Shown: in pieces, positions 1 through 64,000 of the stretch
Layout of the letters: the number at the start of each line of letters is the position of its first letter
Position numbering within the stretch: the stretch's first letter is position 1
Assembly: GCF_003207895.1 (NCBI RefSeq)
Contig: NZ_NKUB01000010.1
Location: 62,001 to 126,000, forward strand
DNA: 64,000 nucleotides
Direction of reading: 5' to 3'
DNA from: Komagataeibacter swingsii
GTDB lineage: Bacteria > Pseudomonadota > Alphaproteobacteria > Acetobacterales > Acetobacteraceae
The notes under the pieces: model-generated
Databases searched by the model: none
Told to the model about the DNA's origin: nothing
Seen by the model: the letters and a program-made list of their open reading frames with translations, nothing else
Position numbers and translations under genes: made by a program

Positions 1-398
1 AGTTCCGCCCCCATCATCCGCCCGGGGAACAGGCCAAGGAAAAAGACCACCGTAAAGGTCAGGAAGCCAAGGATCGGCACCGATTGCAGGATATCCAGCA
101 ACGGGATCAGCACCTGCCCCGCGCGCCGGCTCTTGGCGGCCCAGACGGCATAGGTGAAGGTGAACACCAGCGACGCGGCAAGGGCTGCGAACATGCGCAG
201 CGTGGTCCGCACGGCATAGGCGGGCAGCCATGCGGGGTTGAGGTGGATGGTCCCCGCCTCGCTGGCGGGAATGGGCACCAGCATGTGACGCCCGGCGGTG
301 GCGACGACAACAGCCCCGGCCATGATCGCCAGCAGGCCCAGCAGGTCCGGAACATTGGGGCGGACCCGCAGGTTCCCCGGCAGGCTGGCGTCTGTCAC
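1..398 (-). CDS. ABC transporter permease, NitT/TauT type (partial, 3' part lies outside the window)
   Basis: Reading the minus strand from a GTG at 398 gives 132 residues that run off the left edge without a stop. The frame is hydrophobic, with a first membrane segment around residues 17-33, a second around 67-86, and a conserved-looking stretch [12 protein letters not shown] followed by FFLGLFPG near the edge. That pattern is typical of binding-protein-dependent permeases of the nitrate/sulfonate family, which pass substrate through the inner membrane with a separate ATPase. The GTG overlaps the dut stop codon (GTGA), so the two genes are probably translationally coupled. Substrate cannot be told. 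The family call rests on a fragment. Confidence 0.6.
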
Positions 399-856
399 CC
401 TGCGGTGCCCGTACTGCCAAAGCCGCCCGCGCCACGATCCGTTTCCTCCAGTTGTGCATATTCAACCCATGTCCCGCGCACCACCGGGGCCAGCACCGCC
501 TGCGCAATGCGCATGCCGCGCTCGACCACAAAGGGTTCGCTGCCCGTATTCATGACGATGATGCCGATTTCACCCCGGTAATCCTCATCAATCGTGCCGG
601 GGGCGTTGGGCAGGGTGATGCCGTGTTTCAGGGCAAGGCCCGAACGCGGGCGGATCTGCATTTCATATCCGCGCGGCAGCGCCACGCACAGTCCCGTGGG
701 CACCAGCGCGCGGCTTCCGGCCGCAATGGTTACCGGCTCGGTCACGGCGGCCAGCAGGTCCATGCCGGCCGCGCCATCGGTGGCGTAGCCGGGCAGCGGC
801 AGCCCGTGGGCATGGGGCAGGCGGCGGACTTGTATGGGCAGGGGGGAGGAAATCAT
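395..856 (-). CDS. dut: dUTP diphosphatase
   Basis: Homotrimeric dUTPase that hydrolyses dUTP to dUMP and pyrophosphate, keeping uracil out of DNA and feeding thymidylate synthesis. The 153 residues match the family length. Motifs are intact: AGMDLLAA near the N-terminus, [13 protein letters not shown], the catalytic loop [14 protein letters not shown] with its Asp, [10 protein letters not shown], and the C-terminal lid [10 protein letters not shown]. An upstream in-frame extension to 919 exists but adds 21 residues of no recognisable dUTPase sequence, so the ATG at 856 ([10 protein letters not shown]) is preferred. It follows coaBC after 16 bases. The coaBC-dut adjacency is common in bacteria. 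Confidence 0.96.
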
Positions 857-872
857 GGTCTGGTCCGTCGGG

Positions 873-2093
873 TTATTCTGGGTTGGGGGGCGTCTGCAGG
901 AAAGTGGCGATCCGCGCAACCAGCCTGTGGGCGACCTGCGCCTTGTCCAGCCTGGGCCAGTGTTCGCAGCCCGTGGCGTCGATCACGGTGACCTCGTTTT
1001 CCGCGCCGCCCATGATGCCGGTGCCGGGGCTGACGTCATTGGCCACGATCCAGTCACAGCCCTTGCGTGCGCGCTTGGTGGTGGCGTGCGCCAGCACATG
1101 CTCGGTTTCCGCGGCAAACCCGATCACCAGTCCGGGCCGTGCAGGGCCGGGCCTGCCCAGTATTGCAAGGATATCGGGATTGGGCACCAGGTGCAGCGCG
1201 GGCGGGGGCGCATCTGCCGTTTTCTTGATCTTCTGGGCCGCCGGGGCCACATGCCAGTCGGCCACGGCGGCGGTGCATACGGCAATGTCACACGGGAGCG
1301 CATGGCGACAGGCCTCCAGCATGTCGCGGGCCGTTTCCACCCTTATGGTGTGGACGCCCGCCGGGTCGGGCAGGGTGGTGGGACCACTGACCAGCGTTAC
1401 ATCCGCGCCAGCTGCCGCAAGGGCTTCGGCAATGGCGTATCCCTGGGTGCCGGAGGAGCGGTTGGCGATGTAGCGCACGGGGTCGATCGGTTCATGCGTG
1501 GGGCCTGCGGTCACCAGCGCGCGGCGGCCAGCCAGTGGCCGGTCGGGTGACAGCGCGCGCAGGATGGCGGCAAGGATCGTCCCCGTTTGGGCAAGGCGCC
1601 CCGGCCCGGATTCGTTGCATGCCATGAGACCGGATTCCGGCCCCACGCAATTCACGCCACGCGCGCGTAGTGTTGCGACATTGGCCTGTGTCGCGGCGTG
1701 GGTCCACATGCGCACGTTCATGGCCGGGGCCACCAACACAGGCGTATCGGTGGCCAGCAGCACGGTGGTGGCCAGGTCATCGGCCAGCCCGGTGGCCATG
1801 CGGGCCAGCAGGTCGGCGGTGGCGGGGCAGACCACGATCAGGTCACTGCCGCGTGACAGGGCGATATGCCCCATCTCGCTTTCATCGGTCAGGGAAAACA
1901 GGTCGCTGAAGACGCGTTCACCACTCAGCGCCTGGATGGACATGGGGGTGACGAATCGTGCCCCCGCATCCGTCAGCACCGTACGTACGCGCACGCCGTG
2001 TTCGCGCAGCCCGCGAATCAGCTCCAGCGCCTTGTAGGCGGCGATGCCGCCACCCACGACCAGCAGGACGGAACGGGTCGCCCCATTCCCCAT
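873..2093 (-). CDS. coaBC: bifunctional phosphopantothenoylcysteine decarboxylase/phosphopantothenate-cysteine ligase
   Basis: Two steps of coenzyme A synthesis in one 406-residue protein: CoaB joins cysteine to 4'-phosphopantothenate with CTP, and the FMN-dependent CoaC half decarboxylates the product. The CoaC half (about residues 1-185) shows GGGIAAYKA, the active-site His in [13 protein letters not shown], the PAMN motif and ACNES substrate-clamp Cys. The CoaB half starts at about [19 protein letters not shown] and has the [15 protein letters not shown] nucleotide region. Its ATG shares one base with the ubiE stop (TGATG), so it is coupled to ubiE upstream and followed by dut. Confidence 0.96.
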
Positions 2094-2890
2094 CAGATTT
2101 TCCAGCCGGAATGGATGGCCGCGATCCCGCCGGACAGGTTCTGGTAGGACACGCGTTCCAGCCCGGCTTCACGCATCATGTCCGCCAGCGTTTCCTGATC
2201 GGGGAACATGCGGATGCTTTCGGCCAGGTACTGGTAGCTTTCACGGTCCCCCGCGATCGCGGCCCCCATGCGCGGCAGCACGTGGAAGGACCACGCATCG
2301 TAGACCGGGGCGAAGGCCGCGACCTGCACGCGGGAGAATTCAAGGCACAGGAACCGCCCGCCCGGCCGCAGGATGCGACGGGCCTCGCGCAGCACCTGCA
2401 GCTTGTCCGTGCAGTTGCGCAGGCCGAACGCGATGGAGACGCGATCGACCGAATTGTCGGCCAGCGGGATGGCCTCGGCATCCACGGCCAGGAAGTTGAG
2501 GCCGGAGACAAGCCCGCGCTCCAGTGCGCGGTTGCGGCCCACCGTCAGCATGCTGACATTGATGTCGGACAGGATGGCAGGGCCACCGCCGCCACGCAGC
2601 CACCCGAACGAGATGTCCCCCGTGCCGCCCGCAAGGTCGAGCAGGGAGAGATCGGGGTGGGGGCCGAGTTCGTTGACGAAAATCTTCTTCCACGCGCGGT
2701 GGATGCCCAGCGACATCACATCGTTCATGATGTCGTATTTGGAGGCCACGCTGTCAAAGACATTGCGGACCAGGGATTTCTTCTCGCGCAACGGCACGTC
2801 GCGGAAGCCGAAATCGGTGGTATCCGCGTGGCGGTCATCGGGACGGCCTGCGGAAGGGGAGGGATGGTATGGCTGGCTGATGTCGGTCAT
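2093..2890 (-). CDS. ubiE: demethylmenaquinone/2-polyprenyl-6-methoxy-1,4-benzoquinol C-methyltransferase
   Basis: SAM-dependent C-methylation of the quinone ring in ubiquinone synthesis. The 265 residues carry the UbiE signatures: VFDSVASKYDIMNDVMSLG, the SAM-binding LLDLAGGTGDIS, RVSIAFGLRNCTD, and LRPGGRFLCLEFS. The longer frame to 2992 would overlap divergent mutM, so the ATG at 2890 (MTDISQPYHP) is chosen. In many alphaproteobacteria ubiE is followed by ubiB and coaBC. Here ubiB is absent between ubiE and coaBC. The 29-base gap to mutM must hold both translation starts, so the promoters probably lie inside the neighbouring genes. Confidence 0.95.
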   Translation of the reverse strand: MTDISQPYHPSPSAGRPDDRHADTTDFGFRDVPLREKKSLVRNVFDSVASKYDIMNDVMSLGIHRAWKKIFVNELGPHPDLSLLDLAGGTGDISFGWLRGGGGPAILSDINVSMLTVGRNRALERGLVSGLNFLAVDAEAIPLADNSVDRVSIAFGLRNCTDKLQVLREARRILRPGGRFLCLEFSRVQVAAFAPVYDAWSFHVLPRMGAAIAGDRESYQYLAESIRMFPDQETLADMMREAGLERVSYQNLSGGIAAIHSGWKI

Positions 2891-2919
2891 GATGAACAAG
2901 TATAACCCCAGATGAGGCC

Positions 2920-3801
2920 ATGCCGGAACTCCCTGAAGTCGAAACTGTGATGCGCGGGATGCGAGTGCATCTTGAAGGCCACACCATTTCACGCGCCAGC
3001 ACGCATCATGGCGGCCTGCGATGGCCGTTTCCGCCCGGTCTGGCGGCAGCGCTGCAGGGGCGCAGGATCGATGGATTCGCCCGGCGGGGGAAATATATCC
3101 TCATCACGCTTTCGGGCGGGATGGTCGTGGTGCTGCATCTGGGCATGTCCGGGCGTGTGCTGCTGTCACGCCCCACGGCGGCCGAACGCAACCAGCCGCC
3201 GGCATTGCACGAACATCTGGTGATCGAGACGGCGCAGGGCGCGCGCTGCGGGCTGGTGGACCCCCGGCGGTTCGGCATGGTCGACCTGGTCGCGGTGGCG
3301 GAGATGGAAAACCACCGCCTGCTGGCGGGCATGGGGCCGGAACCGCTGGGCAGCCGCTTTGATGGCGCATGGCTGGCGGCGCGCGCCCGCGGGCGGCGCA
3401 CCAGCATCAAGGCCCTGCTGCTGGACCAGCGCGTGGTGGCGGGGCTTGGCAACATATATGTGTCCGAAGCCCTGTTCCGCGCGCGCATCCATCCCGCATG
3501 CCCGGCGGGTGCGATCAGCGCGGCGCGACATGAGCGGCTTGCCGCCGAAATCCGCGCCGTGCTGGCGGAGGCAATCGCCGCCGGTGGCTCAAGCCTGCGT
3601 GATTACGTGCAACCGGATGGGGAACTGGGCTATTTCCAGCATGCCTGGCGCGTGTACGGGCGGGAAGGGGAAGGCTGCCCCGACTGTCCCGGCCCGCCGG
3701 CATGCGACGGGGTGGTCCGGATCACCCAGTCCGGGCGTTCAAGCTTTTTCTGCCCCCGCCAGCAGGGGGTGGAAAATGATTTAGGCAAAGACTTGTCTTG
3801 A
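2920..3801 (+). CDS. mutM: formamidopyrimidine-DNA glycosylase, with unusual zinc-finger cysteine spacing
   Basis: Base-excision repair enzyme that removes 8-oxoguanine and ring-opened purines and nicks the abasic site. It begins PELPEVETV after Met removal, giving the catalytic N-terminal Pro and Glu. RRGKY supplies the conserved Lys, and GLGNIY and the DNA-binding QSGRSSFF loop are present. The C-terminal zinc finger is odd. The usual form is C-X2-C-X16-C-X2-C. Here Cys lie at 253, 256, 262 and 278, and the position of the last ligand is Gln (CPRQQ), with an extra Cys in GPPACDG. The four cysteines may still bind zinc with different geometry. The stop codon overlaps a possible rpsT promoter. 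Confidence 0.94.
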
Positions 3802-3827
3802 CGAATGGGGTCAGGGTGGACTAGATC
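3798..3827 (+). promoter_or_regulatory. possible rpsT promoter
   Basis: A TTGACG -35 match (3798-3803) overlaps the end of mutM and is followed after 18 bases by TAGATC (3822-3827), a weak -10. It lies about 80 bases before rpsT, a gene normally expressed from its own promoter. Only the -35 is convincing. Confidence 0.3.
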
Positions 3828-3905
3828 GCCAGCCTGATATGGGATGTCCGCAACGATCGGGTGGCGGACCGCCGTAACCTGATTTATGCAGATGAACTGA
3901 GAGCA

Positions 3906-4175
3906 ATGGCCAATACAGCATCCGCGCGCAAGCGCATCCGCCAGAACGAAGTCCGCAACGCCCGTAACACGGCACGCCTGTCGCGCGTACGCACCTTCGT
4001 CAAGAAGGTCGAGGTCGCCATCGCGACCGGCAAGAAGGACGAGGCCGCCGTTGCGCTGCGCGCCGCACAGCCGGAACTGCAGCGTGCGGTTGGCAAGGGT
4101 GTGCTCCACGCCAACACCGTTGCCCGCCGTATCTCGCGCCTGTCCGCACGCATCAAGTCCCTTGTTGCTGCGTAA
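3906..4175 (+). CDS. rpsT: 30S ribosomal protein S20
   Basis: Small-subunit protein that binds 16S rRNA near the 5' domain. The 89-residue product starts [18 protein letters not shown], the family hallmark, and is rich in Lys and Arg throughout, ending RIKSLVAA. The upstream in-frame start at 3861 adds 15 residues not seen in S20, so the ATG at 3906 is used; GAGAG just before it is a modest ribosome site. It sits between mutM and dnaA, as in many alphaproteobacteria, and is closed by a strong intrinsic terminator. Confidence 0.97.
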
Positions 4176-4222
4176 GGAACGGTTGGTTTCTTTCATCTAA
4201 AAGAATGCAGTAAGTAATGAAG

Positions 4223-4264
4223 AAGGTCGTCTATCGCCATTATTGGCGATAGCGGCCTTTTTTG
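4223..4264 (+). terminator. intrinsic terminator after rpsT
   Basis: A long stem runs from AAGGTCG/CGGCCTT at its base to CTATCGCCA/TGGCGATAG at its top, with a TTAT loop and one unpaired T. It is followed at once by a run of six T. It lies 48 bases after the rpsT stop and separates rpsT from dnaA. Confidence 0.85.
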
Positions 4265-4540
4265 TTTGTCATTTTCATGTGGTGTGATCGGGTTTTGATG
4301 GGCCGGGGGCAGATTCCCGTTGCTTCAGCCGATTCCCTGCTCTACCTTATATGGATAATTCCAACGTCATCTGTCGCCTTGGTCCTGCGGGCCGGGTTGT
4401 GGGTCGTGTCAGGTACGCGGCTGGCTTCGTGTCCGCTGCGTGCGGGGCTGGCGGCAGGCGGGAACAGTTATGGATGGAGCGGGGGACGGATGCATGCGCG
4501 GGGGCGCGTGGTCCCATGCCCCATGTAGCCGGGAGTGGAT
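4265..4540. other. dnaA upstream region, no gene seen
   Basis: Together with the terminator this makes the long gap between rpsT and dnaA. Short frames here do not look coding. One 9-mer at 4350-4358 (TATGGATAA) is one base from an inverted DnaA box, but there is no cluster of boxes and no clear A+T-rich unwinding element, so an origin is not supported. The GGGAG at 4531-4535 is the likely dnaA ribosome site. Confidence 0.5.
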
Positions 4541-6004
4541 ATGACGGGCGGACTGGAAGGCTATGACGCGGTTGCGGAAGCCAATGCGCAGAAAAGTGTG
4601 CTCGCCATTCACTGGTCGCGCATCTGCGAACGGCTGAAGGCCGAGGTCGGGGAGGTCGAATACCGCACATGGCTGCGCCAGATCACGGTTGGCCCGGTGG
4701 AGGAGGACGAGATCACCCTCTACCTGCCAACCCGGTTCCTGCGTGACTGGGTGCGGGGGCAGTATGGCGACCGGCTTGGCACGCTATGGAACGCCGAAGT
4801 GCCTGCCATCCGCCGTGTCGAACTGCAGGTCGCCCGTCCCGGCGCCGCACCCGCAACGCCCCCGACGGATGGCGCGGAAGCCCCCGCCACCCTTGCCGCG
4901 GCGCGCGGGGACGCCGCTCCCCGTCCGGCAGCCCCCGCCCCGGTCGCGGAAGAGCCGCGCCACGCCGAAGTACGCAGCGATCTTGCCGCCCCGCTGGACC
5001 CGCGCTTCACCTTCGATACCTTTGTCGTGGGCAAGCCCAACGAATTCGCCTATGCCTGCGCCCGCCGGGTTGCGGAACGGCCGTCCAGCCCCGGTTTCAA
5101 CCCGCTGTTCCTGTATGGTGGCGTGGGCTTGGGCAAGACGCACCTCATGCACGCCATTGGCGCCGAACTGCTGCGCGAGGGCAGGGTGTCCGTCGCCTAT
5201 ATGTCGGCGGAAAAGTTCATGTACCGCTTCATCGCGGCCATCCGTTCCCAGTCCACCATGGAATTCAAGGAACAGCTCCGCTCGGTCGACGTGCTGATGA
5301 TCGACGACCTGCAGTTTCTGATCGGCAAGGACAATACACAGGAAGAATTCTTCCACACCTTCAACGCGCTGGTCGATGCGGGGCGGCAGATCGTGGTTTC
5401 GGCCGACAAGTCGCCGTCCGACCTGTCGGGGCTGGAGGACAGGCTGCGCACCCGCCTTGGCTGCGGCATGGTGGCCGACATCCACGCCACCACGTTCGAG
5501 CTGCGTATCTCCATCCTTGAGGCCAAGGCCAGCGCATCCGGCGTGATTGTGCCCGCCAAGGTGCTGGAATTCCTTGCCCACAAGATCACGTCGAACGTGC
5601 GCGAGCTTGAGGGCGCGCTGAACCGCCTGATCGCGCACGCCAACCTGTTTGGCCGTCCCGTGACGCTGGAGGCGACGCAGGACGTGCTGCATGACATCCT
5701 CAAGGCGCATGACCGCCGTGTCACCATTGAGGAAATCCAGCGCAAGGTGGCCGAGCACTGGAATATCCGCCTGACCGACATGTCCTCGGCCCGGCGCGCG
5801 CGCGCCGTGGCGCGGCCGCGACAGGTGGCGATGTACCTGGCCAAGCAGCTGACCAGCCGTTCCCTGCCCGAGATCGGGCGCAAGTTCGGCAACCGTGACC
5901 ATACGACGGTCATGCACGCGGTGACCCGGGTGACGGAACTGATGGAACAGGACCCCGCCTTTGCCGAGGATGTGGAACTGCTGCGACGCATGCTGGAAAG
6001 CTGA
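4541..6004 (+). CDS. dnaA: chromosomal replication initiator protein DnaA
   Basis: ATP-dependent initiator that binds DnaA boxes and opens the origin. The protein is 487 residues. Domain I (about 15-90, WSRICERLKAEVGEVEYRTWLRQ) is followed by an Ala/Pro-rich linker. The AAA+ core follows, with Walker A GGVGLGKTHLMHAIG and Walker B VLMIDDLQFLIGK. The C-terminal DNA-binding domain has LPEIGRKFGNRDHTTVMHAV. A GTG six bases upstream is in frame but overlaps the GGGAG ribosome site, so ATG 4541 is preferred. The order dnaA-dnaN-recF-gyrB is the classical replication block. Confidence 0.98.
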   Translation: MTGGLEGYDAVAEANAQKSVLAIHWSRICERLKAEVGEVEYRTWLRQITVGPVEEDEITLYLPTRFLRDWVRGQYGDRLGTLWNAEVPAIRRVELQVARPGAAPATPPTDGAEAPATLAAARGDAAPRPAAPAPVAEEPRHAEVRSDLAAPLDPRFTFDTFVVGKPNEFAYACARRVAERPSSPGFNPLFLYGGVGLGKTHLMHAIGAELLREGRVSVAYMSAEKFMYRFIAAIRSQSTMEFKEQLRSVDVLMIDDLQFLIGKDNTQEEFFHTFNALVDAGRQIVVSADKSPSDLSGLEDRLRTRLGCGMVADIHATTFELRISILEAKASASGVIVPAKVLEFLAHKITSNVRELEGALNRLIAHANLFGRPVTLEATQDVLHDILKAHDRRVTIEEIQRKVAEHWNIRLTDMSSARRARAVARPRQVAMYLAKQLTSRSLPEIGRKFGNRDHTTVMHAVTRVTELMEQDPAFAEDVELLRRMLES

Positions 6005-6121
6005 ATGAATTTAGGATTCAACGGCCTCTTTACCGGGATTGCCCGGGGCTGCTAGGATGGTCGCCCCCCGTCTGCACGTATGCCTGGCGTGACGGGACGG
6101 GATGTGGAGGATATCGTACCG

Positions 6122-7246
6122 ATGAAGTTGAAGGCCGACCGCGTAACGCTGCTCAAGGCACTGGCCCATATCCAGAGCGTTGCCGAGAAGCGCAATACCA
6201 TCCCCATCCTGGCCAACGTGCTGATCAACGTCGTGGACGGCGCCATGACCCTGACCGCCACCGACATGGAAATTGCGGTGGTCGAAGGGGTGGCGGCCGA
6301 AACCAGGCGTGATGGCGCGGTCACAGCGCCGGCGGCTGTCCTGTATGAAATCGTGCGCAAGCTGCCCGATGGCGCACAGGTCGAACTGGACCATGCCGGG
6401 GGCGACGCGCCGCTGGGCCTGCGGGCGGGCCGGTTCGCAACCAGCCTGAACGTGCTGGACGTGGACGACTTCCCGTCCATGATGGCGGGGAACCTGCCGC
6501 ATGAATTCAGTATCCCGGCACAAGTGCTGCGTGGCCTGATCGACCGCACGCGCTTCGCGATTTCCACCGAGGAGACGCGCTACTACCTCAACGGCATCTT
6601 CCTGCACGTGGCCGAAGGCGACGCGGGGCAGGTGCTGCGCGCGGTGGCGACGGACGGGCATCGTCTGGCCCGGGTGGAAACCGAACTGCCCGCGGGCAGC
6701 GCCGGCATGCCCGGCGTGATCGTGCCGCGCAAGACGGTGGCCGAACTGCGCAAGCTGCTGGAGGAAGGCCCGGAGCAGGTTGACGTTGCCCTGTCCGATA
6801 CCCGCATCCAGTTTTCCATCGACAACATCACGCTGACATCCAAGCTGATTGACGGCACGTTCCCCGAATATGAGCGCGTGATCCCGCACGGGAATGACAA
6901 GATCCTGCGCGTGGGCAAGAAGATCTTTTCCGACGCCGTATCCCGTGTGGCCGCGATCAGTCAGGAACGCTCCCGCCCGGTCAAGCTGAGCATGGCGCGC
7001 AACCTGCTGACCCTGTCCGCCGCCAGCCAGGACCAGGGCACCGCGACGGAAGAGCTGGACGAAAACCACGTCTCCTATGATGCCGCCCCCATCGAGATCG
7101 GTTTTCAGGCGCGGTACCTGAACGACATTACCGACCAGGTGGAAAAGGAAGTGGAATTCGCCTTTTCCGACAGTTCCGCCCCCACCATCGTGCGTGATGT
7201 GGACAGCCCGTCCGCGCTGTATGTCCTGATGCCGATGCGCGTGTGA
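6122..7246 (+). CDS. dnaN: DNA polymerase III subunit beta (sliding clamp)
   Basis: The dimeric clamp tethers polymerase III and other factors to DNA. At 374 residues it matches the family. It starts MKLKADRVTLLKALAHIQSV, contains the typical EKRNTIPILANVLI and FAISTEETRYYLNGIFLH, and ends with YVLMPMRV, the conserved C-terminal MPMR(L/V) that forms part of the protein-binding pocket. An in-frame start at 6080 would add 14 atypical residues. It lies 117 bases after dnaA. Confidence 0.97.
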   Translation: MKLKADRVTLLKALAHIQSVAEKRNTIPILANVLINVVDGAMTLTATDMEIAVVEGVAAETRRDGAVTAPAAVLYEIVRKLPDGAQVELDHAGGDAPLGLRAGRFATSLNVLDVDDFPSMMAGNLPHEFSIPAQVLRGLIDRTRFAISTEETRYYLNGIFLHVAEGDAGQVLRAVATDGHRLARVETELPAGSAGMPGVIVPRKTVAELRKLLEEGPEQVDVALSDTRIQFSIDNITLTSKLIDGTFPEYERVIPHGNDKILRVGKKIFSDAVSRVAAISQERSRPVKLSMARNLLTLSAASQDQGTATEELDENHVSYDAAPIEIGFQARYLNDITDQVEKEVEFAFSDSSAPTIVRDVDSPSALYVLMPMRV

Positions 7247-7268
7247 CCACGCGCGGCCGTCTGGTCGC

Positions 7269-8393
7269 ATGGCCTGCGTAACGCGGCTGGTCCTTACGGA
7301 TTTCCGTAATTACCACCATCTTTCATGGAAACCGGCATGCCCGGTCACGGTCATTACCGGCCCGAATGGCAGCGGCAAGACCAACCTGCTTGAAGCGGTG
7401 TCGCTGCTGGTGCCCGGGCGTGGCCTGCGGGGCGCGCGCATGGATGAACTGCCCCGGAACAACGCCACCCTGTGGGGTGTCGCAGCCGATGTGACGGCGC
7501 AGTGGGGTGATGATGCCCTGTCCATCCAGATCGCCACCGGGGCAGATCCCGTCCGGCCTGAACGGCGGGCGTTCCGCGTGGATGGGCAGGCCCTGCGCAA
7601 TCGTGACGCTGTGGGGGAATATTTTTCCGCCGTATGGCTGACACCGCAGATGGATCGCCTGTTTCAGGAGGGGGCAGGCGGTCGCCGCCGTTTTCTGGAC
7701 CGGCTGGTGCTGGCGCTTGAACCCGGCCATGCGCGGGAACTGGCGGCCCATGACCGCGCGATGATGCAGCGCAGCCGCCTGCTGGCGCAGCACGGGGCGG
7801 ATAAGGACTGGCTGGCCGCCCTTGAACGCACCATGGCGCGTCATGCCGTGGCGGCGGTCGCGGCCCGGGTGGATATGGTGGCGCGCCTGAACGCGGATGA
7901 GCAGGCGGTGGCAGATGGCTTTCCCGCCGCGTGGCTGGAACTGGATTGCCCGATTGCCGACCGGCTGCGCGCAATGCCCGCCCTTGCGGTGGAGGACTGG
8001 CTGGCGGAACAGATCGCGGCCATGCGCATGATCGACCGCCAGCGCGGGGGCAGCCGCCTTGGCGCGCATCGCACCGACCTGCGCATGGCCGACCGGCTGA
8101 GCCTGCGTCCGGCCGGCCAGTCCAGCACGGGCCAGCAGAAGGCGCTGCTGCTGGGTATTGTCCTGTCGCATGCGCGCATCCTTGCGGCGTGCCGGGGGCA
8201 GATGCCGATGCTTCTGCTGGATGAACCGCTGGTGCATCTGGATGCCGTGCGGCGCGACGCCCTGTTTCAGGCCATCGGGCGGATGGAGACCGGCGTGTTC
8301 CTGACCGGAACGGATGCTGAACAGTTCGCGCCGTTGCGCCAGATTGCCGAATTCGTGACGCCGGGTGCGGGTAATCTTGCGCCGCGTGCATGA
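7269..8393 (+). CDS. recF: DNA replication/repair protein RecF
   Basis: SMC-like ATPase that helps load RecA at gapped DNA. It has 374 residues, with the N-terminal LVLTDFRNYHHLSW, Walker A GPNGSGKTNLLEAVS, the RecF-typical VWLTPQMDRLFQEGAGGRRRFLDRL, the signature STGQQKALLLGIVLSHA, and Walker B MLLLDEPLVHLD. It starts 22 bases after dnaN and is probably cotranscribed with it. Confidence 0.97.
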   Translation: MACVTRLVLTDFRNYHHLSWKPACPVTVITGPNGSGKTNLLEAVSLLVPGRGLRGARMDELPRNNATLWGVAADVTAQWGDDALSIQIATGADPVRPERRAFRVDGQALRNRDAVGEYFSAVWLTPQMDRLFQEGAGGRRRFLDRLVLALEPGHARELAAHDRAMMQRSRLLAQHGADKDWLAALERTMARHAVAAVAARVDMVARLNADEQAVADGFPAAWLELDCPIADRLRAMPALAVEDWLAEQIAAMRMIDRQRGGSRLGAHRTDLRMADRLSLRPAGQSSTGQQKALLLGIVLSHARILAACRGQMPMLLLDEPLVHLDAVRRDALFQAIGRMETGVFLTGTDAEQFAPLRQIAEFVTPGAGNLAPRA

Positions 8394-10952
<2,559 letters not shown>

Positions 10953-10956
10953 TCGG

Positions 10957-11637
10957 TTACGCGGGCACCAGTTCGGCGGCCAGATGGGGGATTTCGGAAA
11001 TGGAATCGGCGCCGACCGTAGCGCCCGCCTCCATTTCGGGGCGGCCATAGCCCCAGCGGGCGAAAATGGCGGGGACATGCGCGCCGATGGCGGTGGCCAT
11101 GTCGTTATGGTGGTCGCCGGTCATGATCGCGCGCTTCGGGTCGCCATGCGCCATCTCGATCGTGCCAAGCAGGTGGCGCGGATCGGGCTTGCGCACGCTG
11201 AAGCTGTCGCCGCCGCCCACGGCCACGAACCATTTTTCCAGATCAAGGACCTGCAGTATGTGGCGTGCGGCGGCGACGGGCTTGTTGGTGCATACGGCCA
11301 TCTGCCACCCTGCGGCCCGCAGGTCTTCCAGCATGCCGGCAGTGCCGGGAAAGGGGCGGGACAGGTCGGTTGAATGGGGCGTGTAGTCGGCCATGTAGCG
11401 CCGGGTTGCTTCGGCCACGTCAATGCCCGTGGTGGCGGACCCCGCATGGACCAGCAGGCGGCTGACCAGGGCTGCCACGCCATCGCCAATCATGGGGCGG
11501 ACCTGTTCCACGGCTATGGATGGCAGGCCGTAATGGGCCAGAAGCCGGTTGGCGCAGGCCGCAAGATCGGGAAGGCTGTCGATCAGCGTGCCGTCCATGT
11601 CAAAAACGGCAAGGCGGGGCGGGAGAGAGGTCATCAT
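10957..11637 (-). CDS. gph: phosphoglycolate phosphatase, HAD family
   Basis: HAD-superfamily hydrolase expected to dephosphorylate 2-phosphoglycolate arising from DNA repair or oxygenation chemistry. It has 226 residues. Motif I is FDMDGTLIDSLPDLA, motif II is VCTNKP, and motif III/IV is KPDPRHLLGTIE with MTGDHHNDMATAIGA. The cap domain is of the Gph type. The ATG at 11637 is preceded by AAAGG at good spacing; a second ATG follows at once. Substrate is inferred from family only, since HAD enzymes are often promiscuous. It is divergent from glmU. Confidence 0.85.
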   Translation of the reverse strand: MMTSLPPRLAVFDMDGTLIDSLPDLAACANRLLAHYGLPSIAVEQVRPMIGDGVAALVSRLLVHAGSATTGIDVAEATRRYMADYTPHSTDLSRPFPGTAGMLEDLRAAGWQMAVCTNKPVAAARHILQVLDLEKWFVAVGGGDSFSVRKPDPRHLLGTIEMAHGDPKRAIMTGDHHNDMATAIGAHVPAIFARWGYGRPEMEAGATVGADSISEIPHLAAELVPA

Positions 11638-11748
11638 GAACGCCTTTGAGTATGTGAATGAAGTAGCAATCGGAAATTCTAAGTGATGGTATCGCGCGCG
11701 CATAAGGGTTTGACAGGGTGCGCAGGTGCGGAGTACCCGCACACTGCC

Positions 11749-13116
11749 ATGGATACCCAGACCGATACCGCAGTATCTCCCCCCGCACGCGCCCTGTCGA
11801 CCGCCGTCATACTGGCGGCGGGTCGCGGCACGCGCATGAAATCGCAGCTTCCCAAGGTCATGCACCCGCTGGCGGGGCAGCCCATGCTGCGTTACCTGCT
11901 TGATAATGCAGCCCAGGTCTTTGACCGCATTGTCGTGGTGGTGGGGCCGGGCATGGGCGACGTGGCCGCCCTTGCCGCCCCGCATCAGGTCGTGGTGCAG
12001 GTGGACCGTCTTGGCACCGGCCATGCCGCCCGTCAGGCCGAAGCCCTGTTTGGCGATGGTGATGTCGCGGTCCTGTATGGCGATAACCCCCTGATTACGC
12101 CCGATACGATGCGCGCCCTTCTGGCGCAGCGCCGCAGCGGAGATACCGGCCTTGCCCTGCTGGCCATGGAACCCGCCGACCCGGCGCGTTACGGTCGCGT
12201 TGTGGCCCATGACGGGCGGGTTGAGCGGATCGTGGAATGGGCGGACGCCACACCGGCCCAGCGGGCGATCCGGCTGTGCAATGCGGGCGTACTGTGCGCC
12301 GATGCGGTCGATTTCCGCCGCTGGCTGGATGAAATCAATAACGACAACGCGCAGGGCGAGTACTATCTGGGCGACGTGGTGGCGCGCGCCGTGGCGGATG
12401 GCCGCAGCGTGCGCGCGGTCGTGGCCCCGGAAGATGAATTGCGTGGCATCAATTCCCGCGCCGAACTGGCGCAGGCCGAAGCCAGCGTGCAGGCGCGGCT
12501 ACGGCAGGCGGTAATGGATGGCGGTACCACGCTTGTCGCCCCTGAAACCGTCTTCCTGTGTGCCGATACCGTGCTGGAACCCGATACGGTGGTGCATCCC
12601 AACGTGGTGTTCGGCCCCGGCGTGCATGTGAAAAGTGGCGCGGAAATCCATGCCTTTTCGCACGTTGAGGGGGCAACCGTCGGCCCGGATGCGCAGATCG
12701 GTCCCTATGCCCGCCTGCGTCCCGGCAGCGACGTGGGGGCAAAGGCGCGCGTGGGCAATTTCGTGGAAATCAAGGCCACGACGCTGGGGGCGGGGGCCAA
12801 GGCCAGTCACCTGACCTATCTGGGCAACGCCACGGTGGGCAGCGGGGCCAATATCGGGGCGGGCACCATCACCTGCAATTATGACGGCGTGTTCAAGCAC
12901 CGGACCGAAATTGGCGCGGACAGCTTCATCGGCTCGGATTCCGTGCTGGTTGCCCCCGTCAGGCTGGGGGCCGGCGTAATTACGGCGGCCGGCAGCGTGA
13001 TTACCCATGACGTGCCAGATGACGCCATGGCCGTTGGCCGGGCACGGCAGGCCAACAAGGCGGGACATGCCGCATTGTTTCGCGAACGGCTGAAGAACAG
13101 GAAGGAACGGGGCTGA
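11749..13116 (+). CDS. glmU: bifunctional GlmU: glucosamine-1-phosphate acetyltransferase / GlcNAc-1-P uridylyltransferase
   Basis: Makes UDP-GlcNAc for peptidoglycan and lipopolysaccharide. The protein is 455 residues. The N-terminal pyrophosphorylase half has ILAAGRGTRMKSQLPKVMHPL, VLYGDNPLI and NAGVLCADA. The C-terminal left-handed beta helix shows hexapeptide repeats and the acetyltransferase residues in LTYLGNATVG and GTITCNYDG. Upstream in-frame codons to 11683 do not look like GlmU. Its TGA shares a base with the glmS ATG, so the two UDP-GlcNAc pathway genes are translationally coupled. Confidence 0.97.
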   Translation: MDTQTDTAVSPPARALSTAVILAAGRGTRMKSQLPKVMHPLAGQPMLRYLLDNAAQVFDRIVVVVGPGMGDVAALAAPHQVVVQVDRLGTGHAARQAEALFGDGDVAVLYGDNPLITPDTMRALLAQRRSGDTGLALLAMEPADPARYGRVVAHDGRVERIVEWADATPAQRAIRLCNAGVLCADAVDFRRWLDEINNDNAQGEYYLGDVVARAVADGRSVRAVVAPEDELRGINSRAELAQAEASVQARLRQAVMDGGTTLVAPETVFLCADTVLEPDTVVHPNVVFGPGVHVKSGAEIHAFSHVEGATVGPDAQIGPYARLRPGSDVGAKARVGNFVEIKATTLGAGAKASHLTYLGNATVGSGANIGAGTITCNYDGVFKHRTEIGADSFIGSDSVLVAPVRLGAGVITAAGSVITHDVPDDAMAVGRARQANKAGHAALFRERLKNRKERG

Positions 13117-14939
13117 TGTGTGGCATTGTAGGGGTTGTCGGCAGCAGTCAGGCCACGCCGGTTATTCTGGATGCCCTGCGCAGGCTGGAATATCGCGGTT
13201 ATGATTCCGCGGGGATCGCCACGCTGGAAGACGGCCATGTTGAACGCCGGCGCGCGGCGGGCAAGCTGGACCATCTGGCGACACTTCTGGCGCGCATGCC
13301 GCTGCCGGGCGTGACCGGCATCGGCCACACGCGCTGGGCCACGCATGGCGCGCCTACCGAAAACAATGCCCATCCCCACGGGACGGAGCGCGTGTCGGTC
13401 GTCCATAACGGCATTATCGAGAATTTCGAGGAACTGCGCCACGAACTTGAGGCGGCAGGCCAGGTCTTTTCAACCGATACCGACAGCGAGACGATCGCCC
13501 AGCTGGTCGATTACCACCTGCAGCGCGGCCTGTCCCCGCGGGAGGCCGCGCATGAATGCCTCAAGCGGCTGGAAGGCGCCTATGCGCTGGCCATGATCTT
13601 CGCGGGGCATGATGGCATGGTCATCGGCGCGCGCCACGGCGCGCCGCTGGTGGTGGGCTTTGGCGATAACGAGATGTTCCTTGGTTCCGACAGCCTGGCG
13701 CTGGCGCCACTGACGCGCCGCATCGCCTATCTGGATGACGGGGACTGGACCGTGGTGACGCCCGCTGGCGCCGCGTTCTTTGACATGGCGGGCAACCCGG
13801 TCGAACGCCCGGTCCGGCTGACCGCGCTGATCGCGGCATCGGTCGGCAAGGACGGCTACCGGCACTATATGGAAAAGGAACTGCACGAGCATCCCGTCGT
13901 GATCGGGCAGACCCTGCAGCGCCTGGTTGACCCGGCCACCCGCCGCGTCGTGATGCCGGACCTGCCATTTGATCTTGCGGCCATTCCGCGCGTGGTCCTG
14001 ACCGCCTGCGGGTCGGCTTTTTACGCGGGCATGATCGGGCGGTACTGGATCGAGCAGTACGCGCGCCTGCCGGTCGATATCGACGTGGCGAGCGAGATGC
14101 GCTACCGCAACCCGCCACTGGCCAAAGACGGGCTTGGCCTGCTGATTTCCCAGTCGGGCGAGACGGCGGACACGCTGGCCGCCCTGCGCGGCATGCGGGC
14201 GGCGGGGCAGCATATCGTCTCGGTCCTCAATGTGGAACAGAGCAGCATGGCACGTGAGAGCGACGCCGTGCTGGGCACCGTGGCGGGGCCAGAAATATCG
14301 GTCGCCAGCACCAAGGCCTTTACCGCGCAGCTTTCCGTCCTGGCCTGCCTGACCATCGCCCTGGGCCGTGCGCGCGGGCTGATTACCGCGCAGCAGGAAG
14401 AAGGCATGGTGACCGCCCTGCTGGACCTGCCCAGCAAGGCGACCGAGGTATTCGAACGCCATGATGAAATCCGCCGCATGGCCACCATCGTGGCGGATGC
14501 GCGCGACGTACTCTATCTTGGCCGTGGGGCGATGTTCCCCGTGGCGCTGGAAGGGGCGCTGAAGCTCAAGGAAATTACGTATATCCACGCCGAGGCCTAT
14601 GCCGCGGGCGAGATGAAGCACGGCCCGATCTCACTGATCGACAGCACGGTGCCGGTGGTGGCGACCGTGCCATCCGGTCCCCTGTTTGAAAAAACGCTGT
14701 CCAACCTGCAGGAAGCGAAGGCACGTGGTGGCCGCCTGCTGGTATTCACGGACATGGCGGGGGCGCCGCGCCTGCGTGAGATCGCGGAATGCGTGGTGGC
14801 GATCCCGACAGTGGATGAATTCGTGGCCCCGATCCTGCAGACCATCCCGGTACAGATCCTGGCCTATGAAGTCGCCCTGCTGAAGGGCACGGACGTGGAC
14901 CAGCCGCGCAACCTCGCCAAATCCGTGACTGTTGAATAG
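13116..14939 (+). CDS. glmS: glutamine-fructose-6-phosphate aminotransferase (isomerizing)
   Basis: First enzyme of the hexosamine pathway: makes glucosamine-6-phosphate from fructose-6-phosphate and glutamine. The 607 residues start MCGIVGVVG, so Cys2 is the N-terminal nucleophile of the glutaminase domain after Met removal; RRLEYRGYDSAG and GHTRWATHG follow. Two SIS sugar-isomerase domains follow (SQSGETADTLAALR; GRGAMFPVALEGALKLKE), and the protein ends LAKSVTVE as usual. The 56-base gap to thiO is too short for a glmS-type ribozyme or large leader. Confidence 0.98.
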   Translation: MCGIVGVVGSSQATPVILDALRRLEYRGYDSAGIATLEDGHVERRRAAGKLDHLATLLARMPLPGVTGIGHTRWATHGAPTENNAHPHGTERVSVVHNGIIENFEELRHELEAAGQVFSTDTDSETIAQLVDYHLQRGLSPREAAHECLKRLEGAYALAMIFAGHDGMVIGARHGAPLVVGFGDNEMFLGSDSLALAPLTRRIAYLDDGDWTVVTPAGAAFFDMAGNPVERPVRLTALIAASVGKDGYRHYMEKELHEHPVVIGQTLQRLVDPATRRVVMPDLPFDLAAIPRVVLTACGSAFYAGMIGRYWIEQYARLPVDIDVASEMRYRNPPLAKDGLGLLISQSGETADTLAALRGMRAAGQHIVSVLNVEQSSMARESDAVLGTVAGPEISVASTKAFTAQLSVLACLTIALGRARGLITAQQEEGMVTALLDLPSKATEVFERHDEIRRMATIVADARDVLYLGRGAMFPVALEGALKLKEITYIHAEAYAAGEMKHGPISLIDSTVPVVATVPSGPLFEKTLSNLQEAKARGGRLLVFTDMAGAPRLREIAECVVAIPTVDEFVAPILQTIPVQILAYEVALLKGTDVDQPRNLAKSVTVE

Positions 14940-14995
14940 ACACATGGGCCATAACCGGCACAATCACCGCTCGTACAGATAACTGGAACAGGGAC

Positions 14996-16000
14996 ATGAC
15001 GCACATGGCAGTACAAACGGCAGTTCCCCACGGGGCGGGACCGTCTGTCCTTGTGCGCGGCGCGGGCGTGTCGGGCCTGACGGCGGCGGTGACCCTGGCC
15101 GAACGTGGCGCGCGGGTCAGCGTGCATGAATGTGGCGGCCGCGTGGGCTGGGGGGCATCATGGATGGCGGGCGGCATGCTGGCCCCGTGGTGCGAGGCCG
15201 AGTCCGCCACCCCGGAGGTGACGGCCCAGTCCCTTGCCTCCCTCGACTGGTGGGATGCGCATGTGCCCGGCGTGGACCGCAATGGCACCCTTGTGCTGGC
15301 GCCGGCGCGTGACGTGCGTGAAATCATGCGGTTCGCGCGCCGGACATCGCATTATTCCACGATTGGCGAAGGCGAGATCGCGCGGCTGGAACCCGATCTT
15401 GCCGACCGTTTTTCCCGTGCGCTGTTTTTTGCGGGCGAAGGGCACGTCAACCCGCGCGACGCCCTGCAGGCGCTGGCCGCGCGGCTGGTGGAACTGGGGG
15501 GCGGCCTGCATTTCAATGTGCCGCCTGATGCCAGCACCGCAGGCTATGACTGGGTGGTGGACTGCACCGGCATCGCGGCGCGTGACCAGATGGCGGACAT
15601 GCGTGGCGTGCGGGGGGAAATGCTGCTGCTGCGCTGCCCCGATGTGACCCTGCATCGCCCCGTGCGCATGCTGCACCCACGCATTCCCATCTACATCGTG
15701 CCCCGTGCGGGCCATGTGTACATGGTGGGGGCAACCATGATCGAAAGCGAGAACGCCGGTCCCATGACCCTGCGTTCGATGGTGGAGATGCTGGGCGCGA
15801 TCTATGCTCTGCACCCGGCGTTTGGCGAGGCCGAGATACTGGAAACCGGCACCGGCCTGCGCCCGTCCTATCCCGACAACATGCCCGCTGTCAGGCGGTC
15901 GGGGCGGCATATCCATATCAACGGCATGTATCGCCATGGCTTCCTGCTGTCCCCCGTTCGTGCGGCCGAGGCGGCCGATATCGTGTTTGGTGAAGGCTGA
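14996..16000 (+). CDS. thiO: glycine oxidase ThiO, FAD-dependent
   Basis: Oxidises glycine to iminoglycine (dehydroglycine), which ThiG uses to build the thiazole of thiamine in aerobes. The 334 residues begin with an FAD-binding Rossmann motif (VRGAGVSGLTAAVTLAERGARV). ASWMAGGMLAPWCE follows, then the DAO-fold C-terminus with TGLRPSYPDNMPAV and NGMYRHGFLLSP. GGAACAGGGAC precedes the ATG at 14996. It heads the thiOSGE operon. No TPP riboswitch is visible in the short upstream gap, so the operon may be read from glmUS or regulated otherwise. Confidence 0.92.
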   Translation: MTHMAVQTAVPHGAGPSVLVRGAGVSGLTAAVTLAERGARVSVHECGGRVGWGASWMAGGMLAPWCEAESATPEVTAQSLASLDWWDAHVPGVDRNGTLVLAPARDVREIMRFARRTSHYSTIGEGEIARLEPDLADRFSRALFFAGEGHVNPRDALQALAARLVELGGGLHFNVPPDASTAGYDWVVDCTGIAARDQMADMRGVRGEMLLLRCPDVTLHRPVRMLHPRIPIYIVPRAGHVYMVGATMIESENAGPMTLRSMVEMLGAIYALHPAFGEAEILETGTGLRPSYPDNMPAVRRSGRHIHINGMYRHGFLLSPVRAAEAADIVFGEG

Positions 16001-16024
16001 ACCCGGCACAAAGGGAGGATGGAC

Positions 16025-16225
16025 ATGCAGATTCTGGTGAATGACGAACGCCATGACGTGACCGCCTGCGACCTCGCGGCGTTGCTTGATGAACTGGGTT
16101 ATGATGCCACAGCCCGTATCGCGACGGCGGTGGATGGCTGCTTTGTCGCGGCCGGCAGGCGTGCGGCCCATCCCCTGCATGATGGGGCGCGGGTGGAAAT
16201 TCTGGCCCCCATGCAGGGAGGATAA
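16025..16225 (+). CDS. thiS: sulfur carrier protein ThiS
   Basis: Ubiquitin-like carrier whose C-terminal Gly is adenylated and thiocarboxylated to deliver sulfur for the thiazole ring. It has 66 residues and ends with the required Gly-Gly (APMQGG). AAGGGAGG at 16011-16018 would touch an ATG at 16019 but sits six bases from the ATG at 16025, so the latter ([10 protein letters not shown]) is chosen. It lies between thiO and thiG. Confidence 0.93.
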
Positions 16226-16230
16226 CCGCA

Positions 16231-17001
16231 ATGACCCTTTTTTACGGCACTGAACTGTCGTCACGCCTGATGCTGGGCACGGCGCAGTATCCATCCCCCG
16301 AAATACTCGCTGATGCCGTCCGCCGCGCCGGGGCCGGGGTTGTCACTGTCTCGCTGCGGCGCGAGGCCGCCGGCACGCGCGCGGGGCAGGCGTTCTGGGC
16401 GCTGATCCGGGAACTGGACGTGCCCGTCCTGCCCAATACGGCGGGCTGCCATACCGTGCGTGAAGCGGTGACCACGGCGCAGATGGCGCGCGAGGTGTTC
16501 GGCACGGACTGGATCAAGCTGGAGGTGATTGGCGAATCCGACACCCTGCAGCCCGACATGTTCGCGCTGGTGGAAGCCGCCCGCATCCTGACCGAAGACG
16601 GGTTCAGGGTCTTTCCCTACATGACCGAGGACCTGGTCGGCGCGGAACGCCTGCTGCGCGCGGGATGCGAGGTGCTGATGCCATGGGGCGCGCCCATTGG
16701 CTCGGGCAAGGGGCTGAACAACCTGTTTGGCCTGCGCGCGCTGCGGGCGCATTTTCCCGATATACCGATGGTGGTTGATGCCGGTATTGGCGTGCCGTCG
16801 CATGCCGCGCAGGCGATGGAACTGGGGTATGACGCGGTGCTGATCAATACGGCGGTGGCCAAGGCGGGCGACCCCGCGGAAATGGCGCGGGCCTTCGCCA
16901 TGGCGGTGGAAGCCGGGCGCATGGCCTATATCGCCGACCCGATGGAGGAACGTGACATGGCCGTGCCCTCTACCCCCGTGATCGGGCAGGCCGTGCTATG
17001 A
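16231..17001 (+). CDS. thiG: thiazole synthase
   Basis: TIM-barrel enzyme combining 1-deoxyxylulose-5-phosphate, dehydroglycine and ThiS thiocarboxylate into the thiazole phosphate. It has 256 residues. The active-site Lys is in DWIKLEVIG; phosphate-binding [13 protein letters not shown] and [12 protein letters not shown] are intact, as is the [12 protein letters not shown] region. GGGAG at good spacing precedes the ATG. It overlaps thiE by ATGA. Confidence 0.96.
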
Positions 17002-17618
17002 ACACCGCGCTTCCGTCACGTATCTACCCGGTCGTGGACGCGGCGCACTGGGTCGGTAGCCTTGGGCAGGCGGGTGCGCGGCTGATCCAGTTGCGCCTCA
17101 AGGACATGGCGGAAGATGACCTGCGCCGTGAAATCCGTGAAGGCCTCCATCTGGCCCGCGCGCATGATGTCTGCCTTGTGCTGAACGATTACTGGCGGAT
17201 GGCGATCGAGGAAGGGGTGGACTTCATCCATCTGGGGCAGGAAGATCTGGATACGGCGGACCTGCCCGCCATCCGCGCGGCGGGTTTGAGGCTGGGGGTC
17301 AGCACCCATAGTGATGCCGAACTGGACCGCGCGCTGTCGGTTACCCCCGATTACGTGGCGCTGGGGCCGGTCTGGCCCACGAAGCTCAAGAAAATGCCCT
17401 GGGGGCCACAGGGGACGGAAAAACTGTCGGTGTGGAAGCAGCGCATTGGCGATATCCCGCTTGTCGCCATCGGGGGGATTACCCTTGCGCGCGCGCCGCT
17501 GTGTATCGCGGCGGGGGCGGACTGTGTTTCGGCGGTGTCCGACTTCATCCGCATGCCGGACCCGCAGGCACGGGTCCGTGCATGGCTGGCCGCCACTGAC
17601 CATGCGGTCAGGGTGTGA
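16998..17618 (+). CDS. thiE: thiamine phosphate synthase
   Basis: Joins hydroxymethylpyrimidine pyrophosphate and thiazole phosphate to thiamine phosphate. The 206 residues show IQLRLKDM (the usual QLREK motif with Leu for Glu), [36 protein letters not shown] and [12 protein letters not shown]. The LKKM-containing phosphate loop is of a kind I associate with alphaproteobacterial ThiE proteins. It overlaps thiG by ATGA and ends the operon. The pyrimidine genes thiC and thiD are not in the window. Confidence 0.93.
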
Positions 17619-17652
17619 AATTCTGGAACATAATGTGATGCATCATGTGTTG

Positions 17653-17681
17653 TTGATGCAACGTTGGTGTGGCATTATTGA
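17653..17681 (+). promoter_or_regulatory. possible promoter of the antiporter gene
   Basis: TTGATG (17653-17658) and TATTGA (17676-17681) are separated by 17 bases in a locally A+T-rich stretch about 160 bases before the antiporter start. A start site near 17688 would put the inverted repeat at 17700 just inside the leader. Confidence 0.35.
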
Positions 17682-17699
17682 TACTTGGTACGGGGGCCT

Positions 17700-17718
17700 G
17701 TGAAAGAACGTCTTTCAC
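17700..17718. repeat. perfect 8-bp inverted repeat in the antiporter leader
   Basis: GTGAAAGA and TCTTTCAC flank ACG. It is not followed by T residues, so it is not an ordinary terminator. It lies between the thiE stop and the antiporter start, just downstream of a possible promoter. It could be an operator or an mRNA hairpin. A separate palindrome TGATGCATCA lies at 17636-17645. Confidence 0.5.
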
Positions 17719-17841
17719 GGCCAGATGTTGATCCTATAAGCCAGATTCTGTTGATCTGAAACACGGTGGACATAATCTGTTCATGGTCAGCCATTAGGAT
17801 CGGCCTGTAAGCGCAATATGGCCGGAAATCGGGGATTTTGA

Positions 17842-20466
17842 ATGGAGATAGCGGGTCTGGCAGCAATTCTGATGGCGATTGCCGTGCTGCTTGTCGTTGT
17901 CAGCGCGGTCCAGCCGCTTGCCCGCCGTCTGGAACTGTCGGAAACCGTCCTGCTGGCCATTGTGGGTATCGTGATCGGCGGGGCCGCCGACCTTGTTCTG
18001 CGCAATTCCCACCTGGAAATCTTCAATGGCGCGGCGCAGACGCTGCTGGATTTCCCGCTTAACAGCGAAGCGTTCCTGCTGATTTTCCTGCCCATACTGG
18101 TATTCCAGGGGGCGCTGGGCATTGATGTGCGCAGGCTGGCGCATGAAACCGCGACCGTGCTGCTGCTGGCGGTGGTGGCGGTGGCGGTCTCGACCGCGGC
18201 CATCGGCTTTGCGCTGTATCCCTTTGCCGGCATGCCGCTGGCGGTGTGCCTGCTGCTGGGGTCCATCGTGGCGACGACCGACCCTTCGGCCGTGGCGGGG
18301 ATATTCAAGGAAATCGGTGCCGCAAGCCGCTTGACGCGCTTGGTGGAAGGCGAGGCGCTGCTGAATGACGCGGCCGCCATTTCCATTTTCACCATCCTGC
18401 TTGGCTCCATCACCTCGCATCACAAGATCATGCTGGGTGGCGCGGTGCTGGAGTTCCTTGTCTCCTTCATCGGCGCGCTGATCATCGGCATCGTGTTTGG
18501 CCGCCTGACCCTTATGGTCATCCCGGCGCTTGGGGCGGCGCCCGCGGCGGAGGTCACGCTGACGGTGGCGCTGCCGTACCTGTCCTATATCGTATGTGAT
18601 GAATTCCTGGGCTTTTCCGGCGTTGTGGCTACGGCGGCGTCCGGCCTGACGATTTCGATTTACGGCCCGTCCACCTTCCGGCCACAGACATGGCGATTCC
18701 TAAACGAGCTGTGGCAACAGCTAGTATTCTGGGCCGGGTCGCTGGTGTTCGTACTGGCGTCCATGCTGGTGCCGCGCCTGCTGGTGGGCATGACCAGATG
18801 GGACTGCGTGCTGATCCTGCTGGCCGCGGGCGCGGGGCTGCTGGCGCGCGGGGCGGTGGTGTTTGGCATGCTGCCCATCCTTGCCGCCACCAGGCTGTCG
18901 CCGCCCGTGCCGACCCCGTTCAAGGTCACGATGGTATGGGGTGGCCTGCGTGGCGCCATTACGCTGGCGCTGGCGCTGGCTGTTACGGAAAACGAGCATG
19001 TTTCCAGCAGCATCGCCCACTTCATCGGCATTATCGCCACGGGGTTCGTGCTGATTACCCTGTTCGTGAACGGGATGTCGCTGCGGTATCTCGTGCTGTT
19101 CCTCAAGCTGGACCAGTTGCCGCTGATTGACCAGGCGCTACGCCACCAGATCCTTGCCATCGGGCTGGGGGAAGTGCGTGACCAGACGCGGGAGGTCGCG
19201 GGCGAACTGGGCTTTTCCTCCAACGTTACCAATACGGTGGTGGAGGTGATCGACCGCCGCGTCCATTCGGAAGAGCAGGCCAATACCTTTGACACCGCCC
19301 TGGGGGACCGGCAGCGCGTGACACTGGCGCTGATTGTCGTCGCCAACCGCGAACGCTCCATCCTGCTGGACCTGTTCCGCATACAGGGGCTGTCGCGCCG
19401 GGTAATGGAAACGCTGCTGCGCTCAGCCGAGGCCATGGTGGATGGCGCACGGCTGGAAGGGCGCTTTGGCTATGTCCGCGCCCTGCGCCGCAGGCTGCGC
19501 CCGTCGCTGCGTTTCCGTGTGGCGCAGGTCATCCATCATCGGTTCAATTTCGACACGCCCCTCATGTACTGCATGATGGAACGGTTCGAGATGCTGATGA
19601 TCGGTTATTTCGTTTCCCTGTCGCTGACACGCTTCATGCGCCAGCGCATGGAGCCGACGCTGGGCACGCGTATCAGTGAAATCGTGGGTGAGGTGCTGGG
19701 ACGGCAGTGTAAGCTGCTGGATGAGGCATTGCAGACCCTGCGGCTGCATTACCACGGCTATTCCGAAGCGCTGGAAAACCGCATGTTGCGCCAGATCGCG
19801 CTCAGGCTGGAAGAGGAAAAATACGACACCCTGATGTCCGAATCGCTGTTGAGCGAGGAACTGCACCGCGAATTGCACCGCGATGTGGAACACCGGCGCG
19901 AACAGCTTGATTTCAGGTTGAAATTCAACATCCGGGCCGGGATCGAAAGCCGCATCCATAACTTTCCCCTGTTTGAGGGGATGGCCGATGGCGTGCTGCA
20001 TGACATCGCCATGAAGATGTCCATCCACTTTTCCTCTCCCGGGGAGCGGCTGTACCGTAAGGGGCAGAAGGTGCGCACGGTGTATTTCATCAGCGCGGGA
20101 CTGGCTGAAACCCATTACCCCAAGCACGACGTGCGCTTTGGCGCGGGTGCGGTTCTGGGTGGGGAAGAAGCGCTGAAGGACGAGCGTGTCACCGCGACCA
20201 GCCGTTCGCTGCAGTTCGGGCATTTCATGACGATGAGCGCGCGCAACTTTCGCAAGCTGGTGGAAGATTACCCCCGCATTGGCGAAAACCTTGAACGCCT
20301 GTCGCAGGCCCGTCACAAGGGTGAACTGCCCGATGCCCAGCTCCTGCCGCGGGATGGGGAGGACGCATCGCAAAGCCTGCCCTCATACGACGCCATCGAC
20401 CTTGCCACCGCACCCGTCACCCGCGCCATTCCCGTCCGGCAGGATGGGCAGGTCAGCGATGCCTGA
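17842..20466 (+). CDS. CPA1-family cation:proton antiporter with C-terminal cyclic-nucleotide-binding-like domain
   Basis: Inner-membrane Na+(K+)/H+ exchanger of the NhaP/SOS1 type, 874 residues. Residues 1-420 hold about 12 membrane segments with the family motifs FLPILVFQGALGID, VATTDPSAV (146-148 TDP) and GEALLNDAA, whose Asn175-Asp176 pair is the expected ion site. Residues 430-700 are a long soluble, mostly helical region. Residues 707-820 resemble a CAP/cNMP domain (GERLYRKGQ, YFISAGLAE, LGGEEALKDERVTAT). This architecture matches plant SOS1 and some bacterial homologues. A role in pH or salt homeostasis, which matters for acid producers, is inferred. Whether it binds a nucleotide is unknown. 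Confidence 0.85.
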   Translation: MEIAGLAAILMAIAVLLVVVSAVQPLARRLELSETVLLAIVGIVIGGAADLVLRNSHLEIFNGAAQTLLDFPLNSEAFLLIFLPILVFQGALGIDVRRLAHETATVLLLAVVAVAVSTAAIGFALYPFAGMPLAVCLLLGSIVATTDPSAVAGIFKEIGAASRLTRLVEGEALLNDAAAISIFTILLGSITSHHKIMLGGAVLEFLVSFIGALIIGIVFGRLTLMVIPALGAAPAAEVTLTVALPYLSYIVCDEFLGFSGVVATAASGLTISIYGPSTFRPQTWRFLNELWQQLVFWAGSLVFVLASMLVPRLLVGMTRWDCVLILLAAGAGLLARGAVVFGMLPILAATRLSPPVPTPFKVTMVWGGLRGAITLALALAVTENEHVSSSIAHFIGIIATGFVLITLFVNGMSLRYLVLFLKLDQLPLIDQALRHQILAIGLGEVRDQTREVAGELGFSSNVTNTVVEVIDRRVHSEEQANTFDTALGDRQRVTLALIVVANRERSILLDLFRIQGLSRRVMETLLRSAEAMVDGARLEGRFGYVRALRRRLRPSLRFRVAQVIHHRFNFDTPLMYCMMERFEMLMIGYFVSLSLTRFMRQRMEPTLGTRISEIVGEVLGRQCKLLDEALQTLRLHYHGYSEALENRMLRQIALRLEEEKYDTLMSESLLSEELHRELHRDVEHRREQLDFRLKFNIRAGIESRIHNFPLFEGMADGVLHDIAMKMSIHFSSPGERLYRKGQKVRTVYFISAGLAETHYPKHDVRFGAGAVLGGEEALKDERVTATSRSLQFGHFMTMSARNFRKLVEDYPRIGENLERLSQARHKGELPDAQLLPRDGEDASQSLPSYDAIDLATAPVTRAIPVRQDGQVSDA

Positions 20467-20552
20467 CCTGCCGGGGTGGCGCTGATCCGCCTGGTTATAC
20501 GGTGCCATCATGCTGTCGGGATTGGGCCGCTCAGGTCGCCCTGCAATGACAT

Positions 20553-20594
20553 AGCCTGCCAGTGGCGCGCGGGTCCGTGCGCCACTGGCAGGCT
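20553..20594. repeat. perfect 16-bp inverted repeat (strong hairpin)
   Basis: Arms AGCCTGCCAGTGGCGC (20553-20568) and its exact complement (20579-20594) flank a 10-base loop. It begins 87 bases after the antiporter stop. There is no T-run after either arm, so it may be a rho-assisted terminator, an mRNA-stabilising hairpin or a small-RNA structure. Confidence 0.75.
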
Positions 20595-20724
20595 GGCAAG
20601 GGGATCGCCAGCGACGGCCGCATGCCGGAAGGCTGCATCCCATGTCGTGTGGCAGGGAATCCATGCGTGGCTCCGCAGCGGGTGGGCAAGACCATGCGGG
20701 TTATCTTTTCTTCAAAAAGGATAA

Positions 20725-20887
20725 GAGACTGTTTGAAAAGTCAGCTCATGATAGTGCTTTAAAATTAAAGGAAGTTTTTTGGTGAAGTTTTTTGCAAAAG
20801 CTTCGAAAGAACGCCGCCTTTTTAAGAAAAAGGCGACACCCGAAAACTTTTATTGTTTTTATCAAGGAGTTGTTTTCAAACAGCTTC
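20725..20887. mobile_element. 163-bp MITE-like element with terminal inverted repeats and TAA target duplication
   Basis: The left end GAGACTGTTTGAAAA (20725-20739) and the complement of the right end (20873-20887) agree at 13 of 15 bases. TAA directly flanks both ends (20722-20724 and 20888-20890). TNA duplications are typical of the IS1031 subgroup of the IS5 family, which is known from vinegar bacteria. The element has no transposase, so it would be a non-autonomous relic. It contains repeat module A. The family assignment is inference from end structure. Confidence 0.65.
20772..20852. repeat. dispersed double-hairpin repeat, copy A
   Basis: An A+T-rich module with two successive hairpins. 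The second has arms CGCCTTTTT and AAAAAGGCG (20815-20835). It is clearly similar to copy B at 36368-36443: shared TTTTTTGGTGAAG, CAAAAGCTTC-like, GCCGCCTTTTT and GGCG-ACACCC/GTGCCC blocks. Both copies sit between convergent genes. Confidence 0.75.
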
Positions 20888-20898
20888 TAAGGGTGCCT

Positions 20899-20920
20899 GA
20901 AGCTTTTTGAAAAAAGCTTC
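20899..20920. repeat. hairpin identical to the first hairpin of copy B, reverse orientation
   Basis: Arms GAAGCTTTTT and AAAAAGCTTC flank GA. The 22 bases are the exact reverse complement of 36380-36401. Read on the minus strand it lies 43 bases after the TIGR02302 gene and could end that transcript. Confidence 0.7.
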
Positions 20921-20963
20921 CCCAGAAACGTCTTCAGAAAAATCCGCAAACGTCGCGGCTGCG

Positions 20964-23708
20964 TTAGAAGGCACGCAGCAGCCGGTCCAGGTATTCCAGT
21001 TCTTCTGGCGGACGGGTGCGGTCGGCATCACGGCGGCGCAGTTCCTGTTCAATCTCGCGCGCGCGTTCGCGGCTGGCGTTGTCGGGCACGTGGGTATCAT
21101 TATCCATGCCCGCATGGGTGCCCCCGGTCTTGCGGCCCAGCGGATCGCGATCACCCTTGTCTTCGGCCTGCTGGTCGGTGTCGTCATCATCATCCTCACC
21201 GCCGGGATGGTTGCCACCGCTGCCATGGCTGCCCTTGCCATTATCCTGCGACAGCATGGGCAGGAACACGGTCATGCCGCCACGGGCGCTCTGGCTGCGC
21301 ATGGACTGGCGCATCTGCTGGTCACCCTGCTGCAGGTCGGCCAGCACCTTTTTCTCGGCGGCTGCCGCATCGGGGTCCTTGCCCGCGCCAAGCGCCGCAC
21401 GCACGGCCTTCATGTCCGTCTGCGCCTTGTCCAGCGCGGGCATGTCCTTGCCGCTGGCCTGTTTGAATTCGCGTTGCAGTTCATGCAGGGCGCGCGACAG
21501 GGCATGCTGCACGGCCCGGTCGGCATGCTGCTGGGCCGTGTGGGCTTCGGGCGTCATGCTTTCCGGCGGCGGGGTGGGGCCGGCCTGTTGCGGGGGGGCG
21601 CTGCCCGACGGCGTAATGCCAAGCTGGCGCAGCAGGTCGGCGGTGGACATGGATGACAGGTCGCCACCCTCTTCATCCATGTCGGTCTGGCGGCTGGCGG
21701 CGTCGCGTTCCTGCTGGCGCTGGGCCTGGTCCATGCGCGACTGGGCGTGGTCCAGCAGTTGCGACTGGCGGCTGACCAGGTCGCGCAGCGCCCGGCGCAG
21801 TTCCCTTGCTTGCTGGCGGGCCTGCATCTGCTGGGCCAGTTGCATCATGTCCTGCGGGGTGGCGTTGCGGATGCCGTTGGCCATGTCCTCCATCTGTTGC
21901 AGCTTCTGCATGGCATCGGCATTGCGGCCATTGGCGGCGTCATCCTGTAACTGCTGCATCATCCGGGCCATGTTCTGTTCGCCCTGCGATGTCATTTCGG
22001 GAATCGCGGGGATGGCGGAATGATCGCGCATGGCCTGCTGCGCCAGCGCCTGCATCTTGCGTGAAATCGCGTCCTTGAGCGCCTGCATGCGGTGCTGCAG
22101 TTCGGCCTGCTGCTCCTGCCCCTGACCCTTTGCGCCCATTTCGCGCATGTGTTCAAGCTGTTCGCGCACGGCGTCCTGTGCCGCCTGCACGCCAAAATCA
22201 GCCTGTTCGTTATCAATGTCCCGGCGGTTGTGTTCGATATCCAGCGCAAGGAACCACAGCCGTCCGGTCGCCTGCGTAATGGCGTAATCATCGGTCACGT
22301 CATCCGCATCCCCCAGCACGGCGGCGACGCTGGTCAATGCCAGCAGCAGGCCGACATGATGGGTCAGCATGGTGTCGGCCTGACCCAGCGCCAGCAGTTC
22401 GCGCGCTGCCTGTGCGCGGTTTTCACGGTGCAGGGCCACGCGCTTGCGGATATCCAGCACCGCCTTGGCCAGCGGGTTGCTGAAAGGCCGCGCCCCCATG
22501 CGCAGCCGGACGGGGACGGAGGTCGCACTCATGCCACTGGTGCTGGTGGCGACCAGGCGCGCGGTCACGTCCTCGCCCGCCCACGGGTTCTGCGACAGGT
22601 CGGGGGTCGCCACGTCATCGGCCACGCGGGGGTGGCCGTTCAGCGGGATTGGTACGGTCAGGATGTCGCGCGGGCTGTCCGGCATGACCAGTTCCGCATG
22701 CATCGATGCGATGCCGTAGGGCTGGGCCACATGATAGGGCAGGCGGGTGCGCCATTCGCCTTCATGGCTGCCCGGGTCCTTGCCCCATGCGATCTCTGGC
22801 GCGGGGTTGGGGGTGACGTTCAGCGTCCATTGCCCCAGCGTGCGCCCCCGGCCGCGCAGGCGTAGCGTGCCACTGGCCAGAAGGGTGGCCTGCGCATTCC
22901 AACTGGCATTGCCCAGTGCGCGGAAATCATGCGGGCCGATGGCGGGCAGCGTCCCGCTGGCCCGCATGCGCAGGGCCGGACGGCCATTCAGCCCGTTCAG
23001 TGTTATGGTCAGTTGCGCACCGGCGGGAACGGTCGCGCTGGTATGCGTCGCATCAAGGAAAACCGGCGCGCCGGGCGCATAGTCGGGCATGGTGATCCAT
23101 GCATTGACCTGCGGGGCGGGGGTGTCGGCATCATCCATGCCGGGCAGGAAGGCTGCCGTAATCCGGCTTGCGGCATGGTTGCCGGTCCACATCATGCCCC
23201 CGGCCAGGAGCACGGCCAGGACCGGGGTCGCCGCCCACCATGTGCCGCCGGGCAGGCGTGGCCGTGGCCACCCGCCCCGCAGGCGGCCCAGCGCCGCCGT
23301 GGTGCGGTGCAGGTGGACCTGCCACAGATAGGTGATTTCAGGCGTGGGGGCATTGGCTGGCCGGTCATGCAGCGTGCGCAGCGGCTGCCCGGACAGGCCG
23401 GATGCCTGTTCCACCCGGCGGTCGGTTTCGGATGTGGTGGGGGCATGGATGCCACGCCACTGCCGCCATGTGGCATAGGCCGCCCCGCCTGCAATCCCGG
23501 CCAGAAGGGCGGCATGCAGGCTGTCCGGCATGTATTGGGGCAGGCGCACAAGCCCCAGCAGCGCAACACCCATGGCCGCGTCAAGCGTGGGCAGCATGAG
23601 CGGCCACAACTGTTCCACCCACAGGGCACGGCGCGCCTGCTGGCGTGCGTGGGCCAGGCGTTGCGGCAGGCTGCCGCCGGGCTGGGAGCTGTCCTGCCCG
23701 GCTGTCAT
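20964..23708 (-). CDS. TIGR02302 / DUF4175 family membrane protein
   Basis: Large alphaproteobacterial protein of unknown function, 914 residues. Two or three membrane segments lie in the first 200 residues (LLPTLDAAMGVALLGLV; LAGIAGGAAYATW; AATPVLAVLLAGGMM). A beta-rich periplasmic-looking part follows, then from about residue 470 a Gln/Met-rich helical, probably coiled-coil region (MQALAQQAMRDH, MMQQLQDDAANG, MQQLAQQMQARQQ-like repeats) and an acidic tail with DDDDD. This layout is diagnostic for the family. The ATG at 23708 overlaps the lysA stop (ATGA), and the argH-lptM-lysA-TIGR02302 order is a known alphaproteobacterial neighbourhood. An envelope role is only a guess. Confidence 0.88.
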   Translation of the reverse strand: MTAGQDSSQPGGSLPQRLAHARQQARRALWVEQLWPLMLPTLDAAMGVALLGLVRLPQYMPDSLHAALLAGIAGGAAYATWRQWRGIHAPTTSETDRRVEQASGLSGQPLRTLHDRPANAPTPEITYLWQVHLHRTTAALGRLRGGWPRPRLPGGTWWAATPVLAVLLAGGMMWTGNHAASRITAAFLPGMDDADTPAPQVNAWITMPDYAPGAPVFLDATHTSATVPAGAQLTITLNGLNGRPALRMRASGTLPAIGPHDFRALGNASWNAQATLLASGTLRLRGRGRTLGQWTLNVTPNPAPEIAWGKDPGSHEGEWRTRLPYHVAQPYGIASMHAELVMPDSPRDILTVPIPLNGHPRVADDVATPDLSQNPWAGEDVTARLVATSTSGMSATSVPVRLRMGARPFSNPLAKAVLDIRKRVALHRENRAQAARELLALGQADTMLTHHVGLLLALTSVAAVLGDADDVTDDYAITQATGRLWFLALDIEHNRRDIDNEQADFGVQAAQDAVREQLEHMREMGAKGQGQEQQAELQHRMQALKDAISRKMQALAQQAMRDHSAIPAIPEMTSQGEQNMARMMQQLQDDAANGRNADAMQKLQQMEDMANGIRNATPQDMMQLAQQMQARQQARELRRALRDLVSRQSQLLDHAQSRMDQAQRQQERDAASRQTDMDEEGGDLSSMSTADLLRQLGITPSGSAPPQQAGPTPPPESMTPEAHTAQQHADRAVQHALSRALHELQREFKQASGKDMPALDKAQTDMKAVRAALGAGKDPDAAAAEKKVLADLQQGDQQMRQSMRSQSARGGMTVFLPMLSQDNGKGSHGSGGNHPGGEDDDDDTDQQAEDKGDRDPLGRKTGGTHAGMDNDTHVPDNASRERAREIEQELRRRDADRTRPPEELEYLDRLLRAF

Positions 23709-25075
23709 AGGCCTCCGCCAGCGGGGAGAAGGGTATTCTCCACCCAGTCGGGAATATGGTCGCCAGCCCACAGGTCTTCGACCTGCTGGCGTTCCCGGAT
23801 GACGGACCAGCGCGCGCCATCCACCATGACCTGTGCTGCCAGCGGACGGGCGTTGTAGGTGGAACTCATGACCATGCCATAGGCCCCGCAGTCCAGCAGC
23901 GCCAGGCGTGATCCCGCCTCCATATGCGGCAGGGTGCGGTCATGGCCGAAGGTATCGCCGCTTTCACAGACCGGCCCCACCACGTGCACCTGTTCGGTAG
24001 GGGCGGCGGCGGTTTTCGCGCAAAGCGGGATGATGCCATGCCATGCATCATACAGGCTGGGCCGCATGAGGTCGTTCATCGCGGCATCCAGCACAAGGAA
24101 CGGCGGCATGCCGTCATAGCCCTGCTTGCGCAGGATCACGGTGGACAGCAGCACGCCCGCGGGACCGGCCAGCCAGCGCCCCGGCTCAACGGCCAGCCGC
24201 GTGCCAAGATCGCCCAGTTCGGCATGGATGGCCCCGGCAAGGGCCTCGGGCGCGCCTTCGGTTTCATCGCGGTAGGAAATGCCCAGTCCCCCGCCGCAAT
24301 CCAGCGCCTCGACCGCAAGCCCGCGCGCGCGGATGGCCCGCACGAGGTCGGCAAGTCTGGCATAGGCGGTACGGTAGGGCTGCATGCGTACGATCTGGCT
24401 GCCGATATGCATTGCCAGCCCGACGGGCCGGATACCCGGTAAAGTGGCGGCGCGGGCATAAAGTTCAACCGCGCGGTCGTAGGGAATCCCGAATTTGTTG
24501 GTGGCGAGGCCGGTGGTGATCTTGGCGTGGGTGCCGGCATCGACATCGGGGTTGATGCGCAGGGCCACGCAGGCTTCCAGCCCTTCGGCTTCCGCCACGG
24601 CGGAAAGGAGGTCAAGCTCCTCCGCGCTTTCGACATTGACCTGCGCAATGCCCGCCTGCAGGGCAAGGCGCATTTCCTCAAGGCTCTTGCCCACGCCTGA
24701 AAAGACGATTTTTTCCGCCGGGATGCCCGCCATCATGGCGCGGCGCAGTTCGCCGCCGCTGACCACGTCCGCCCCGGCCCCTTCGGCCGCCAGCACGCGC
24801 AGCACGGCCAGGTGGTCATTGGCCTTGACGGCGAAGTGAATGGAAACCGGCCGGCCGGTGGCGGCCAGGGCCGTGGCAAGCCTGCGGTAGCGCGCGCGCA
24901 GCGTGCCCGCGCTCATGACCCATGTGGGCGTGCCAAGCGCGTCGGCAATGGCGTTGAGGGGCACGTCTTCCAGCACAAGCCCGTCCATGGCATGCATGGA
25001 CAGCGCCGGACGGACGGCCAGAAGGTCGGCAACGGATGGGTCCTGTCCACGACAGGTAGGGGAAGCATCAGCCAT
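23705..25075 (-). CDS. lysA: diaminopimelate decarboxylase
   Basis: PLP enzyme that decarboxylates meso-diaminopimelate to L-lysine, the last lysine step. It has 456 residues. The PLP Lys lies in HFAVKANDH, HIGSQI and DCGGGLGISY bind phosphate, and PVCESGDTFGHDR contributes the second active-site Cys/Glu. The alanine-racemase-like barrel is followed by the C-terminal beta domain (LLDCGAYGMVMSSTYNARP). No clear ribosome site precedes the ATG at 25075. It is separated from argH-lptM by an opposing cdd gene, which breaks the usual operon. Confidence 0.96.
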   Translation of the reverse strand: MADASPTCRGQDPSVADLLAVRPALSMHAMDGLVLEDVPLNAIADALGTPTWVMSAGTLRARYRRLATALAATGRPVSIHFAVKANDHLAVLRVLAAEGAGADVVSGGELRRAMMAGIPAEKIVFSGVGKSLEEMRLALQAGIAQVNVESAEELDLLSAVAEAEGLEACVALRINPDVDAGTHAKITTGLATNKFGIPYDRAVELYARAATLPGIRPVGLAMHIGSQIVRMQPYRTAYARLADLVRAIRARGLAVEALDCGGGLGISYRDETEGAPEALAGAIHAELGDLGTRLAVEPGRWLAGPAGVLLSTVILRKQGYDGMPPFLVLDAAMNDLMRPSLYDAWHGIIPLCAKTAAAPTEQVHVVGPVCESGDTFGHDRTLPHMEAGSRLALLDCGAYGMVMSSTYNARPLAAQVMVDGARWSVIRERQQVEDLWAGDHIPDWVENTLLPAGGGL

Positions 25076-25153
25076 GATGGGCGCACGATACCGCCTTGCC
25101 CTGTCGCTTCCAAGGTGCTTGACGCATGAAAGAACAGGTAAGGACAGACCGGT

Positions 25154-25552
25154 ATGAGCAATGACCCCCTGGTTCAGGCCGCGATTGACGTGCGCCTGCG
25201 GGCTTATGCGCCGTATTCGCGCTTTCAGGTCGGTGCGGCGGTGGCGGCGGCGGATGGCCGGATATTCACCGGGTGCAATGTCGAAAACGCGGCCTATCCC
25301 GAAGGTACCTGCGCCGAGGCCGGCGCCATCGCCGCCATGGTGGCGCAGGGCGGGCGTGATATCCGTCGCGTGGTGGTTTGCGGGGGCGGGGATGCCGCCT
25401 GCACGCCATGCGGCGGATGCAGGCAGAAAATCAGGGAATTCGCATCCCCCCGGACCCCTGTCACCATGGTGTCGGCCGGGGGGGCGGTCCTGCTGGTCCG
25501 TACGCTGGCGGAGCTGCTGCCCGACAGTTTCGGGCCGGACAGCCTGGCCTGA
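25154..25552 (+). CDS. cdd: cytidine deaminase
   Basis: Zinc enzyme of pyrimidine salvage converting cytidine and deoxycytidine to uridines. It has 132 residues, the homotetrameric short class. It starts with the YAPYSRFQVGAA signature. Zinc and catalytic residues are in NAAYPEGTCAEAGAI (Cys and the proton-shuttling Glu) and ACTPCGGCRQKI. It points against its neighbours and lies between lysA and lptM; its stop is four bases from the lptM stop. It may have been inserted into an ancestral argH-lptM-lysA operon. Confidence 0.95.
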   Translation: MSNDPLVQAAIDVRLRAYAPYSRFQVGAAVAAADGRIFTGCNVENAAYPEGTCAEAGAIAAMVAQGGRDIRRVVVCGGGDAACTPCGGCRQKIREFASPRTPVTMVSAGGAVLLVRTLAELLPDSFGPDSLA

Positions 25553-25556
25553 CCCG

Positions 25557-25718
25557 TCAGCGGTCGGGGCTGGGATAGGTCGTGTAATAGGCCCGGGAAT
25601 CGGAAGGCTGCCGCGGCGACCCGATACGCCCGCATGCCCCCAGCGCGGAGGCGATGACCAGGCCCGCCAGCGCCAGCACCACGATGGCGCGCCCGCGTGG
25701 GGTGGGATGGATGTTCAT
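25557..25718 (-). CDS. lptM: LptM-like small lipoprotein
   Basis: A 53-residue protein with a signal peptide ([17 protein letters not shown]) and a lipobox LGAC, so it should be lipidated at Cys29. The mature part starts [12 protein letters not shown], close to the CG(Q/R)KGPLxLP start of LptM (YifL), which helps LptD fold and form native disulfides in E. coli. Its ATG overlaps the argH stop (ATGA), and small lipoproteins of this type are regularly found between argH and lysA in alphaproteobacteria. The gene is too short to be noticed in many annotations. Function is by analogy. Confidence 0.75.
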
Positions 25719-27154
25719 GTGCCGCTTTCTCCTGTCCCGAGCGTATCCAGCCAGCGCGCGGCCTGCGCGCGCACGTTCTTCGCCGCTGTGCCGCCATGGC
25801 TGGTGCGCGAGGCGATGGAGGAATCGACATCCAGCACCGTGAAGATGTCGGCGGTGATGCCCGGTTCCTCGGCCTGCATGTCCTCCAGCGTCAGGTCGGC
25901 CAGGCCCACGCCCTTCGCCTCCGCCCTGCCGACCAGGCGGCCTGTGACATGGTGGGCGGTGCGGAAGGGCACCTTCAGCACCCGCACCAGCCAGTCCGCA
26001 AGGTCGGTGGCGGTGGAAAAGCCCGACCCGGCATAGGCGCGCATCTGCTCCGCATTGACGCTGAGGTCGCGGATCATGCCGTCCATGGCGGCAAGGCTGA
26101 GTGCCGCGGCATCGGTCGCGGCGAATACGGGTTCCTTGTCTTCCTGCATGTCCTTGGCATAGGCCAGCGGCAGGCCCTTCATCACCGTCAGCAGCCCCAC
26201 CAGCGCACCGGTAATGCGCCCGCCCTTGGCGCGGACCAGCTCGGCGGCATCGGGGTTGCGCTTCTGCGGCATGATGGACGAGCCGGTGGTGAACGCATCG
26301 GACAGGCGGATGAAGGAGAAGGGGGCCGAGCACCAGATCACGATTTCTTCCGCCAGCCGCGACAGGTGGACGGCCATGATGGACAGCGCGGACAGGTATT
26401 CCAGCGCGAAGTCACGGTCCGATACGGCATCGAGCGAATTGGCCGTGGGGCGGTCGAAGCCCAGCGCATGCGCCGTCATGTCCCGGTCGATGGGAAAGGA
26501 CGTGCCCGCAAGGGCGGCCGACCCCAGCGGGGATTCATTGAGCCTGCGCCGCGCATCCGCAAGCCTGCCGCGGTCGCGGGCCAGCATCTCCACATACGCC
26601 ATCAGGTGGTGGCCGAATGTCACGGGCTGCGCGGTCTGCAGGTGGGTGAAGCCGGGCATGGGGGTGGCGGCATGTTCCGCCGCCCGCCGCGCCAGCGCGC
26701 GCATGAGGGACGCCGCCTGCCGGTCCAGCCCGTCGATCGCGTCACGCACCCACAGGCGGAAATCGGTCGCCACCTGGTCATTGCGCGACCGCGCGGTGTG
26801 CAGGCGCTTGCCCGCCTCGCCAATCCGGTCGGACAGGCGGGCTTCGATATTCATGTGGATATCTTCAAGCGCGGTGCTGAATTCAAAGGTGCCGGCCGCG
26901 ATTTCCCGCCCGATCTGCTCCAGCCCTTCGGTAATGGCACGGGCGTCCGCATCGGAAATGATGCCGGTTTTCGCCAGCATGGCGGCATGGGCCTTCGACC
27001 CCGCGATGTCCTGCCGCCACAGGGCCTTGTCAAAACCGATCGAGGCGTTGATGTCCTGCATGATCGCCGCCGGCCCCCCGGCAAAGCGGCCGCCCCATTG
27101 TGCGTTCGCCTTCTGCGCGTCCTGATCCGTCAGCGTTTTTGCGTTCCCCGGCAT
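25715..27154 (-). CDS. argH: argininosuccinate lyase
   Basis: Cleaves argininosuccinate to arginine and fumarate, the last arginine step. The tetrameric fumarase/aspartase superfamily is recognised by the signature [11 protein letters not shown]. Other motifs are [33 protein letters not shown] (catalytic His) and the N-terminal QWGGRFAGG. At 479 residues it is of usual length. It overlaps lptM downstream by ATGA. Confidence 0.97.
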
Positions 27155-27325
27155 CCTGTGTTCCAGCTACCCCAAGTGTGAAAAGGATCGTGTCTGATAC
27201 GTCGTGGCGTAACGCCATCACATGCCGCGCACCCTACCCATCTGCCGCCACAGATACAATCGTTCCCGTGCCCGGTAATCCCCCCCGCATGGCGGGGCCG
27301 GCGAGGTGGGTTGCGGCGGGGGGTC

Positions 27326-27354
27326 TTTCACTCATGCGGCGTGATCTGTAATAT
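27326..27354 (+). promoter_or_regulatory. possible promoter for the amidohydrolase-aroE-coaE-dnaQ group
   Basis: TTTCAC (27326-27331), a 17-base spacer, then TAATAT (27349-27354), about 40 bases before the first start codon. A 6-bp GC hairpin (27283-27297) lies upstream. Sequence match only. Confidence 0.3.
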
Positions 27355-27393
27355 CGGGTGCGAACCCGCCCATGGCACAGGATGTCCCGCACA

Positions 27394-28212
27394 ATGCAGC
27401 ATACAGCCCTTGCGCAGGAGCCATTACGGTTGCTGACGCAGGATGACCCGGCCCCCGTCATCCAGTTCGGTACATCCGCGCTTGATGGCGTGACGCCACC
27501 GTCCGGCCTGCCATTCGTGCTGGTCAGCGACCATGCGGGGCGCAGCCTGCCATCCGCGCTGGGGGACATGGGGGTCAGCGCCGCCGATCGTGCGCGTCAT
27601 ATCGCCTGTGACCTGGGCATGGCCGAAACCGGGCGGATGCTGGCGCGTGAACTGGACTGCATCCTGATTGAACAGGCCTATTCCCGCCTTGTGATCGACT
27701 GCAACCGCGCGCCGGGGCATCCGACATCCATCGTGCGGGAAAGTGACGGGACGCGGGTTCCGGCCAATATCGACATCACGGCGGCCGAAGAAGGCAGGCG
27801 GGTTGAGGAAATCTTCCTGCCCTATCATGACCGGATCAGCCGGGAGATCTCGACACGGCTGGAGGGCGGGCTGCCCGTGGTGCTGGTGTCCCTGCACAGC
27901 TTTACCGACCGCATGAACGGCATGGCGCGGCCATGGCATACGGGCGTGCTGCATAACCGCAACCCCGCTTTCGGCCTGCGGGTGCGTGACCTGCTGGCAG
28001 CCGAGGACGGGCTGGTGGTCGGCAGCAACGAACCCTACGCCCTGACGGATGTCAGCGACTACACCGTGCCCGTGCATGCGGAAGGGCGCGGCGTGCCCTA
28101 TCTGGAAATCGAGATACGCCAGGACCTGATTGCAACGGAACAGGGGCAGGCGGACTGGGCCGGCCGCCTTGCGCGTATCCTGCCACGGGCGTGGGAAGAG
28201 TTCCGGCACTGA
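27394..28212 (+). CDS. N-formylglutamate amidohydrolase family protein
   Basis: About 272 residues related to FGase, a zinc hydrolase that deformylates N-formylglutamate at the end of histidine degradation. SDHAGRSLP near the N-terminus resembles the usual metal-binding start, followed by VIDCNRAPG, EEIFLPYHDRIS, VLVSLHSFTDRMNG and YLEIEIRQDL. No hut genes are nearby, so the natural substrate is uncertain; members without hut context are often only annotated by family. In-frame starts occur at 27358 (GTG), 27382 and 27394; AGGA at 27379-27382 best fits 27394. It leads into aroE. Confidence 0.8.
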   Translation: MQHTALAQEPLRLLTQDDPAPVIQFGTSALDGVTPPSGLPFVLVSDHAGRSLPSALGDMGVSAADRARHIACDLGMAETGRMLARELDCILIEQAYSRLVIDCNRAPGHPTSIVRESDGTRVPANIDITAAEEGRRVEEIFLPYHDRISREISTRLEGGLPVVLVSLHSFTDRMNGMARPWHTGVLHNRNPAFGLRVRDLLAAEDGLVVGSNEPYALTDVSDYTVPVHAEGRGVPYLEIEIRQDLIATEQGQADWAGRLARILPRAWEEFRH

Positions 28213-28242
28213 CCGCCGCACCTGACCTTGATGGATTGGAAG

Positions 28243-29121
28243 ATGATGGAACGCAGCCCTCGCATTGACGGCCATACCCTGCTGGCCGGGGTGATCGGCT
28301 GGCCGGTGGCGCATTCGCGCTCGCCGCTCATGCATAATTTCTGGCTGGACCAATGCGGGATCAACGGGGCGTACGTACCCCTGCCGGTGGCGCCGGGGGC
28401 ATTCGATGTCGCGGTCCGGGGTCTTCAGGCGGCGGGTTTCCGTGGCGTGAACGTGACCATCCCGCACAAGGAATCAGCCTATCGCATCGTGGAGGAACAC
28501 GGCCTTCTGGACCGTTCGGCACGGCGTTCGGGTTCGGTCAACACGCTGGTCTTCGCACCTGATGGCCGGATCGAGGGCTATTCCACCGATGGCGACGGAT
28601 TCGTGGCCAATGTGGAGGCGCATGGGATTTCCGTCACGGGTGGCCGCGCCCTGCTGCTGGGGGCGGGCGGGGCGGCGCGCGCCATCGCCGCAAGCCTGCT
28701 GGATCGCGGCGTGGAGGTCGTGGTGGCCAACCGTACCCGTGCGCGGGCCGATGCGCTGGCCGCGTCACTGGCGGGCATCACGGTCGTTGACTGGGCCGGT
28801 GCGGGCGCCGTGCTGCCGTCATGCATGTTTCTGGTCAATACTACCTCCATCGGCATGGATGGGGGGGCGAATGCCGTGTTCCCGCTGGATCTGGCGCGGG
28901 CGTCTGCCGGCCTGGTCGTGTGCGATATTGTCTATGTGCCACGACAGACCGGATTGCTCCGGCAGGCGGCCAGCTATGGGCTGCCCACGGTCGATGGTCT
29001 GGGCATGCTGATCCATCAGGCCGGGCTGGGGTTTGAAAAATGGTTTGGCGCGACGCCGGATATCGGGCCTGCGGTTGAAGCCCTGCTGGATGCCGACCTC
29101 AAGCGCGCGCATGCGGGCTGA
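28243..29121 (+). CDS. aroE: shikimate dehydrogenase (NADP+)
   Basis: Reduces 3-dehydroshikimate to shikimate in aromatic amino acid synthesis. It has about 292 residues. Substrate-binding IGWPVAHSRSPLMHN, catalytic NVTIPHKE, GSVNTLVF and the NADP Rossmann motif LLLGAGGAARAIA with ANRTRARADAL are present, plus NTTSIGMDGG near the end. Several in-frame starts occur (TTG 28228, ATG 28231, 28243, 28246); those at 28243/28246 have a GGA(AG) just upstream. coaE follows after 12 bases. Confidence 0.95.
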   Translation: MMERSPRIDGHTLLAGVIGWPVAHSRSPLMHNFWLDQCGINGAYVPLPVAPGAFDVAVRGLQAAGFRGVNVTIPHKESAYRIVEEHGLLDRSARRSGSVNTLVFAPDGRIEGYSTDGDGFVANVEAHGISVTGGRALLLGAGGAARAIAASLLDRGVEVVVANRTRARADALAASLAGITVVDWAGAGAVLPSCMFLVNTTSIGMDGGANAVFPLDLARASAGLVVCDIVYVPRQTGLLRQAASYGLPTVDGLGMLIHQAGLGFEKWFGATPDIGPAVEALLDADLKRAHAG

Positions 29122-29133
29122 ACGGGGTCTTTC

Positions 29134-29763
29134 ATGCGCATACTGGGCCTGACCGGCGGGATCGGCATGGGCAAGTCCACCACGGCGGCCCTGCTGAAAC
29201 GCGCGGGCCTGCGGGTGTTTGATGCCGACGCCACCGTTGCGGGCCTGCAAGGCCCGCATGGCGCGGCCCTGCCCGCCATCGCGCGGCTGGTTCCCGGTTC
29301 GGTGCGCGATGGCGTGCTGGACCGGACGGTGCTGCGGCAGGCGGCGCTGTCCGATCCGGGGGTGATGCAGGGGCTGGAAGCCATCATCCACCCGCTGGTG
29401 CGCCGGGCGCGCGCGCGGTTCGTGGAACGCGCGCGGCGCGATGGCTGCCGGTGGGTCGTGCTGGATATCCCGCTTCTGTTCGAGACCGGAGCCGACAGGA
29501 TATGCGACCGCGTGGTGGTGGTCAGCGCGCCCGCATCCATGCAGCGCCAGCGCGTATTGCGGCGGGGACGGATGACACCGGCCCAGATTGACGCCATCAT
29601 CGCCCGCCAGATGCCCGATGCCGCAAGGCGGCGGCGGGCCGATGTCATTATCGAAACCGGTCTGTCACGCCACGAAACGGTGCGGCAGGTCAGGCGTTTG
29701 CTGTATGCGATGCGCGAGGGAAGTCCAGCCGCATGGGCTGCGGCCAGGGGAAAGCCCACATGA
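29134..29763 (+). CDS. coaE: dephospho-CoA kinase
   Basis: Last step of CoA synthesis: phosphorylates the ribose of dephospho-CoA. The 209 residues start with MRILGLTGGIGMGKST, a P-loop at the extreme N-terminus, followed by VFDADATV and VLDIPLLFETGAD, typical of CoaE. It completes the CoA pathway pieces seen in this window together with coaBC. It overlaps dnaQ by ATGA; coaE-dnaQ coupling is common in alphaproteobacteria. Confidence 0.96.
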   Translation: MRILGLTGGIGMGKSTTAALLKRAGLRVFDADATVAGLQGPHGAALPAIARLVPGSVRDGVLDRTVLRQAALSDPGVMQGLEAIIHPLVRRARARFVERARRDGCRWVVLDIPLLFETGADRICDRVVVVSAPASMQRQRVLRRGRMTPAQIDAIIARQMPDAARRRRADVIIETGLSRHETVRQVRRLLYAMREGSPAAWAAARGKPT

Positions 29764-30440
29764 AACGCACCATCCTGTTCGATACGGAAACCACCGGCCT
29801 TGATCCGCTGAAGGGGGACCGCGTCATTGAAATCGCGGCCCTTGAACTGGTTGGCGACCTGCCCACCGGGCGCAGTTTCCGTGTCCTGATCGACCCTGAA
29901 CGTGATGTGCCCGAAGAAGCATCGCGCGTGCATGGCTTTACCCGCGCGGATCTTGAAGGCAAGCCGAAATTCGCGCAGGTGGCCCCCGAATTCCTTGAAT
30001 TCATCGGCGATGATCCCCTGATCGCGCATAATGCCCGCTTCGATTTCGGGTTCCTGAACGCGGAACTGGCGCGTGCGCGTCTGCCCGAACTGGATATGGG
30101 GCGCATGGTCGATACGCTGGATATGGCGCGTGAGCGTTTTCCCGGCATGCCCAACAGCCTTGACGCGCTGTGCCGCCGTTTTTCCATCGACCTGTCGGAA
30201 CGTACGACCCATAACGCGCTGCTGGACTGCAGGCTGCTGGCTGCGGTGTATCTGGAACTGACCGGGGGCAGGCAGCGCGGGCTGAGCCTGTCGGTGGATG
30301 AAGGAGGCGGCGGCATCGCCACCTATGTCTATGCGCGGCCGGCGGGGCATATGAGCGTGCGCGTCCGGCCGGACGCCGCCGAACTGGAAGCCCATCATGC
30401 CTTTGTCAGCCGCCTGTCCGATCCGTTGTGGCAGGGCTGA
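29760..30440 (+). CDS. dnaQ: DNA polymerase III subunit epsilon
   Basis: Proofreading 3'-5' exonuclease of the replicative polymerase. It has 226 residues, the DEDDh family: ExoI ILFDTETTGLDP, ExoII HNARFDFGFLN, ExoIII HNALLDCRLLAAVYLEL. The ATG at 29760 lies in an ATGA overlap with coaE and gives the normal start MKRTILFDTETTG. The usual alphaproteobacterial neighbour secB is not found downstream; instead a 99-base gap leads to the MCE operon. Confidence 0.95.
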   Translation: MKRTILFDTETTGLDPLKGDRVIEIAALELVGDLPTGRSFRVLIDPERDVPEEASRVHGFTRADLEGKPKFAQVAPEFLEFIGDDPLIAHNARFDFGFLNAELARARLPELDMGRMVDTLDMARERFPGMPNSLDALCRRFSIDLSERTTHNALLDCRLLAAVYLELTGGRQRGLSLSVDEGGGGIATYVYARPAGHMSVRVRPDAAELEAHHAFVSRLSDPLWQG

Positions 30441-30539
30441 ATGGGCGGTATGTAACGAAAGGGAGTGGCCCTGGTGGCAGCTTTGGGTTAGTCTGTGCCC
30501 GTTACCCGTACCTGATTGTATTGAAACAGGAAGAGAGCA

Positions 30540-32885
30540 TTGTCCACGGACGAGATTGTCGATCCCACGATTGCCCCTTCCGACCAGTTCCGGCGCTTCC
30601 TGTTTCATATCGGCATTCCGGTGGCCGGTGTGGTTTCGGTCATCGCCGTCATTGCCGGGGTGGGGTGGCATTCCTACCGGACCGTCCGGACCGGCGCGCT
30701 GAGCCTTACGCATGACCTGCTGGTCAGCCAGCAGGATTATATCGCCAAGGAAGTCAGTTCCTTCCTCATGCCTGCCTCGGCCGGGGCGATCGTGGCGCGT
30801 GACATGCTCGAACATGGCGCGCCGGAAGTCGAGCAGAAGATCTTCAACGGCTACAGCAGCACCATGATGCGGAATGTCCCGCAGATCCAGTCGTTCTACA
30901 TCGCCGACAGCGATGGCAATTTCAGTACGCTGGAACATGGTGAACAGCCCGGCCAGACCGCGCTTACGACCCTGCATGACGTGGGTACGCCCAAGGCGAC
31001 CTTCACGCATGAACTGCGTGACGGCAATGGCAAGCTGCTCAGGCAGTGGCAGACCCCGGCGGGCACGTATGATCCCCGCGGGCATGACTGGTTTACCGAT
31101 GCGGTCAAGTCGGGGCAGGAAATCTGGACCCATCCCTACATCGTGGAGGTCACCAAGCAGGTGACCATCACGGCGGCCGTCCCGTACAAGGGCGTGAATG
31201 ACAAGACATATGTCTATGCCATCAACATGTCCCTCAACCATCTCAATAATTTTCTCAATTCGCTGAAGATCGGCGAAAGTGGCAACGCGATCCTGCTCGA
31301 TCAGGACGGGCATGTCGTCGCCGGCCATGGCATGCAGGATACGCAGGCCAAGGCGCATGGCGACCCGGGTAAAATGACGCTGGACCCGCTGAAATACCCG
31401 GTCATGACCAAGGCGTTTGACGAATACCGCGTCCATAGCTACGGCGCGCGCACCGTCCAGGTGAAGGGGCGGCGGTATGTGACCATCACCGCCAACCTGC
31501 CGGTGGGCAAGGATAGCTGGGTCCTGCTGCTGGTCGCGCCCGAGGATGATTTTTCACGTTTCGCCATGGCGGACGGGCGGCAGAACCTGCTGTTCTTCGT
31601 CCTGGTCGTCATCATGGCGCTGGGCTTTGGCCTGCTGCTGTTCCTGCAGGCGCGGCGCGGGGACCGCCTGCGCAACCAGATTTCCCAGGCGCGGGCGGTT
31701 GCCAATTACGAAAGCCATGCCCTGCAGTCGGTTGCGGCCTATCCCGACCTGTTCAACCCCGAAGACAATGCCCTTGTCCTGACCGAAACGCTGGCGGACC
31801 AGTCCCATGGCCGCCGGGCGGCCATATGGCGGATCCTGCATGATGGGCATACGCTCATGTGCATCGATTCCTACGACCGGCAGCAGGACGTGCATTCCGG
31901 CGGGTTCGAGATGTCCACGACGGACCTCAAGAGCTTCTTTGACGCTGTTTCCCATGGTGACGCGCTGGTCACCACCGATGCTGCCACCGATGACCGCACG
32001 ACAGCGTTCTACCGCGTATACATGCGTGCCTTTGGCAGCAAATCCCTGTTCTGCAGCCCGATCCTGGGCAGTAGCGGCCCGGTTGGCGTCATCACGCTGG
32101 AAGACGCGCCACGCGCCGAAATGGTCTATCATTTCGTGGACATGATCGCCGGGGTGGCGGCGGCCCGCTTCTCCGCCCAGCATTACACGGCGGTGGCCGC
32201 GGCGCGAGAGGAACTGGAAACGGAACCCGCCCAGGGTGGCGAAGGCCCCGAGGATCCGAGCCAGGGCTTCCTGCTGGCCCCCGGCGCGCTGTCCATAAAC
32301 GGGCAGCCGGGCACGACCGACCTGAGCCAGATGGAAGGGTTCTACCCTGCCGTCGCCATCATGGTCATCAGCCTGTCCGACATGATCATGACGGCCCAGA
32401 ACGACCCGACCGCCAACATCAAGCTGATTGATGACATGGCGGGCGCGCTGCAGGATATCGCCCACCAGTGCGGGCTGTACTCCATCCGCATGCTGGGTCA
32501 TCGCGTCGTCTGTGTGGCCGGGTGTTCGCGCACGCCGGACAAGGGGGCGGTGTTCCGCATTGCGAATGCGGCGCTCATGATGCGTGAAAACGCGCTGGCC
32601 ATGCTGTCCAAGGCGGATCTGGACCCGGTCTTCCGCATCGGTCTGGATGTCGGGCCGGTATTCGGCGGCATGCTGGGCAAGAAGCCGCAGGCGTTCAACC
32701 TGTGGGGCGACGCCATGGGCATGGCCGAGATGATGGCGCAGGGCGCGCCGGATGTCGGTACGATCCAGGTATCGGAAAATGTCTACCAGCGCCTGCGCCA
32801 GTACTTCCTGTTCCGTGAACGTGGCCGGTTCTTCATCCCCGGCATGGGGCTGACACGTACCTATGTGCTGGCCGGGCGGCGATGA
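30540..32885 (+). CDS. Cache-GAF membrane receptor with a degenerate class III nucleotidyl cyclase domain
   Basis: A 781-residue inner-membrane sensor. Residues 21-43 form a membrane segment, 50-340 a Cache-like periplasmic domain, 350-370 a second membrane segment, 385-545 a GAF-like domain, and about 600-781 a cyclase-like domain. Catalytic positions of the last look lost: the first metal Asp region reads VISLSD (611-614), the second metal Asp in the usual GD is His654 (LGHRVV), and the VN of the ribose-binding motif is Met726-Gly727. RIGLDVGPVFGGMLG is retained, so the fold is probably kept. Translation starts at TTG 30540 with GGAAGAG upstream; the next in-frame ATG is far inside. It overlaps the MlaE gene by ATGA, so it likely senses for or regulates the transporter. 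Confidence 0.8.
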   Translation: MSTDEIVDPTIAPSDQFRRFLFHIGIPVAGVVSVIAVIAGVGWHSYRTVRTGALSLTHDLLVSQQDYIAKEVSSFLMPASAGAIVARDMLEHGAPEVEQKIFNGYSSTMMRNVPQIQSFYIADSDGNFSTLEHGEQPGQTALTTLHDVGTPKATFTHELRDGNGKLLRQWQTPAGTYDPRGHDWFTDAVKSGQEIWTHPYIVEVTKQVTITAAVPYKGVNDKTYVYAINMSLNHLNNFLNSLKIGESGNAILLDQDGHVVAGHGMQDTQAKAHGDPGKMTLDPLKYPVMTKAFDEYRVHSYGARTVQVKGRRYVTITANLPVGKDSWVLLLVAPEDDFSRFAMADGRQNLLFFVLVVIMALGFGLLLFLQARRGDRLRNQISQARAVANYESHALQSVAAYPDLFNPEDNALVLTETLADQSHGRRAAIWRILHDGHTLMCIDSYDRQQDVHSGGFEMSTTDLKSFFDAVSHGDALVTTDAATDDRTTAFYRVYMRAFGSKSLFCSPILGSSGPVGVITLEDAPRAEMVYHFVDMIAGVAAARFSAQHYTAVAAAREELETEPAQGGEGPEDPSQGFLLAPGALSINGQPGTTDLSQMEGFYPAVAIMVISLSDMIMTAQNDPTANIKLIDDMAGALQDIAHQCGLYSIRMLGHRVVCVAGCSRTPDKGAVFRIANAALMMRENALAMLSKADLDPVFRIGLDVGPVFGGMLGKKPQAFNLWGDAMGMAEMMAQGAPDVGTIQVSENVYQRLRQYFLFRERGRFFIPGMGLTRTYVLAGRR

Positions 32886-33772
32886 CCGATACGCCAACCC
32901 ACGCCCCTGACCACGTGGCGCCACAGGCCGACCCCATGGCTGTTCCCCAGCCGGACCATGACGGCCGTCTGGTGCACCTGCTGCGGCGGTTCGCGCCCTG
33001 GCTTGCAGCCCTTGGGCGGCTGACGCGGCACCAGGTCCGTTTCGCCCTGCTGGTGATCGGTTCCGGGTGGGGCGTGCTACGCGAAAGCATGCGGCCCAAT
33101 TCATGGCGCAGGCCGGTTATCTATGAATTCCGCGCCACCTTGCGGCAGGTGGTCAGTGGCGGTTTCCTGAGTATCGTGATCACCGCGACGCTGACGGGCC
33201 TCATGGTGGTGTCGCAGGCTGCGTACTGGCTGGGTTACGCGGGCATGGCGCAGATGACGGGGTCGATCCTTGTTTCCGTGCTGGTGCGTGAAATCTCGCC
33301 CATCCTTGTCGGCATCATCATCATGGGGCGCAGCGGCATGCTGTCGCTGACCGAAATCGGGATGATGGTGCTGGGGGGGGAAGTGCGGGCGCTGCAGGCG
33401 CGCGGCATCGACCCGTTCCTGGCGCTGGTCATGCCGCGTACGTTCGCCTTTACGCTGGGCGGCTTTACGCTGGGCATGATCTTTGCCGTCGTATCGCTGC
33501 TGATGGGGTTCGTGGTCGCCCATTCCACGGGGGCCATCACCTCCTCGGTCTGGACATTCTTCTTCAATGTCCTTGGCGCGATGACCACGTGGGATTACCT
33601 GATCATCCCGCTGAAATTCGTGCTGGTCGGTTTCTTCGTCGGGGTGGGGTCATGCGTATCGGGCCTGACCGTCGGCAGCAATGATACGATGGCCACCATC
33701 ATGCCGCGTGGATTTGCGCGCGGGATCATGCTGGTGCTGGTGGTCAATATCCTCTTCATGCTGGATTTCTGA
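32882..33772 (+). CDS. mlaE: MlaE-type MCE transporter permease
   Basis: Integral membrane subunit of an MCE lipid transporter, 296 residues with about five or six membrane helices after a 60-residue soluble leader. The signature stretch is present: a Gln in VVSQAAYWLG, VREISPILVGIIIMGRSGM, GGEVRALQARGIDPFLALVMPRTFA, and C-terminal GLTVGSNDT. In E. coli MlaE works with the ATPase MlaF and periplasmic MlaD hexamer to move phospholipid between the membranes. It overlaps the receptor gene upstream (ATGA) and is followed by the ATPase-like gene after one base. Confidence 0.9.
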   Translation: MTDTPTHAPDHVAPQADPMAVPQPDHDGRLVHLLRRFAPWLAALGRLTRHQVRFALLVIGSGWGVLRESMRPNSWRRPVIYEFRATLRQVVSGGFLSIVITATLTGLMVVSQAAYWLGYAGMAQMTGSILVSVLVREISPILVGIIIMGRSGMLSLTEIGMMVLGGEVRALQARGIDPFLALVMPRTFAFTLGGFTLGMIFAVVSLLMGFVVAHSTGAITSSVWTFFFNVLGAMTTWDYLIIPLKFVLVGFFVGVGSCVSGLTVGSNDTMATIMPRGFARGIMLVLVVNILFMLDF

Positions 33773-33773
33773 C

Positions 33774-34469
33774 ATGACAGCCAACGCTCCCCTGCTGGAA
33801 CTGCGTGACGTCGTGCCGTCGTTCGAGGAGACCGGCCTCATGCCCGCGCCGTACAACCTGCGCATCATGCCCGGTGAATGCGCGGTGATTGACTGCCGTG
33901 ATTTCGAACGGGCCGCCATGTTCGCCGACCTGTGTTCCGGCATGATCGGGCTGACGCAGGGCAGCATCAAGTTCATGGGGCTGGACTGGAGCGCGCTGCA
34001 CGACCGGCAGCTCAACGCGCTGCGTGGGCGTATTGGCCGCGTTTCGCGCAACAGCAGTTGGCTCAACCTGTTTGGCACGCATCTCAACATCATGCTGCCG
34101 CACCTGTACCATACCACGGACCCGTTTGATAACGTGGTCCTGCACGCTACCGAACTGGGGTACCGGTTTGGTTTGCCCGGCCTGCCAACCTCGGCGCCGG
34201 ACCGGCTGTCAGGCGCGGATCTGGCGCGGGCGGCGTGTGTGCGCGCCTTCATGGGGCGGCCGGACCTGCTGCTGCTGGAGGACATATCCGACACGCTGCC
34301 AGAGGAGAATATCCTGCCGTTCCTTGAAATGATGACCACGGCGCGGGATCGTGGCTGTGGCGTGCTATGGTTCGTCCGTTCCGCGGCGGCCTGGCATGAA
34401 TATCGCAAGGCGGTGAATATCCACATGCGCCTTCTTGACGAAGGTCTTTTTCCCATGCGGGTGGTGTAA
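33774..34469 (+). CDS. degenerate MlaF-like ABC subunit lacking Walker A
   Basis: A 231-residue protein of ABC ATPase size and order, in the place of mlaF. The ATP-binding motifs are ruined. Where GxxGxGK(S/T) should stand after PGECAVID there is CRDFERAA (41-48), with no Lys. The Q-loop Gln is missing (RVSRNSSWLNLF). Walker B reads LLLLEDIS, with Glu169-Asp170 in place of Asp-Glu, and the H-loop His is absent (LWFVRS). The signature is partly kept (LSGADLARAACVRAFM). The reading frame is intact and coupled to both neighbours (one base after mlaE; TAATG with mlaD), so it is selected as a protein. It probably does not hydrolyse ATP by itself. Confidence 0.85.
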   Translation: MTANAPLLELRDVVPSFEETGLMPAPYNLRIMPGECAVIDCRDFERAAMFADLCSGMIGLTQGSIKFMGLDWSALHDRQLNALRGRIGRVSRNSSWLNLFGTHLNIMLPHLYHTTDPFDNVVLHATELGYRFGLPGLPTSAPDRLSGADLARAACVRAFMGRPDLLLLEDISDTLPEENILPFLEMMTTARDRGCGVLWFVRSAAAWHEYRKAVNIHMRLLDEGLFPMRVV

Positions 34470-35422
34470 TGGTCCAGAAACAACAGTCAGACGGAATCCG
34501 GCAGCTTGTGCGTGTCCGTTACGCCGATGAATGGGTGGGGATACTGGTCCTTGTGGCCCTTGTCATCCTGCTTGGCGCGGTGATCGAGGCCGGCGTGCTG
34601 CGCGACTGGCTGACGCCGGCGGGCAGGCTGCGGATCGTGCTGCCCGAAAACGGGGTCAGCGGGCTGTCGGTTGGTGACGACCTGGAGGTCATGGGCATCC
34701 ATGCGGGCACCGTGCGGCGCGTGCGGATCAATCCGTCGGGGGGCATGTACGCCATTGTGGAGATCGATCCCGATATCGAACCCTATATCCGCCGTGACAG
34801 CACCGCCATCATCCGCAAGCGTTTTGTGGTGGCTGGCGCTAGCTACATCGACGTCTCACGCGGGACGGGGGACAAGCTGGACTGGAGCTACGCGGTGCTC
34901 AGCGCCACCAACGCCCCCAACCCGGCTGACACCATTACCCAGACCTTCAGTGACATCCGCGACCGCGTCATCCCGGTTCTGGACAATGCCCAGCACATGA
35001 TGGCGACGCTGGACGCCACCATTACGGACATGCATGCGGGCAAGGGGTCCATCGGGCGCCTCATGACCAATGACGACCTGATCCGCCAGGCCGAACAGAT
35101 GATCACCAGCCTTAACGCCACCGTTGCACAGCTGACTCCGATCGAAAAACAGCTTGCGGGTGTCATGGACAAGGCCAGCGCAAGCATGACCAACGTGCAG
35201 AAGGCCACGGGCGACCTGAGCAACGCGACCCCAGCCATTACCCACAACCTGCAGGATGCCAGCCAGCAGTTGCCTGTGCTTCTGGTCCAGGCGCAGACGA
35301 CCGCCAGCAGCCTGCAGAAGCTGGTCGACCAGATGCGTGGCCTGTGGATACTGGGTGGTAATGGCAACAAGGCGGCGAAGCATGTCCATGCCCGCCTTCC
35401 GGCGCAGAAGGTGCAGCCATGA
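34469..35422 (+). CDS. mlaD: MlaD-type MCE domain protein
   Basis: Periplasmic, membrane-anchored lipid-binding subunit, 317 residues. One membrane helix (about 22-42, WVGILVLVALVILLGAVIE) is followed by a single MCE domain (about 50-130: GVSGLSVGDDLEVMGIHAGTV, FVVAGASYIDVSRG), then a long helical tail with repeated Ala/Thr/Asn-rich segments (TITDMHAGKGSIGRLMTNDD). GSIGRLMTND-like motifs are common in MCE tails. The extended tail suggests a tunnel or bridge longer than E. coli MlaD. It overlaps the ATPase-like gene (TAATG) and the next lipoprotein gene (ATGA). Confidence 0.9.
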   Translation: MVQKQQSDGIRQLVRVRYADEWVGILVLVALVILLGAVIEAGVLRDWLTPAGRLRIVLPENGVSGLSVGDDLEVMGIHAGTVRRVRINPSGGMYAIVEIDPDIEPYIRRDSTAIIRKRFVVAGASYIDVSRGTGDKLDWSYAVLSATNAPNPADTITQTFSDIRDRVIPVLDNAQHMMATLDATITDMHAGKGSIGRLMTNDDLIRQAEQMITSLNATVAQLTPIEKQLAGVMDKASASMTNVQKATGDLSNATPAITHNLQDASQQLPVLLVQAQTTASSLQKLVDQMRGLWILGGNGNKAAKHVHARLPAQKVQP

Positions 35423-36312
35423 GCATGAAAAAGGAACACGTGGCCCTTGGCCTTGCCCTTGCGCTGGCGGGATGTGGCGGCGGGGGACAGGCGGTCACCC
35501 AGCCGGGTGACACAACCCTGTCGCAGGATATGGACAACGCGAAGGATGCCGTGGGTCTTGAGCGCCTTTCTGTGGCGGAGCAGCAGTACCGGGCCGCGGG
35601 CCAGCGCGCCATTGCCCGCGACGATGTCTCGGCTATTGGCGATGCAGGCTACAACCTTGCGACGGTGCAACTGGATGAAGGCAAGCCACAGGATGCGCTG
35701 TCCACGGTAACCGCGACACGTTCGGCCCTGGCGATGCGGGGGCAGACGGGTGACGATGCCGGGCTGGACCTGGTGCAGGCAGGTGCCCTGCGCCGGCTGG
35801 GTCGCGATACCGAAGCGGCTGCCGCGGCAACACGTGCCGCAGGCGCGCAGGATACCGACATTGTCGAGAAAGCCCAGCTGATCCGGGGACTGATTGCGGA
35901 TGACAGCGGGGATCAGGCCACGCTTGCCTCGGTTGATGCCTATTTTGCCAGCCTGACCGGGAAACTGCCGGATGGCTGGACGGCGGATGCAAGGGAAATA
36001 GCTGCCCGGAACCTGCTGGTCACGGGGGGCAGTACGCAGACGGCCATGCAGGACGCCATGCAGGCGGCAACCATCCGCCAGACGCAGGTGGATTACCGTG
36101 ATATGGCCCGTGCCCTTGGCGTTGCCGCACGCGCGGCTGGCAAGGCGGGGAATATGCAGGAGGCATCCCAGCTTTATGCCCGCGCCAGCCAGAGCGCGCG
36201 GCAGGCAGGCGACAAGGCCGCCGCCGATCAATGGGCGAAGCAGGCGGGCACGACCATCGCCGCAGATCCTTTTGCCCAGTCCGACACCACGACGGCAACA
36301 AAGAAAAAGTAA
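35419..36312 (+). CDS. Ala-rich helical-repeat lipoprotein of the MCE operon
   Basis: A 297-residue predicted lipoprotein: signal segment VALGLALALAG and lipobox LAGC near residue 19. The mature part is almost entirely helical, with TPR-like spacing (AIGDAGYNLATVQLDEGK; GALRRLGRDTEAAAAATRAA; GNMQEASQLYARASQSARQAG), and ends in Lys. I do not recognise a named family. Its ATGA overlap with mlaD and terminal operon position suggest it is an outer- or inner-membrane partner of the transporter, perhaps replacing MlaA or MlaC. That role is inference. Confidence 0.7.
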   Translation: MSMKKEHVALGLALALAGCGGGGQAVTQPGDTTLSQDMDNAKDAVGLERLSVAEQQYRAAGQRAIARDDVSAIGDAGYNLATVQLDEGKPQDALSTVTATRSALAMRGQTGDDAGLDLVQAGALRRLGRDTEAAAAATRAAGAQDTDIVEKAQLIRGLIADDSGDQATLASVDAYFASLTGKLPDGWTADAREIAARNLLVTGGSTQTAMQDAMQAATIRQTQVDYRDMARALGVAARAAGKAGNMQEASQLYARASQSARQAGDKAAADQWAKQAGTTIAADPFAQSDTTTATKKK

Positions 36313-36367
36313 GGGTCAGCCCTTTACACAACAGGTGCATCCGTTGTGTGTATCGGGTGAATTGGTC

Positions 36368-36443
36368 AAAGTTTTTGGTGAAGCTTTTTTCAAAAAGCTT
36401 CAAGGAATGCCGCCTTTTTTGCAAAAAAGGCGGTGCCCAAAAA
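36368..36443. repeat. dispersed double-hairpin repeat, copy B
   Basis: Two perfect hairpins: GAAGCTTTTT/AAAAAGCTTC (36380-36401) and CCGCCTTTTTT/AAAAAAGGCGG (36410-36433). It lies between the convergent MCE-operon lipoprotein and SulP genes, where it could act as a two-way terminator. It is similar to copy A at 20772-20852 but lacks the terminal inverted repeats that surround copy A. Confidence 0.8.
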
Positions 36444-36457
36444 TTGGTAAAGTTGGA

Positions 36458-37915
36458 TTATCCGGCCTGCAACCGTGTATGCCGGGCCAGAAACCGGGTG
36501 CTGGCCCCGTTCAGGCCGATCAACTGCACATCCATGCCCTGTGCTTCCATCTTGCCGATCAGTTCTTCCAGCATGCCGGCCGCCGTCATGTCCCATATAT
36601 GGGCATGGGTCAGGTCGATCGTGATATGGCGGGCCGTATCATGCAGGTCGAACGCATCGGCAAAGCCGTCGGATGAGGCAAAGAAGACCTGCCCGTTCAC
36701 GATATAGGTCCGCGTCTGCCCATCAGCCGAAAGCGCATTGCTGACCGAAAGCATGCTGGACACCTGGAAGGCAAAGAACAGCCCGTTGAGCATTACGCCC
36801 ACGGCGACCCCCGCGGCAAGGTCATGCGTGCCCACGACAACCGCCACCGTCGCCAGCATGATGACGCTGGTGGTGCGCGGGTGATGGACAAGGTCACGCA
36901 GCGACGACCAGGAAAACGTGCTGGCCGACACCATGATCATGATCGCCACAAGTGCCGCCACCGGCACCTGCGCCACCCACGGGCGCAGCATGACCATAAG
37001 CAGCAGCAGGAAGGCGCCCGCGACGAACGTGGAAAGCCGCCCCCGCCCGCCATAGCGCAGGTTGCCCACCGTCTGTCCGATCATGCCGCAGCCCGCGATG
37101 CCGCCGAACAGGCCGACGGCGATATTGGCGATACCCAGCCCCATGCATTCCTGCCGCTTGCTGCTGTGGGTTTCCGTCAGGTCGTCCACCACGCGGGCCG
37201 TCATCATGGATTCCAGCACGCCCACGCTGGCCATGGCGAGAGCAAAGGGCGCGATGATGCTGAGTGTATCAACCGAGAACGGCACATCGGGCCAGACCAG
37301 ATGTGGCAGGCTGTCCGGCAGGCGGCCAAGGTCGGCCACCGTGTGCAGCGGCATGGGGCACAGGACCGACACCACGGTCAGCACCACAATGCAGATCAGG
37401 GGCGACGGAATGGCGGAAAAAAGCCGGGGCAGGGTATAGATGATGACTAGCCCCAGCGCGATCATGGCATAGGTATGCCATGTCACATGCAGCATATGCG
37501 GCACCTGCGCCGAAAAGATCAGGATGGCCAGTGCATTGACGAACCCGGTCCGCACCGGGCGCGAGACATAGCGCATCAGCACATGCAGGCGCAGGATGCC
37601 GAACACCACCTGCAGCAGCCCGCACAGCAGGGTCGCGGCCAGGAGGTACTGCACCCCATGGGCGCGCACCAGGGCGGCGGCGACCAGCGCCACCGATCCG
37701 GCCGCCCCGGATATCATGCCCGGCCTGCCGCCGGTAAAGGCGATCACCACGCTTATGACAAAGGACGCATAAAGCCCGACTGCGGGATCGACCCCCGCGA
37801 CAAAGGAAAATGCAATGACTTCGGGGATCAGCGCAAACGTGCCGACCATGCCGGCCAGTGTATCGCGCGTGATGTTACCGAACCATTCCTGACGGTAACG
37901 GGCGAGTGCAGACAT
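36458..37915 (-). CDS. SulP-family anion transporter with STAS domain
   Basis: Inner-membrane transporter of the SLC26/SulP family, 485 residues. About 10-12 membrane segments occupy residues 20-390, with the family start ITRDTLAGMVGTFALIPEVIAFS and GLYASFVISVVIAFTGGRPGMISG; a Gly-rich GLFGGIAGCGMIGQTVGNLRYGG region follows. The C-terminal STAS domain is about 400-470 (YIVNGQVFFASSDGF, ITIDLTHAHIWDMTAAGML). Substrate may be sulfate, bicarbonate or a dicarboxylate and cannot be told. An upstream in-frame extension overlaps queD, so ATG 37915 is used. Confidence 0.88.
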   Translation of the reverse strand: MSALARYRQEWFGNITRDTLAGMVGTFALIPEVIAFSFVAGVDPAVGLYASFVISVVIAFTGGRPGMISGAAGSVALVAAALVRAHGVQYLLAATLLCGLLQVVFGILRLHVLMRYVSRPVRTGFVNALAILIFSAQVPHMLHVTWHTYAMIALGLVIIYTLPRLFSAIPSPLICIVVLTVVSVLCPMPLHTVADLGRLPDSLPHLVWPDVPFSVDTLSIIAPFALAMASVGVLESMMTARVVDDLTETHSSKRQECMGLGIANIAVGLFGGIAGCGMIGQTVGNLRYGGRGRLSTFVAGAFLLLLMVMLRPWVAQVPVAALVAIMIMVSASTFSWSSLRDLVHHPRTTSVIMLATVAVVVGTHDLAAGVAVGVMLNGLFFAFQVSSMLSVSNALSADGQTRTYIVNGQVFFASSDGFADAFDLHDTARHITIDLTHAHIWDMTAAGMLEELIGKMEAQGMDVQLIGLNGASTRFLARHTRLQAG

Positions 37916-37949
37916 GAAAAAAACAGGGCCTTTCGGGGCAGCAGGGTCA

Positions 37950-38477
37950 TCAGGTATCGGAAATGCTCGTATCCGCGCGTCGCCACCAGCATTGGGGCGC
38001 AGCGCGCGGCCGGGGCAGGACCGCCAGCGGGTCGCCACTGTAACGGACCGTGTTGGTGGGTGTTTCCTCGATTTCGATGCTGGCGCAGGTTAGCGCCCCG
38101 CCATCGGCGGCAAGGAAGGCGTTCAGCTTGGCCATGAGCAGGCAGGCCAGCAGTTCGGTCGTGGGGTCGCCGGGGGTAACCAGTATGCGCCGCGCGCGCC
38201 GTGGTTCGTTGCTGGCGAACCATGCAAGCAGCGGATCATCTTCCGCCAGTTGCAGGGCATGATCGACATGGTTGTCGATAAAGCCGTGCCAGACGCCCTT
38301 TGCGCGCTGGAAGGGCATGACCATGTTGGTACGGCCATCCAGCGCCGTGGGGTTCGTGGCGCGCAGGTGGGCGCGTATGTATTCATTATGGCCGTGGGGC
38401 AGGGCGCAGCGTTCGCTTTCGCCCGCCAGCAGCCGGTGCGCCATGGAAAAGCGCCGGGTGAAAACCAGTTCAAACAT
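37950..38477 (-). CDS. queD: 6-carboxy-5,6,7,8-tetrahydropterin synthase
   Basis: Second enzyme of queuosine (preQ0) synthesis, turning dihydroneopterin triphosphate into carboxytetrahydropterin. It has 175 residues. Zinc-binding His lie in RFSMAHRL and [10 protein letters not shown]; the catalytic IDNHVDHAL and the [11 protein letters not shown] motif follow. The usual active-site Cys (in CxxxHGH) may be that of ERCALPHGH. It overlaps queC by eight bases. The C-terminal tail past VRYSGDP is longer than usual and is not conserved in my recollection. Confidence 0.88.
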
Positions 38478-39207
38478 GCTGGCGTGCCGCCATGTACTGC
38501 TCCCATCCCGCCCTGCGCAATGTGCAGGCGGGGCAGGTGCCGCAGCCATGCCCCCATGCATGCAGCGTGCCGCGCGTGCCAAGGTAGCAGCTATGGCTTT
38601 CACGGTTGATCAGGCGGACAAGCGCATCACCACCCAGTTGGTGGGCCAGCTCCCATGTCTGCGCCTTGTCTATCCACATCAGTGGTGTGTGCAGCACATA
38701 ATGGGCATCCATGCCGAGGTTGAGCGTCACCTGCAGGGACTTGATCGTGTCATCGCGGCAGTCGGGGTAGCCGGAATAATCCGTCTCGCACACGCCGGTC
38801 ACGATATGGCGGATGTTGCGGCGTGCGGCCAGGGCCGCGGCAAAGGTCAGGAAAATCAGGTTGCGGCCGGGCACGAATGTGTTAGGCAGGCCGTTTTCAT
38901 TCATCGTGATTTCGGCTTCACGCGTCAGCGCCGTGTCCGATACGGTGCCAAGGGCGGCAAGGTCGAGCGTATGGTCGGCGCCCAGGCGCTGCGCCCACAG
39001 GGCATTCTGTGTCGCCATCCCGTCGCGCAGGGCTGCGCGGCATTCCAGTTCGACCGCATGGCGCTGCCCGTAATCGAACCCGAGCGTCTCCACCCGGCCA
39101 AAACGCGCCAGCGCCCATGCAAGGCAGGTGGCTGAATCCTGACCGCCGGAAAACAGGACCAGTGCGGCTTCGTTTTCAGGATGGGATGGGGGAGGGGGAG
39201 CGCGCAT
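38470..39207 (-). CDS. queC: 7-cyano-7-deazaguanine synthase
   Basis: ATP-dependent ligase making preQ0 from carboxydeazaguanine and ammonia. It has 245 residues. The PP-loop is [47 protein letters not shown] and the C-terminal zinc site SCYLG...[17 protein letters not shown] are all present. It follows queE after one base and precedes queD, giving the order queE-queC-queD. Confidence 0.96.
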
Positions 39208-39208
39208 G

Positions 39209-39844
39209 TCAGGGTATCCCGATCAGCTTGTGGGTCTGCAACGACAGCCGCCATTGCGGGTGGCGCATGCAATACGTGACCGCGTCGGCAGTGTTGCGGG
39301 CACGGTCGGCATTATCCATCGGCTGGAGCCAGAACTGCTGGAAATCAAGCCCGGCCACCTGATCGGGCGGCAGGTCCGGCTGCGGATAGACCAGCTTGAG
39401 TTCATGCCCGCGTGTCTGGACCAGGTCCGCACCCGCCTTGGGGCTGACGCATATCCAGTCGATCCCTTCCGGCGCGGCCACGGTGCCGTTGGTCTCCACC
39501 GCGATTTCAAAACCCCGCGCATGCAGTGCCGCCACCAGCGCGTCATCCAGCTGCAACAGGGGTTCACCGCCGGTCAGGACGACAAAGGCTGCCTTTCTGT
39601 CCGGTCCGGGCCACCGGGCCGCAATGGCATCCGCCAGTTGGTCCGCATCCGCGAAGCGGCCGCCACCGGGGCCGTCGGTGCCGATGAAATCCGTATCACA
39701 GAACCGGCACGTCGCCCGCTCCCGGTCGCGTTCCAGGCCCGACCACAGGTTACACCCCGCAAACCGGCAGAATACCGCCGTACGGCCCGCCTGCGCGCCT
39801 TCACCCTGCAGGGTGGGGAAGATTTCCTTTACGGTATAGGACAT
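39209..39844 (-). CDS. queE: 7-carboxy-7-deazaguanine synthase
   Basis: Radical SAM enzyme that rearranges carboxytetrahydropterin to carboxydeazaguanine. It has 211 residues. It carries [28 protein letters not shown] and then CRFCDTDF. The cluster-binding cysteines are spread as C-X14-C-X2-C, a longer loop than the classical CX3CX2C and a known QueE variant. [13 protein letters not shown] supplies the SAM-binding GGE. It follows bioB by 86 bases with no evident preQ1 riboswitch. Confidence 0.93.
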
Positions 39845-39930
39845 GTTCCAGATTTCGTAATGCACGCGGCCGGAAAAGGGCACCACGCGTGGGAACTGCC
39901 CCGCCGGTCCCGCGCCCGGCTGCGTCGGGT

Positions 39931-40947
39931 TCAGCCCTGTTTGTGTGATGTATGCATGCCCAGCCGGTCAAGCAACTGCCGGTCACGCAGGGCCGCCGGG
40001 TTGGGCGTGGTCAGCAGGCGTTCGCCATAGAAAATGGAATTGGCGCCGGCAAGGAAGCACAGCGTCTGGGCTTCATCGCTCATGTCCTCGCGGCCTGCGG
40101 CAAGGCGCACGCGGCTGGCGGGCATGGTGATGCGGGCGGCGGCGATGGTGCGCACGAATTCGATCGGGTCGACCGCCGTGGCCCTGTCGGCCAGCGGGGT
40201 GCCTTCCACGCGCACCAGCATGTTGATCGGCACGCTTTCGGGGTGGCGGGGCAGGCTGGCCAGCGTCGCGATCATGCCCGCGCGGTCCGTGGTGTCCTCC
40301 CCCATGCCGACGATGCCGCCACAGCAGACATTGATCCCGGCGTCGCGCACGTTTTCCAGTGTATCAAGCCGGTCCTGAAAGGTGCGGGTGGAGATGATGT
40401 CGCCATAATATTCGGGCGAGGTATCGATGTTGTGGTTGTAGTAATCCAGCCCGGCATCCTTGAGCCTGTGCGCCTGGCGGTTGTCGAGCATGCCCAGCGT
40501 CACGCAGCTTTCCAGCCCCAGCGCCTTGACGCCCTCGACCATGGCGCACACGGTCTCAAGGTCATGTTCCTTGGGGCTGCGCCATGCCGCCCCCATGCAG
40601 AAGCGCGCCGCACCCGCGGCCTTGGCGGCGCGGGCTTCCTTCAGCACTTCTTCGACCGCCATCAGGCGGCTGGCCTTTACGCCGCCATCTTCATGCATCG
40701 CGCTCTGCGGGCAGTAGGCGCAGTCTTCGGGGCACCCGCCTGTCTTGATCGACAGCAGGGTAGAAATCTGCATTTCCGTGGGGTCGAAACGGGCGCGATG
40801 CACCGTCTGCGCCCGATAGATCAGGTCCGGGAAGGGCAGCGCCATCAGGGCCGCGACTTCGTCACGCGTCCAGTCTGTCCTTATGGGGGGCAGGCTGGTG
40901 GCCCCGGCGTGCATGGACAGGGTGTCCGGGCTGCTCCCATCGGGCAT
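39931..40947 (-). CDS. bioB: biotin synthase
   Basis: Radical SAM enzyme that inserts sulfur into dethiobiotin. It has 338 residues, with the [4Fe-4S] motif [13 protein letters not shown], then [41 protein letters not shown] and the [2Fe-2S]-ligand region [17 protein letters not shown]. The ATG at 40947 has AGAGGA nine bases before it; longer in-frame starts to 41019 add atypical residues. No other bio genes are in the window, and no BioR or BirA-type operator was seen. Confidence 0.96.
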
Positions 40948-41054
40948 CGGTCTGGATCCTCTGGCGGTGAAGTGGAAAACTTTCCCGGCTGTGCCATACA
41001 AAACCGGCGATGACCACACTTTTGTTGTTATGGGGCCATCGCCGGAAATATGGG

Positions 41055-41927
41055 TCAGCCCAGCACGCGGGCCAGCGTGGTGCCCAGTTCGGCGGGGCTG
41101 GGGGCGACATGGATGCCCGCTTCACGCAGGGCCTCGATCTTGGCGCTGGCGGTCTCGTGCCCGCCGGTAATCACCGCGCCCGCATGGCCCATGCGGCGGC
41201 CCGGCGGCGCGGTGGCGCCCGCGATGAAGCCCACGACCGGCTTGCGCGTGCCGCTGGCGCGGATCAGTTCGGCGCCATCGATTTCGGACGTGCCGCCGAT
41301 TTCACCGATCATGACGATGGAATGGGTGTCCGGGTCCGCGATCATGCGTTCAAGCACATCGGTAAAGTCCATGCCCTTGACCGGGTCGCCGCCAATGCCG
41401 ACGCAGGTGCTCTGCCCCTGCCCGATGGCGGTGGTCTGGGCCACGGCCTCATAGGTCAGGGTGCCCGAGCGCGAGACGATGCCCACATGGCCACGGCGGT
41501 GGATCGGGCCGGGCATGATGCCGATCTTGCATTCATCGGGCGTGATGATGCCGGGGCAGTTCGGGCCGATCAGCAGGCTGTCGGACCGTTCGAGGGCCGC
41601 GCGCACGCGCACCATGTCCTGCACCGGGATGCCTTCGGTAATGCACACGATCAGCGGGATGCCGGCGGCGATCGCCTCAAGGATCGCATCCGCGGCACCT
41701 GCGGGCGGCACGTAGATGACGGACGCTTCGGCCCCCGTGGCCTCGCGCGCCTGTGCGACGGTGTCGAACACCGGCAGGCCCAGGTGCAGGCTGCCGCCCT
41801 TGCCCGGTGTGACGCCGCCGACCATGCGGGTGCCATAGGCGATGGCCTGTTCGGTGTGGAAGGTGCCCTGCGCGCCGGTAAAGCCCTGCGTGATCACCTT
41901 GGTGGATTTGTTGACGAGTATGGACAT
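41055..41927 (-). CDS. sucD: succinate-CoA ligase subunit alpha
   Basis: CoA-binding subunit of the TCA-cycle enzyme that converts succinyl-CoA to succinate with NTP formation. It has 290 residues. The start [18 protein letters not shown], the CoA site [14 protein letters not shown], and the phosphorylated His in [14 protein letters not shown] are all intact. It lies four bases after sucC. Malate-CoA ligase subunits are related, but the N-terminal match favours SucD. Confidence 0.95.
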
Positions 41928-41931
41928 GCGC

Positions 41932-43131
41932 TCAGGCTCCCGCGTTACGGACGGCGGATACGATCTTGCGGGCGGCATCGCCCAGGTCATCGGCGGGGAT
42001 GATCGTCAGGCCGGATTCCGCCAGCAGCGCCTTGCCGCGTTCGACATTCGTGCCCGCCAGCCGCACCACCAGCGGCACGTTCAGCCCGGTTTCGTGCGAT
42101 GCGGCGATGATGGCCTCCGCGATCACGTCGCAGCGCATGATGCCGCCGAAGATGTTGACCAGGATGCCGCGCACCTTGGGATCGCCGATCAGGATGCGGA
42201 AGGCGGCCGCCACCCGCTCCTTGGACGCGCCACCGCCTACATCAAGGAAGTTGGCCGGCTCCTCGCCTTCCATCTTGATGATGTCCATCGTCGCCATCGC
42301 CAGCCCCGCGCCATTGACCATGCAGCCGATGTTGCCATCCAGCCCGACATAGGCCAGCCCGTATTCGGCGGCTTCGCGTTCACGCGGGTCTTCCTCGTGC
42401 ACGTCACGCAGCTTCGCCAGTTCGGGGTGGCGGAACAGCGCGTTTTCATCGAACGCCATCTTGGCGTCCAGCGCCAGCAGGTCGCCCGACCCGGTCACGA
42501 CCAGCGGGTTGATTTCCACGATCGCGGCGTCAAGGCCGGTAAAGGCGCTGTAGGCGGAACGTACGACGTTCTGGAACGCTCTGATCTCGCGCCCCGTCAG
42601 GCCAAGGCGCACGGCAAGGTCGCGTGACTGGTAGTCGCACAGCCCCTTCGCCGGGTCGACATATTCCTTGAGGATGCGTTCAGGCGTGCGGGCCGCCACC
42701 TCCTCGATTTCCATACCGCCATCGGGGGATGCCACAATGACGATCTGGCCCGTGCCGCGATCGACCAGCATGGAAAAATACAGTTCACGCGCAATATCGC
42801 AGCCGGATTCGACATACAGCGTGCGCACGAGGCGCCCCATGGGGCCGGTCTGCTTGGTGACCAGCACTTCGCCCAGCATGGCGTCTGCCGCGTCGCTGAC
42901 TTCGTCCATGCTGCGCGCCAGCCGCACGCCGCCCTTGCCTTCGGGCTTGCCCGCGAAATGCCCGGCGCCACGGCCACCGGCGTGGATCTGTGCCTTGACC
43001 ACCGTAACCGGCGCGTTCAGGGCGCGGGCGGCATCGGCGGCCTGTGCTGCGGTGGTGGCGGCACGTCCTTCAGGCACGGGCATGCCGTAGGAGCGCAGAA
43101 GCGCCTTTGCCTGATATTCGTGAATATTCAT
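41932..43131 (-). CDS. sucC: succinate-CoA ligase [ADP-forming] subunit beta
   Basis: ATP-grasp subunit of succinyl-CoA synthetase. It has 399 residues, starting [16 protein letters not shown], with [24 protein letters not shown]-like [20 protein letters not shown], and the [13 protein letters not shown] power-helix region. Some acetic acid bacteria (Acetobacter) replace this enzyme with the AarC CoA-transferase; its intact presence suggests a conventional step here. The ATG at 43131 is preferred over the GTG-like start at 43143. Confidence 0.96.
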
Positions 43132-43316
43132 TTGGCGACCCAATCTGTCGTTCTTATTGGCGGTGTCGGGCTACGCCCCTAGCACGATATGGCCCCGGAA
43201 TGACAGGGGTGGGATGGATGCGGGATTGGCGTAAACATGAAACATGTGTCATGTCGTCTCCAGCAATGGCACGCGCGGCGCGCCGTCATGGAGAAAATGC
43301 AGAAGAACAGGTAGCG

Positions 43317-44141
43317 ATGAAACACTGGCGCATTGAACAGATGGACTGGGACCGTTTCGATCCGCGACGTGTGGACCCTGACATTGTCCCATTGGTCAAG
43401 GCCGCTTCGGTCGTTGAACGCAACGGCCTGGATTATGCCTGTTACCTGAAGAATGTATTCGCCGATGACCCTGATTTCAGCAAGGCGGCGGATAACTGGG
43501 CGCAGGAGGAGGTGCAGCATGGCGATGCCCTGGGCCGGTGGGCCATGCTGGCGGACCCGTCATGGGATTACATGGCGGCGTTCGAGCGGTACCGGCGGTC
43601 CTACCGGCTGGACCTTGACGTGGATGCTTCCATCCGCGGGTCGCGCACGGGGGAACTGATCGCGCGCTGCATGGTGGAAACGGGTACGTCCTCATTCTAC
43701 ACCGCGCTGGCCGACGCCACGGACGAACCCGTGCTCAAGGCGATATGCCGGCAGGTCGCGGCAGATGAATACCGTCATTTCAAGCTGTTCTATGACCATA
43801 TGCACCGCTACCTGCGGCGCGAGCACCTTGGGGTATGGCGGCGCACGCGCATCGCGCTGGGGCGCGTGACGGAAAGCGAGGATGACGAGCTGGCCTCCGC
43901 CTTCCATACCACCAACGAACCCAGCACCGTGCCCTATGACCACAAGCGCTGCATCGCGGCCTACATGTCGCGCGCGCTGCGCTTCTACCAGCCCCGGCAT
44001 GCCGTGCGGGTGACGGGCATGATCCTCAAGACAATCGGGTGGACGCCGCACGGGCGGCTGCATGCGCTGATCGCGCGCGCGGTGTACCACCTTCTCATGA
44101 TGCGGCAGCGCAAATTCGCGCGGGTCATGGCCGCGGCCTGA
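43317..44141 (+). CDS. ferritin-like diiron protein
   Basis: A 274-residue helical protein with two EExxH-type motifs, QEEVQHGDAL and ADEYRHFKLF, and preceding Glu residues in VVERNGLDY and MVETGTSSFY. Together these can form a four-helix diiron centre like acyl-ACP desaturases or rubrerythrin-type oxidases. The C-terminal half is basic and aromatic. Start ATG 43317 has CAGG at good spacing; the upstream frame would run into sucC's leader. The substrate is unknown: oxygenase, desaturase or iron/peroxide handling are all possible. Confidence 0.75.
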   Translation: MKHWRIEQMDWDRFDPRRVDPDIVPLVKAASVVERNGLDYACYLKNVFADDPDFSKAADNWAQEEVQHGDALGRWAMLADPSWDYMAAFERYRRSYRLDLDVDASIRGSRTGELIARCMVETGTSSFYTALADATDEPVLKAICRQVAADEYRHFKLFYDHMHRYLRREHLGVWRRTRIALGRVTESEDDELASAFHTTNEPSTVPYDHKRCIAAYMSRALRFYQPRHAVRVTGMILKTIGWTPHGRLHALIARAVYHLLMMRQRKFARVMAAA

Positions 44142-44194
44142 CCCGCCCCGGATTACAGACAGGAATGAAGACAGACATAATGAAGGCTCGGGAC

Positions 44195-44818
44195 ATGAAG
44201 ACGCGGTATCTCGCCCTTGTGGCGGCGGGCTGCCTTGCGCTGGCGGGCACGGCGCGGGCGGATGCGCCCCCCGCCCCCGCCCCCGACACGGCAGGGACGG
44301 ATACGCCGCCCGAAGCCCAGATCAGCGACGCCGCCCGTGCCGAGCGGCTGATTGCATCACAGGTCGGGCTGGTGAATTTCACGTCCCCCGCTTTCCACCG
44401 TGGCACGGTGCGGCATATCGTCATGTTCCGCTTCCTGCCCGTCATTACCGACGCCCAGCGCGCGGAGGTCGTAAGCCGCTTCATGGCGCTGCGCCAGATT
44501 TCCCGGCGCAGCGATGGCAGCCCTGTCGTCGCCGCCATCGAGACCGGCGCGCAGATGAGCGGGGAAGGGCTGGACGAGGGACTGCAGCAGGCCTTCGTCG
44601 TCACGTTCAATTCCGAGGGGGACCGCAATTACTATGTCGGCCGTCCCGTCGTGACCGACCCGGCCTATTTCGATCCCGCGCATGAAGCCTTCAGGAAATT
44701 CGCGGCCCCCTTCATCATCAGCACCCTCGTGTTCGATTATGTCGTCCCTGCCACCCATCCCCAGCGCAAGGCCCCGGTCCAGACCGGTCGCCTGCGTGTG
44801 CCCCAGCAGCAGGGCTGA
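44195..44818 (+). CDS. exported Dabb (stress-responsive alpha/beta barrel) domain protein
   Basis: A protein of 207 residues that starts with a clear signal peptide (YLALVAAGCLALAGTARADA) and a Pro-rich spacer. The Dabb domain (about 75-185) shows GTVRHIVMFRFLPVITDAQ, AFVVTFNSEGDRNYYVGRP and the PAHEAFRKFAAPF ending typical of the fold. Dabb proteins are usually cytosolic dimers of small size, so export is unusual. Possible starts at 44165, 44180 and 44195 all keep the signal peptide. Function unknown. Confidence 0.72.
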   Translation: MKTRYLALVAAGCLALAGTARADAPPAPAPDTAGTDTPPEAQISDAARAERLIASQVGLVNFTSPAFHRGTVRHIVMFRFLPVITDAQRAEVVSRFMALRQISRRSDGSPVVAAIETGAQMSGEGLDEGLQQAFVVTFNSEGDRNYYVGRPVVTDPAYFDPAHEAFRKFAAPFIISTLVFDYVVPATHPQRKAPVQTGRLRVPQQQG

Positions 44819-44853
44819 CGGGCCGGACCCATCCCATCAAGGAGCAAGATTAC

Positions 44854-45612
44854 ATGACAACCGTGACCCTGGGTCATCTGGACAATACCCTGCAGCAGGC
44901 ATCGGCGGCAGCCGTGGCGCGCGTGCTGGAAGCCTATGAACTTGAAATCGAATACGTCGTGGCCGCCCGCGCCGAAATGGTGGAGCACATGCGCCGTGGC
45001 GATGTGGACCTGTTCGTGTCCGCATGGCTGCCCGATGTCGATGCGGCCTTCCTTGCCCCCGACCTGGGCATGGAGGCGTTTGGCCAGCTGTATCGCCCGG
45101 CCTTTGGCTGGTGCCTGCCCGAGGCGGCGGCGACCGGCATCACCTCGCTGGCCCAACTGGCCGGTGAGGGCTGCCCCGTCTGCCGCGAGATCGTGACCCC
45201 GGACTCCATCCTTGACCGTGTGCGTCAGGTTGTCGCGGCCTACAACCTGACGGAAGCGGGCTACACCATCGCCAGCCGGCCTGATGCGCAGGCGTATGAC
45301 CACGCGGCCCATATCCTTGCCGGTGGCCTGCCCGAAATCATCCCGACATGGCAGCCCTCCTTCCTGCATTATGGCCAGCGCCTGGTGCAACTGGATGACC
45401 CGAAGGGCGCGTACGGGGCGGAACAGGATGCGCGTATCCTGCTGCGTTCCGCCGCGCGGGCCGACATGGACCAGGACCTGCTGGATGAACTTGATGAACT
45501 GACGCTGGGCAACAAGGTGGTCAGTGCGCTGGACCACGCCATGCGCTTTGATGGCATGAGTGCCGATGAAGCCGCCGAGGCATGGCAGCGCGGCAAGCTG
45601 CTGCCGCGCTGA
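44854..45612 (+). CDS. OpuAC-like glycine-betaine-binding protein without a signal peptide
   Basis: 252 residues resembling the substrate-binding fold of glycine betaine/choline ABC systems: RAEMVEHMRRGDVDLFVSAWLPD, GWCLPEAAATGITSLAQL, SILDRVRQVVAAYNL and LPEIIPTWQPSFLHY, where aromatic residues would cage a quaternary amine. The protein begins MTTVTLGHLDNTL with no export signal and no linked permease or ATPase gene, so it is probably cytoplasmic. It may be a binding or sensing protein repurposed from a transporter. The methyltransferase gene starts 10 bases after its stop, hinting at a link to methylated amines. Confidence 0.7.
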   Translation: MTTVTLGHLDNTLQQASAAAVARVLEAYELEIEYVVAARAEMVEHMRRGDVDLFVSAWLPDVDAAFLAPDLGMEAFGQLYRPAFGWCLPEAAATGITSLAQLAGEGCPVCREIVTPDSILDRVRQVVAAYNLTEAGYTIASRPDAQAYDHAAHILAGGLPEIIPTWQPSFLHYGQRLVQLDDPKGAYGAEQDARILLRSAARADMDQDLLDELDELTLGNKVVSALDHAMRFDGMSADEAAEAWQRGKLLPR

Positions 45613-45622
45613 GAGCCATGCC

Positions 45623-46897
45623 ATGAGCCAGCATGAAACCGATGCCCTGCCCGCCCACGATGCGCGTGATGCGGGACTTCAGGCCCAGTACGAGCAGTAT
45701 CCCTATCCCGCCCGCGACCCGCGTGAGGAAAAGGGCCGCCTGCTGATCGGCAGTCCCAGCCACCTGCGCGAAATCGATTACTGGGTCTTCGGGGCCACCC
45801 GGCCGCAATCCCTGCCGCTGCGGGTGCTGGTGGCCGGGTGTGGCACGGGGGATGGCGCGATCATGCTGGCCACCCACATGGCGCGCGCGGGGCGGGCGGG
45901 GGAGGTGCTGTGCCTTGACCGTTCCCCCGTGGCGCTGGAGACAGCGCGGGCACGGGCGGACGTGCGTGGCCTGGAAAACATGCGCTTCGTACGCGGTGAC
46001 CTGGCCGACCTCGCCGCGGTCGCCCCCGGGCCGTTCGACTATATCGACTGCTGTGGCGTGCTGCACCACCTGCCTGACCCCGATGCCGGGCTTGCGGCGC
46101 TGGAAGGCGTGCTGGCCCCGGGTGGGGGGATGGGCCTCATGGTCTATGCCCCCTATGGCCGCACGGGCGTGTACATGCTGCAGGACGCGCTGGAGCGACT
46201 GGCCCCGGTGGCGGATGCGCCACGGCAGCGGCTGGACGTGGCGCGCCGTGTCATGCGGCACCTGCCCGCCACGGCGTGGCTGCGGCAGAACGGCAATTTT
46301 GGCGATCACCTGACTGGGGGCGATGCAGGGCTGTATGACCTGCTGCTCAACCCGCGTGACCGGGCGTATGACATCACCGCCTTCCACGCCCTGCTGGACC
46401 GCGCGGGGCTGGCGGCCGCGTGCCTGATGGAACCGGCCCGTTACGATCCCGCCCTGCTGCTGCCCGATCCGCGCCTGCGTGAACGGATCGCGGCCCTGCC
46501 CGAACGCGCGCGCCAGGCCGTGGCGGAGGACGTGGCGGGCAACATGGCCACCCATGTCGCCTATGTGCGCCGGGCCAGCGAACCCGTGGGCCGCGCCAAC
46601 CCCATGGCGGCGGATGCCGTACCCATAATGCGTGAAATCCCGGGCATCGAGCTTGCCCGCATGATCGGCGGCGATGACCGGCTGCCCTTCGCCTTTGGCA
46701 CGTTGCAGGTCGCGATCGCCGTGCCGCCGCAGGCGCGCGGCATCCTGCCCCTGATCGACGGGGACCGCACGGTGGGAGAGATCGCCGCGATCATGGAAAC
46801 GCGCGGCCTGTCCGCCAGCCGGTTCGCAAAAGTCTGGGAACAGGTTTTCACCACGCTGGAATCGCTGAACCGGGTGCTGCTGCGCGCGCCGCGCTGA
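45623..46897 (+). CDS. class I SAM-dependent methyltransferase with C-terminal winged-helix-like domain
   Basis: 424 residues. After YEQYPYPARDP the SAM-binding core has VLVAGCGTGDGAIML (motif I), CLDRSPVALETARARA (II), and DYIDCCGVLHHLPDP (post-motif). About residues 240-340 are a methyltransferase regulatory-like insert. The last 60 residues (GILPLIDGDRTVGEIAAIMETRGL) resemble the wHTH/PqqD-like module seen in some peptide-modifying enzymes. The substrate is unknown. It sits between the OpuAC-like gene and a YdcF gene two bases downstream. Confidence 0.75.
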   Translation: MSQHETDALPAHDARDAGLQAQYEQYPYPARDPREEKGRLLIGSPSHLREIDYWVFGATRPQSLPLRVLVAGCGTGDGAIMLATHMARAGRAGEVLCLDRSPVALETARARADVRGLENMRFVRGDLADLAAVAPGPFDYIDCCGVLHHLPDPDAGLAALEGVLAPGGGMGLMVYAPYGRTGVYMLQDALERLAPVADAPRQRLDVARRVMRHLPATAWLRQNGNFGDHLTGGDAGLYDLLLNPRDRAYDITAFHALLDRAGLAAACLMEPARYDPALLLPDPRLRERIAALPERARQAVAEDVAGNMATHVAYVRRASEPVGRANPMAADAVPIMREIPGIELARMIGGDDRLPFAFGTLQVAIAVPPQARGILPLIDGDRTVGEIAAIMETRGLSASRFAKVWEQVFTTLESLNRVLLRAPR

Positions 46898-46899
46898 CC

Positions 46900-47439
46900 A
46901 TGGCGGAACAGGCGTGGCAGGACGGCCTGCCAGTCGTCATATTCGGCGCGAGACTGCATCCCGATGGCGCCCCCACGCGCACATTGCGCCTGCGCGTGGG
47001 GGCGGCCCATGCCTTTGGCCGTCGGCGGGGCAGGGTGGTGTATGTGCCCACCGGCGGCCCTTCGCAGCCTTCGGGCCGGCGGGAGGCGGTCGTCATGGCC
47101 GATATGCTGCAGGCCATGGGCGTCCCGCCCGATGCCATCATGGTGGAGGACACGGCCCCCGATACGCTGGCCTCCGCCATCCGGTGCACGGGGCTGCTGC
47201 GGCGACAGGGATATGCGGGGCCGGTTGCGGTAGCCAGCAGTGCCTACCACCTGCCGCGTTGCCTGCTGCTCATGCGGATGATGGGGTGGCAGGTGGTGCG
47301 CGTGCCCCCGCCGGATGCGCCCGCCGCGCAGCGGCTGGGCCGGCGCTGGTTCTGGCGCCTGCGCGAAGGGGCGGCGCTGCCGTGGGATGCGCTGCTGCTG
47401 GCATGGTACCGCCTGCGCGCGGGACGGGATGGTGATTGA
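46900..47439 (+). CDS. YdcF/ElyC (DUF218) family protein
   Basis: 179 residues with the DUF218 layout: VVIFGARLHPDGAPT in place of the usual V-x-G-x-x-x-x-x-G start, VVYVPTGGPSQPSGRREAVVMADML, and the highly conserved SSAYHLPRCLLLMRMMGW. Members include ElyC, which affects lipid-carrier or peptidoglycan metabolism. No membrane segment is seen, unlike ElyC. It starts two bases after the methyltransferase stop. The exact role is unknown. Confidence 0.78.
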   Translation: MAEQAWQDGLPVVIFGARLHPDGAPTRTLRLRVGAAHAFGRRRGRVVYVPTGGPSQPSGRREAVVMADMLQAMGVPPDAIMVEDTAPDTLASAIRCTGLLRRQGYAGPVAVASSAYHLPRCLLLMRMMGWQVVRVPPPDAPAAQRLGRRWFWRLREGAALPWDALLLAWYRLRAGRDGD

Positions 47440-47504
47440 CACTGCCTGCCGCAACCCGCATCACGCGGTTGAACCGAAAAACAATATGAGTGTGGATGGA
47501 AGTC

Positions 47505-48482
47505 ATGCCTGTGCAAGCCTTTGTTTTCCCCGGTCAGGGAAGTCAGTCTGTTGGAATGGGACGCGATCTGGCCGAGGCATTCGCCCCTGCGCGGGAAGTG
47601 TTCCAGGAAGTGGATGACGCCTTGGGCCAGCACCTCTCGAAGCTCATGTTCGAAGGCCCGATGGAGGACCTGACCCGCACCGACAATGCCCAGCCCGCGC
47701 TGATGGCGGTCTCGCTGGCCGTGCTGCGCGTGCTGGAGCGTGAAGGGGGCGTGGACCTGAAGCGTGACGTGGCGCTGGTGGCCGGGCATTCGCTGGGTGA
47801 ATATTCGGCCCTTGCGGCCGCCGGCGCGCTGGGCATCGCCCAGACGGCCCGCCTGCTGCGCCTGCGCGGCAACGCCATGCAGAAGGCCGTGCCGCCGGGC
47901 GAGGGGGGCATGGCGGCCCTGATCGGCGTGGGCATGGACATGGACCGCGCCGCCAGCCTGTGCGCGGAAGCCGCGACCTTTGCCGATGAAGCGGGCAGGA
48001 CCCACACGCAGGTGCTGGAAGTCGCCAATGACAACGGCGGCGGCCAAGTGGTCGTGGCGGGCGAGACGGCGGCAATCGACCGCGTGATCGCCCTGGCCAG
48101 GGCGCAGGGCGTCAAGCGCGCGCTCAGGCTGCCGGTATCCGCCCCGTTCCATTGCTCGATGATGGCCCCGGCCGCCGAGGAAATGCGCGCAGCCCTGGCT
48201 GATACGGACATCAAGGCCCCGGTCGTGCCGGTGGTGGCCAACGTCACGGCGGCCAAGGTCACCGACCCCGCCACGATCCGCGACCTGCTGGTGCGTCAGG
48301 TGACCGGCACCGTGCGCTGGCGTGAAAGCGTGGACGCCATGGTGGCCATGGGCATCGACAGCTTTGTCGAAATCGGTTCGGGCAAGGTTCTGGCCGGGCT
48401 GGTGAAGCGGATCAATGGCGACGTGGCCACCCGTTCGGTCGGGACCCCGGCCGATATCGAGGCCTATCTGGCCGCACGCTGA
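47505..48482 (+). CDS. fabD: malonyl-CoA:ACP transacylase
   Basis: Transfers malonyl from CoA to ACP for fatty acid synthesis. It has 325 residues: FVFPGQGSQSVGMG at the start, nucleophile Ser in AGHSLGEYSALAA, catalytic His in SAPFHCSMM, and the C-terminal EIGSGKVLAGLVKRI. The in-frame ATG at 47490 is possible, but TGGAAG lies just before ATG 47505 (MPVQAFVFPGQ). It heads the fabD-fabG-acpP-fabF cluster. Confidence 0.97.
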   Translation: MPVQAFVFPGQGSQSVGMGRDLAEAFAPAREVFQEVDDALGQHLSKLMFEGPMEDLTRTDNAQPALMAVSLAVLRVLEREGGVDLKRDVALVAGHSLGEYSALAAAGALGIAQTARLLRLRGNAMQKAVPPGEGGMAALIGVGMDMDRAASLCAEAATFADEAGRTHTQVLEVANDNGGGQVVVAGETAAIDRVIALARAQGVKRALRLPVSAPFHCSMMAPAAEEMRAALADTDIKAPVVPVVANVTAAKVTDPATIRDLLVRQVTGTVRWRESVDAMVAMGIDSFVEIGSGKVLAGLVKRINGDVATRSVGTPADIEAYLAAR

Positions 48483-48558
48483 AAAAGAAGCATCTGTCCC
48501 ACGGCAGCGGTCGTGGGGTCATGTTGAATTGATGGATACCAAAGGGAACGGACAGGTC

Positions 48559-49314
48559 ATGTTCAGGCTGGACGGAAAGGTTGCTCTGGTTACCGGGGCA
48601 TCGGGTGGAATCGGGCGCGAGATCGCGCGTGCGCTGCATGCGCAGGGTGCGGTCGTGGTGCTGTCGGGCACCCGGCAGGCGGTGCTGGAGGACGTCGTGG
48701 CGTCCATCGGCGCGGAAGGTGGCGTGGACCGGCTGCATGTCTGTCCCGCCGACCTGTCGGATGCGGCGGCGGCCGACGCGCTGGTCGCCAGCGCCGAGGA
48801 AAAGGCCGGTGCGCCACTGGCCATCCTGGTCAACAATGCCGGGCTGACACGCGACACGCTTGCGATTCGGATGAAGGACGAGGACTGGAGCCGCGTGCTG
48901 GATGTTGACCTGGCCGCCCCCTTCCGCCTGTGTCGCGCGGCCCTGAAGGGCATGCTGCGCCGCAGGGCGGGGCGGATTGTCAACATCGCCTCCGTCGTGG
49001 GGGTGACGGGCAATGCGGGCCAGGCCAATTACGCCGCCGCCAAGGCCGGGATGATCGGCATGGGCAAGTCGCTGGCGCAGGAAGCGGGCAGCCGGGGCGT
49101 GACCGTCAACACCGTGGCGCCCGGCTTTGTCCAGACTGCCATGACCGATGTTCTGCCGGAGGCGCAGAAGGAAAAGCTGGTCGGCTCCATCCCGCTGGGC
49201 CGCATGGGGCAGGCCACCGACATCGCCCCGGCCGTGGTTTACCTTGCCTCTGACGAGGCCGGGTGGGTTACCGGGGCCACGATCCATGTCAATGGCGGCA
49301 TGGCGATGGTCTGA
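48559..49314 (+). CDS. fabG: 3-oxoacyl-ACP reductase
   Basis: NADPH-dependent SDR enzyme reducing 3-ketoacyl-ACP. It has 251 residues: ALVTGASGGIGREIA cofactor motif, NNAG, the catalytic Ser in NIASVVGVTGNAGQ and Tyr/Lys in ANYAAAKAG, and the C-terminal TGATIHVNGGMAMV. The ATG at 48559 follows GGACAGG closely; the longer frame to 48532 adds nine unconserved residues. Confidence 0.96.
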   Translation: MFRLDGKVALVTGASGGIGREIARALHAQGAVVVLSGTRQAVLEDVVASIGAEGGVDRLHVCPADLSDAAAADALVASAEEKAGAPLAILVNNAGLTRDTLAIRMKDEDWSRVLDVDLAAPFRLCRAALKGMLRRRAGRIVNIASVVGVTGNAGQANYAAAKAGMIGMGKSLAQEAGSRGVTVNTVAPGFVQTAMTDVLPEAQKEKLVGSIPLGRMGQATDIAPAVVYLASDEAGWVTGATIHVNGGMAMV

Positions 49315-49426
49315 CAGATGTGATATTTTGCTGGACAGCAGGCCGGAAGTGACAAAAAAGGTAGTCCTGACGGCCGCGCTGTCCCCTTAATTGCGGGGCG
49401 AGCAGACAGGAAATGCATTCGCCGCC

Positions 49427-49454
49427 TTGGCGATCGCATCAAAACCGTGCTAAT
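49427..49454 (+). promoter_or_regulatory. possible acpP promoter
   Basis: TTGGCG (49427-49432), 16-base spacer, and GCTAAT (49449-49454). It lies in the 257-base gap before acpP, which otherwise shows no gene. ACP is needed in high amounts, so its own promoter would be expected. Confidence 0.3.
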
Positions 49455-49571
49455 CGCCCGCAGCTTCGTCCGAAGCGGGCTGGTGTGAAACACTGGTTTG
49501 CAGGGACGTTACAGGACGAACACGTTTCGAACCGCCCGTTTCTTTCAGGGGCAGACAGGAAGCAGAGACAG

Positions 49572-49811
49572 ATGAGCGAAATCGCCGATAAGGTTAAGAA
49601 GATCGTAGTCGAGCACCTTGGTGTGGACGAAAGCAAGGTCACCCCCGATGCCTCGTTCATCGATGATCTGGGCGCCGACAGCCTGGACACGGTTGAACTG
49701 GTCATGGCGTTCGAGGAAGCGTTCAGCGTCGAGATCCCCGAAGACGCCGCCGAGAAGATCACGACCGTGAAGGACGCGATCGACTATATCGAGAAGCAGA
49801 AAGCTGCCTGA
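49572..49811 (+). CDS. acpP: acyl carrier protein
   Basis: The main ACP of fatty acid synthesis, 79 residues, very acidic, starting [20 protein letters not shown]. Ser37 in [13 protein letters not shown] receives the 4'-phosphopantetheine arm. It is distinct from the second ACP at 62651-62902. It sits in the conserved order fabG-acpP-fabF. Confidence 0.98.
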
Positions 49812-49881
49812 TCGGTCTGTTTCCGATCATAATTACACGAATTCAGTCAGGTATCGTTACTTTCAGGAGCAGGACGGGTTG

Positions 49882-51165
49882 ATGCAGTCTACCGGATTGA
49901 CGTCTGGACAACGGCGCGTTGTCGTAACCGGTATGGGCATTGTCAGCCCACTGGGACTGGGTGTGGAGCGTAACTGGTCACGTCTCGTGGCCGGGGAAAA
50001 CGGCTTTGGCCGCATTTCTTCGTTCGACGCGTCCGACCTGCCGGCACAGGTCGCGGGCGAAGTGCCCGCGGGGCCGACGGAAAGTGGCGGCCTGACCCTT
50101 TCGGACTGGATACCCGTCAAGGACCAGAAAAAGATGGATCGTTTCATCCATCTTGGTCTTGTGGCGGCGACCGAGGCGGTCGAGGATTCGGGCTGGAAGC
50201 CGGAATCGGAAGAAGACCGCTGCCGCACCGGTGTCATGATCGGTTCGGGGATTGGTGGCCTCCAGACCATTTACGAGGCATCGGTGACGGTGAAGGAAGG
50301 ACGGGCACGCCGCCTGTCACCCTTCTTCATCCCGTCCGCCCTGATCAACCTGGTCTCGGGGCATGTTTCGATCAAATACGGATTCAAGGGACCGAACCAT
50401 TCGGTCGTCACGGCCTGCGCCACGGGCGTACATGCCATTGGCGACGCCGCGCGCATGATCATGCTGGGCGATGCGGATGTCATGGTCGCCGGCGGGGCCG
50501 AAGCCGCCGTGTGCCCGCTGGGCATCGCGGGGTTCTGTTCCGCCAAGGCCCTGTCCACCCATTTCAACGATGAACCGGAAAAGGCATCCCGCCCGTGGGA
50601 CCGTGACCGCGACGGTTTCGTGATGGGTGAAGGCGCCGGTATCGTGGTGCTGGAAGAATACGAACACGCCAAGGCCCGTGGCGCCAAGATCTATGCCGAA
50701 GTCATCGGCTACGGCATGTCGGGCGATGCGCACCACATCACAGCACCCGCCGCCGGGCATGAAGGCGCTTTCCGCGCCATGCAGAACGCCCTGCGCAGCG
50801 CGGGCCTGACCCCGGCCGACATCCAGTACGTCAATGCTCATGGCACGTCCACCATGGCGGATGACCTGGAACTGGAAGCGGTTGAACGCCTGTTTGGCGA
50901 TGATGCGCGCAATCTGGCCATGTCGTCCACCAAGTCCGCCACCGGCCACCTGCTGGGGGCTGCGGGCGCGGTGGAAGCGATCTATTCCATCCTTGCCATT
51001 CGCGATAACGTGGCGCCGCCCACGCTCAACCTGGATAACCCGTCGCGTGAAAGCGTGATCGACCGGATCGCGCATACGGCGCAGGAACGCAAGATCGATA
51101 CGATCCTGTCCAACAGTTTCGGGTTTGGCGGGACCAATGCCAGCGTGATCTTGCGCGGCGTGTGA
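49882..51165 (+). CDS. fabF: 3-oxoacyl-ACP synthase II
   Basis: Condensing enzyme elongating acyl-ACP. It has 427 residues, with RRVVVTGMGIVSPLG, active-site Cys in VVTACATGVHAIG, and catalytic His in NAHGTSTMADD and STKSATGHLLGAAG; GFGGTNAS closes the fold. AGGAGC and AGGACGGG lie upstream of ATG 49882. An intrinsic terminator follows after four bases. Confidence 0.97.
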   Translation: MQSTGLTSGQRRVVVTGMGIVSPLGLGVERNWSRLVAGENGFGRISSFDASDLPAQVAGEVPAGPTESGGLTLSDWIPVKDQKKMDRFIHLGLVAATEAVEDSGWKPESEEDRCRTGVMIGSGIGGLQTIYEASVTVKEGRARRLSPFFIPSALINLVSGHVSIKYGFKGPNHSVVTACATGVHAIGDAARMIMLGDADVMVAGGAEAAVCPLGIAGFCSAKALSTHFNDEPEKASRPWDRDRDGFVMGEGAGIVVLEEYEHAKARGAKIYAEVIGYGMSGDAHHITAPAAGHEGAFRAMQNALRSAGLTPADIQYVNAHGTSTMADDLELEAVERLFGDDARNLAMSSTKSATGHLLGAAGAVEAIYSILAIRDNVAPPTLNLDNPSRESVIDRIAHTAQERKIDTILSNSFGFGGTNASVILRGV

Positions 51166-51169
51166 GACC

Positions 51170-51193
51170 GGGGCGCCTGCGGGCGCCCCTTTT
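51170..51193 (+). terminator. intrinsic terminator after fabF
   Basis: GGGGCGCC (51170-51177) pairs with GGCGCCCC (51182-51189) around TGCG, followed by TTTT. The T-run is short, so read-through into mltG is plausible. Confidence 0.7.
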
Positions 51194-51221
51194 CATTTCT
51201 GGGACAGGGTAAGGAGAGGGC

Positions 51222-52220
51222 GTGCGCAGGGTTCTGGCTGCACTTGGGCTGGTGTTTCTGGTGCTGGTCCTGTCCGCTCTGGCTATCGCCTTCATGGGGA
51301 TGCGGCATTACGAAGCCCCCGGTCCCCTGACCGAACAGCGTACGGTCGTGATCCCGCATGGCGGCACGGAACAGGTGCTGCTGACGTTGCAGCAGGCAGG
51401 CATTGTTGATGCCGGCCCGCTGACGCGCAGGGTGTTTGAAGCCGCAACCGCGCTGACCCGTGTGGATGGGGCGTTCCATGCCGCTGAACTGGTATTCCCC
51501 GCCCATGCCTCCATACAGCAGGTGCTGTTCGTGCTGCGACACGGCAGGCCGGTGGTGCACAGGCTGACAGTGCCCGAAGGCCTGTCCGCCATCCAGATTG
51601 CAAACCTGCTGGAACATGCGCCGTATATGGATGGCAGCTTTCCATTCCCTGCCGAAGGGGCGGTCATGCCGCTGACCTATGATTACGAATGGGGTATGCC
51701 GCGTGCGCAGATGCTGGCCCGCATGCAGCGCGCCATGGATCGCACGCTGGACCAGGCATGGGAAGGGCGGGAGGTGGACCCGACCATCATGAACCGACAT
51801 GACCTGCTGGTTCTGGCATCCATGATCGAGCGGGAGACGGGAAACCCGGCTGAACGGCCGATCGTGGCGCGTGTGTTCCTCAACCGCCTGCATCAGGGCA
51901 TGCGGCTGCAGTCCGACCCGACCGTGGTCTATGGGCTGAATCAGGGTGCGGGGCCACTGGGCCATGCCCTGTCCCATGCCGACCTCATGCAGCCTACGGC
52001 CTATAATACGTATGTGATAGCGGGCCTTCCGCCGGGGCCGATCTGTTCACCGGGGGCGGCGGCGCTGGAGGCCGCAGCCCACCCGGCACAGGGCGACCAG
52101 CTTTATTTCGTGGCGAACGGGCATGGGGGCCACGATTTTGCGGCGACGCTGGGGGATCATAACCGCAACGTATCGGCGTTTCGGGCCGGGAAACATGCAC
52201 AGGCCGCATCCCCCAGATAG
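51222..52220 (+). CDS. mltG: endolytic murein transglycosylase
   Basis: Inner-membrane lytic transglycosylase that cuts nascent glycan strands and sets their length. It has 332 residues. One N-terminal membrane helix (VLAALGLVFLVLVLSALAIAF) is followed by LysM-like and catalytic parts: LTVPEGLSAIQIANLL, the catalytic Glu in LASMIERETG, VFLNRLHQGMRLQSDPTVVYGL, NTYVIAGLPPGPICSPG. Translation begins at GTG 51222 with AAGGAGAGG in front. The fab-mltG linkage is widespread. Confidence 0.95.
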   Translation: MRRVLAALGLVFLVLVLSALAIAFMGMRHYEAPGPLTEQRTVVIPHGGTEQVLLTLQQAGIVDAGPLTRRVFEAATALTRVDGAFHAAELVFPAHASIQQVLFVLRHGRPVVHRLTVPEGLSAIQIANLLEHAPYMDGSFPFPAEGAVMPLTYDYEWGMPRAQMLARMQRAMDRTLDQAWEGREVDPTIMNRHDLLVLASMIERETGNPAERPIVARVFLNRLHQGMRLQSDPTVVYGLNQGAGPLGHALSHADLMQPTAYNTYVIAGLPPGPICSPGAAALEAAAHPAQGDQLYFVANGHGGHDFAATLGDHNRNVSAFRAGKHAQAASPR

Positions 52221-52249
52221 GGGGCGGGCGGCTGTGTCTGGCGGCGTGG

Positions 52250-53068
52250 TTACTGCGGCGGCAGGCTCTGGCTGCTGACCGATCCGGATGGGGCCGTTGC
52301 CATGGGCTGCGTCGTGGTGTCCGTATTCGTGGTGCTGGTCTTGCCATTCCTGTCCGGGCGGGCCTGTGCCGCAGTCAGGACCTCGGTCAGGGCAGAACGC
52401 AGCGGGTCCGCGCCTGAATTGTTGACCCGCATGGAAACCACGATGTCTTCCGGTCCCACGATCTGGTTGTAATAGGCCCGGTTGGCCGCACTGTTGACCC
52501 GCATCTTGGACCCGCCCAGGGCGGCGCCCGCGAACAGGCCCTTGGATTTCTGCACGCCCCGGATGGATGTGTTGTGTTCACCCGCCGTGCCGGTTTCCAG
52601 TCCCGACCCGGAGGAGGCGAAGGACGTGCCGACATCCGCGCTCAGCTTCATCTGGCTGTCCAGCAGGGACTGCACGCCGTCATCGGTCATGACGAACAGC
52701 ATGACCTCGACATCCTGCATGCCAAGCTGGAGGCCGAAATTGGCCGAGGACATGCGGTAGAACGCCGGGTCCGACCACGACCCGTGGGCGTCACGCGTCA
52801 GGAACACACAGCCGCCGCCCCCGCCGCCAAAGGCGATCGACATGCGAAAGACGGATGGGCAGACGATGACCCCGCGGGATTCAGCAAGGTAACGGGTCAC
52901 CTTGCTGCCTGCGGTCGCGGTGGAAAACATGTCACGAACGGTCAGGGTGGCGCGGTCCACCAGGCTCTGTTCTTCTTCCATGCTGGCAGCCATGGCGGCA
53001 TGCAGCGGCATCATCAGGGCCAGGGCGGCGAATGATGTCCTGATGAGATGAAACTTGTGCAAACCCAT
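52250..53068 (-). CDS. SYLF (Ysc84/DUF500) domain exported protein
   Basis: 272 residues with a signal peptide (FAALALMMPLHAAMAAS), then a SYLF lipid-binding-type domain: SRGVIVCPSVFRMSIAFGGGGGGCVFLTRD, FYRMSSANFGLQLGMQDVEVMLFVMTDDG, and GKSKGLFAGAALGG-like SKGLFAGAALGGSKM. The C-terminal 50 residues are a Thr/Ser-rich, low-complexity tail. SYLF proteins bind phosphoinositides in eukaryotes; the bacterial role is unknown, probably at the envelope. AAAGGGAGC precedes the start. Lipobox not seen. Confidence 0.8.
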   Translation of the reverse strand: MGLHKFHLIRTSFAALALMMPLHAAMAASMEEEQSLVDRATLTVRDMFSTATAGSKVTRYLAESRGVIVCPSVFRMSIAFGGGGGGCVFLTRDAHGSWSDPAFYRMSSANFGLQLGMQDVEVMLFVMTDDGVQSLLDSQMKLSADVGTSFASSGSGLETGTAGEHNTSIRGVQKSKGLFAGAALGGSKMRVNSAANRAYYNQIVGPEDIVVSMRVNNSGADPLRSALTEVLTAAQARPDRNGKTSTTNTDTTTQPMATAPSGSVSSQSLPPQ

Positions 53069-53194
53069 GCTCCCTTTCCGATTCGTAACGGCAGATCCAC
53101 CAAAACGGCCCGTGCCTTGGAGTGGTCCGTTTTCATGGCTGAATCATGGTCCATAAGGCAAGACCATGTGGCGCGATACAGCCATATATTGCGG

Positions 53195-53983
53195 TTATTT
53201 AAGGGAGACGCCCACCGCGTCCGACAGCGTATCGGCAATGCCGGGGGCAGCGGCAAGGATGTGGATGCCTCCCGTCAGCCCGCCATCGCGCAGGAAGGGC
53301 GACACGCGCGCGCCGGCTTCATCCAGCAGGACAAGGGCTGCGGCCACATCCCACAGGTTGATGCAGATTTCCAGATAACCGTCCTGCCGGCCGCAGGCGA
53401 CTTCCGCAAGCGCAATGGCGCCCGAACCACCGGAACGCGGCATGGCGCCAAGGTTCAGGATGGCGTCGATCTTCTGCTGGAATACGCCGGGGGGCACGCG
53501 GTTGCTCCATCCCATCTCGATCAGGGAAGACGCGGTATCGGTCACGGGCGAGGCATGGATGCGCTGGCCATTGAGGAACGCCCCGTGTCCACGCACTGCC
53601 GTATAGGTTTCGCCCAGCGCGGGCGCTTCGATAATGCCGGCAACAGGCGTGTCGCCATCCAGCAGCCCAAGCGAGATGCACCAGCGGTTGCGGCCACGTG
53701 CATAGTTGGATGTCCCGTCAATCGGGTCCACCACCCAGCGCAGGGTGCCGGTGCGGGTACGGCCTTCTTCTTCCCCCTGAAAGCCGTCCTCGGGGAACAG
53801 CATGCCGATTCGTTCGGAAATGAAGGCTTCCACCGCGCCATCGGTTTCCGTCAGCCAGTCCTGCGCGCTTTTCAGCGTGCCCTTGGGGCCGCCGGGGGCG
53901 GGGCGCATTTTCATGGCCAGGGCTGCTGCATCGCGCACGACTGAACGGGCGGCTTCAAAACGGGTCAGAATGGCCTGTGTCAT
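53195..53983 (-). CDS. inositol monophosphatase family protein
   Basis: Mg-dependent sugar/inositol phosphate phosphatase fold, 262 residues. Metal-binding motifs are GEEEG (70-74), WVVDPIDGTSNYARG (86-91 core) and the C-terminal INLWDVAAALVLLDEAG. Substrates in this family include inositol-1-phosphate, histidinol phosphate and PAP. It is last in a minus-strand operon with lipid-related genes, 30 bases after mmcB. A part in sphingolipid head-group metabolism is possible but unproven. Confidence 0.87.
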   Translation of the reverse strand: MTQAILTRFEAARSVVRDAAALAMKMRPAPGGPKGTLKSAQDWLTETDGAVEAFISERIGMLFPEDGFQGEEEGRTRTGTLRWVVDPIDGTSNYARGRNRWCISLGLLDGDTPVAGIIEAPALGETYTAVRGHGAFLNGQRIHASPVTDTASSLIEMGWSNRVPPGVFQQKIDAILNLGAMPRSGGSGAIALAEVACGRQDGYLEICINLWDVAAALVLLDEAGARVSPFLRDGGLTGGIHILAAAPGIADTLSDAVGVSLK

Positions 53984-54013
53984 CGGGTAACCTTTTCTTG
54001 GGGTCAGAAAATC

Positions 54014-54514
54014 TCATTCCACGCGGAGCGCCGTTTTCACCGCGTGTTCCACCTGTGGCATTTCCATCCTGCCTAAACGCTCTGCGGCCTGCATGGCAAA
54101 CTGAAGTGTAAGCTGCCGCCGCCGCGCCGGGGCCAGCGCGGTATGTGGCGAGGGGCGCAGGATCGCGCAGTCAACACAGGTCGCACTCCCTTCCACGCCA
54201 TGGCCTGTCGCGGCCATGATCAGGCCGGTGGTATCGGGCAGGACAGCCTGTGGAAAATCCTGGTTCACGGCAAAATACATCTGGTCGCACCACGGTACAT
54301 ACTCGTGCCATTTCTGGTCGGCGCGGAAATCGGGCAGGCCGGACTTGATCTCGATACAGATGAAATGCCCCTTGGGCGTCAGCGCCATGATATCCGCGCG
54401 CCTGCGGCCCGGCAGGGTGAATTCATGCAGTGCTGCCCAGCCATGCAACCTGCACATCTGGCTTGCGCCGGTACGGATTGCGGACTGGATCTGCGGTGCG
54501 GTCGGGCGGGGCAT
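54014..54514 (-). CDS. mmcB: MmcB family DNA repair protein
   Basis: 166 residues with a PD-(D/E)XK nuclease-like core: GRRRADIMALTPKG (Asp41) and FICIEIKSG (Glu55, Lys57), then DFRADQKWHEYVPWCDQMYFAV. MmcB of Caulobacter is SOS-linked and associated with alternative polymerase repair. Its place here, between a nucleotidyltransferase and an IMPase-like gene, is not explained by repair and may just be operon hitch-hiking. No LexA box was identified. Confidence 0.85.
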   Translation of the reverse strand: MPRPTAPQIQSAIRTGASQMCRLHGWAALHEFTLPGRRRADIMALTPKGHFICIEIKSGLPDFRADQKWHEYVPWCDQMYFAVNQDFPQAVLPDTTGLIMAATGHGVEGSATCVDCAILRPSPHTALAPARRRQLTLQFAMQAAERLGRMEMPQVEHAVKTALRVE

Positions 54515-54530
54515 TGGGCGGATGGGGCGA

Positions 54531-55298
54531 TCAGGTCGCGGGCGCCACGGATAGCAGGCGGGTTACCAGTTCAAGGTCCGCGGGCTTGTCCACATCCACC
54601 GCCGCGCGCCCATCCGGCAGGGGCACCAGGGCCACCCGTGCATGCGATAGCTGCCCGATGCGGCGGCAGACGTCAGCGCGGGTCAGGCGCCGCAGGATAA
54701 AGCGCAGCAGGATACCTAGCCCCAGGATGCGCGCCATCCTGAACGGGTGCTTGCGCTCGGCTTCCAGCTTCTGCCACAGCCGTATCACGCCATAGGCGGC
54801 GGGCGTGCGGAACAGGAACATGTTGCAGCCCGAAAACGCACCATCCGCCAGCCGGATCATGGTGCGTTTCGTGCCCGGCACGTCACGCTGTATATCCGGT
54901 TCCATCGCGATGCCGGCCGCGACATCACACCCGCTGTCCCGCGCGCCCTGCATGAAGGCGCGGATCCAGCCTGGTTCCAGCAGGGCATGGTCGGCGGTCG
55001 TGACCAGCAGGGGCGTGCCCAGCGTGTCCAGCGCCCGCATGACGCTGGCGCTGGGACCGGCCGCGGGAGGAATGAAGGTCACGTTGTCAGGCACGATGCC
55101 GGCAAGGACGTCAGGCCGTTCGATGCAGATGGCAATCCTGCCGATGCCTTCGACCGCCTGCAGGGCCGAGATGACCCGGCTGATCATCGGGGTGCCACAT
55201 ATTGGCAGGATGGCCTTGTGCGAAATGCCCGCCGCCTGCGCCATCGGGTCGGGACGGCCCGGCCGGCTGCCCGCCAGGATCAGAACATTCAGCCCCAT
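54531..55298 (-). CDS. MobA-like NTP transferase domain protein
   Basis: 255 residues with a nucleotidyltransferase Rossmann fold. It starts MGLNVLILAGSRPGRPDP, an expanded form of the usual LAGGxSxRMG loop, then HKAILPICGTPMISRVI, PLLVTTADHALLEPGW (the metal Asp in TADHA), and VDVDKPADLELVT at the end. This suggests transfer of a nucleotide to a phosphorylated substrate (sugar-, polyol- or lipid-head-group phosphate). It is coupled to the hydroxylase gene (six-base gap). The substrate is unknown. A head-group activating enzyme for the sphingolipid locus is an attractive guess. Confidence 0.75.
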   Translation of the reverse strand: MGLNVLILAGSRPGRPDPMAQAAGISHKAILPICGTPMISRVISALQAVEGIGRIAICIERPDVLAGIVPDNVTFIPPAAGPSASVMRALDTLGTPLLVTTADHALLEPGWIRAFMQGARDSGCDVAAGIAMEPDIQRDVPGTKRTMIRLADGAFSGCNMFLFRTPAAYGVIRLWQKLEAERKHPFRMARILGLGILLRFILRRLTRADVCRRIGQLSHARVALVPLPDGRAAVDVDKPADLELVTRLLSVAPAT

Positions 55299-55304
55299 CT
55301 GTGG

Positions 55305-56087
55305 TCACGCCGCGTTACGGGTGGTGTTCGCGCCATCGGGCCGGTCACGCGGGGGGGCGCCGGTTTCTTCCATCACCCACGGGTAATGCTTGGCCTCGTT
55401 CACGTCATAACCGAGGTTGAACACGGTCGGGCTGCGCGGGCAGCCACGGGCGTCGACGTAATAGCTGCGGAACAGGCGGTCCGCCACAAAGCTGGTAATG
55501 CCGTAATTGCCGTTCTCGTTATGGAAATGGTGCAGCACGTGGCGCTGCTTCATCCGCTGGATCCAGCCCATGCGGGGCTTGTAGTTCAGGTGCTGGATGC
55601 AGTGGAAGAATTCATAGATGCACGTGATGGTCAGCCCCGCGCCGAAAGCCGCCGCCGCCCCGGCTATGCTGCCGATGGCGTAGCCGATGGGAATGGTGAC
55701 GATGGCAATGGTCGGGATGGTGTTGAGCGGGGAGCCGAACAGCACATCCAGCAGGTGGGGATCCTGATGGTGATCGAAATGGATGCGCTTCCACAGCGAG
55801 GCGCTCCATTTCATGCGATAAAGGAAACGCCCATGCAGGATGAAACGGTGGATGCCGTACCATACCAGCGGATAGACCAGGATGACGGATGCGATGCTGA
55901 CCGCCACCGGTGCGAGGGATGTGAAATTATATACCATCAACGCGTAGCTGACCAGCGCCAGTGCGAAATACAGCACGATGGTGGGATAGGTCAGGTAGGC
56001 AATCCAGAGCTGGGATAGGTTCATCTTGCCCAGGTCAAAGCTGCGACCCGTTCTGATGGAACTGTTTTTGAGGGTATTCGTAATCAT
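55305..56087 (-). CDS. membrane fatty acid hydroxylase / sterol desaturase family protein
   Basis: 260-residue integral membrane diiron oxygenase. Histidine motifs occur at HRFILH (80-85), HFDHH (103-107), HCIQH (162-166) and HVLHHFH (183-189), matching the 8-His pattern of the superfamily; four membrane segments lie between. Vinegar bacteria are reported to contain 2-hydroxypalmitoyl-sphinganine ceramides, so alpha-hydroxylation of the ceramide acyl chain is a reasonable candidate reaction. Its ATG overlaps the lptG stop (ATGA), tying it to transport genes. The long upstream frame to 56240 lies inside lptG and is rejected. Confidence 0.85.
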   Translation of the reverse strand: MITNTLKNSSIRTGRSFDLGKMNLSQLWIAYLTYPTIVLYFALALVSYALMVYNFTSLAPVAVSIASVILVYPLVWYGIHRFILHGRFLYRMKWSASLWKRIHFDHHQDPHLLDVLFGSPLNTIPTIAIVTIPIGYAIGSIAGAAAAFGAGLTITCIYEFFHCIQHLNYKPRMGWIQRMKQRHVLHHFHNENGNYGITSFVADRLFRSYYVDARGCPRSPTVFNLGYDVNEAKHYPWVMEETGAPPRDRPDGANTTRNAA

Positions 56088-57193
56088 CGCTCTTCGATCC
56101 TCAGTAGCACGGTGATGACGCCAAGGATGAAAATCAGGATCCCGACGAATATCGCCATAAGCGAGGGCAATGTTCCCGCATTTCCCAGTGCGCGCAACAG
56201 TCCCTGGAATACGATAAATAGCAGGCCCGCGCCCAGACACCAGATTGGCAGCCAGCTGCGCGTTCCGGCCCGCGGTGGGATATAGACCACCGGAACGGCC
56301 AGTAACAGCATTACCGTGAATGTCACGGGTAACATGATGCGTCCCAGTATTTCCGTCAGGAAAAAGGACGGGGACTGGCTGGAAGGCAGCGCGCCGCGCT
56401 GTTCATCCAGCATTGTGTTGATGGACTGTGTAAAGCTGACCGTCAACTGCATGATATATCCCGGCGTCAGTGACGCGGGCCAGTCCAGCCTTACGCTCTG
56501 GTCAGGGGGCGTATCAAGCAGGTCCACGCGCGTGGGGCTTATGACGCTGAGTACATGTGTTGGCGTGCCATACCAGTGGCCATGGATGTAATGGACATCC
56601 GCCAGCGTCGTGATTTTCTCCAGCAGGCTGCGCTGGTCGCGGTGATAGACGGTCACCGTATTCAGCATCGTGCCGCCAGAACTCAGGTAAATGATGTTTA
56701 TCAGGTCATTACCGGAGCGGATCCAGTAATTGTGCCTGTTTTTCGCGGCATGTGGCGCGGTGGCGTTCCACCATTGCGCCAGCGCCAGTTCGGTGCGGGG
56801 CGTGACCTGGTCATCCACGATTCCACACAGGACGCCCAGCGCGATGGTGGTGGGCAGCAGCAGCTTGACCAGCCCGGGCGTGGACAGCCCGGCCGCGCGC
56901 ATGATCGAGATCTCGTTTGATGTGGTCAGTTGCAGTAGGGTCAGCAGCGTGCCGATCAGCACCGCGATGGGCATGGCGTTGCCCAGCAGCAGCGGCAGGT
57001 GCAGCACGGCGTAGTACAGCACTCCCGTCAGCCCCAGCTTGCGGTGCATGATTTCCGTCACCTGCTCCAGCAGCGCCAGGATTTCCATGAGCGCCACGAC
57101 GATGATGGTGGTCGTGAACACCTTGGACAGCAGTTCGCGCGACAGGTAGCCCAGCAGGACCGTGCCGTTGTCCAGACGCAGCCGGAGCTTCAT
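56084..57193 (-). CDS. lptG: LptG-type permease
   Basis: Inner-membrane half of an LptB2FG-like exporter that extracts lipids from the inner membrane. It has 369 residues, with membrane helices near the N-terminus (VFTTTIIVVALMEILALLEQV, YYAVLHLPLLLGNAMPIAVLIGTLLTLLQ) and C-terminus, a beta-jellyroll periplasmic domain between, and the ATPase-contacting NEISIMRAAGLS coupling-helix motif. ATGA overlaps join it to lptF upstream and the hydroxylase downstream. Whether this is the LPS system or a second, lipid-specific pair cannot be told. Confidence 0.92.
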   Translation of the reverse strand: MKLRLRLDNGTVLLGYLSRELLSKVFTTTIIVVALMEILALLEQVTEIMHRKLGLTGVLYYAVLHLPLLLGNAMPIAVLIGTLLTLLQLTTSNEISIMRAAGLSTPGLVKLLLPTTIALGVLCGIVDDQVTPRTELALAQWWNATAPHAAKNRHNYWIRSGNDLINIIYLSSGGTMLNTVTVYHRDQRSLLEKITTLADVHYIHGHWYGTPTHVLSVISPTRVDLLDTPPDQSVRLDWPASLTPGYIMQLTVSFTQSINTMLDEQRGALPSSQSPSFFLTEILGRIMLPVTFTVMLLLAVPVVYIPPRAGTRSWLPIWCLGAGLLFIVFQGLLRALGNAGTLPSLMAIFVGILIFILGVITVLLRIEER

Positions 57194-58422
57194 GTCCCGC
57201 TTTCCACGATGCGGCGGGGCAGGCCATCGGCGGACAGTTCGCGTGGCGCAATAGCCGGCCCACGGGTCAGGAGGATGCGGATGCCACCGGCCTGGTGGAT
57301 CAGCATGCCGACACAGATCACGGCGAATAGGAGGGTCGGCAGCCAGATGACCAGCAGCGGGGACATGTGCATGTTGGCGACAAAGCTCATCCCCATCTGC
57401 AATGTATGGTCAAAGCTGACCAGTGTGATCGCGGCGATGGCCAGGCCGGGATTGCCCCGCTGCCGCTTGCGCACGCCGGCCAGCGCGCAGGCCAGGATGG
57501 GGATGAACGGAATGGCCGCCGTGCGGGCCAGGCGGAAGTGCAGTTCGGCAATCATGTAGGAGTGGCTGACGGACGGGTTGCCATGTCGTATACCGTAATA
57601 CAGTTCGGGGACCGTCAGTTCGCGTTCGGTCTCGCCACGTCCGTTATAGGCTTCATCATCCAGCTTGCCATTGCTCGAGATCATGCGGGTAGTACGGGTG
57701 AACCCCGTAACGGAAGGCTGCTTGTCACCGCTATCCGTCACGATGGTGCCATCTACCAGGTCAAGGCGTATCTGTGATCCGTCGGCGGGGTTGTAGAGAT
57801 AGCCCTTCTGTGCGGAAATATAGCGTATATGCGCCTTGTCCGACCGGTCGCGTATGAAGACATGCCACAGGCGAGACCCGGCGTGGTCGACCGTTTCCGC
57901 CGTAAGCACGATATTGTCCGAAATCGCGAACATCTTTGATTGCAGATGCGGCGTCCATCCCGCGTGGCTGGCGAAATAGAAGGCCGAGCGGTAGTCATAA
58001 CGCGCATAGGGCTGGATGAACCCGTAAAGCGAAAAGGCCAGCACCCCGAATACCGCGCCTGTCAGGACAAAGGGCTGGCAGATGCGGAAGATCGAGACCC
58101 CGCTTGCGGTCAGGGCATCGATTTCGTGGTTGGCGCTCATGCGCCGGATCACGGAGAACACGCTTACGCACATGGCGGCGGGCAACGCCAGCCCCAGGTA
58201 ATGCGGCACAAGGTCGCTGAGCAGCGCGACAAACGTCTTCATCGAACTGCCATTGGCCGCCAGCATGTCGAACAGCACCAGCAGCCGTTCCAGCAGCAGG
58301 GCGGCCATGACCACGCCCAGCGCAATGGAAAACGGCGGCACGACCTGACGCAGCAGGTAGCGGTCCATTGTGCTGGGAGCGAGCTTTTCCATTATCCGCT
58401 CTGAAAAGGACATCTGACTCAT
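57190..58422 (-). CDS. lptF: LptF-type permease
   Basis: Partner of LptG, 410 residues. MDRYLLRQVVPPFSIALGVV begins the first helix; a second is LLSDLVPHYLGLALPAAMCVSVFSVIRRM; the coupling motif is NHEIDALTASGVS, followed by a jellyroll and three C-terminal helices. Several ATGs are possible (58449, 58422, 58392, 58368); 58422 is chosen because it overlaps the metallophosphoesterase stop as ATGA, the pattern used throughout this operon. An LptB-type ATPase gene is not in the window. Confidence 0.91.
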   Translation of the reverse strand: MSQMSFSERIMEKLAPSTMDRYLLRQVVPPFSIALGVVMAALLLERLLVLFDMLAANGSSMKTFVALLSDLVPHYLGLALPAAMCVSVFSVIRRMSANHEIDALTASGVSIFRICQPFVLTGAVFGVLAFSLYGFIQPYARYDYRSAFYFASHAGWTPHLQSKMFAISDNIVLTAETVDHAGSRLWHVFIRDRSDKAHIRYISAQKGYLYNPADGSQIRLDLVDGTIVTDSGDKQPSVTGFTRTTRMISSNGKLDDEAYNGRGETERELTVPELYYGIRHGNPSVSHSYMIAELHFRLARTAAIPFIPILACALAGVRKRQRGNPGLAIAAITLVSFDHTLQMGMSFVANMHMSPLLVIWLPTLLFAVICVGMLIHQAGGIRILLTRGPAIAPRELSADGLPRRIVESGT

Positions 58423-59360
58423 GCAGGCGTGCTTACACCGGAAAAACACCCTGAAGGAGAGGGAAGGTCAAAAATAGTTTCCTGGCTGGTGCCTGTCGTT
58501 GCATCAGCCAGGAAAAAACGCCGTGTGACACCCAGCCTGTAACCGGCGGCGTGCGGGGTGACCGTAATATGGTTCCACCCCGCCGCGCGCAATGGATCGC
58601 ATGACCGTGCCGAAGCCGATGCGATCCCCATCACCGGCACCGGCCCCACCGGGCCGGGGAGGGAGGACAGGGTCGAGGTATGGATGTGCCCGTGCAGGAT
58701 CATCTCGGCGCCGTCCTGTGCGATACAGGTGGCAAAATCCTGTATGTCCGTCAGGGCTTTACGGCGTATGGCCAGATCGGGGACAGGGGGATGATGGATC
58801 ATGACGATGCGGCACAGCCCCTGGTGCGCGGTTTCGCGCAGGATGTCACGTAGGCGTGCGGCCTGTCGCGCGCCCACCGTCCCGGTTGCACGGAACCATG
58901 GTGTCGGCACGGCGGAACTGACGCCAATCAGCGCCACGTTTCCCACCCTGCGGACAAAGGGAAAGGGAAGCGCCCCCATCCACGGCTGCCACAGTCCCAC
59001 GGTCTGATGCCATCTGTCATGCACAAGGGTGTCATGATTCCCCGGTATGACTGTGCAGGGGGCTGGCATCAGCTCCAGCCAGCGCAGGGCCTGCCGGCAT
59101 TCCCCCGGCAGGCCCATGTTGGTCAGATCCCCGGTCACGGCAATCATGCCGACCCTGCTGGTCCTGATGTCGTCCATGACACGGGCCAGGATTTCGGGCC
59201 GATGCAGGAAGCGGCGGCGGCCTTTCCACGAAAAATAGCTGAACATGCGCTTGTTCAGGCGTTCCCCGATGCGGGGGGGCACCATTTCGGTGGGCAGGTG
59301 GGGGTCAGACAGATGCGCAATGGTGATGGTGTTCAAGCTGACCTCGTTTCCCTGCCTCAT
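58419..59360 (-). CDS. calcineurin-like metallophosphoesterase
   Basis: About 313 residues with the full metal-binding set: HLSDPHLP, VTGDLTNMG, PGNHD, MIHHPP and HGHIH. The family hydrolyses phosphomonoesters or diesters, including lipid-linked ones (LpxH is a relative). It is the first gene of the lptF-lptG-hydroxylase operon and may act on a phosphorylated lipid or nucleotide-lipid. ATG 59360 is used, but TTG 59336 has a better ribosome site (GAGG six bases upstream) and would remove only eight residues. Confidence 0.85.
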   Translation of the reverse strand: MRQGNEVSLNTITIAHLSDPHLPTEMVPPRIGERLNKRMFSYFSWKGRRRFLHRPEILARVMDDIRTSRVGMIAVTGDLTNMGLPGECRQALRWLELMPAPCTVIPGNHDTLVHDRWHQTVGLWQPWMGALPFPFVRRVGNVALIGVSSAVPTPWFRATGTVGARQAARLRDILRETAHQGLCRIVMIHHPPVPDLAIRRKALTDIQDFATCIAQDGAEMILHGHIHTSTLSSLPGPVGPVPVMGIASASARSCDPLRAAGWNHITVTPHAAGYRLGVTRRFFLADATTGTSQETIFDLPSPSGCFSGVSTPA

Positions 59361-59484
59361 GCCCGCCGCGTGCGGTCGGGACATGTGTTATGCCTGCCCG
59401 CGCGGAAGGGCGCTCCATCTTTTCGTGCCTTGCAATAGAAGGCAGATGGTTGCTTATGGCCTGTAAGTCAAATTTCAGACAGGG

Positions 59485-60477
59485 ATGGAATATTCAGTGA
59501 CCGGACGTTTTGCGCTTGTTTACAACCCGCGCAGCCGGCGGAACATGGGGGACAGGAGTGCATACGCCCGGACAGCCCGGACCCTGCTGGGAGAAAACTT
59601 CATTGATCCGGCTGACCGTTCCCGTCTGGATGCCCATATCGCCCAATTGGCGTCCCGCGGCACGGATTGCATCGTCATAGATGGCGGTGATGGTACCGTA
59701 AGCGACGTGCTGACCGCCATCCACCGGCATTATCCGCCCGACAGGCTGCCCGCCCTCGCCATCCTGCCGTCCGGCAATACCAACCTGATCGCGGGGGATG
59801 TCGGTTTCGGGCTGCGTGGCATCCGGGCGCTGGAGCACCTGCAGCGGCTTGATGCATCCGGGCAGTTGCGGCGCAACGTGCGCAGGCGCTGTGGCCTGGT
59901 GGTGGAATGGCCCGAACCCGACGGGCCGCTGCCGGTTGTGGGCATGTTCCATGGGGCGGCCGCATTTACACGTGGGATCGAACTGGCCCACCAGCCTGCG
60001 ATCCTGAATAATTATTCACATGAAATGGCTGTCATCGTCTCCTTCCTTTCTTCGGTGGCGCATCTGCTGACAAAGCGTTCCCGCCAGGACTGGATGCGCG
60101 GCGACCAGATGGACGTGAAGGCTGGCAAGACCTTCCAGCGGCAGGGGAACTGTTTCCTGTTCCTGTCCACCACGCTCCAGCACCTGCCCCATGGCATCTG
60201 GCCATTCTGGACGGCGCCCGGGGCGCGTGACGATGTCATCAACTTCCTGCACGTGGCGGGGCAACCTTCCCACCTTGCGGCCGCGGCATGGGCGCTGCTG
60301 CGCGGGCGGCACCCGACATGGCTGCAGCATAACCCGGATTATTGCAGCGGGTGCGAAGACCGCATCGAAATGACGATGAAATCCGATTTCGTACTGGATG
60401 GGGAAGTCATGTCCCCCGGTGCTACCGGCCGGATCGTACTGTCGGCGACGGCCCCGATCGATTTCATCCACGCGTAA
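59485..60477 (+). CDS. diacylglycerol-kinase-fold lipid kinase, candidate ceramide kinase
   Basis: 330 residues with the DAGK/YegS catalytic domain: FALVYNPRSRRN, VIDGGDGTVSDVL (GGDGT at 67-71), and ILPSGNTNLIAGDVG in place of the usual PxGTxND. The C-terminal half (GMFHGAAAFTRG, FLFLSTTLQHL, FVLDGEVM) resembles the lipid-binding part. A DAGK-like enzyme in the Caulobacter sphingolipid pathway has been reported as a ceramide kinase. The nearness to spt makes ceramide or a similar lipid the likely substrate (inference). It diverges from the metallophosphoesterase and precedes the Tam41-like gene by 12 bases. Confidence 0.8.
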   Translation: MEYSVTGRFALVYNPRSRRNMGDRSAYARTARTLLGENFIDPADRSRLDAHIAQLASRGTDCIVIDGGDGTVSDVLTAIHRHYPPDRLPALAILPSGNTNLIAGDVGFGLRGIRALEHLQRLDASGQLRRNVRRRCGLVVEWPEPDGPLPVVGMFHGAAAFTRGIELAHQPAILNNYSHEMAVIVSFLSSVAHLLTKRSRQDWMRGDQMDVKAGKTFQRQGNCFLFLSTTLQHLPHGIWPFWTAPGARDDVINFLHVAGQPSHLAAAAWALLRGRHPTWLQHNPDYCSGCEDRIEMTMKSDFVLDGEVMSPGATGRIVLSATAPIDFIHA

Positions 60478-60489
60478 GGAATGGCGAGC

Positions 60490-61458
60490 ATGTCCCAGCC
60501 CAGCCCCACAGACCGCACTGCCGCAGCCGGACGGGTCGCCCACCTACTGGCGCATGACCTGGTCCAGCCTGTCGCCCCCTTCGTCACGCAGTTTGTCACG
60601 CGCCTGCTGGGCGGGACGCAGCCGCTGGGGGTGGTTTTTTATGGCTCCGCCCTGCGTGCGCCCGATCCCGAGGGCATCCTGGATTTTTACGTGATTGTCG
60701 AGCGCCTGGAAGACTGGACGTCGAGCTATCTGGCACGTGAAGCCAACCGTATCCTGCCCCCCAATGTGGAATATCATGAAATTCCCATTGATGGCCGGAC
60801 CATCCGGGCCAAGGTGGCCATCCTGTCCATCGCGCAGTTCCGGCGCATGACGGGTCGCGCCACGCTGGATACTACGGTCTGGGCACGTTTTTGCCAGCCC
60901 GTGCGGCTGGTATGGGTCAGGGGACCGGACGCGGCTGACGCCATCCTGGCCTGCATCATCCGCGCGGTGGGGCAGGCAGGTCGGTGGGCTGCGGCGCTGG
61001 GGCCGGCGCAGGGCACGGCCGATGACTACTGGCTGGCCCTGTTCGCCCATACCTATGGCGCGGAACTGCGCGTCGAGAACGGCCGCAGGCCGCGTAGCCT
61101 GCTGCAGGGACAGGAAGGGCGATACAGGGCGCTGCTGCCGGATGTATGGCGCGCGGATGGGCTGCCATTCCGGTACGAGGGGGATCAGCTGACGCCCCAG
61201 TTGACACCTGAACTGCGCCGGACCATGCGTGAAGGCTGGTGGCTGCGTGGCCGGCTGGGCCGCGTGCTGAATGTCAGCCGCCTGTTCAAGGGGGCCTTCA
61301 CGTTTGAAGGGGGCGCACGCTATATCGCATGGAAGATCAGGCGGCATTCCGGAATCGAGCTGCCGCTGGGGCCGTTTTCGGAACGGCACCCACTGGTCTG
61401 CCTGCCGTATCTGCTGTGGAAATTACGGCAGGCAGGGTTTTTCAGGCGGCGCGGCTGA
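60490..61458 (+). CDS. Tam41/Mmp37-like nucleotidyltransferase, candidate lipid-phosphate cytidylyltransferase
   Basis: 322 residues. From residue 47 GVVFYGSALRAP, ILDFYVIVERLEDWT, ILPPNVEYHEI, then IRAKVAILSIAQF, WARFCQPVRLVWV and LFAHTYGAELRVE line up with mitochondrial Tam41, the CDP-diacylglycerol synthase (YGSG...DF, W, NxxxY, lysine-containing IKYGV, GRLQKPV, and a later Y-x-G-D/E-R region). The YGS and Asp65 would be the nucleotide and metal site. With the lipid kinase just upstream, it could make CDP-activated lipid, for example CDP-ceramide. AAGGA lies nine bases before ATG 60490, which is preferred to 60481. The alignment is by eye. Confidence 0.68.
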   Translation: MSQPSPTDRTAAAGRVAHLLAHDLVQPVAPFVTQFVTRLLGGTQPLGVVFYGSALRAPDPEGILDFYVIVERLEDWTSSYLAREANRILPPNVEYHEIPIDGRTIRAKVAILSIAQFRRMTGRATLDTTVWARFCQPVRLVWVRGPDAADAILACIIRAVGQAGRWAAALGPAQGTADDYWLALFAHTYGAELRVENGRRPRSLLQGQEGRYRALLPDVWRADGLPFRYEGDQLTPQLTPELRRTMREGWWLRGRLGRVLNVSRLFKGAFTFEGGARYIAWKIRRHSGIELPLGPFSERHPLVCLPYLLWKLRQAGFFRRRG

Positions 61459-62644
61459 TACCCATCTCGCTCGCCACCACGGCGAAGATTTCCACGGCCC
61501 GGTCTATCTGTTCCGGTGTATGCGTCGCCATGACGGAGGTACGCAGCAGGGGATGCTGGTCGGGCGTCGCGGGTGGCAGGCTGAGGTTGACGTAAACCCC
61601 CAGGTCCAGCAGCCGGTTCCAGAACGCCACGGCAACTGCCACATCATCCAGAATGACGGATACGACAGGACTGGCCTGCGGGCCGGTACGCAGGCCCGCG
61701 GCCTGCAGCCCGGCATGCAGCCTGCGGGCATTGTCCATCAGCCGCACGCGCAGTTCAGGCTGGTTTTCCAGTTCGGTCAGCGCGGCCATGGTCGCTGCGA
61801 TGACTTCAGGCGGCAGGGACGCGGTGAACATGTAAGGGCGCGAGCACAGACGGATCAGGTCCAGCCCCTCATGGTTGGAAACACAGTAGCCCCCAACCGT
61901 GCCAAGGCTTTTGGAAAAGGTGCCGACGACAAAATCGACATCATCTTCCACGCCGTCGGCTTCCGCCACGCCACGGCCATGTTCACCCATTACGCCAACG
62001 GAATGCGCTTCATCCGCCAGCAGCCATGCGCCGGTTTCCCGTTTGACCGCCGCGAATTCCTTCATGGGCACGACGTCGCCCAGCATGGAATAGATGCCTT
62101 CGACCACGACCAGCTTAGCCCCGGGCGTGCCATCAAGGCGGCGCAGGCGTTTGTGCAGGTCGTCGGCGTCATTATGGCGGAAGCGGATGACCTGCGCATG
62201 GCCAAGGCGGCTGCCATCATAGATGCTGGCATGGCTGTCCGCATCAAGCAGCAGGTAGTCGTCCTTGCCCGCCAGCGCGGAAATCGTGCCCAGATTGGCC
62301 TGGTACCCGGTGGAGAACACCATGCAGTGCCGACGGCGGAAGAACGCGCAGAGCCGTTCCTCCAACTGGCGGTGCAGTCCCTGCGTGCCGTTGGCGATGC
62401 GCGATCCGGTCGTGCCGACACCGTAAGCCCTGGCCGCCTCGACCGCCGCTTCGATCGCGGCGGGAGACTGGCTCAACCCAAGGTAGTTGTTGGTGCCGAA
62501 CAGGAGTGTCTCACGCCCTTCGATCAGCCCGACCGTGGAGGAAATGGGCTTTTCGATAACGACGTTGAACGGGTTGCGCCCGCCACCAGCCATGACAGCC
62601 GACAGGGCGGAGGCCAGGCCTTCATATTTCGAGAAAATTGACAT
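61442..62644 (-). CDS. spt: serine palmitoyltransferase
   Basis: PLP alpha-oxoamine synthase condensing L-serine with an acyl thioester to 3-ketosphinganine, the first sphingolipid step. It has 400 residues. GTNNYLGLSQSPAAIEAA, GTTGSRIANGTQGLH, FSTGYQANLG, LDADSHASIYDGS, EGIYSMLGDVVPM, DEAHSVGVMGEHGRG and the PLP Lys245 in GTFSKSLGTVGGY match bacterial Spt more closely than KbL or BioF, where the GTTGSRIANG loop differs. ACP lies six bases upstream. Its 3' end overlaps the Tam41-like gene by 17 bases in convergent orientation. Confidence 0.9.
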   Translation of the reverse strand: MSIFSKYEGLASALSAVMAGGGRNPFNVVIEKPISSTVGLIEGRETLLFGTNNYLGLSQSPAAIEAAVEAARAYGVGTTGSRIANGTQGLHRQLEERLCAFFRRRHCMVFSTGYQANLGTISALAGKDDYLLLDADSHASIYDGSRLGHAQVIRFRHNDADDLHKRLRRLDGTPGAKLVVVEGIYSMLGDVVPMKEFAAVKRETGAWLLADEAHSVGVMGEHGRGVAEADGVEDDVDFVVGTFSKSLGTVGGYCVSNHEGLDLIRLCSRPYMFTASLPPEVIAATMAALTELENQPELRVRLMDNARRLHAGLQAAGLRTGPQASPVVSVILDDVAVAVAFWNRLLDLGVYVNLSLPPATPDQHPLLRTSVMATHTPEQIDRAVEIFAVVASEMGISRAA

Positions 62645-62650
62645 GACGGA

Positions 62651-62902
62651 TCAGGAGGCCTGCTTGAGGGAGACGATGCAGGCGGCCAGATCATCAATGG
62701 TGCGGATATCAGCCAGCCGGTCAAGCGGCACGGAAACATCGAGCGTATCCTCGATTTCCATGACAAAATTCATGACGGCCAGTGAATCAAAGGCCAGATC
62801 TTCAACGATCTTGCTGCTGCCATTGATATCACGGGGAACCTTGGGGTTCGCCAGCAGCGTCTTCACGATCAGCGCGGAGACGCTCGCTACCGTTTCACTC
62901 AT
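62651..62902 (-). CDS. dedicated acyl carrier protein of the sphingolipid locus
   Basis: 83 residues with the carrier motif LAFDSLAVMNF; Ser40 would carry phosphopantetheine. It differs strongly from AcpP at 49572 (less acidic, LAFDSL rather than LGADSL). In Caulobacter a specific ACP lies beside spt and is needed for ceramide synthesis, likely loading the acyl chain for Spt. Position directly before spt and after the acyl-AMP ligase supports the same role here. Confidence 0.88.
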   Translation of the reverse strand: MSETVASVSALIVKTLLANPKVPRDINGSSKIVEDLAFDSLAVMNFVMEIEDTLDVSVPLDRLADIRTIDDLAACIVSLKQAS

Positions 62903-63077
62903 TCCTACATCCTTATGGCATGTCCCGCCTGCTTGCTTGCAGGCAGGGGATCAGCATGAATGGCCTGCCCCACGGTCAATGACCGGGGTGGGGACTGCAA
63001 TCGGCCCCCTGATCGGAAGTCTTATGATCGAAAAACAGGTTTTTGGCCAGTCCTGCTTTGCATTCCGGCCCGAAACG

Positions 63078-63098
63078 GCCGGGCCTCGTGGCCCCGGC
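63078..63098 (-). terminator. possible terminator after the acyl-AMP ligase
   Basis: On the minus strand GCCGGGGCC and GGCCCGGC pair around ACGA with one bulge, five bases after the stop. The following CGTTTCG has only a short T-run, so termination would be weak and partial read-through to acp-spt is likely. Confidence 0.35.
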
Positions 63099-63102
63099 TC
63101 CC

Positions 63103-64000
63103 TCAGACCACGGAAACAGACGACGTTTCCAGCGGCTGGAACGCACCCGACAGCAGCATGGCTTTCGCACGGGCGCGTGTCAGCTTTCCCGATGATGTCT
63201 GGGGCAGGGTATGGGGCGGCACCAGAATGATGGAAACATCCACGCCATGCTGCCGACGGAACAGGCTGGCCGTTTCGGTTTTCAGGGTTTCACGTGCTTC
63301 GGGGGAGGAGGCGCGGCACTGCACAAGGGCCACGATCTTTTCGCCCTCATCCTCATCAACCGAAAAGACGGCGACATCGCGGCTGCGCAGGCTGCTGATT
63401 TCGGTTTCGGCCGACCATTCCAGGTCCTGCGGCCAGATATTGCGACCGTTGATGATGATCAGGTCCTTGGCGCGGCCGGTTATGACAACCTGGCCATCCA
63501 GCATGTACCCCAGGTCACCGGTGTTCAGCCAGCCATTGGCATCCACGACGCGGGCGGTTTCCTGCGGGCGGCGGAAATATCCCTGCATCAGGCTGGGACC
63601 ACGCACGAATACGGCGCCCACCTGGCGGTCACGCAGCACGTTTCCCTGTGGGTCGCGTACTTCAAGTTCATGGTGCGGCAGGACTTCGCCACAGATGACG
63701 AATGTGCGCAGCGCGCGTGCGGGATCGTTGGACGGCACGGCTTCGCCACGTGTTTCAAGCGCGCGCAGGTCAATCGTATCCGTGCGGATACCCGATCCAA
63801 GTGGCGCGAAACTGATGGCCAGCGTCGCCTCGGCCATGCCGTAGCTGGCTGTAAAGGCGCTGCTGTCAAAGCCTGCGGAGGCAAAACGCTGGGCGAAATC
63901 CTCAAGGATATGATAGCGGATCATGTCGCCACCGATACCCGCCACGCGCCATGATGACAGGTCCAGCTCGATCGAGGTGGCGCGTCGTGCGCACAGCTCG
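63103..64000 (-). CDS. fatty acyl-AMP ligase / acyl-ACP synthetase (partial, 5' end outside the window)
   Basis: The frame is open from the right edge and ends at 63103, giving about 298 C-terminal residues of an ANL adenylating enzyme. YGMAEATLAISF, GPSLMQGYFRRP, GWLNTGDLGYMLDGQVVITGR and KDLIIINGRNIWPQDLEWSAE are typical of fatty acyl-AMP ligases; the C-terminal Lys lies in PQTSSGKLTRARAKAML. It probably activates a fatty acid and loads it on the neighbouring ACP for Spt or ceramide synthase, as the acyl-ACP synthetase does in Caulobacter. The in-frame GTG at 63945 is internal and not the true start. Confidence 0.87.
   Translation of the reverse strand, partial: ELCARRATSIELDLSSWRVAGIGGDMIRYHILEDFAQRFASAGFDSSAFTASYGMAEATLAISFAPLGSGIRTDTIDLRALETRGEAVPSNDPARALRTFVICGEVLPHHELEVRDPQGNVLRDRQVGAVFVRGPSLMQGYFRRPQETARVVDANGWLNTGDLGYMLDGQVVITGRAKDLIIINGRNIWPQDLEWSAETEISSLRSRDVAVFSVDEDEGEKIVALVQCRASSPEARETLKTETASLFRRQHGVDVSIILVPPHTLPQTSSGKLTRARAKAMLLSGAFQPLETSSVSVV

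Follow-up and report, generated by a model that had tools for sequence, protein, structure and literature searches.

A probable variant of the Caulobacter-type phosphosphingolipid locus in Komagataeibacter swingsii, with a Tam41-fold enzyme and an adjoining TagF-like gene

The closest described system is the phosphosphingolipid (ceramide phosphoglycerate, CPG/CPG2) cluster CC_1152-CC_1168 of Caulobacter, published in 2024. According to the sections of that paper used here (PMC11324152), the cluster encodes a ceramide kinase, a CofC-like nucleotidyltransferase, a phosphoesterase and LptF2/LptG2/LptC2, has orthologues in six other proteobacteria, and includes CC_1160 and CC_1161, both genetically required for CPG; the CDP-DAG-synthase-like CC_1161 was proposed to activate ceramide-1-phosphate to NDP-ceramide, and the second LptF/LptG copies were proposed to serve export. 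The ceramide kinase is CpgB (PMC10331486), CpgD (CC_1152) is a phosphoglycerate cytidylyltransferase, CC_1159 is the CDP-alcohol transferase, and CC_1168 and CC_1166 are LptC2 and a flippase, respectively. For acetic acid bacteria, the excerpts of the literature consulted name only ceramide or dihydroceramide. In Gluconobacter oxydans, spt, acpR and aasR are adjacent (GOX2056-2058) and homologues of cerR and cerS are found at other places in the genome; the consulted part of that account covers the ceramide genes and does not discuss a kinase/Tam41-like/export neighbourhood (PMC9386255). The original prediction, which knew of no description of the full combination, is therefore not supported on this point, since the Caulobacter cluster has been published with the same ideas and spt/acpR/aasR are on record for Gluconobacter.

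The window, i.e., the whole stretch of 64,000 nucleotides analyzed here, carries the following genes, all of which are open frames at the positions given and match the families named (Pfam/NCBIfam profile searches, apart from the Tam41-like gene).

53195..53983, minus strand: inositol monophosphatase (IMPase)-like gene; PF00459 (Inositol_P), E 3e-49
54014..54514, minus strand: mmcB-like DNA repair gene; PF06319 (MmcB-like), E 8e-44
54531..55298, minus strand: MobA/CofC-like nucleotidyltransferase, probable CC_1153 counterpart; PF12804 (NTP_transf_3), E 8e-16
55305..56087, minus strand: membrane fatty-acid-hydroxylase family protein, candidate ceramide hydroxylase; PF04116 (FA_hydroxylase), E 6e-20
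56084..57193, minus strand: LptG2, permease of the putative sphingolipid exporter; PF03739 (LptF_LptG), E 2e-52
57190..58449, minus strand: LptF2, permease of the putative sphingolipid exporter; PF03739 (LptF_LptG), E 1e-55
58419..59384, minus strand: calcineurin-like metallophosphoesterase, probable CC_1158 counterpart; PF00149 (Metallophos), E 5e-11
59485..60477, plus strand: DAGK-fold lipid kinase, predicted ceramide kinase (CpgB counterpart); PF00781 (DAGK_cat), E 5e-13
60481..61458, plus strand: Tam41-fold nucleotidyltransferase, predicted CTP:ceramide-1-phosphate cytidylyltransferase (CpgC/CC_1161 counterpart); AlphaFold2 model
61442..62644, minus strand: serine palmitoyltransferase (spt); NF047599 equivalog, 645 bits (cut-off 500)
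62651..62902, minus strand: specialised acyl carrier protein (acpR), directly upstream of spt; PF00550 (PP-binding), E 3e-10
63103..64000, minus strand, cut by the window edge: acyl-ACP synthetase (aasR); NF006624 (fatty acyl-AMP ligase)

Read past the window, the full aasR frame runs to the equivalent of position 64899 and scores 905 bits against NF006624 (cut-off 600). These coordinates bear out the strands, convergence and divergence originally assigned to the genes: the Tam41-like gene, which follows the kinase, overlaps the 3' end of spt by 17 bases, and the metallophosphoesterase starts 100 bases from the kinase on the opposite strand. Within the operon, lptF, lptG, the hydroxylase and the nucleotidyltransferase overlap their neighbours or lie at most 6 bases from them. 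For the hydroxylase, the start at 56087 (260 aa, 4-base overlap with lptG) is more likely than that of the long frame at 56240 on account of this overlap.

Gene neighbourhoods were compared across 17 loci of the window's family (14 fetched by the Tam41-like gene, two by spt, plus the window itself) and 97 loci outside it (18 fetched by spt and 79 by the Tam41-like gene); the family is that of the source genome, inferred to be Acetobacteraceae. The kinase, Tam41-like gene, spt, metallophosphoesterase, lptF and lptG occur together in all 17 family loci, so the predicted linkage is present in related genomes. Among the other loci, those fetched by spt contain the Tam41-like gene in 13 of 18 cases and the kinase in 10, and those fetched by the Tam41-like gene contain the kinase in 63 of 79 and spt in 62. 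At the genome level, of 36 genomes of the family, the 23 that have Spt are also the 23 with the Tam41-like gene; in a class sample of 240 genomes, 31 have Spt, 28 the Tam41-like gene and 27 both, leaving four with Spt only and one with the Tam41-like gene only. The locus was originally put at ten genes, in a prediction that itself listed twelve; ten do fit one system. The remaining two, mmcB and the IMPase gene, lie near the cluster in 12 and 13 of the 17 family loci, respectively, and in only 0 and 1 of the 97 outside loci, and are thus probably neighbours rather than members of the system.

By gene order and stated domains, on which all CC_ counterparts are assigned here rather than on comparison with Caulobacter sequences, the window has Spt, AcpR, AasR, a ceramide kinase, a CDP-DAG-synthase-like protein, a CofC-like nucleotidyltransferase, a phosphoesterase and a second LptF/LptG pair in common with Caulobacter. 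It differs in that CpgD (CC_1152) and the CDP-alcohol transferase (CC_1159) were not found in its system, no CerR or CerS lies inside the cluster, an FA_hydroxylase gene stands within the operon, and a TagF-like gene adjoins aasR. The clusters of Roseomonas haemaphysalidis, R. marmotae and R. mucosa, recorded as Acetobacteraceae with the replicons recorded as plasmids, follow the same order as the window (nucleotidyltransferase, lptG, lptF, metallophosphoesterase / kinase, Tam41-like gene / spt, acpR), and, the short acpR match excepted, the R. haemaphysalidis and R. mucosa proteins are 29-62% identical to those of the window. Unlike the window, the Roseomonas clusters retain a CpgD-like phosphocholine cytidylyltransferase family protein and a CDP-alcohol transferase, and also contain CerS, HIT and DUF2141 proteins and a gene annotated as an SDR or epimerase.

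The Tam41-like identity of the second plus-strand gene is well borne out by structure. Its AlphaFold2 model (pLDDT 91.9) matches the solved Tam41 structures 7ecd (Z 18.5, 228 residues, rmsd 3.2) and 6ig4 (Z 15.6, 225 residues, rmsd 4.7), with the next-best fold at Z 6.9. The protein thus shares the fold of the mitochondrial/bacterial CDP-DAG synthase over 225-228 residues at about 14% identity, and is predicted to act on ceramide-1-phosphate where that enzyme takes phosphatidic acid. YGS and D68 are invariant, and the YGS...D motif is, we presume, that of the CTP-using Tam41. No Pfam or NCBIfam model matches the window protein, which stays below every Pfam threshold, that of PF09139 included; PF09139 matches six of the 50 aligned family sequences (best E 2.6e-8), the window protein not among them. 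Because a PF09139 search gave no match in the source genome, and in a control search of 14 genomes gave one in Methanocaldococcus only and none in Caulobacter, this sequence model neither supports nor reaches CC_1161. Fold and genomics together support, short of proof, a Tam41-like enzyme that would yield CDP-ceramide.

The kinase fits the motif description of a CpgB-type ceramide kinase, its predicted activity: GGDG is present at residue 67 and CxxxCxxC is absent (motif script), as in CpgB (PMC10331486). It scores 133/123/49 bits to cluster kinases versus 16 to the genome's other DAGK. The genome has two LptF/LptG pairs, of which the locus carries the second: LptG2 scores 138/136/104 bits when compared with the LptG of other species' clusters, versus 26 with the genome's other LptG, and LptF2 scores 219/190/190 bits to cluster LptF versus 62 to the other LptF. 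The hydroxylase carries the His motifs HFDHH, HQDPH, HCIQH and HVLHH and shares 61% identity with the R. mucosa cluster gene that belongs to the sterol desaturase family. The nucleotidyltransferase shares 48-49% identity with its counterparts in one Diaphorobacter and two Roseomonas clusters, and the solved structure closest to it is that of Thermus TTHA0179 (75 bits); the metallophosphoesterase is 39-42% identical to those of three reference clusters.

Beyond the right edge, where a check for a ceramide synthase and a ketosphinganine reductase had been proposed, the contig continues for 2765 bases that hold the remainder of aasR and a gene of 377 aa from a TagF-like family; neither enzyme was found there. 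cerS lies on another contig (profile E 9e-109; E. coli YghO, 207 bits). No clear CerR was found in the genome, the best matches being an epimerase-like protein (107 bits), HpnA (104 bits, over its cut-off) and a further full-length match at 64 bits.

For the head-group step, a CpgD-like profile built from three named clusters gave strong matches (261-356 bits) in seven of 10 Spt genomes of other families and in none of the 14 tested from the window's family; the best match in the source genome is partial, at 43.5 bits. A CDP-alcohol transferase is absent from all 17 family loci. Elsewhere the source genome encodes two (PF01066; frames of 217 and 290 aa), the cluster proteins being roughly 360-460 aa. 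The TagF-like gene is present in 14 of the 17 loci and adjoins aasR just past the window edge in the source genome. PF04464 matches seven of 11 members of its family (best E 1.3e-6), the source genome's own protein not among them, and the model of a homologue (L160; 3-row alignment, pLDDT 80.8) resembles TagF (Z 22.5) and UDP-GlcNAc 2-epimerase (Z 23.8), with glycosyltransferases and epimerases in the top Foldseek rows. As CpgD and the CDP-alcohol transferase were not found and the TagF-like gene is so frequent, the head group of the family's lipid is probably not CPG2, and the TagF-like transferase probably stands in for both in this lineage.

We propose, with a probability of about 0.75, that the window carries a Caulobacter-type phosphosphingolipid locus in a variant belonging to its family. 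AasR would load a fatty acid onto AcpR, Spt would join it with serine, the CerS encoded elsewhere would N-acylate the product, and the FA_hydroxylase may hydroxylate the ceramide. By extension from Caulobacter, the DAGK-fold kinase would then form ceramide-1-phosphate, the Tam41-fold enzyme would convert it with CTP to CDP-ceramide, and LptF2/LptG2 would move the finished lipid toward the outer membrane. A head group would be attached by a phosphodiester with the help of the CofC-like nucleotidyltransferase and the metallophosphoesterase, the TagF-like transferase next to aasR probably taking the place of the missing CpgD and CDP-alcohol transferase; what the hydroxylase acts on, the acceptor and the nature of the head group are inferences only. 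The predicted step beyond ceramide, to a phosphorylated, probably CDP-activated and head-group-bearing lipid with its own LptF/LptG, gains support from the Tam41 fold, Spt co-occurrence and the second Lpt pair. We know of no enzyme that joins a head group to CDP-ceramide. It is a tentative suggestion that in acetic acid bacteria the TagF-like transferase, of the teichoic-acid type, attaches an undescribed head group via CDP-ceramide, from a donor made by the CofC-like enzyme, and so replaces the CpgD/CDP-alcohol-transferase module of Caulobacter and Roseomonas.

An equally tentative alternative is that the locus makes plain CPG only, the TagF-like gene serving, e.g., surface polysaccharide. 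CpgD and the CDP-alcohol transferase, required for CPG2 in Caulobacter, were not found, and the same conclusion was drawn for Zymomonas mobilis in the consulted part of the Caulobacter study (PMC11324152). A second TagF-like copy lies with a glycosyltransferase elsewhere in the source genome, and one of the six class genomes with this family (G126) lacks Spt. However, the family is rare (6 of 240 genomes) and accompanies Spt in the other five, and the CofC-like nucleotidyltransferase and metallophosphoesterase, of the CC_1153 and CC_1158 types used for CPG2 in Caulobacter, are kept in 15 and 17 of the 17 family loci.

The Tam41 fold and the YGS...D motif, presumably that of the CTP-using Tam41, also speak against a somewhat less likely account, in which the Tam41-fold enzyme makes no CDP-ceramide and couples ceramide-1-phosphate to phosphoglycerate or glycerate in a different reaction. 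Within the sections used, no separate joining enzyme has been found in Caulobacter and direct attachment of glycerate by CC_1161 was the first proposal; the authors call this energetically not very favourable (PMC11324152). Tam41 makes CDP-DAG and diacylglycerol kinases share the kinase's fold, so both enzymes might instead work on glycerolipids (from diacylglycerol via phosphatidic acid to CDP-DAG) and lie beside spt by chance. This is improbable given the strong co-occurrence with Spt across families, the fact that the kinase resembles cluster kinases more than it does the other DAGK of the genome, and the Caulobacter results consulted, where the counterparts are required for CPG and CpgB loss leaves phosphatidic acid unaffected (PMC11324152, PMC10331486).

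A 2025 paper and a 2026 preprint both describe the step from ceramide-1-phosphate to ceramide phosphoglycerate as unidentified, and a Tam41 fold that travels with Spt puts CDP-ceramide first among the candidate reactions. In a trial cited in the literature consulted, acetic acid bacteria were eaten as a ceramide source, which gives the fate of their ceramide practical interest. What is new here is the variant of the window's family, which has a TagF-like gene in place of CpgD and the CDP-alcohol transferase. The family thereby amounts to a natural experiment in which the kinase, Tam41-like enzyme and exporter are kept and CpgD and the CDP-alcohol transferase are missing.

The span from window position 53195 to the right edge holds twelve genes. 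They lie in a genome of 3.73 Mb (113 contigs) and are arranged as follows:

53195 onward, minus strand: IMPase, mmcB, MobA/CofC-like nucleotidyltransferase (54531-55298), FA_hydroxylase, lptG, lptF and metallophosphoesterase
59485-60477, plus strand: DAGK-fold kinase
60481-61458, plus strand: Tam41-like gene
up to the right window edge, minus strand: spt (serine palmitoyltransferase), acpR (its ACP) and aasR (acyl-ACP synthetase)

Past the window the contig continues for another 2765 bases. Ceramide synthase and ketosphinganine reductase, which the original prediction proposed to look for beyond this edge, are not there: these bases hold only the remainder of aasR and then a 377-aa gene overlapping the aasR start, referred to below as TagF-like. 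The kinase and the Tam41-like gene are 3 bases apart; the genes from metallophosphoesterase through lptF, lptG and the hydroxylase to the nucleotidyltransferase overlap or are separated by 6 bases, with mmcB and IMPase next at 16 and 30 bases. This spacing suggests three units: kinase-Tam41, spt-acpR-aasR-377, and metallophosphoesterase to nucleotidyltransferase, the last running into mmcB and IMPase. A single functional unit of twelve genes was rejected, as loci with mmcB and IMPase close by were seen almost exclusively within the family of the window (Acetobacteraceae). The left neighbours (49879-53068) are ordinary, namely fabF, mltG (YceG) and an SYLF/Ysc84 lipoprotein gene. LptF and LptG are a second such pair in the genome; they resemble the permeases of other clusters much more than they resemble the first pair. 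The hydroxylase has its histidine motifs and is 61% identical to the gene in the Roseomonas mucosa cluster, and a hydroxylase gene was seen in 39 of 97 loci outside the family. Acetic acid bacteria contain 2-hydroxyacyl ceramides.

The functional reading of the original prediction was largely correct in outline, and most of it is already published (PMC11324152, in the portion available); neither the unity of all genes (because of mmcB and IMPase) nor the newness of the system held. In PMC11324152, CC_1161 of Caulobacter is said to contain a CDP-DAG synthase domain and is proposed as a possible source of NDP-activated ceramide, so that such activation is not a new idea. The paper also notes a CDP-alcohol-type domain in CC_1159, a phosphoesterase domain in CC_1158 and a likeness of CC_1153 to CofC, and a second LptG, LptF and LptC are encoded by CC_1155, CC_1156 and CC_1168. 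In the accessible text of PMC12275187, CDP-glycerate is the product of CpgD (CC_1152) and the mechanism of CpgC is termed unidentified. Our literature search did not find the term CDP-ceramide, or Tam41 together with ceramide and nucleotidyltransferase; among the matches listed, no title or abstract described a complex sphingolipid from these bacteria (acetic acid bacteria), and such a description may still be in print.

The clusters of R. haemaphysalidis, R. mucosa and R. marmotae have the same gene order as the window, and their Spt is 60-62% identical to that of the window. They additionally encode a phosphocholine cytidylyltransferase family protein, a CDP-alcohol transferase, HIT and DUF2141 proteins, and ceramide synthase (cerS, assigned by sequence in R. 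haemaphysalidis and R. mucosa). In three Roseomonas species (L202, L203 and L210), the entire sphingolipid locus is carried by replicons of 320-421 kb whose records list them as plasmids. Many phosphosphingolipid genes were also observed on plasmid pDCB2 of Diaphorobacter sp. JS3051 (NZ_CP065408.1), typed as conjugative IncP: CpgD-like, CofC-like, cerS-like, two CDP-alcohol transferases, LptF/LptG, HIT, metallophosphoesterase, Tam41-like and kinase genes. They adjoin NRPS/P450 genes and a mercury operon, and no Spt is annotated within the 28.9 kb shown.

Distribution links the Tam41-like gene to Spt. Of the 60 genomes searched, 23 have the gene; all of these belong to the family and are exactly the 23, out of its 36 genomes, that have Spt above the cut-off. 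Among 240 genomes of the class, Spt was detected in 31 (E <= 1e-130), the Tam41-like gene in 28 (E <= 1e-10) and both in 27, with Spt alone in four and the Tam41-like gene alone in one; a Fisher test on these counts treats related genomes as independent. Neighbourhoods were taken for 20 of the 31 Spt genomes and for 14 of the 22 other family genomes with the Tam41-like gene, giving 17 family loci (these 14, the own locus and two from the Spt set; L092 was left out because its contig is identical to that of L058). The 97 loci outside the family comprise 18 picked by spt, with the Tam41-like gene in 13 and the kinase in 10, and 79 picked by the Tam41-like gene, with the kinase in 63, spt in 62 and lptF in 60. 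Many loci stop at contig edges, where absences weigh little. A scan of named genomes for Tam41-like loci matched at least 597 stretches, of which 536 were confirmed. The best 80 of these 536 were kept; they are mostly alphaproteobacterial, Caulobacter is absent from them, and they include three contigs from Nitrospirales, one from Ectothiorhodospiraceae and one from Marinimicrobia. Each Nitrospirales contig (L118, L143 and L157) has a kinase, a Tam41-like gene and two CDP-alcohol transferases, with FA_hydroxylase, cerS-like, CofC-like and Lpt genes also on L143 and L157, and no Spt was seen in the stretches examined. The ceramide genes of E. coli BL21(DE3) are another Spt-Lpt linkage (L187:1283-9067), with yghO, fatty acyl-AMP ligase, epimerase, ACP and spt followed by an lptG/lptF pair.

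The Tam41-like protein of the window matches no Pfam or NCBIfam model. The Pfam model Tam41_Mmp37 has no match in the own genome; among 14 control genomes it hits a single one, which is not Caulobacter. Six of 50 aligned sequences of the Tam41-like family match this model (best E 2.6e-8). Sequence searches of solved structures with the protein or its profile gave nothing useful (best E 0.04 and 0.29). The top Foldseek matches of an AlphaFold2 model from a 50-row alignment (mean pLDDT 91.9, pTM 0.90) are 7ecd, a CTP-Mg complex of a bacterial Tam41 (E 1.1e-8), and a mitochondrial Tam41. VIA-align gave Z scores of 18.5 for 7ecd (228 residues, rmsd 3.2) and 15.6 for the mitochondrial enzyme, the next fold being an aminoglycoside nucleotidyltransferase at 6.9. 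Among the invariant residues of the Tam41-like family are YGS (54-56), D68, K111, R136, Q139 and a C-terminal T...Y...K...H...P pattern.

The window's family departs from these clusters in the genes of the head-group step. The R. mucosa cytidylyltransferase was taken as CpgD because the spacings of R13, N87, N107, S168 and W199 (74, 20, 61 and 31) nearly equal those of Arg16, Asn90, Asn110, Ser170 and Trp201 of CpgD (74, 20, 60 and 31), for which structures are available (PMC13228409, as far as its accessible text goes). A profile built from three such cluster proteins, run on 31 genomes, matched strongly (261-356 bits) in seven of ten Spt genomes outside the family, one match (G200) being interrupted by a stop; the other three are G202, G074 and G166. 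None of the 14 Spt genomes of the family gave a strong match (eight at <= 51 bits, six with nothing at E 1e-10), and two Spt-less family genomes scored 87-97 bits. The window nucleotidyltransferase was rejected as CpgD, since the Roseomonas cluster carries both genes and the window protein matches the other. Its closest solved relative is Thermus TTHA0179 (2dpw, E 7e-20); the phospho-glyceroyl group in polar lipids of Thermus and Deinococcus would be in keeping with a role for this protein in handling glycerate. A CDP-alcohol transferase of about 400 aa was found in none of the 17 family loci, and the two PF01066 proteins of the own genome have frames of 217 and 290 aa.

The TagF-like family occurs in 14 of the 17 family loci, the remaining three being unreadable (N) beside aasR. 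One of the 14 is partly hidden by an adjacent N stretch, L083 has only a 195-aa frame, and in L081 the gene is not beside aasR, which is outside the stretch covered. In the class sample it was found in six of 240 genomes, five with Spt; misses in G061 and G193 are uninformative (N next to aasR), and N could mask genes in other searches. Of 11 members, seven hit PF04464 (Glyphos_transf; best E 1.3e-6), and the motifs HGAGD, APH and GD.SSQ presumably resemble those of TagF. The model of a homologue has a GT-B fold whose Z scores are about level for TagF (22.5) and UDP-GlcNAc 2-epimerases (23.8), so that the fold favours neither. Searching solved structures with the protein found no match; with its profile, the TagF-like Cps3D came up at E 0.006, and an unrelated protein ranked higher (0.002). 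A second TagF-like copy followed by a glycosyltransferase was observed on contig C16 of the own genome (L195:7742-10276), as if part of the cluster had moved; this glycosyltransferase is 53% identical to one within the sphingolipid cluster of another family genus (L080:12248-13321). In two other family genera, proteins that look alike by eye are encoded near the cluster (L066:436-1350 and L079:18341-19246), and the former matches GINT1_N (glucosamine inositolphosphorylceramide transferase, E 2e-39), a domain we take to be known from a plant sphingolipid enzyme.

Ceramide synthase of the own genome, a YghO relative, is encoded on a separate contig (C102), away from spt as in Gluconobacter, where both cerR and cerS homologues are far from spt (available part of PMC9386255). 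A CerR search of the own genome gave 13 epimerase-like matches (best 107 bits) and no clear CerR; the 104-bit epimerase on C46 was rejected as HpnA above its cut-off, and one further match is full-length at 64 bits. Because no clear CerR was found, a classical short-chain dehydrogenase divergent to cerS (L183:7529-8326) is a candidate substitute for the ketone-reducing step.

Taken together, the most likely pathway is predicted to proceed from kinase through Tam41-fold activation and head-group transfer to LptF2/LptG2 export. The kinase would convert ceramide to ceramide-1-phosphate, the Tam41-fold enzyme would convert this to CDP-ceramide, and a head group would be transferred onto CDP-ceramide before export. 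We put the probability of CDP-ceramide formation at roughly 0.6, while a TagF-like enzyme as the catalyst of head-group transfer is a tentative and rather doubtful assignment. Plain ceramide phosphoglycerate (CPG) as the end product is held to be about equally doubtful; each phosphoglycerate unit amounts to a mass of 168, the step from m/z 704 to m/z 872. In Caulobacter, CPG genetically requires the counterparts of the kinase and the Tam41-like gene and is still made by the CC_1152 (CpgD) mutant, which fits activation on the ceramide side (PMC11324152, in the portion available). The locus is real and already known as a system; what is new is a variant head-group module.
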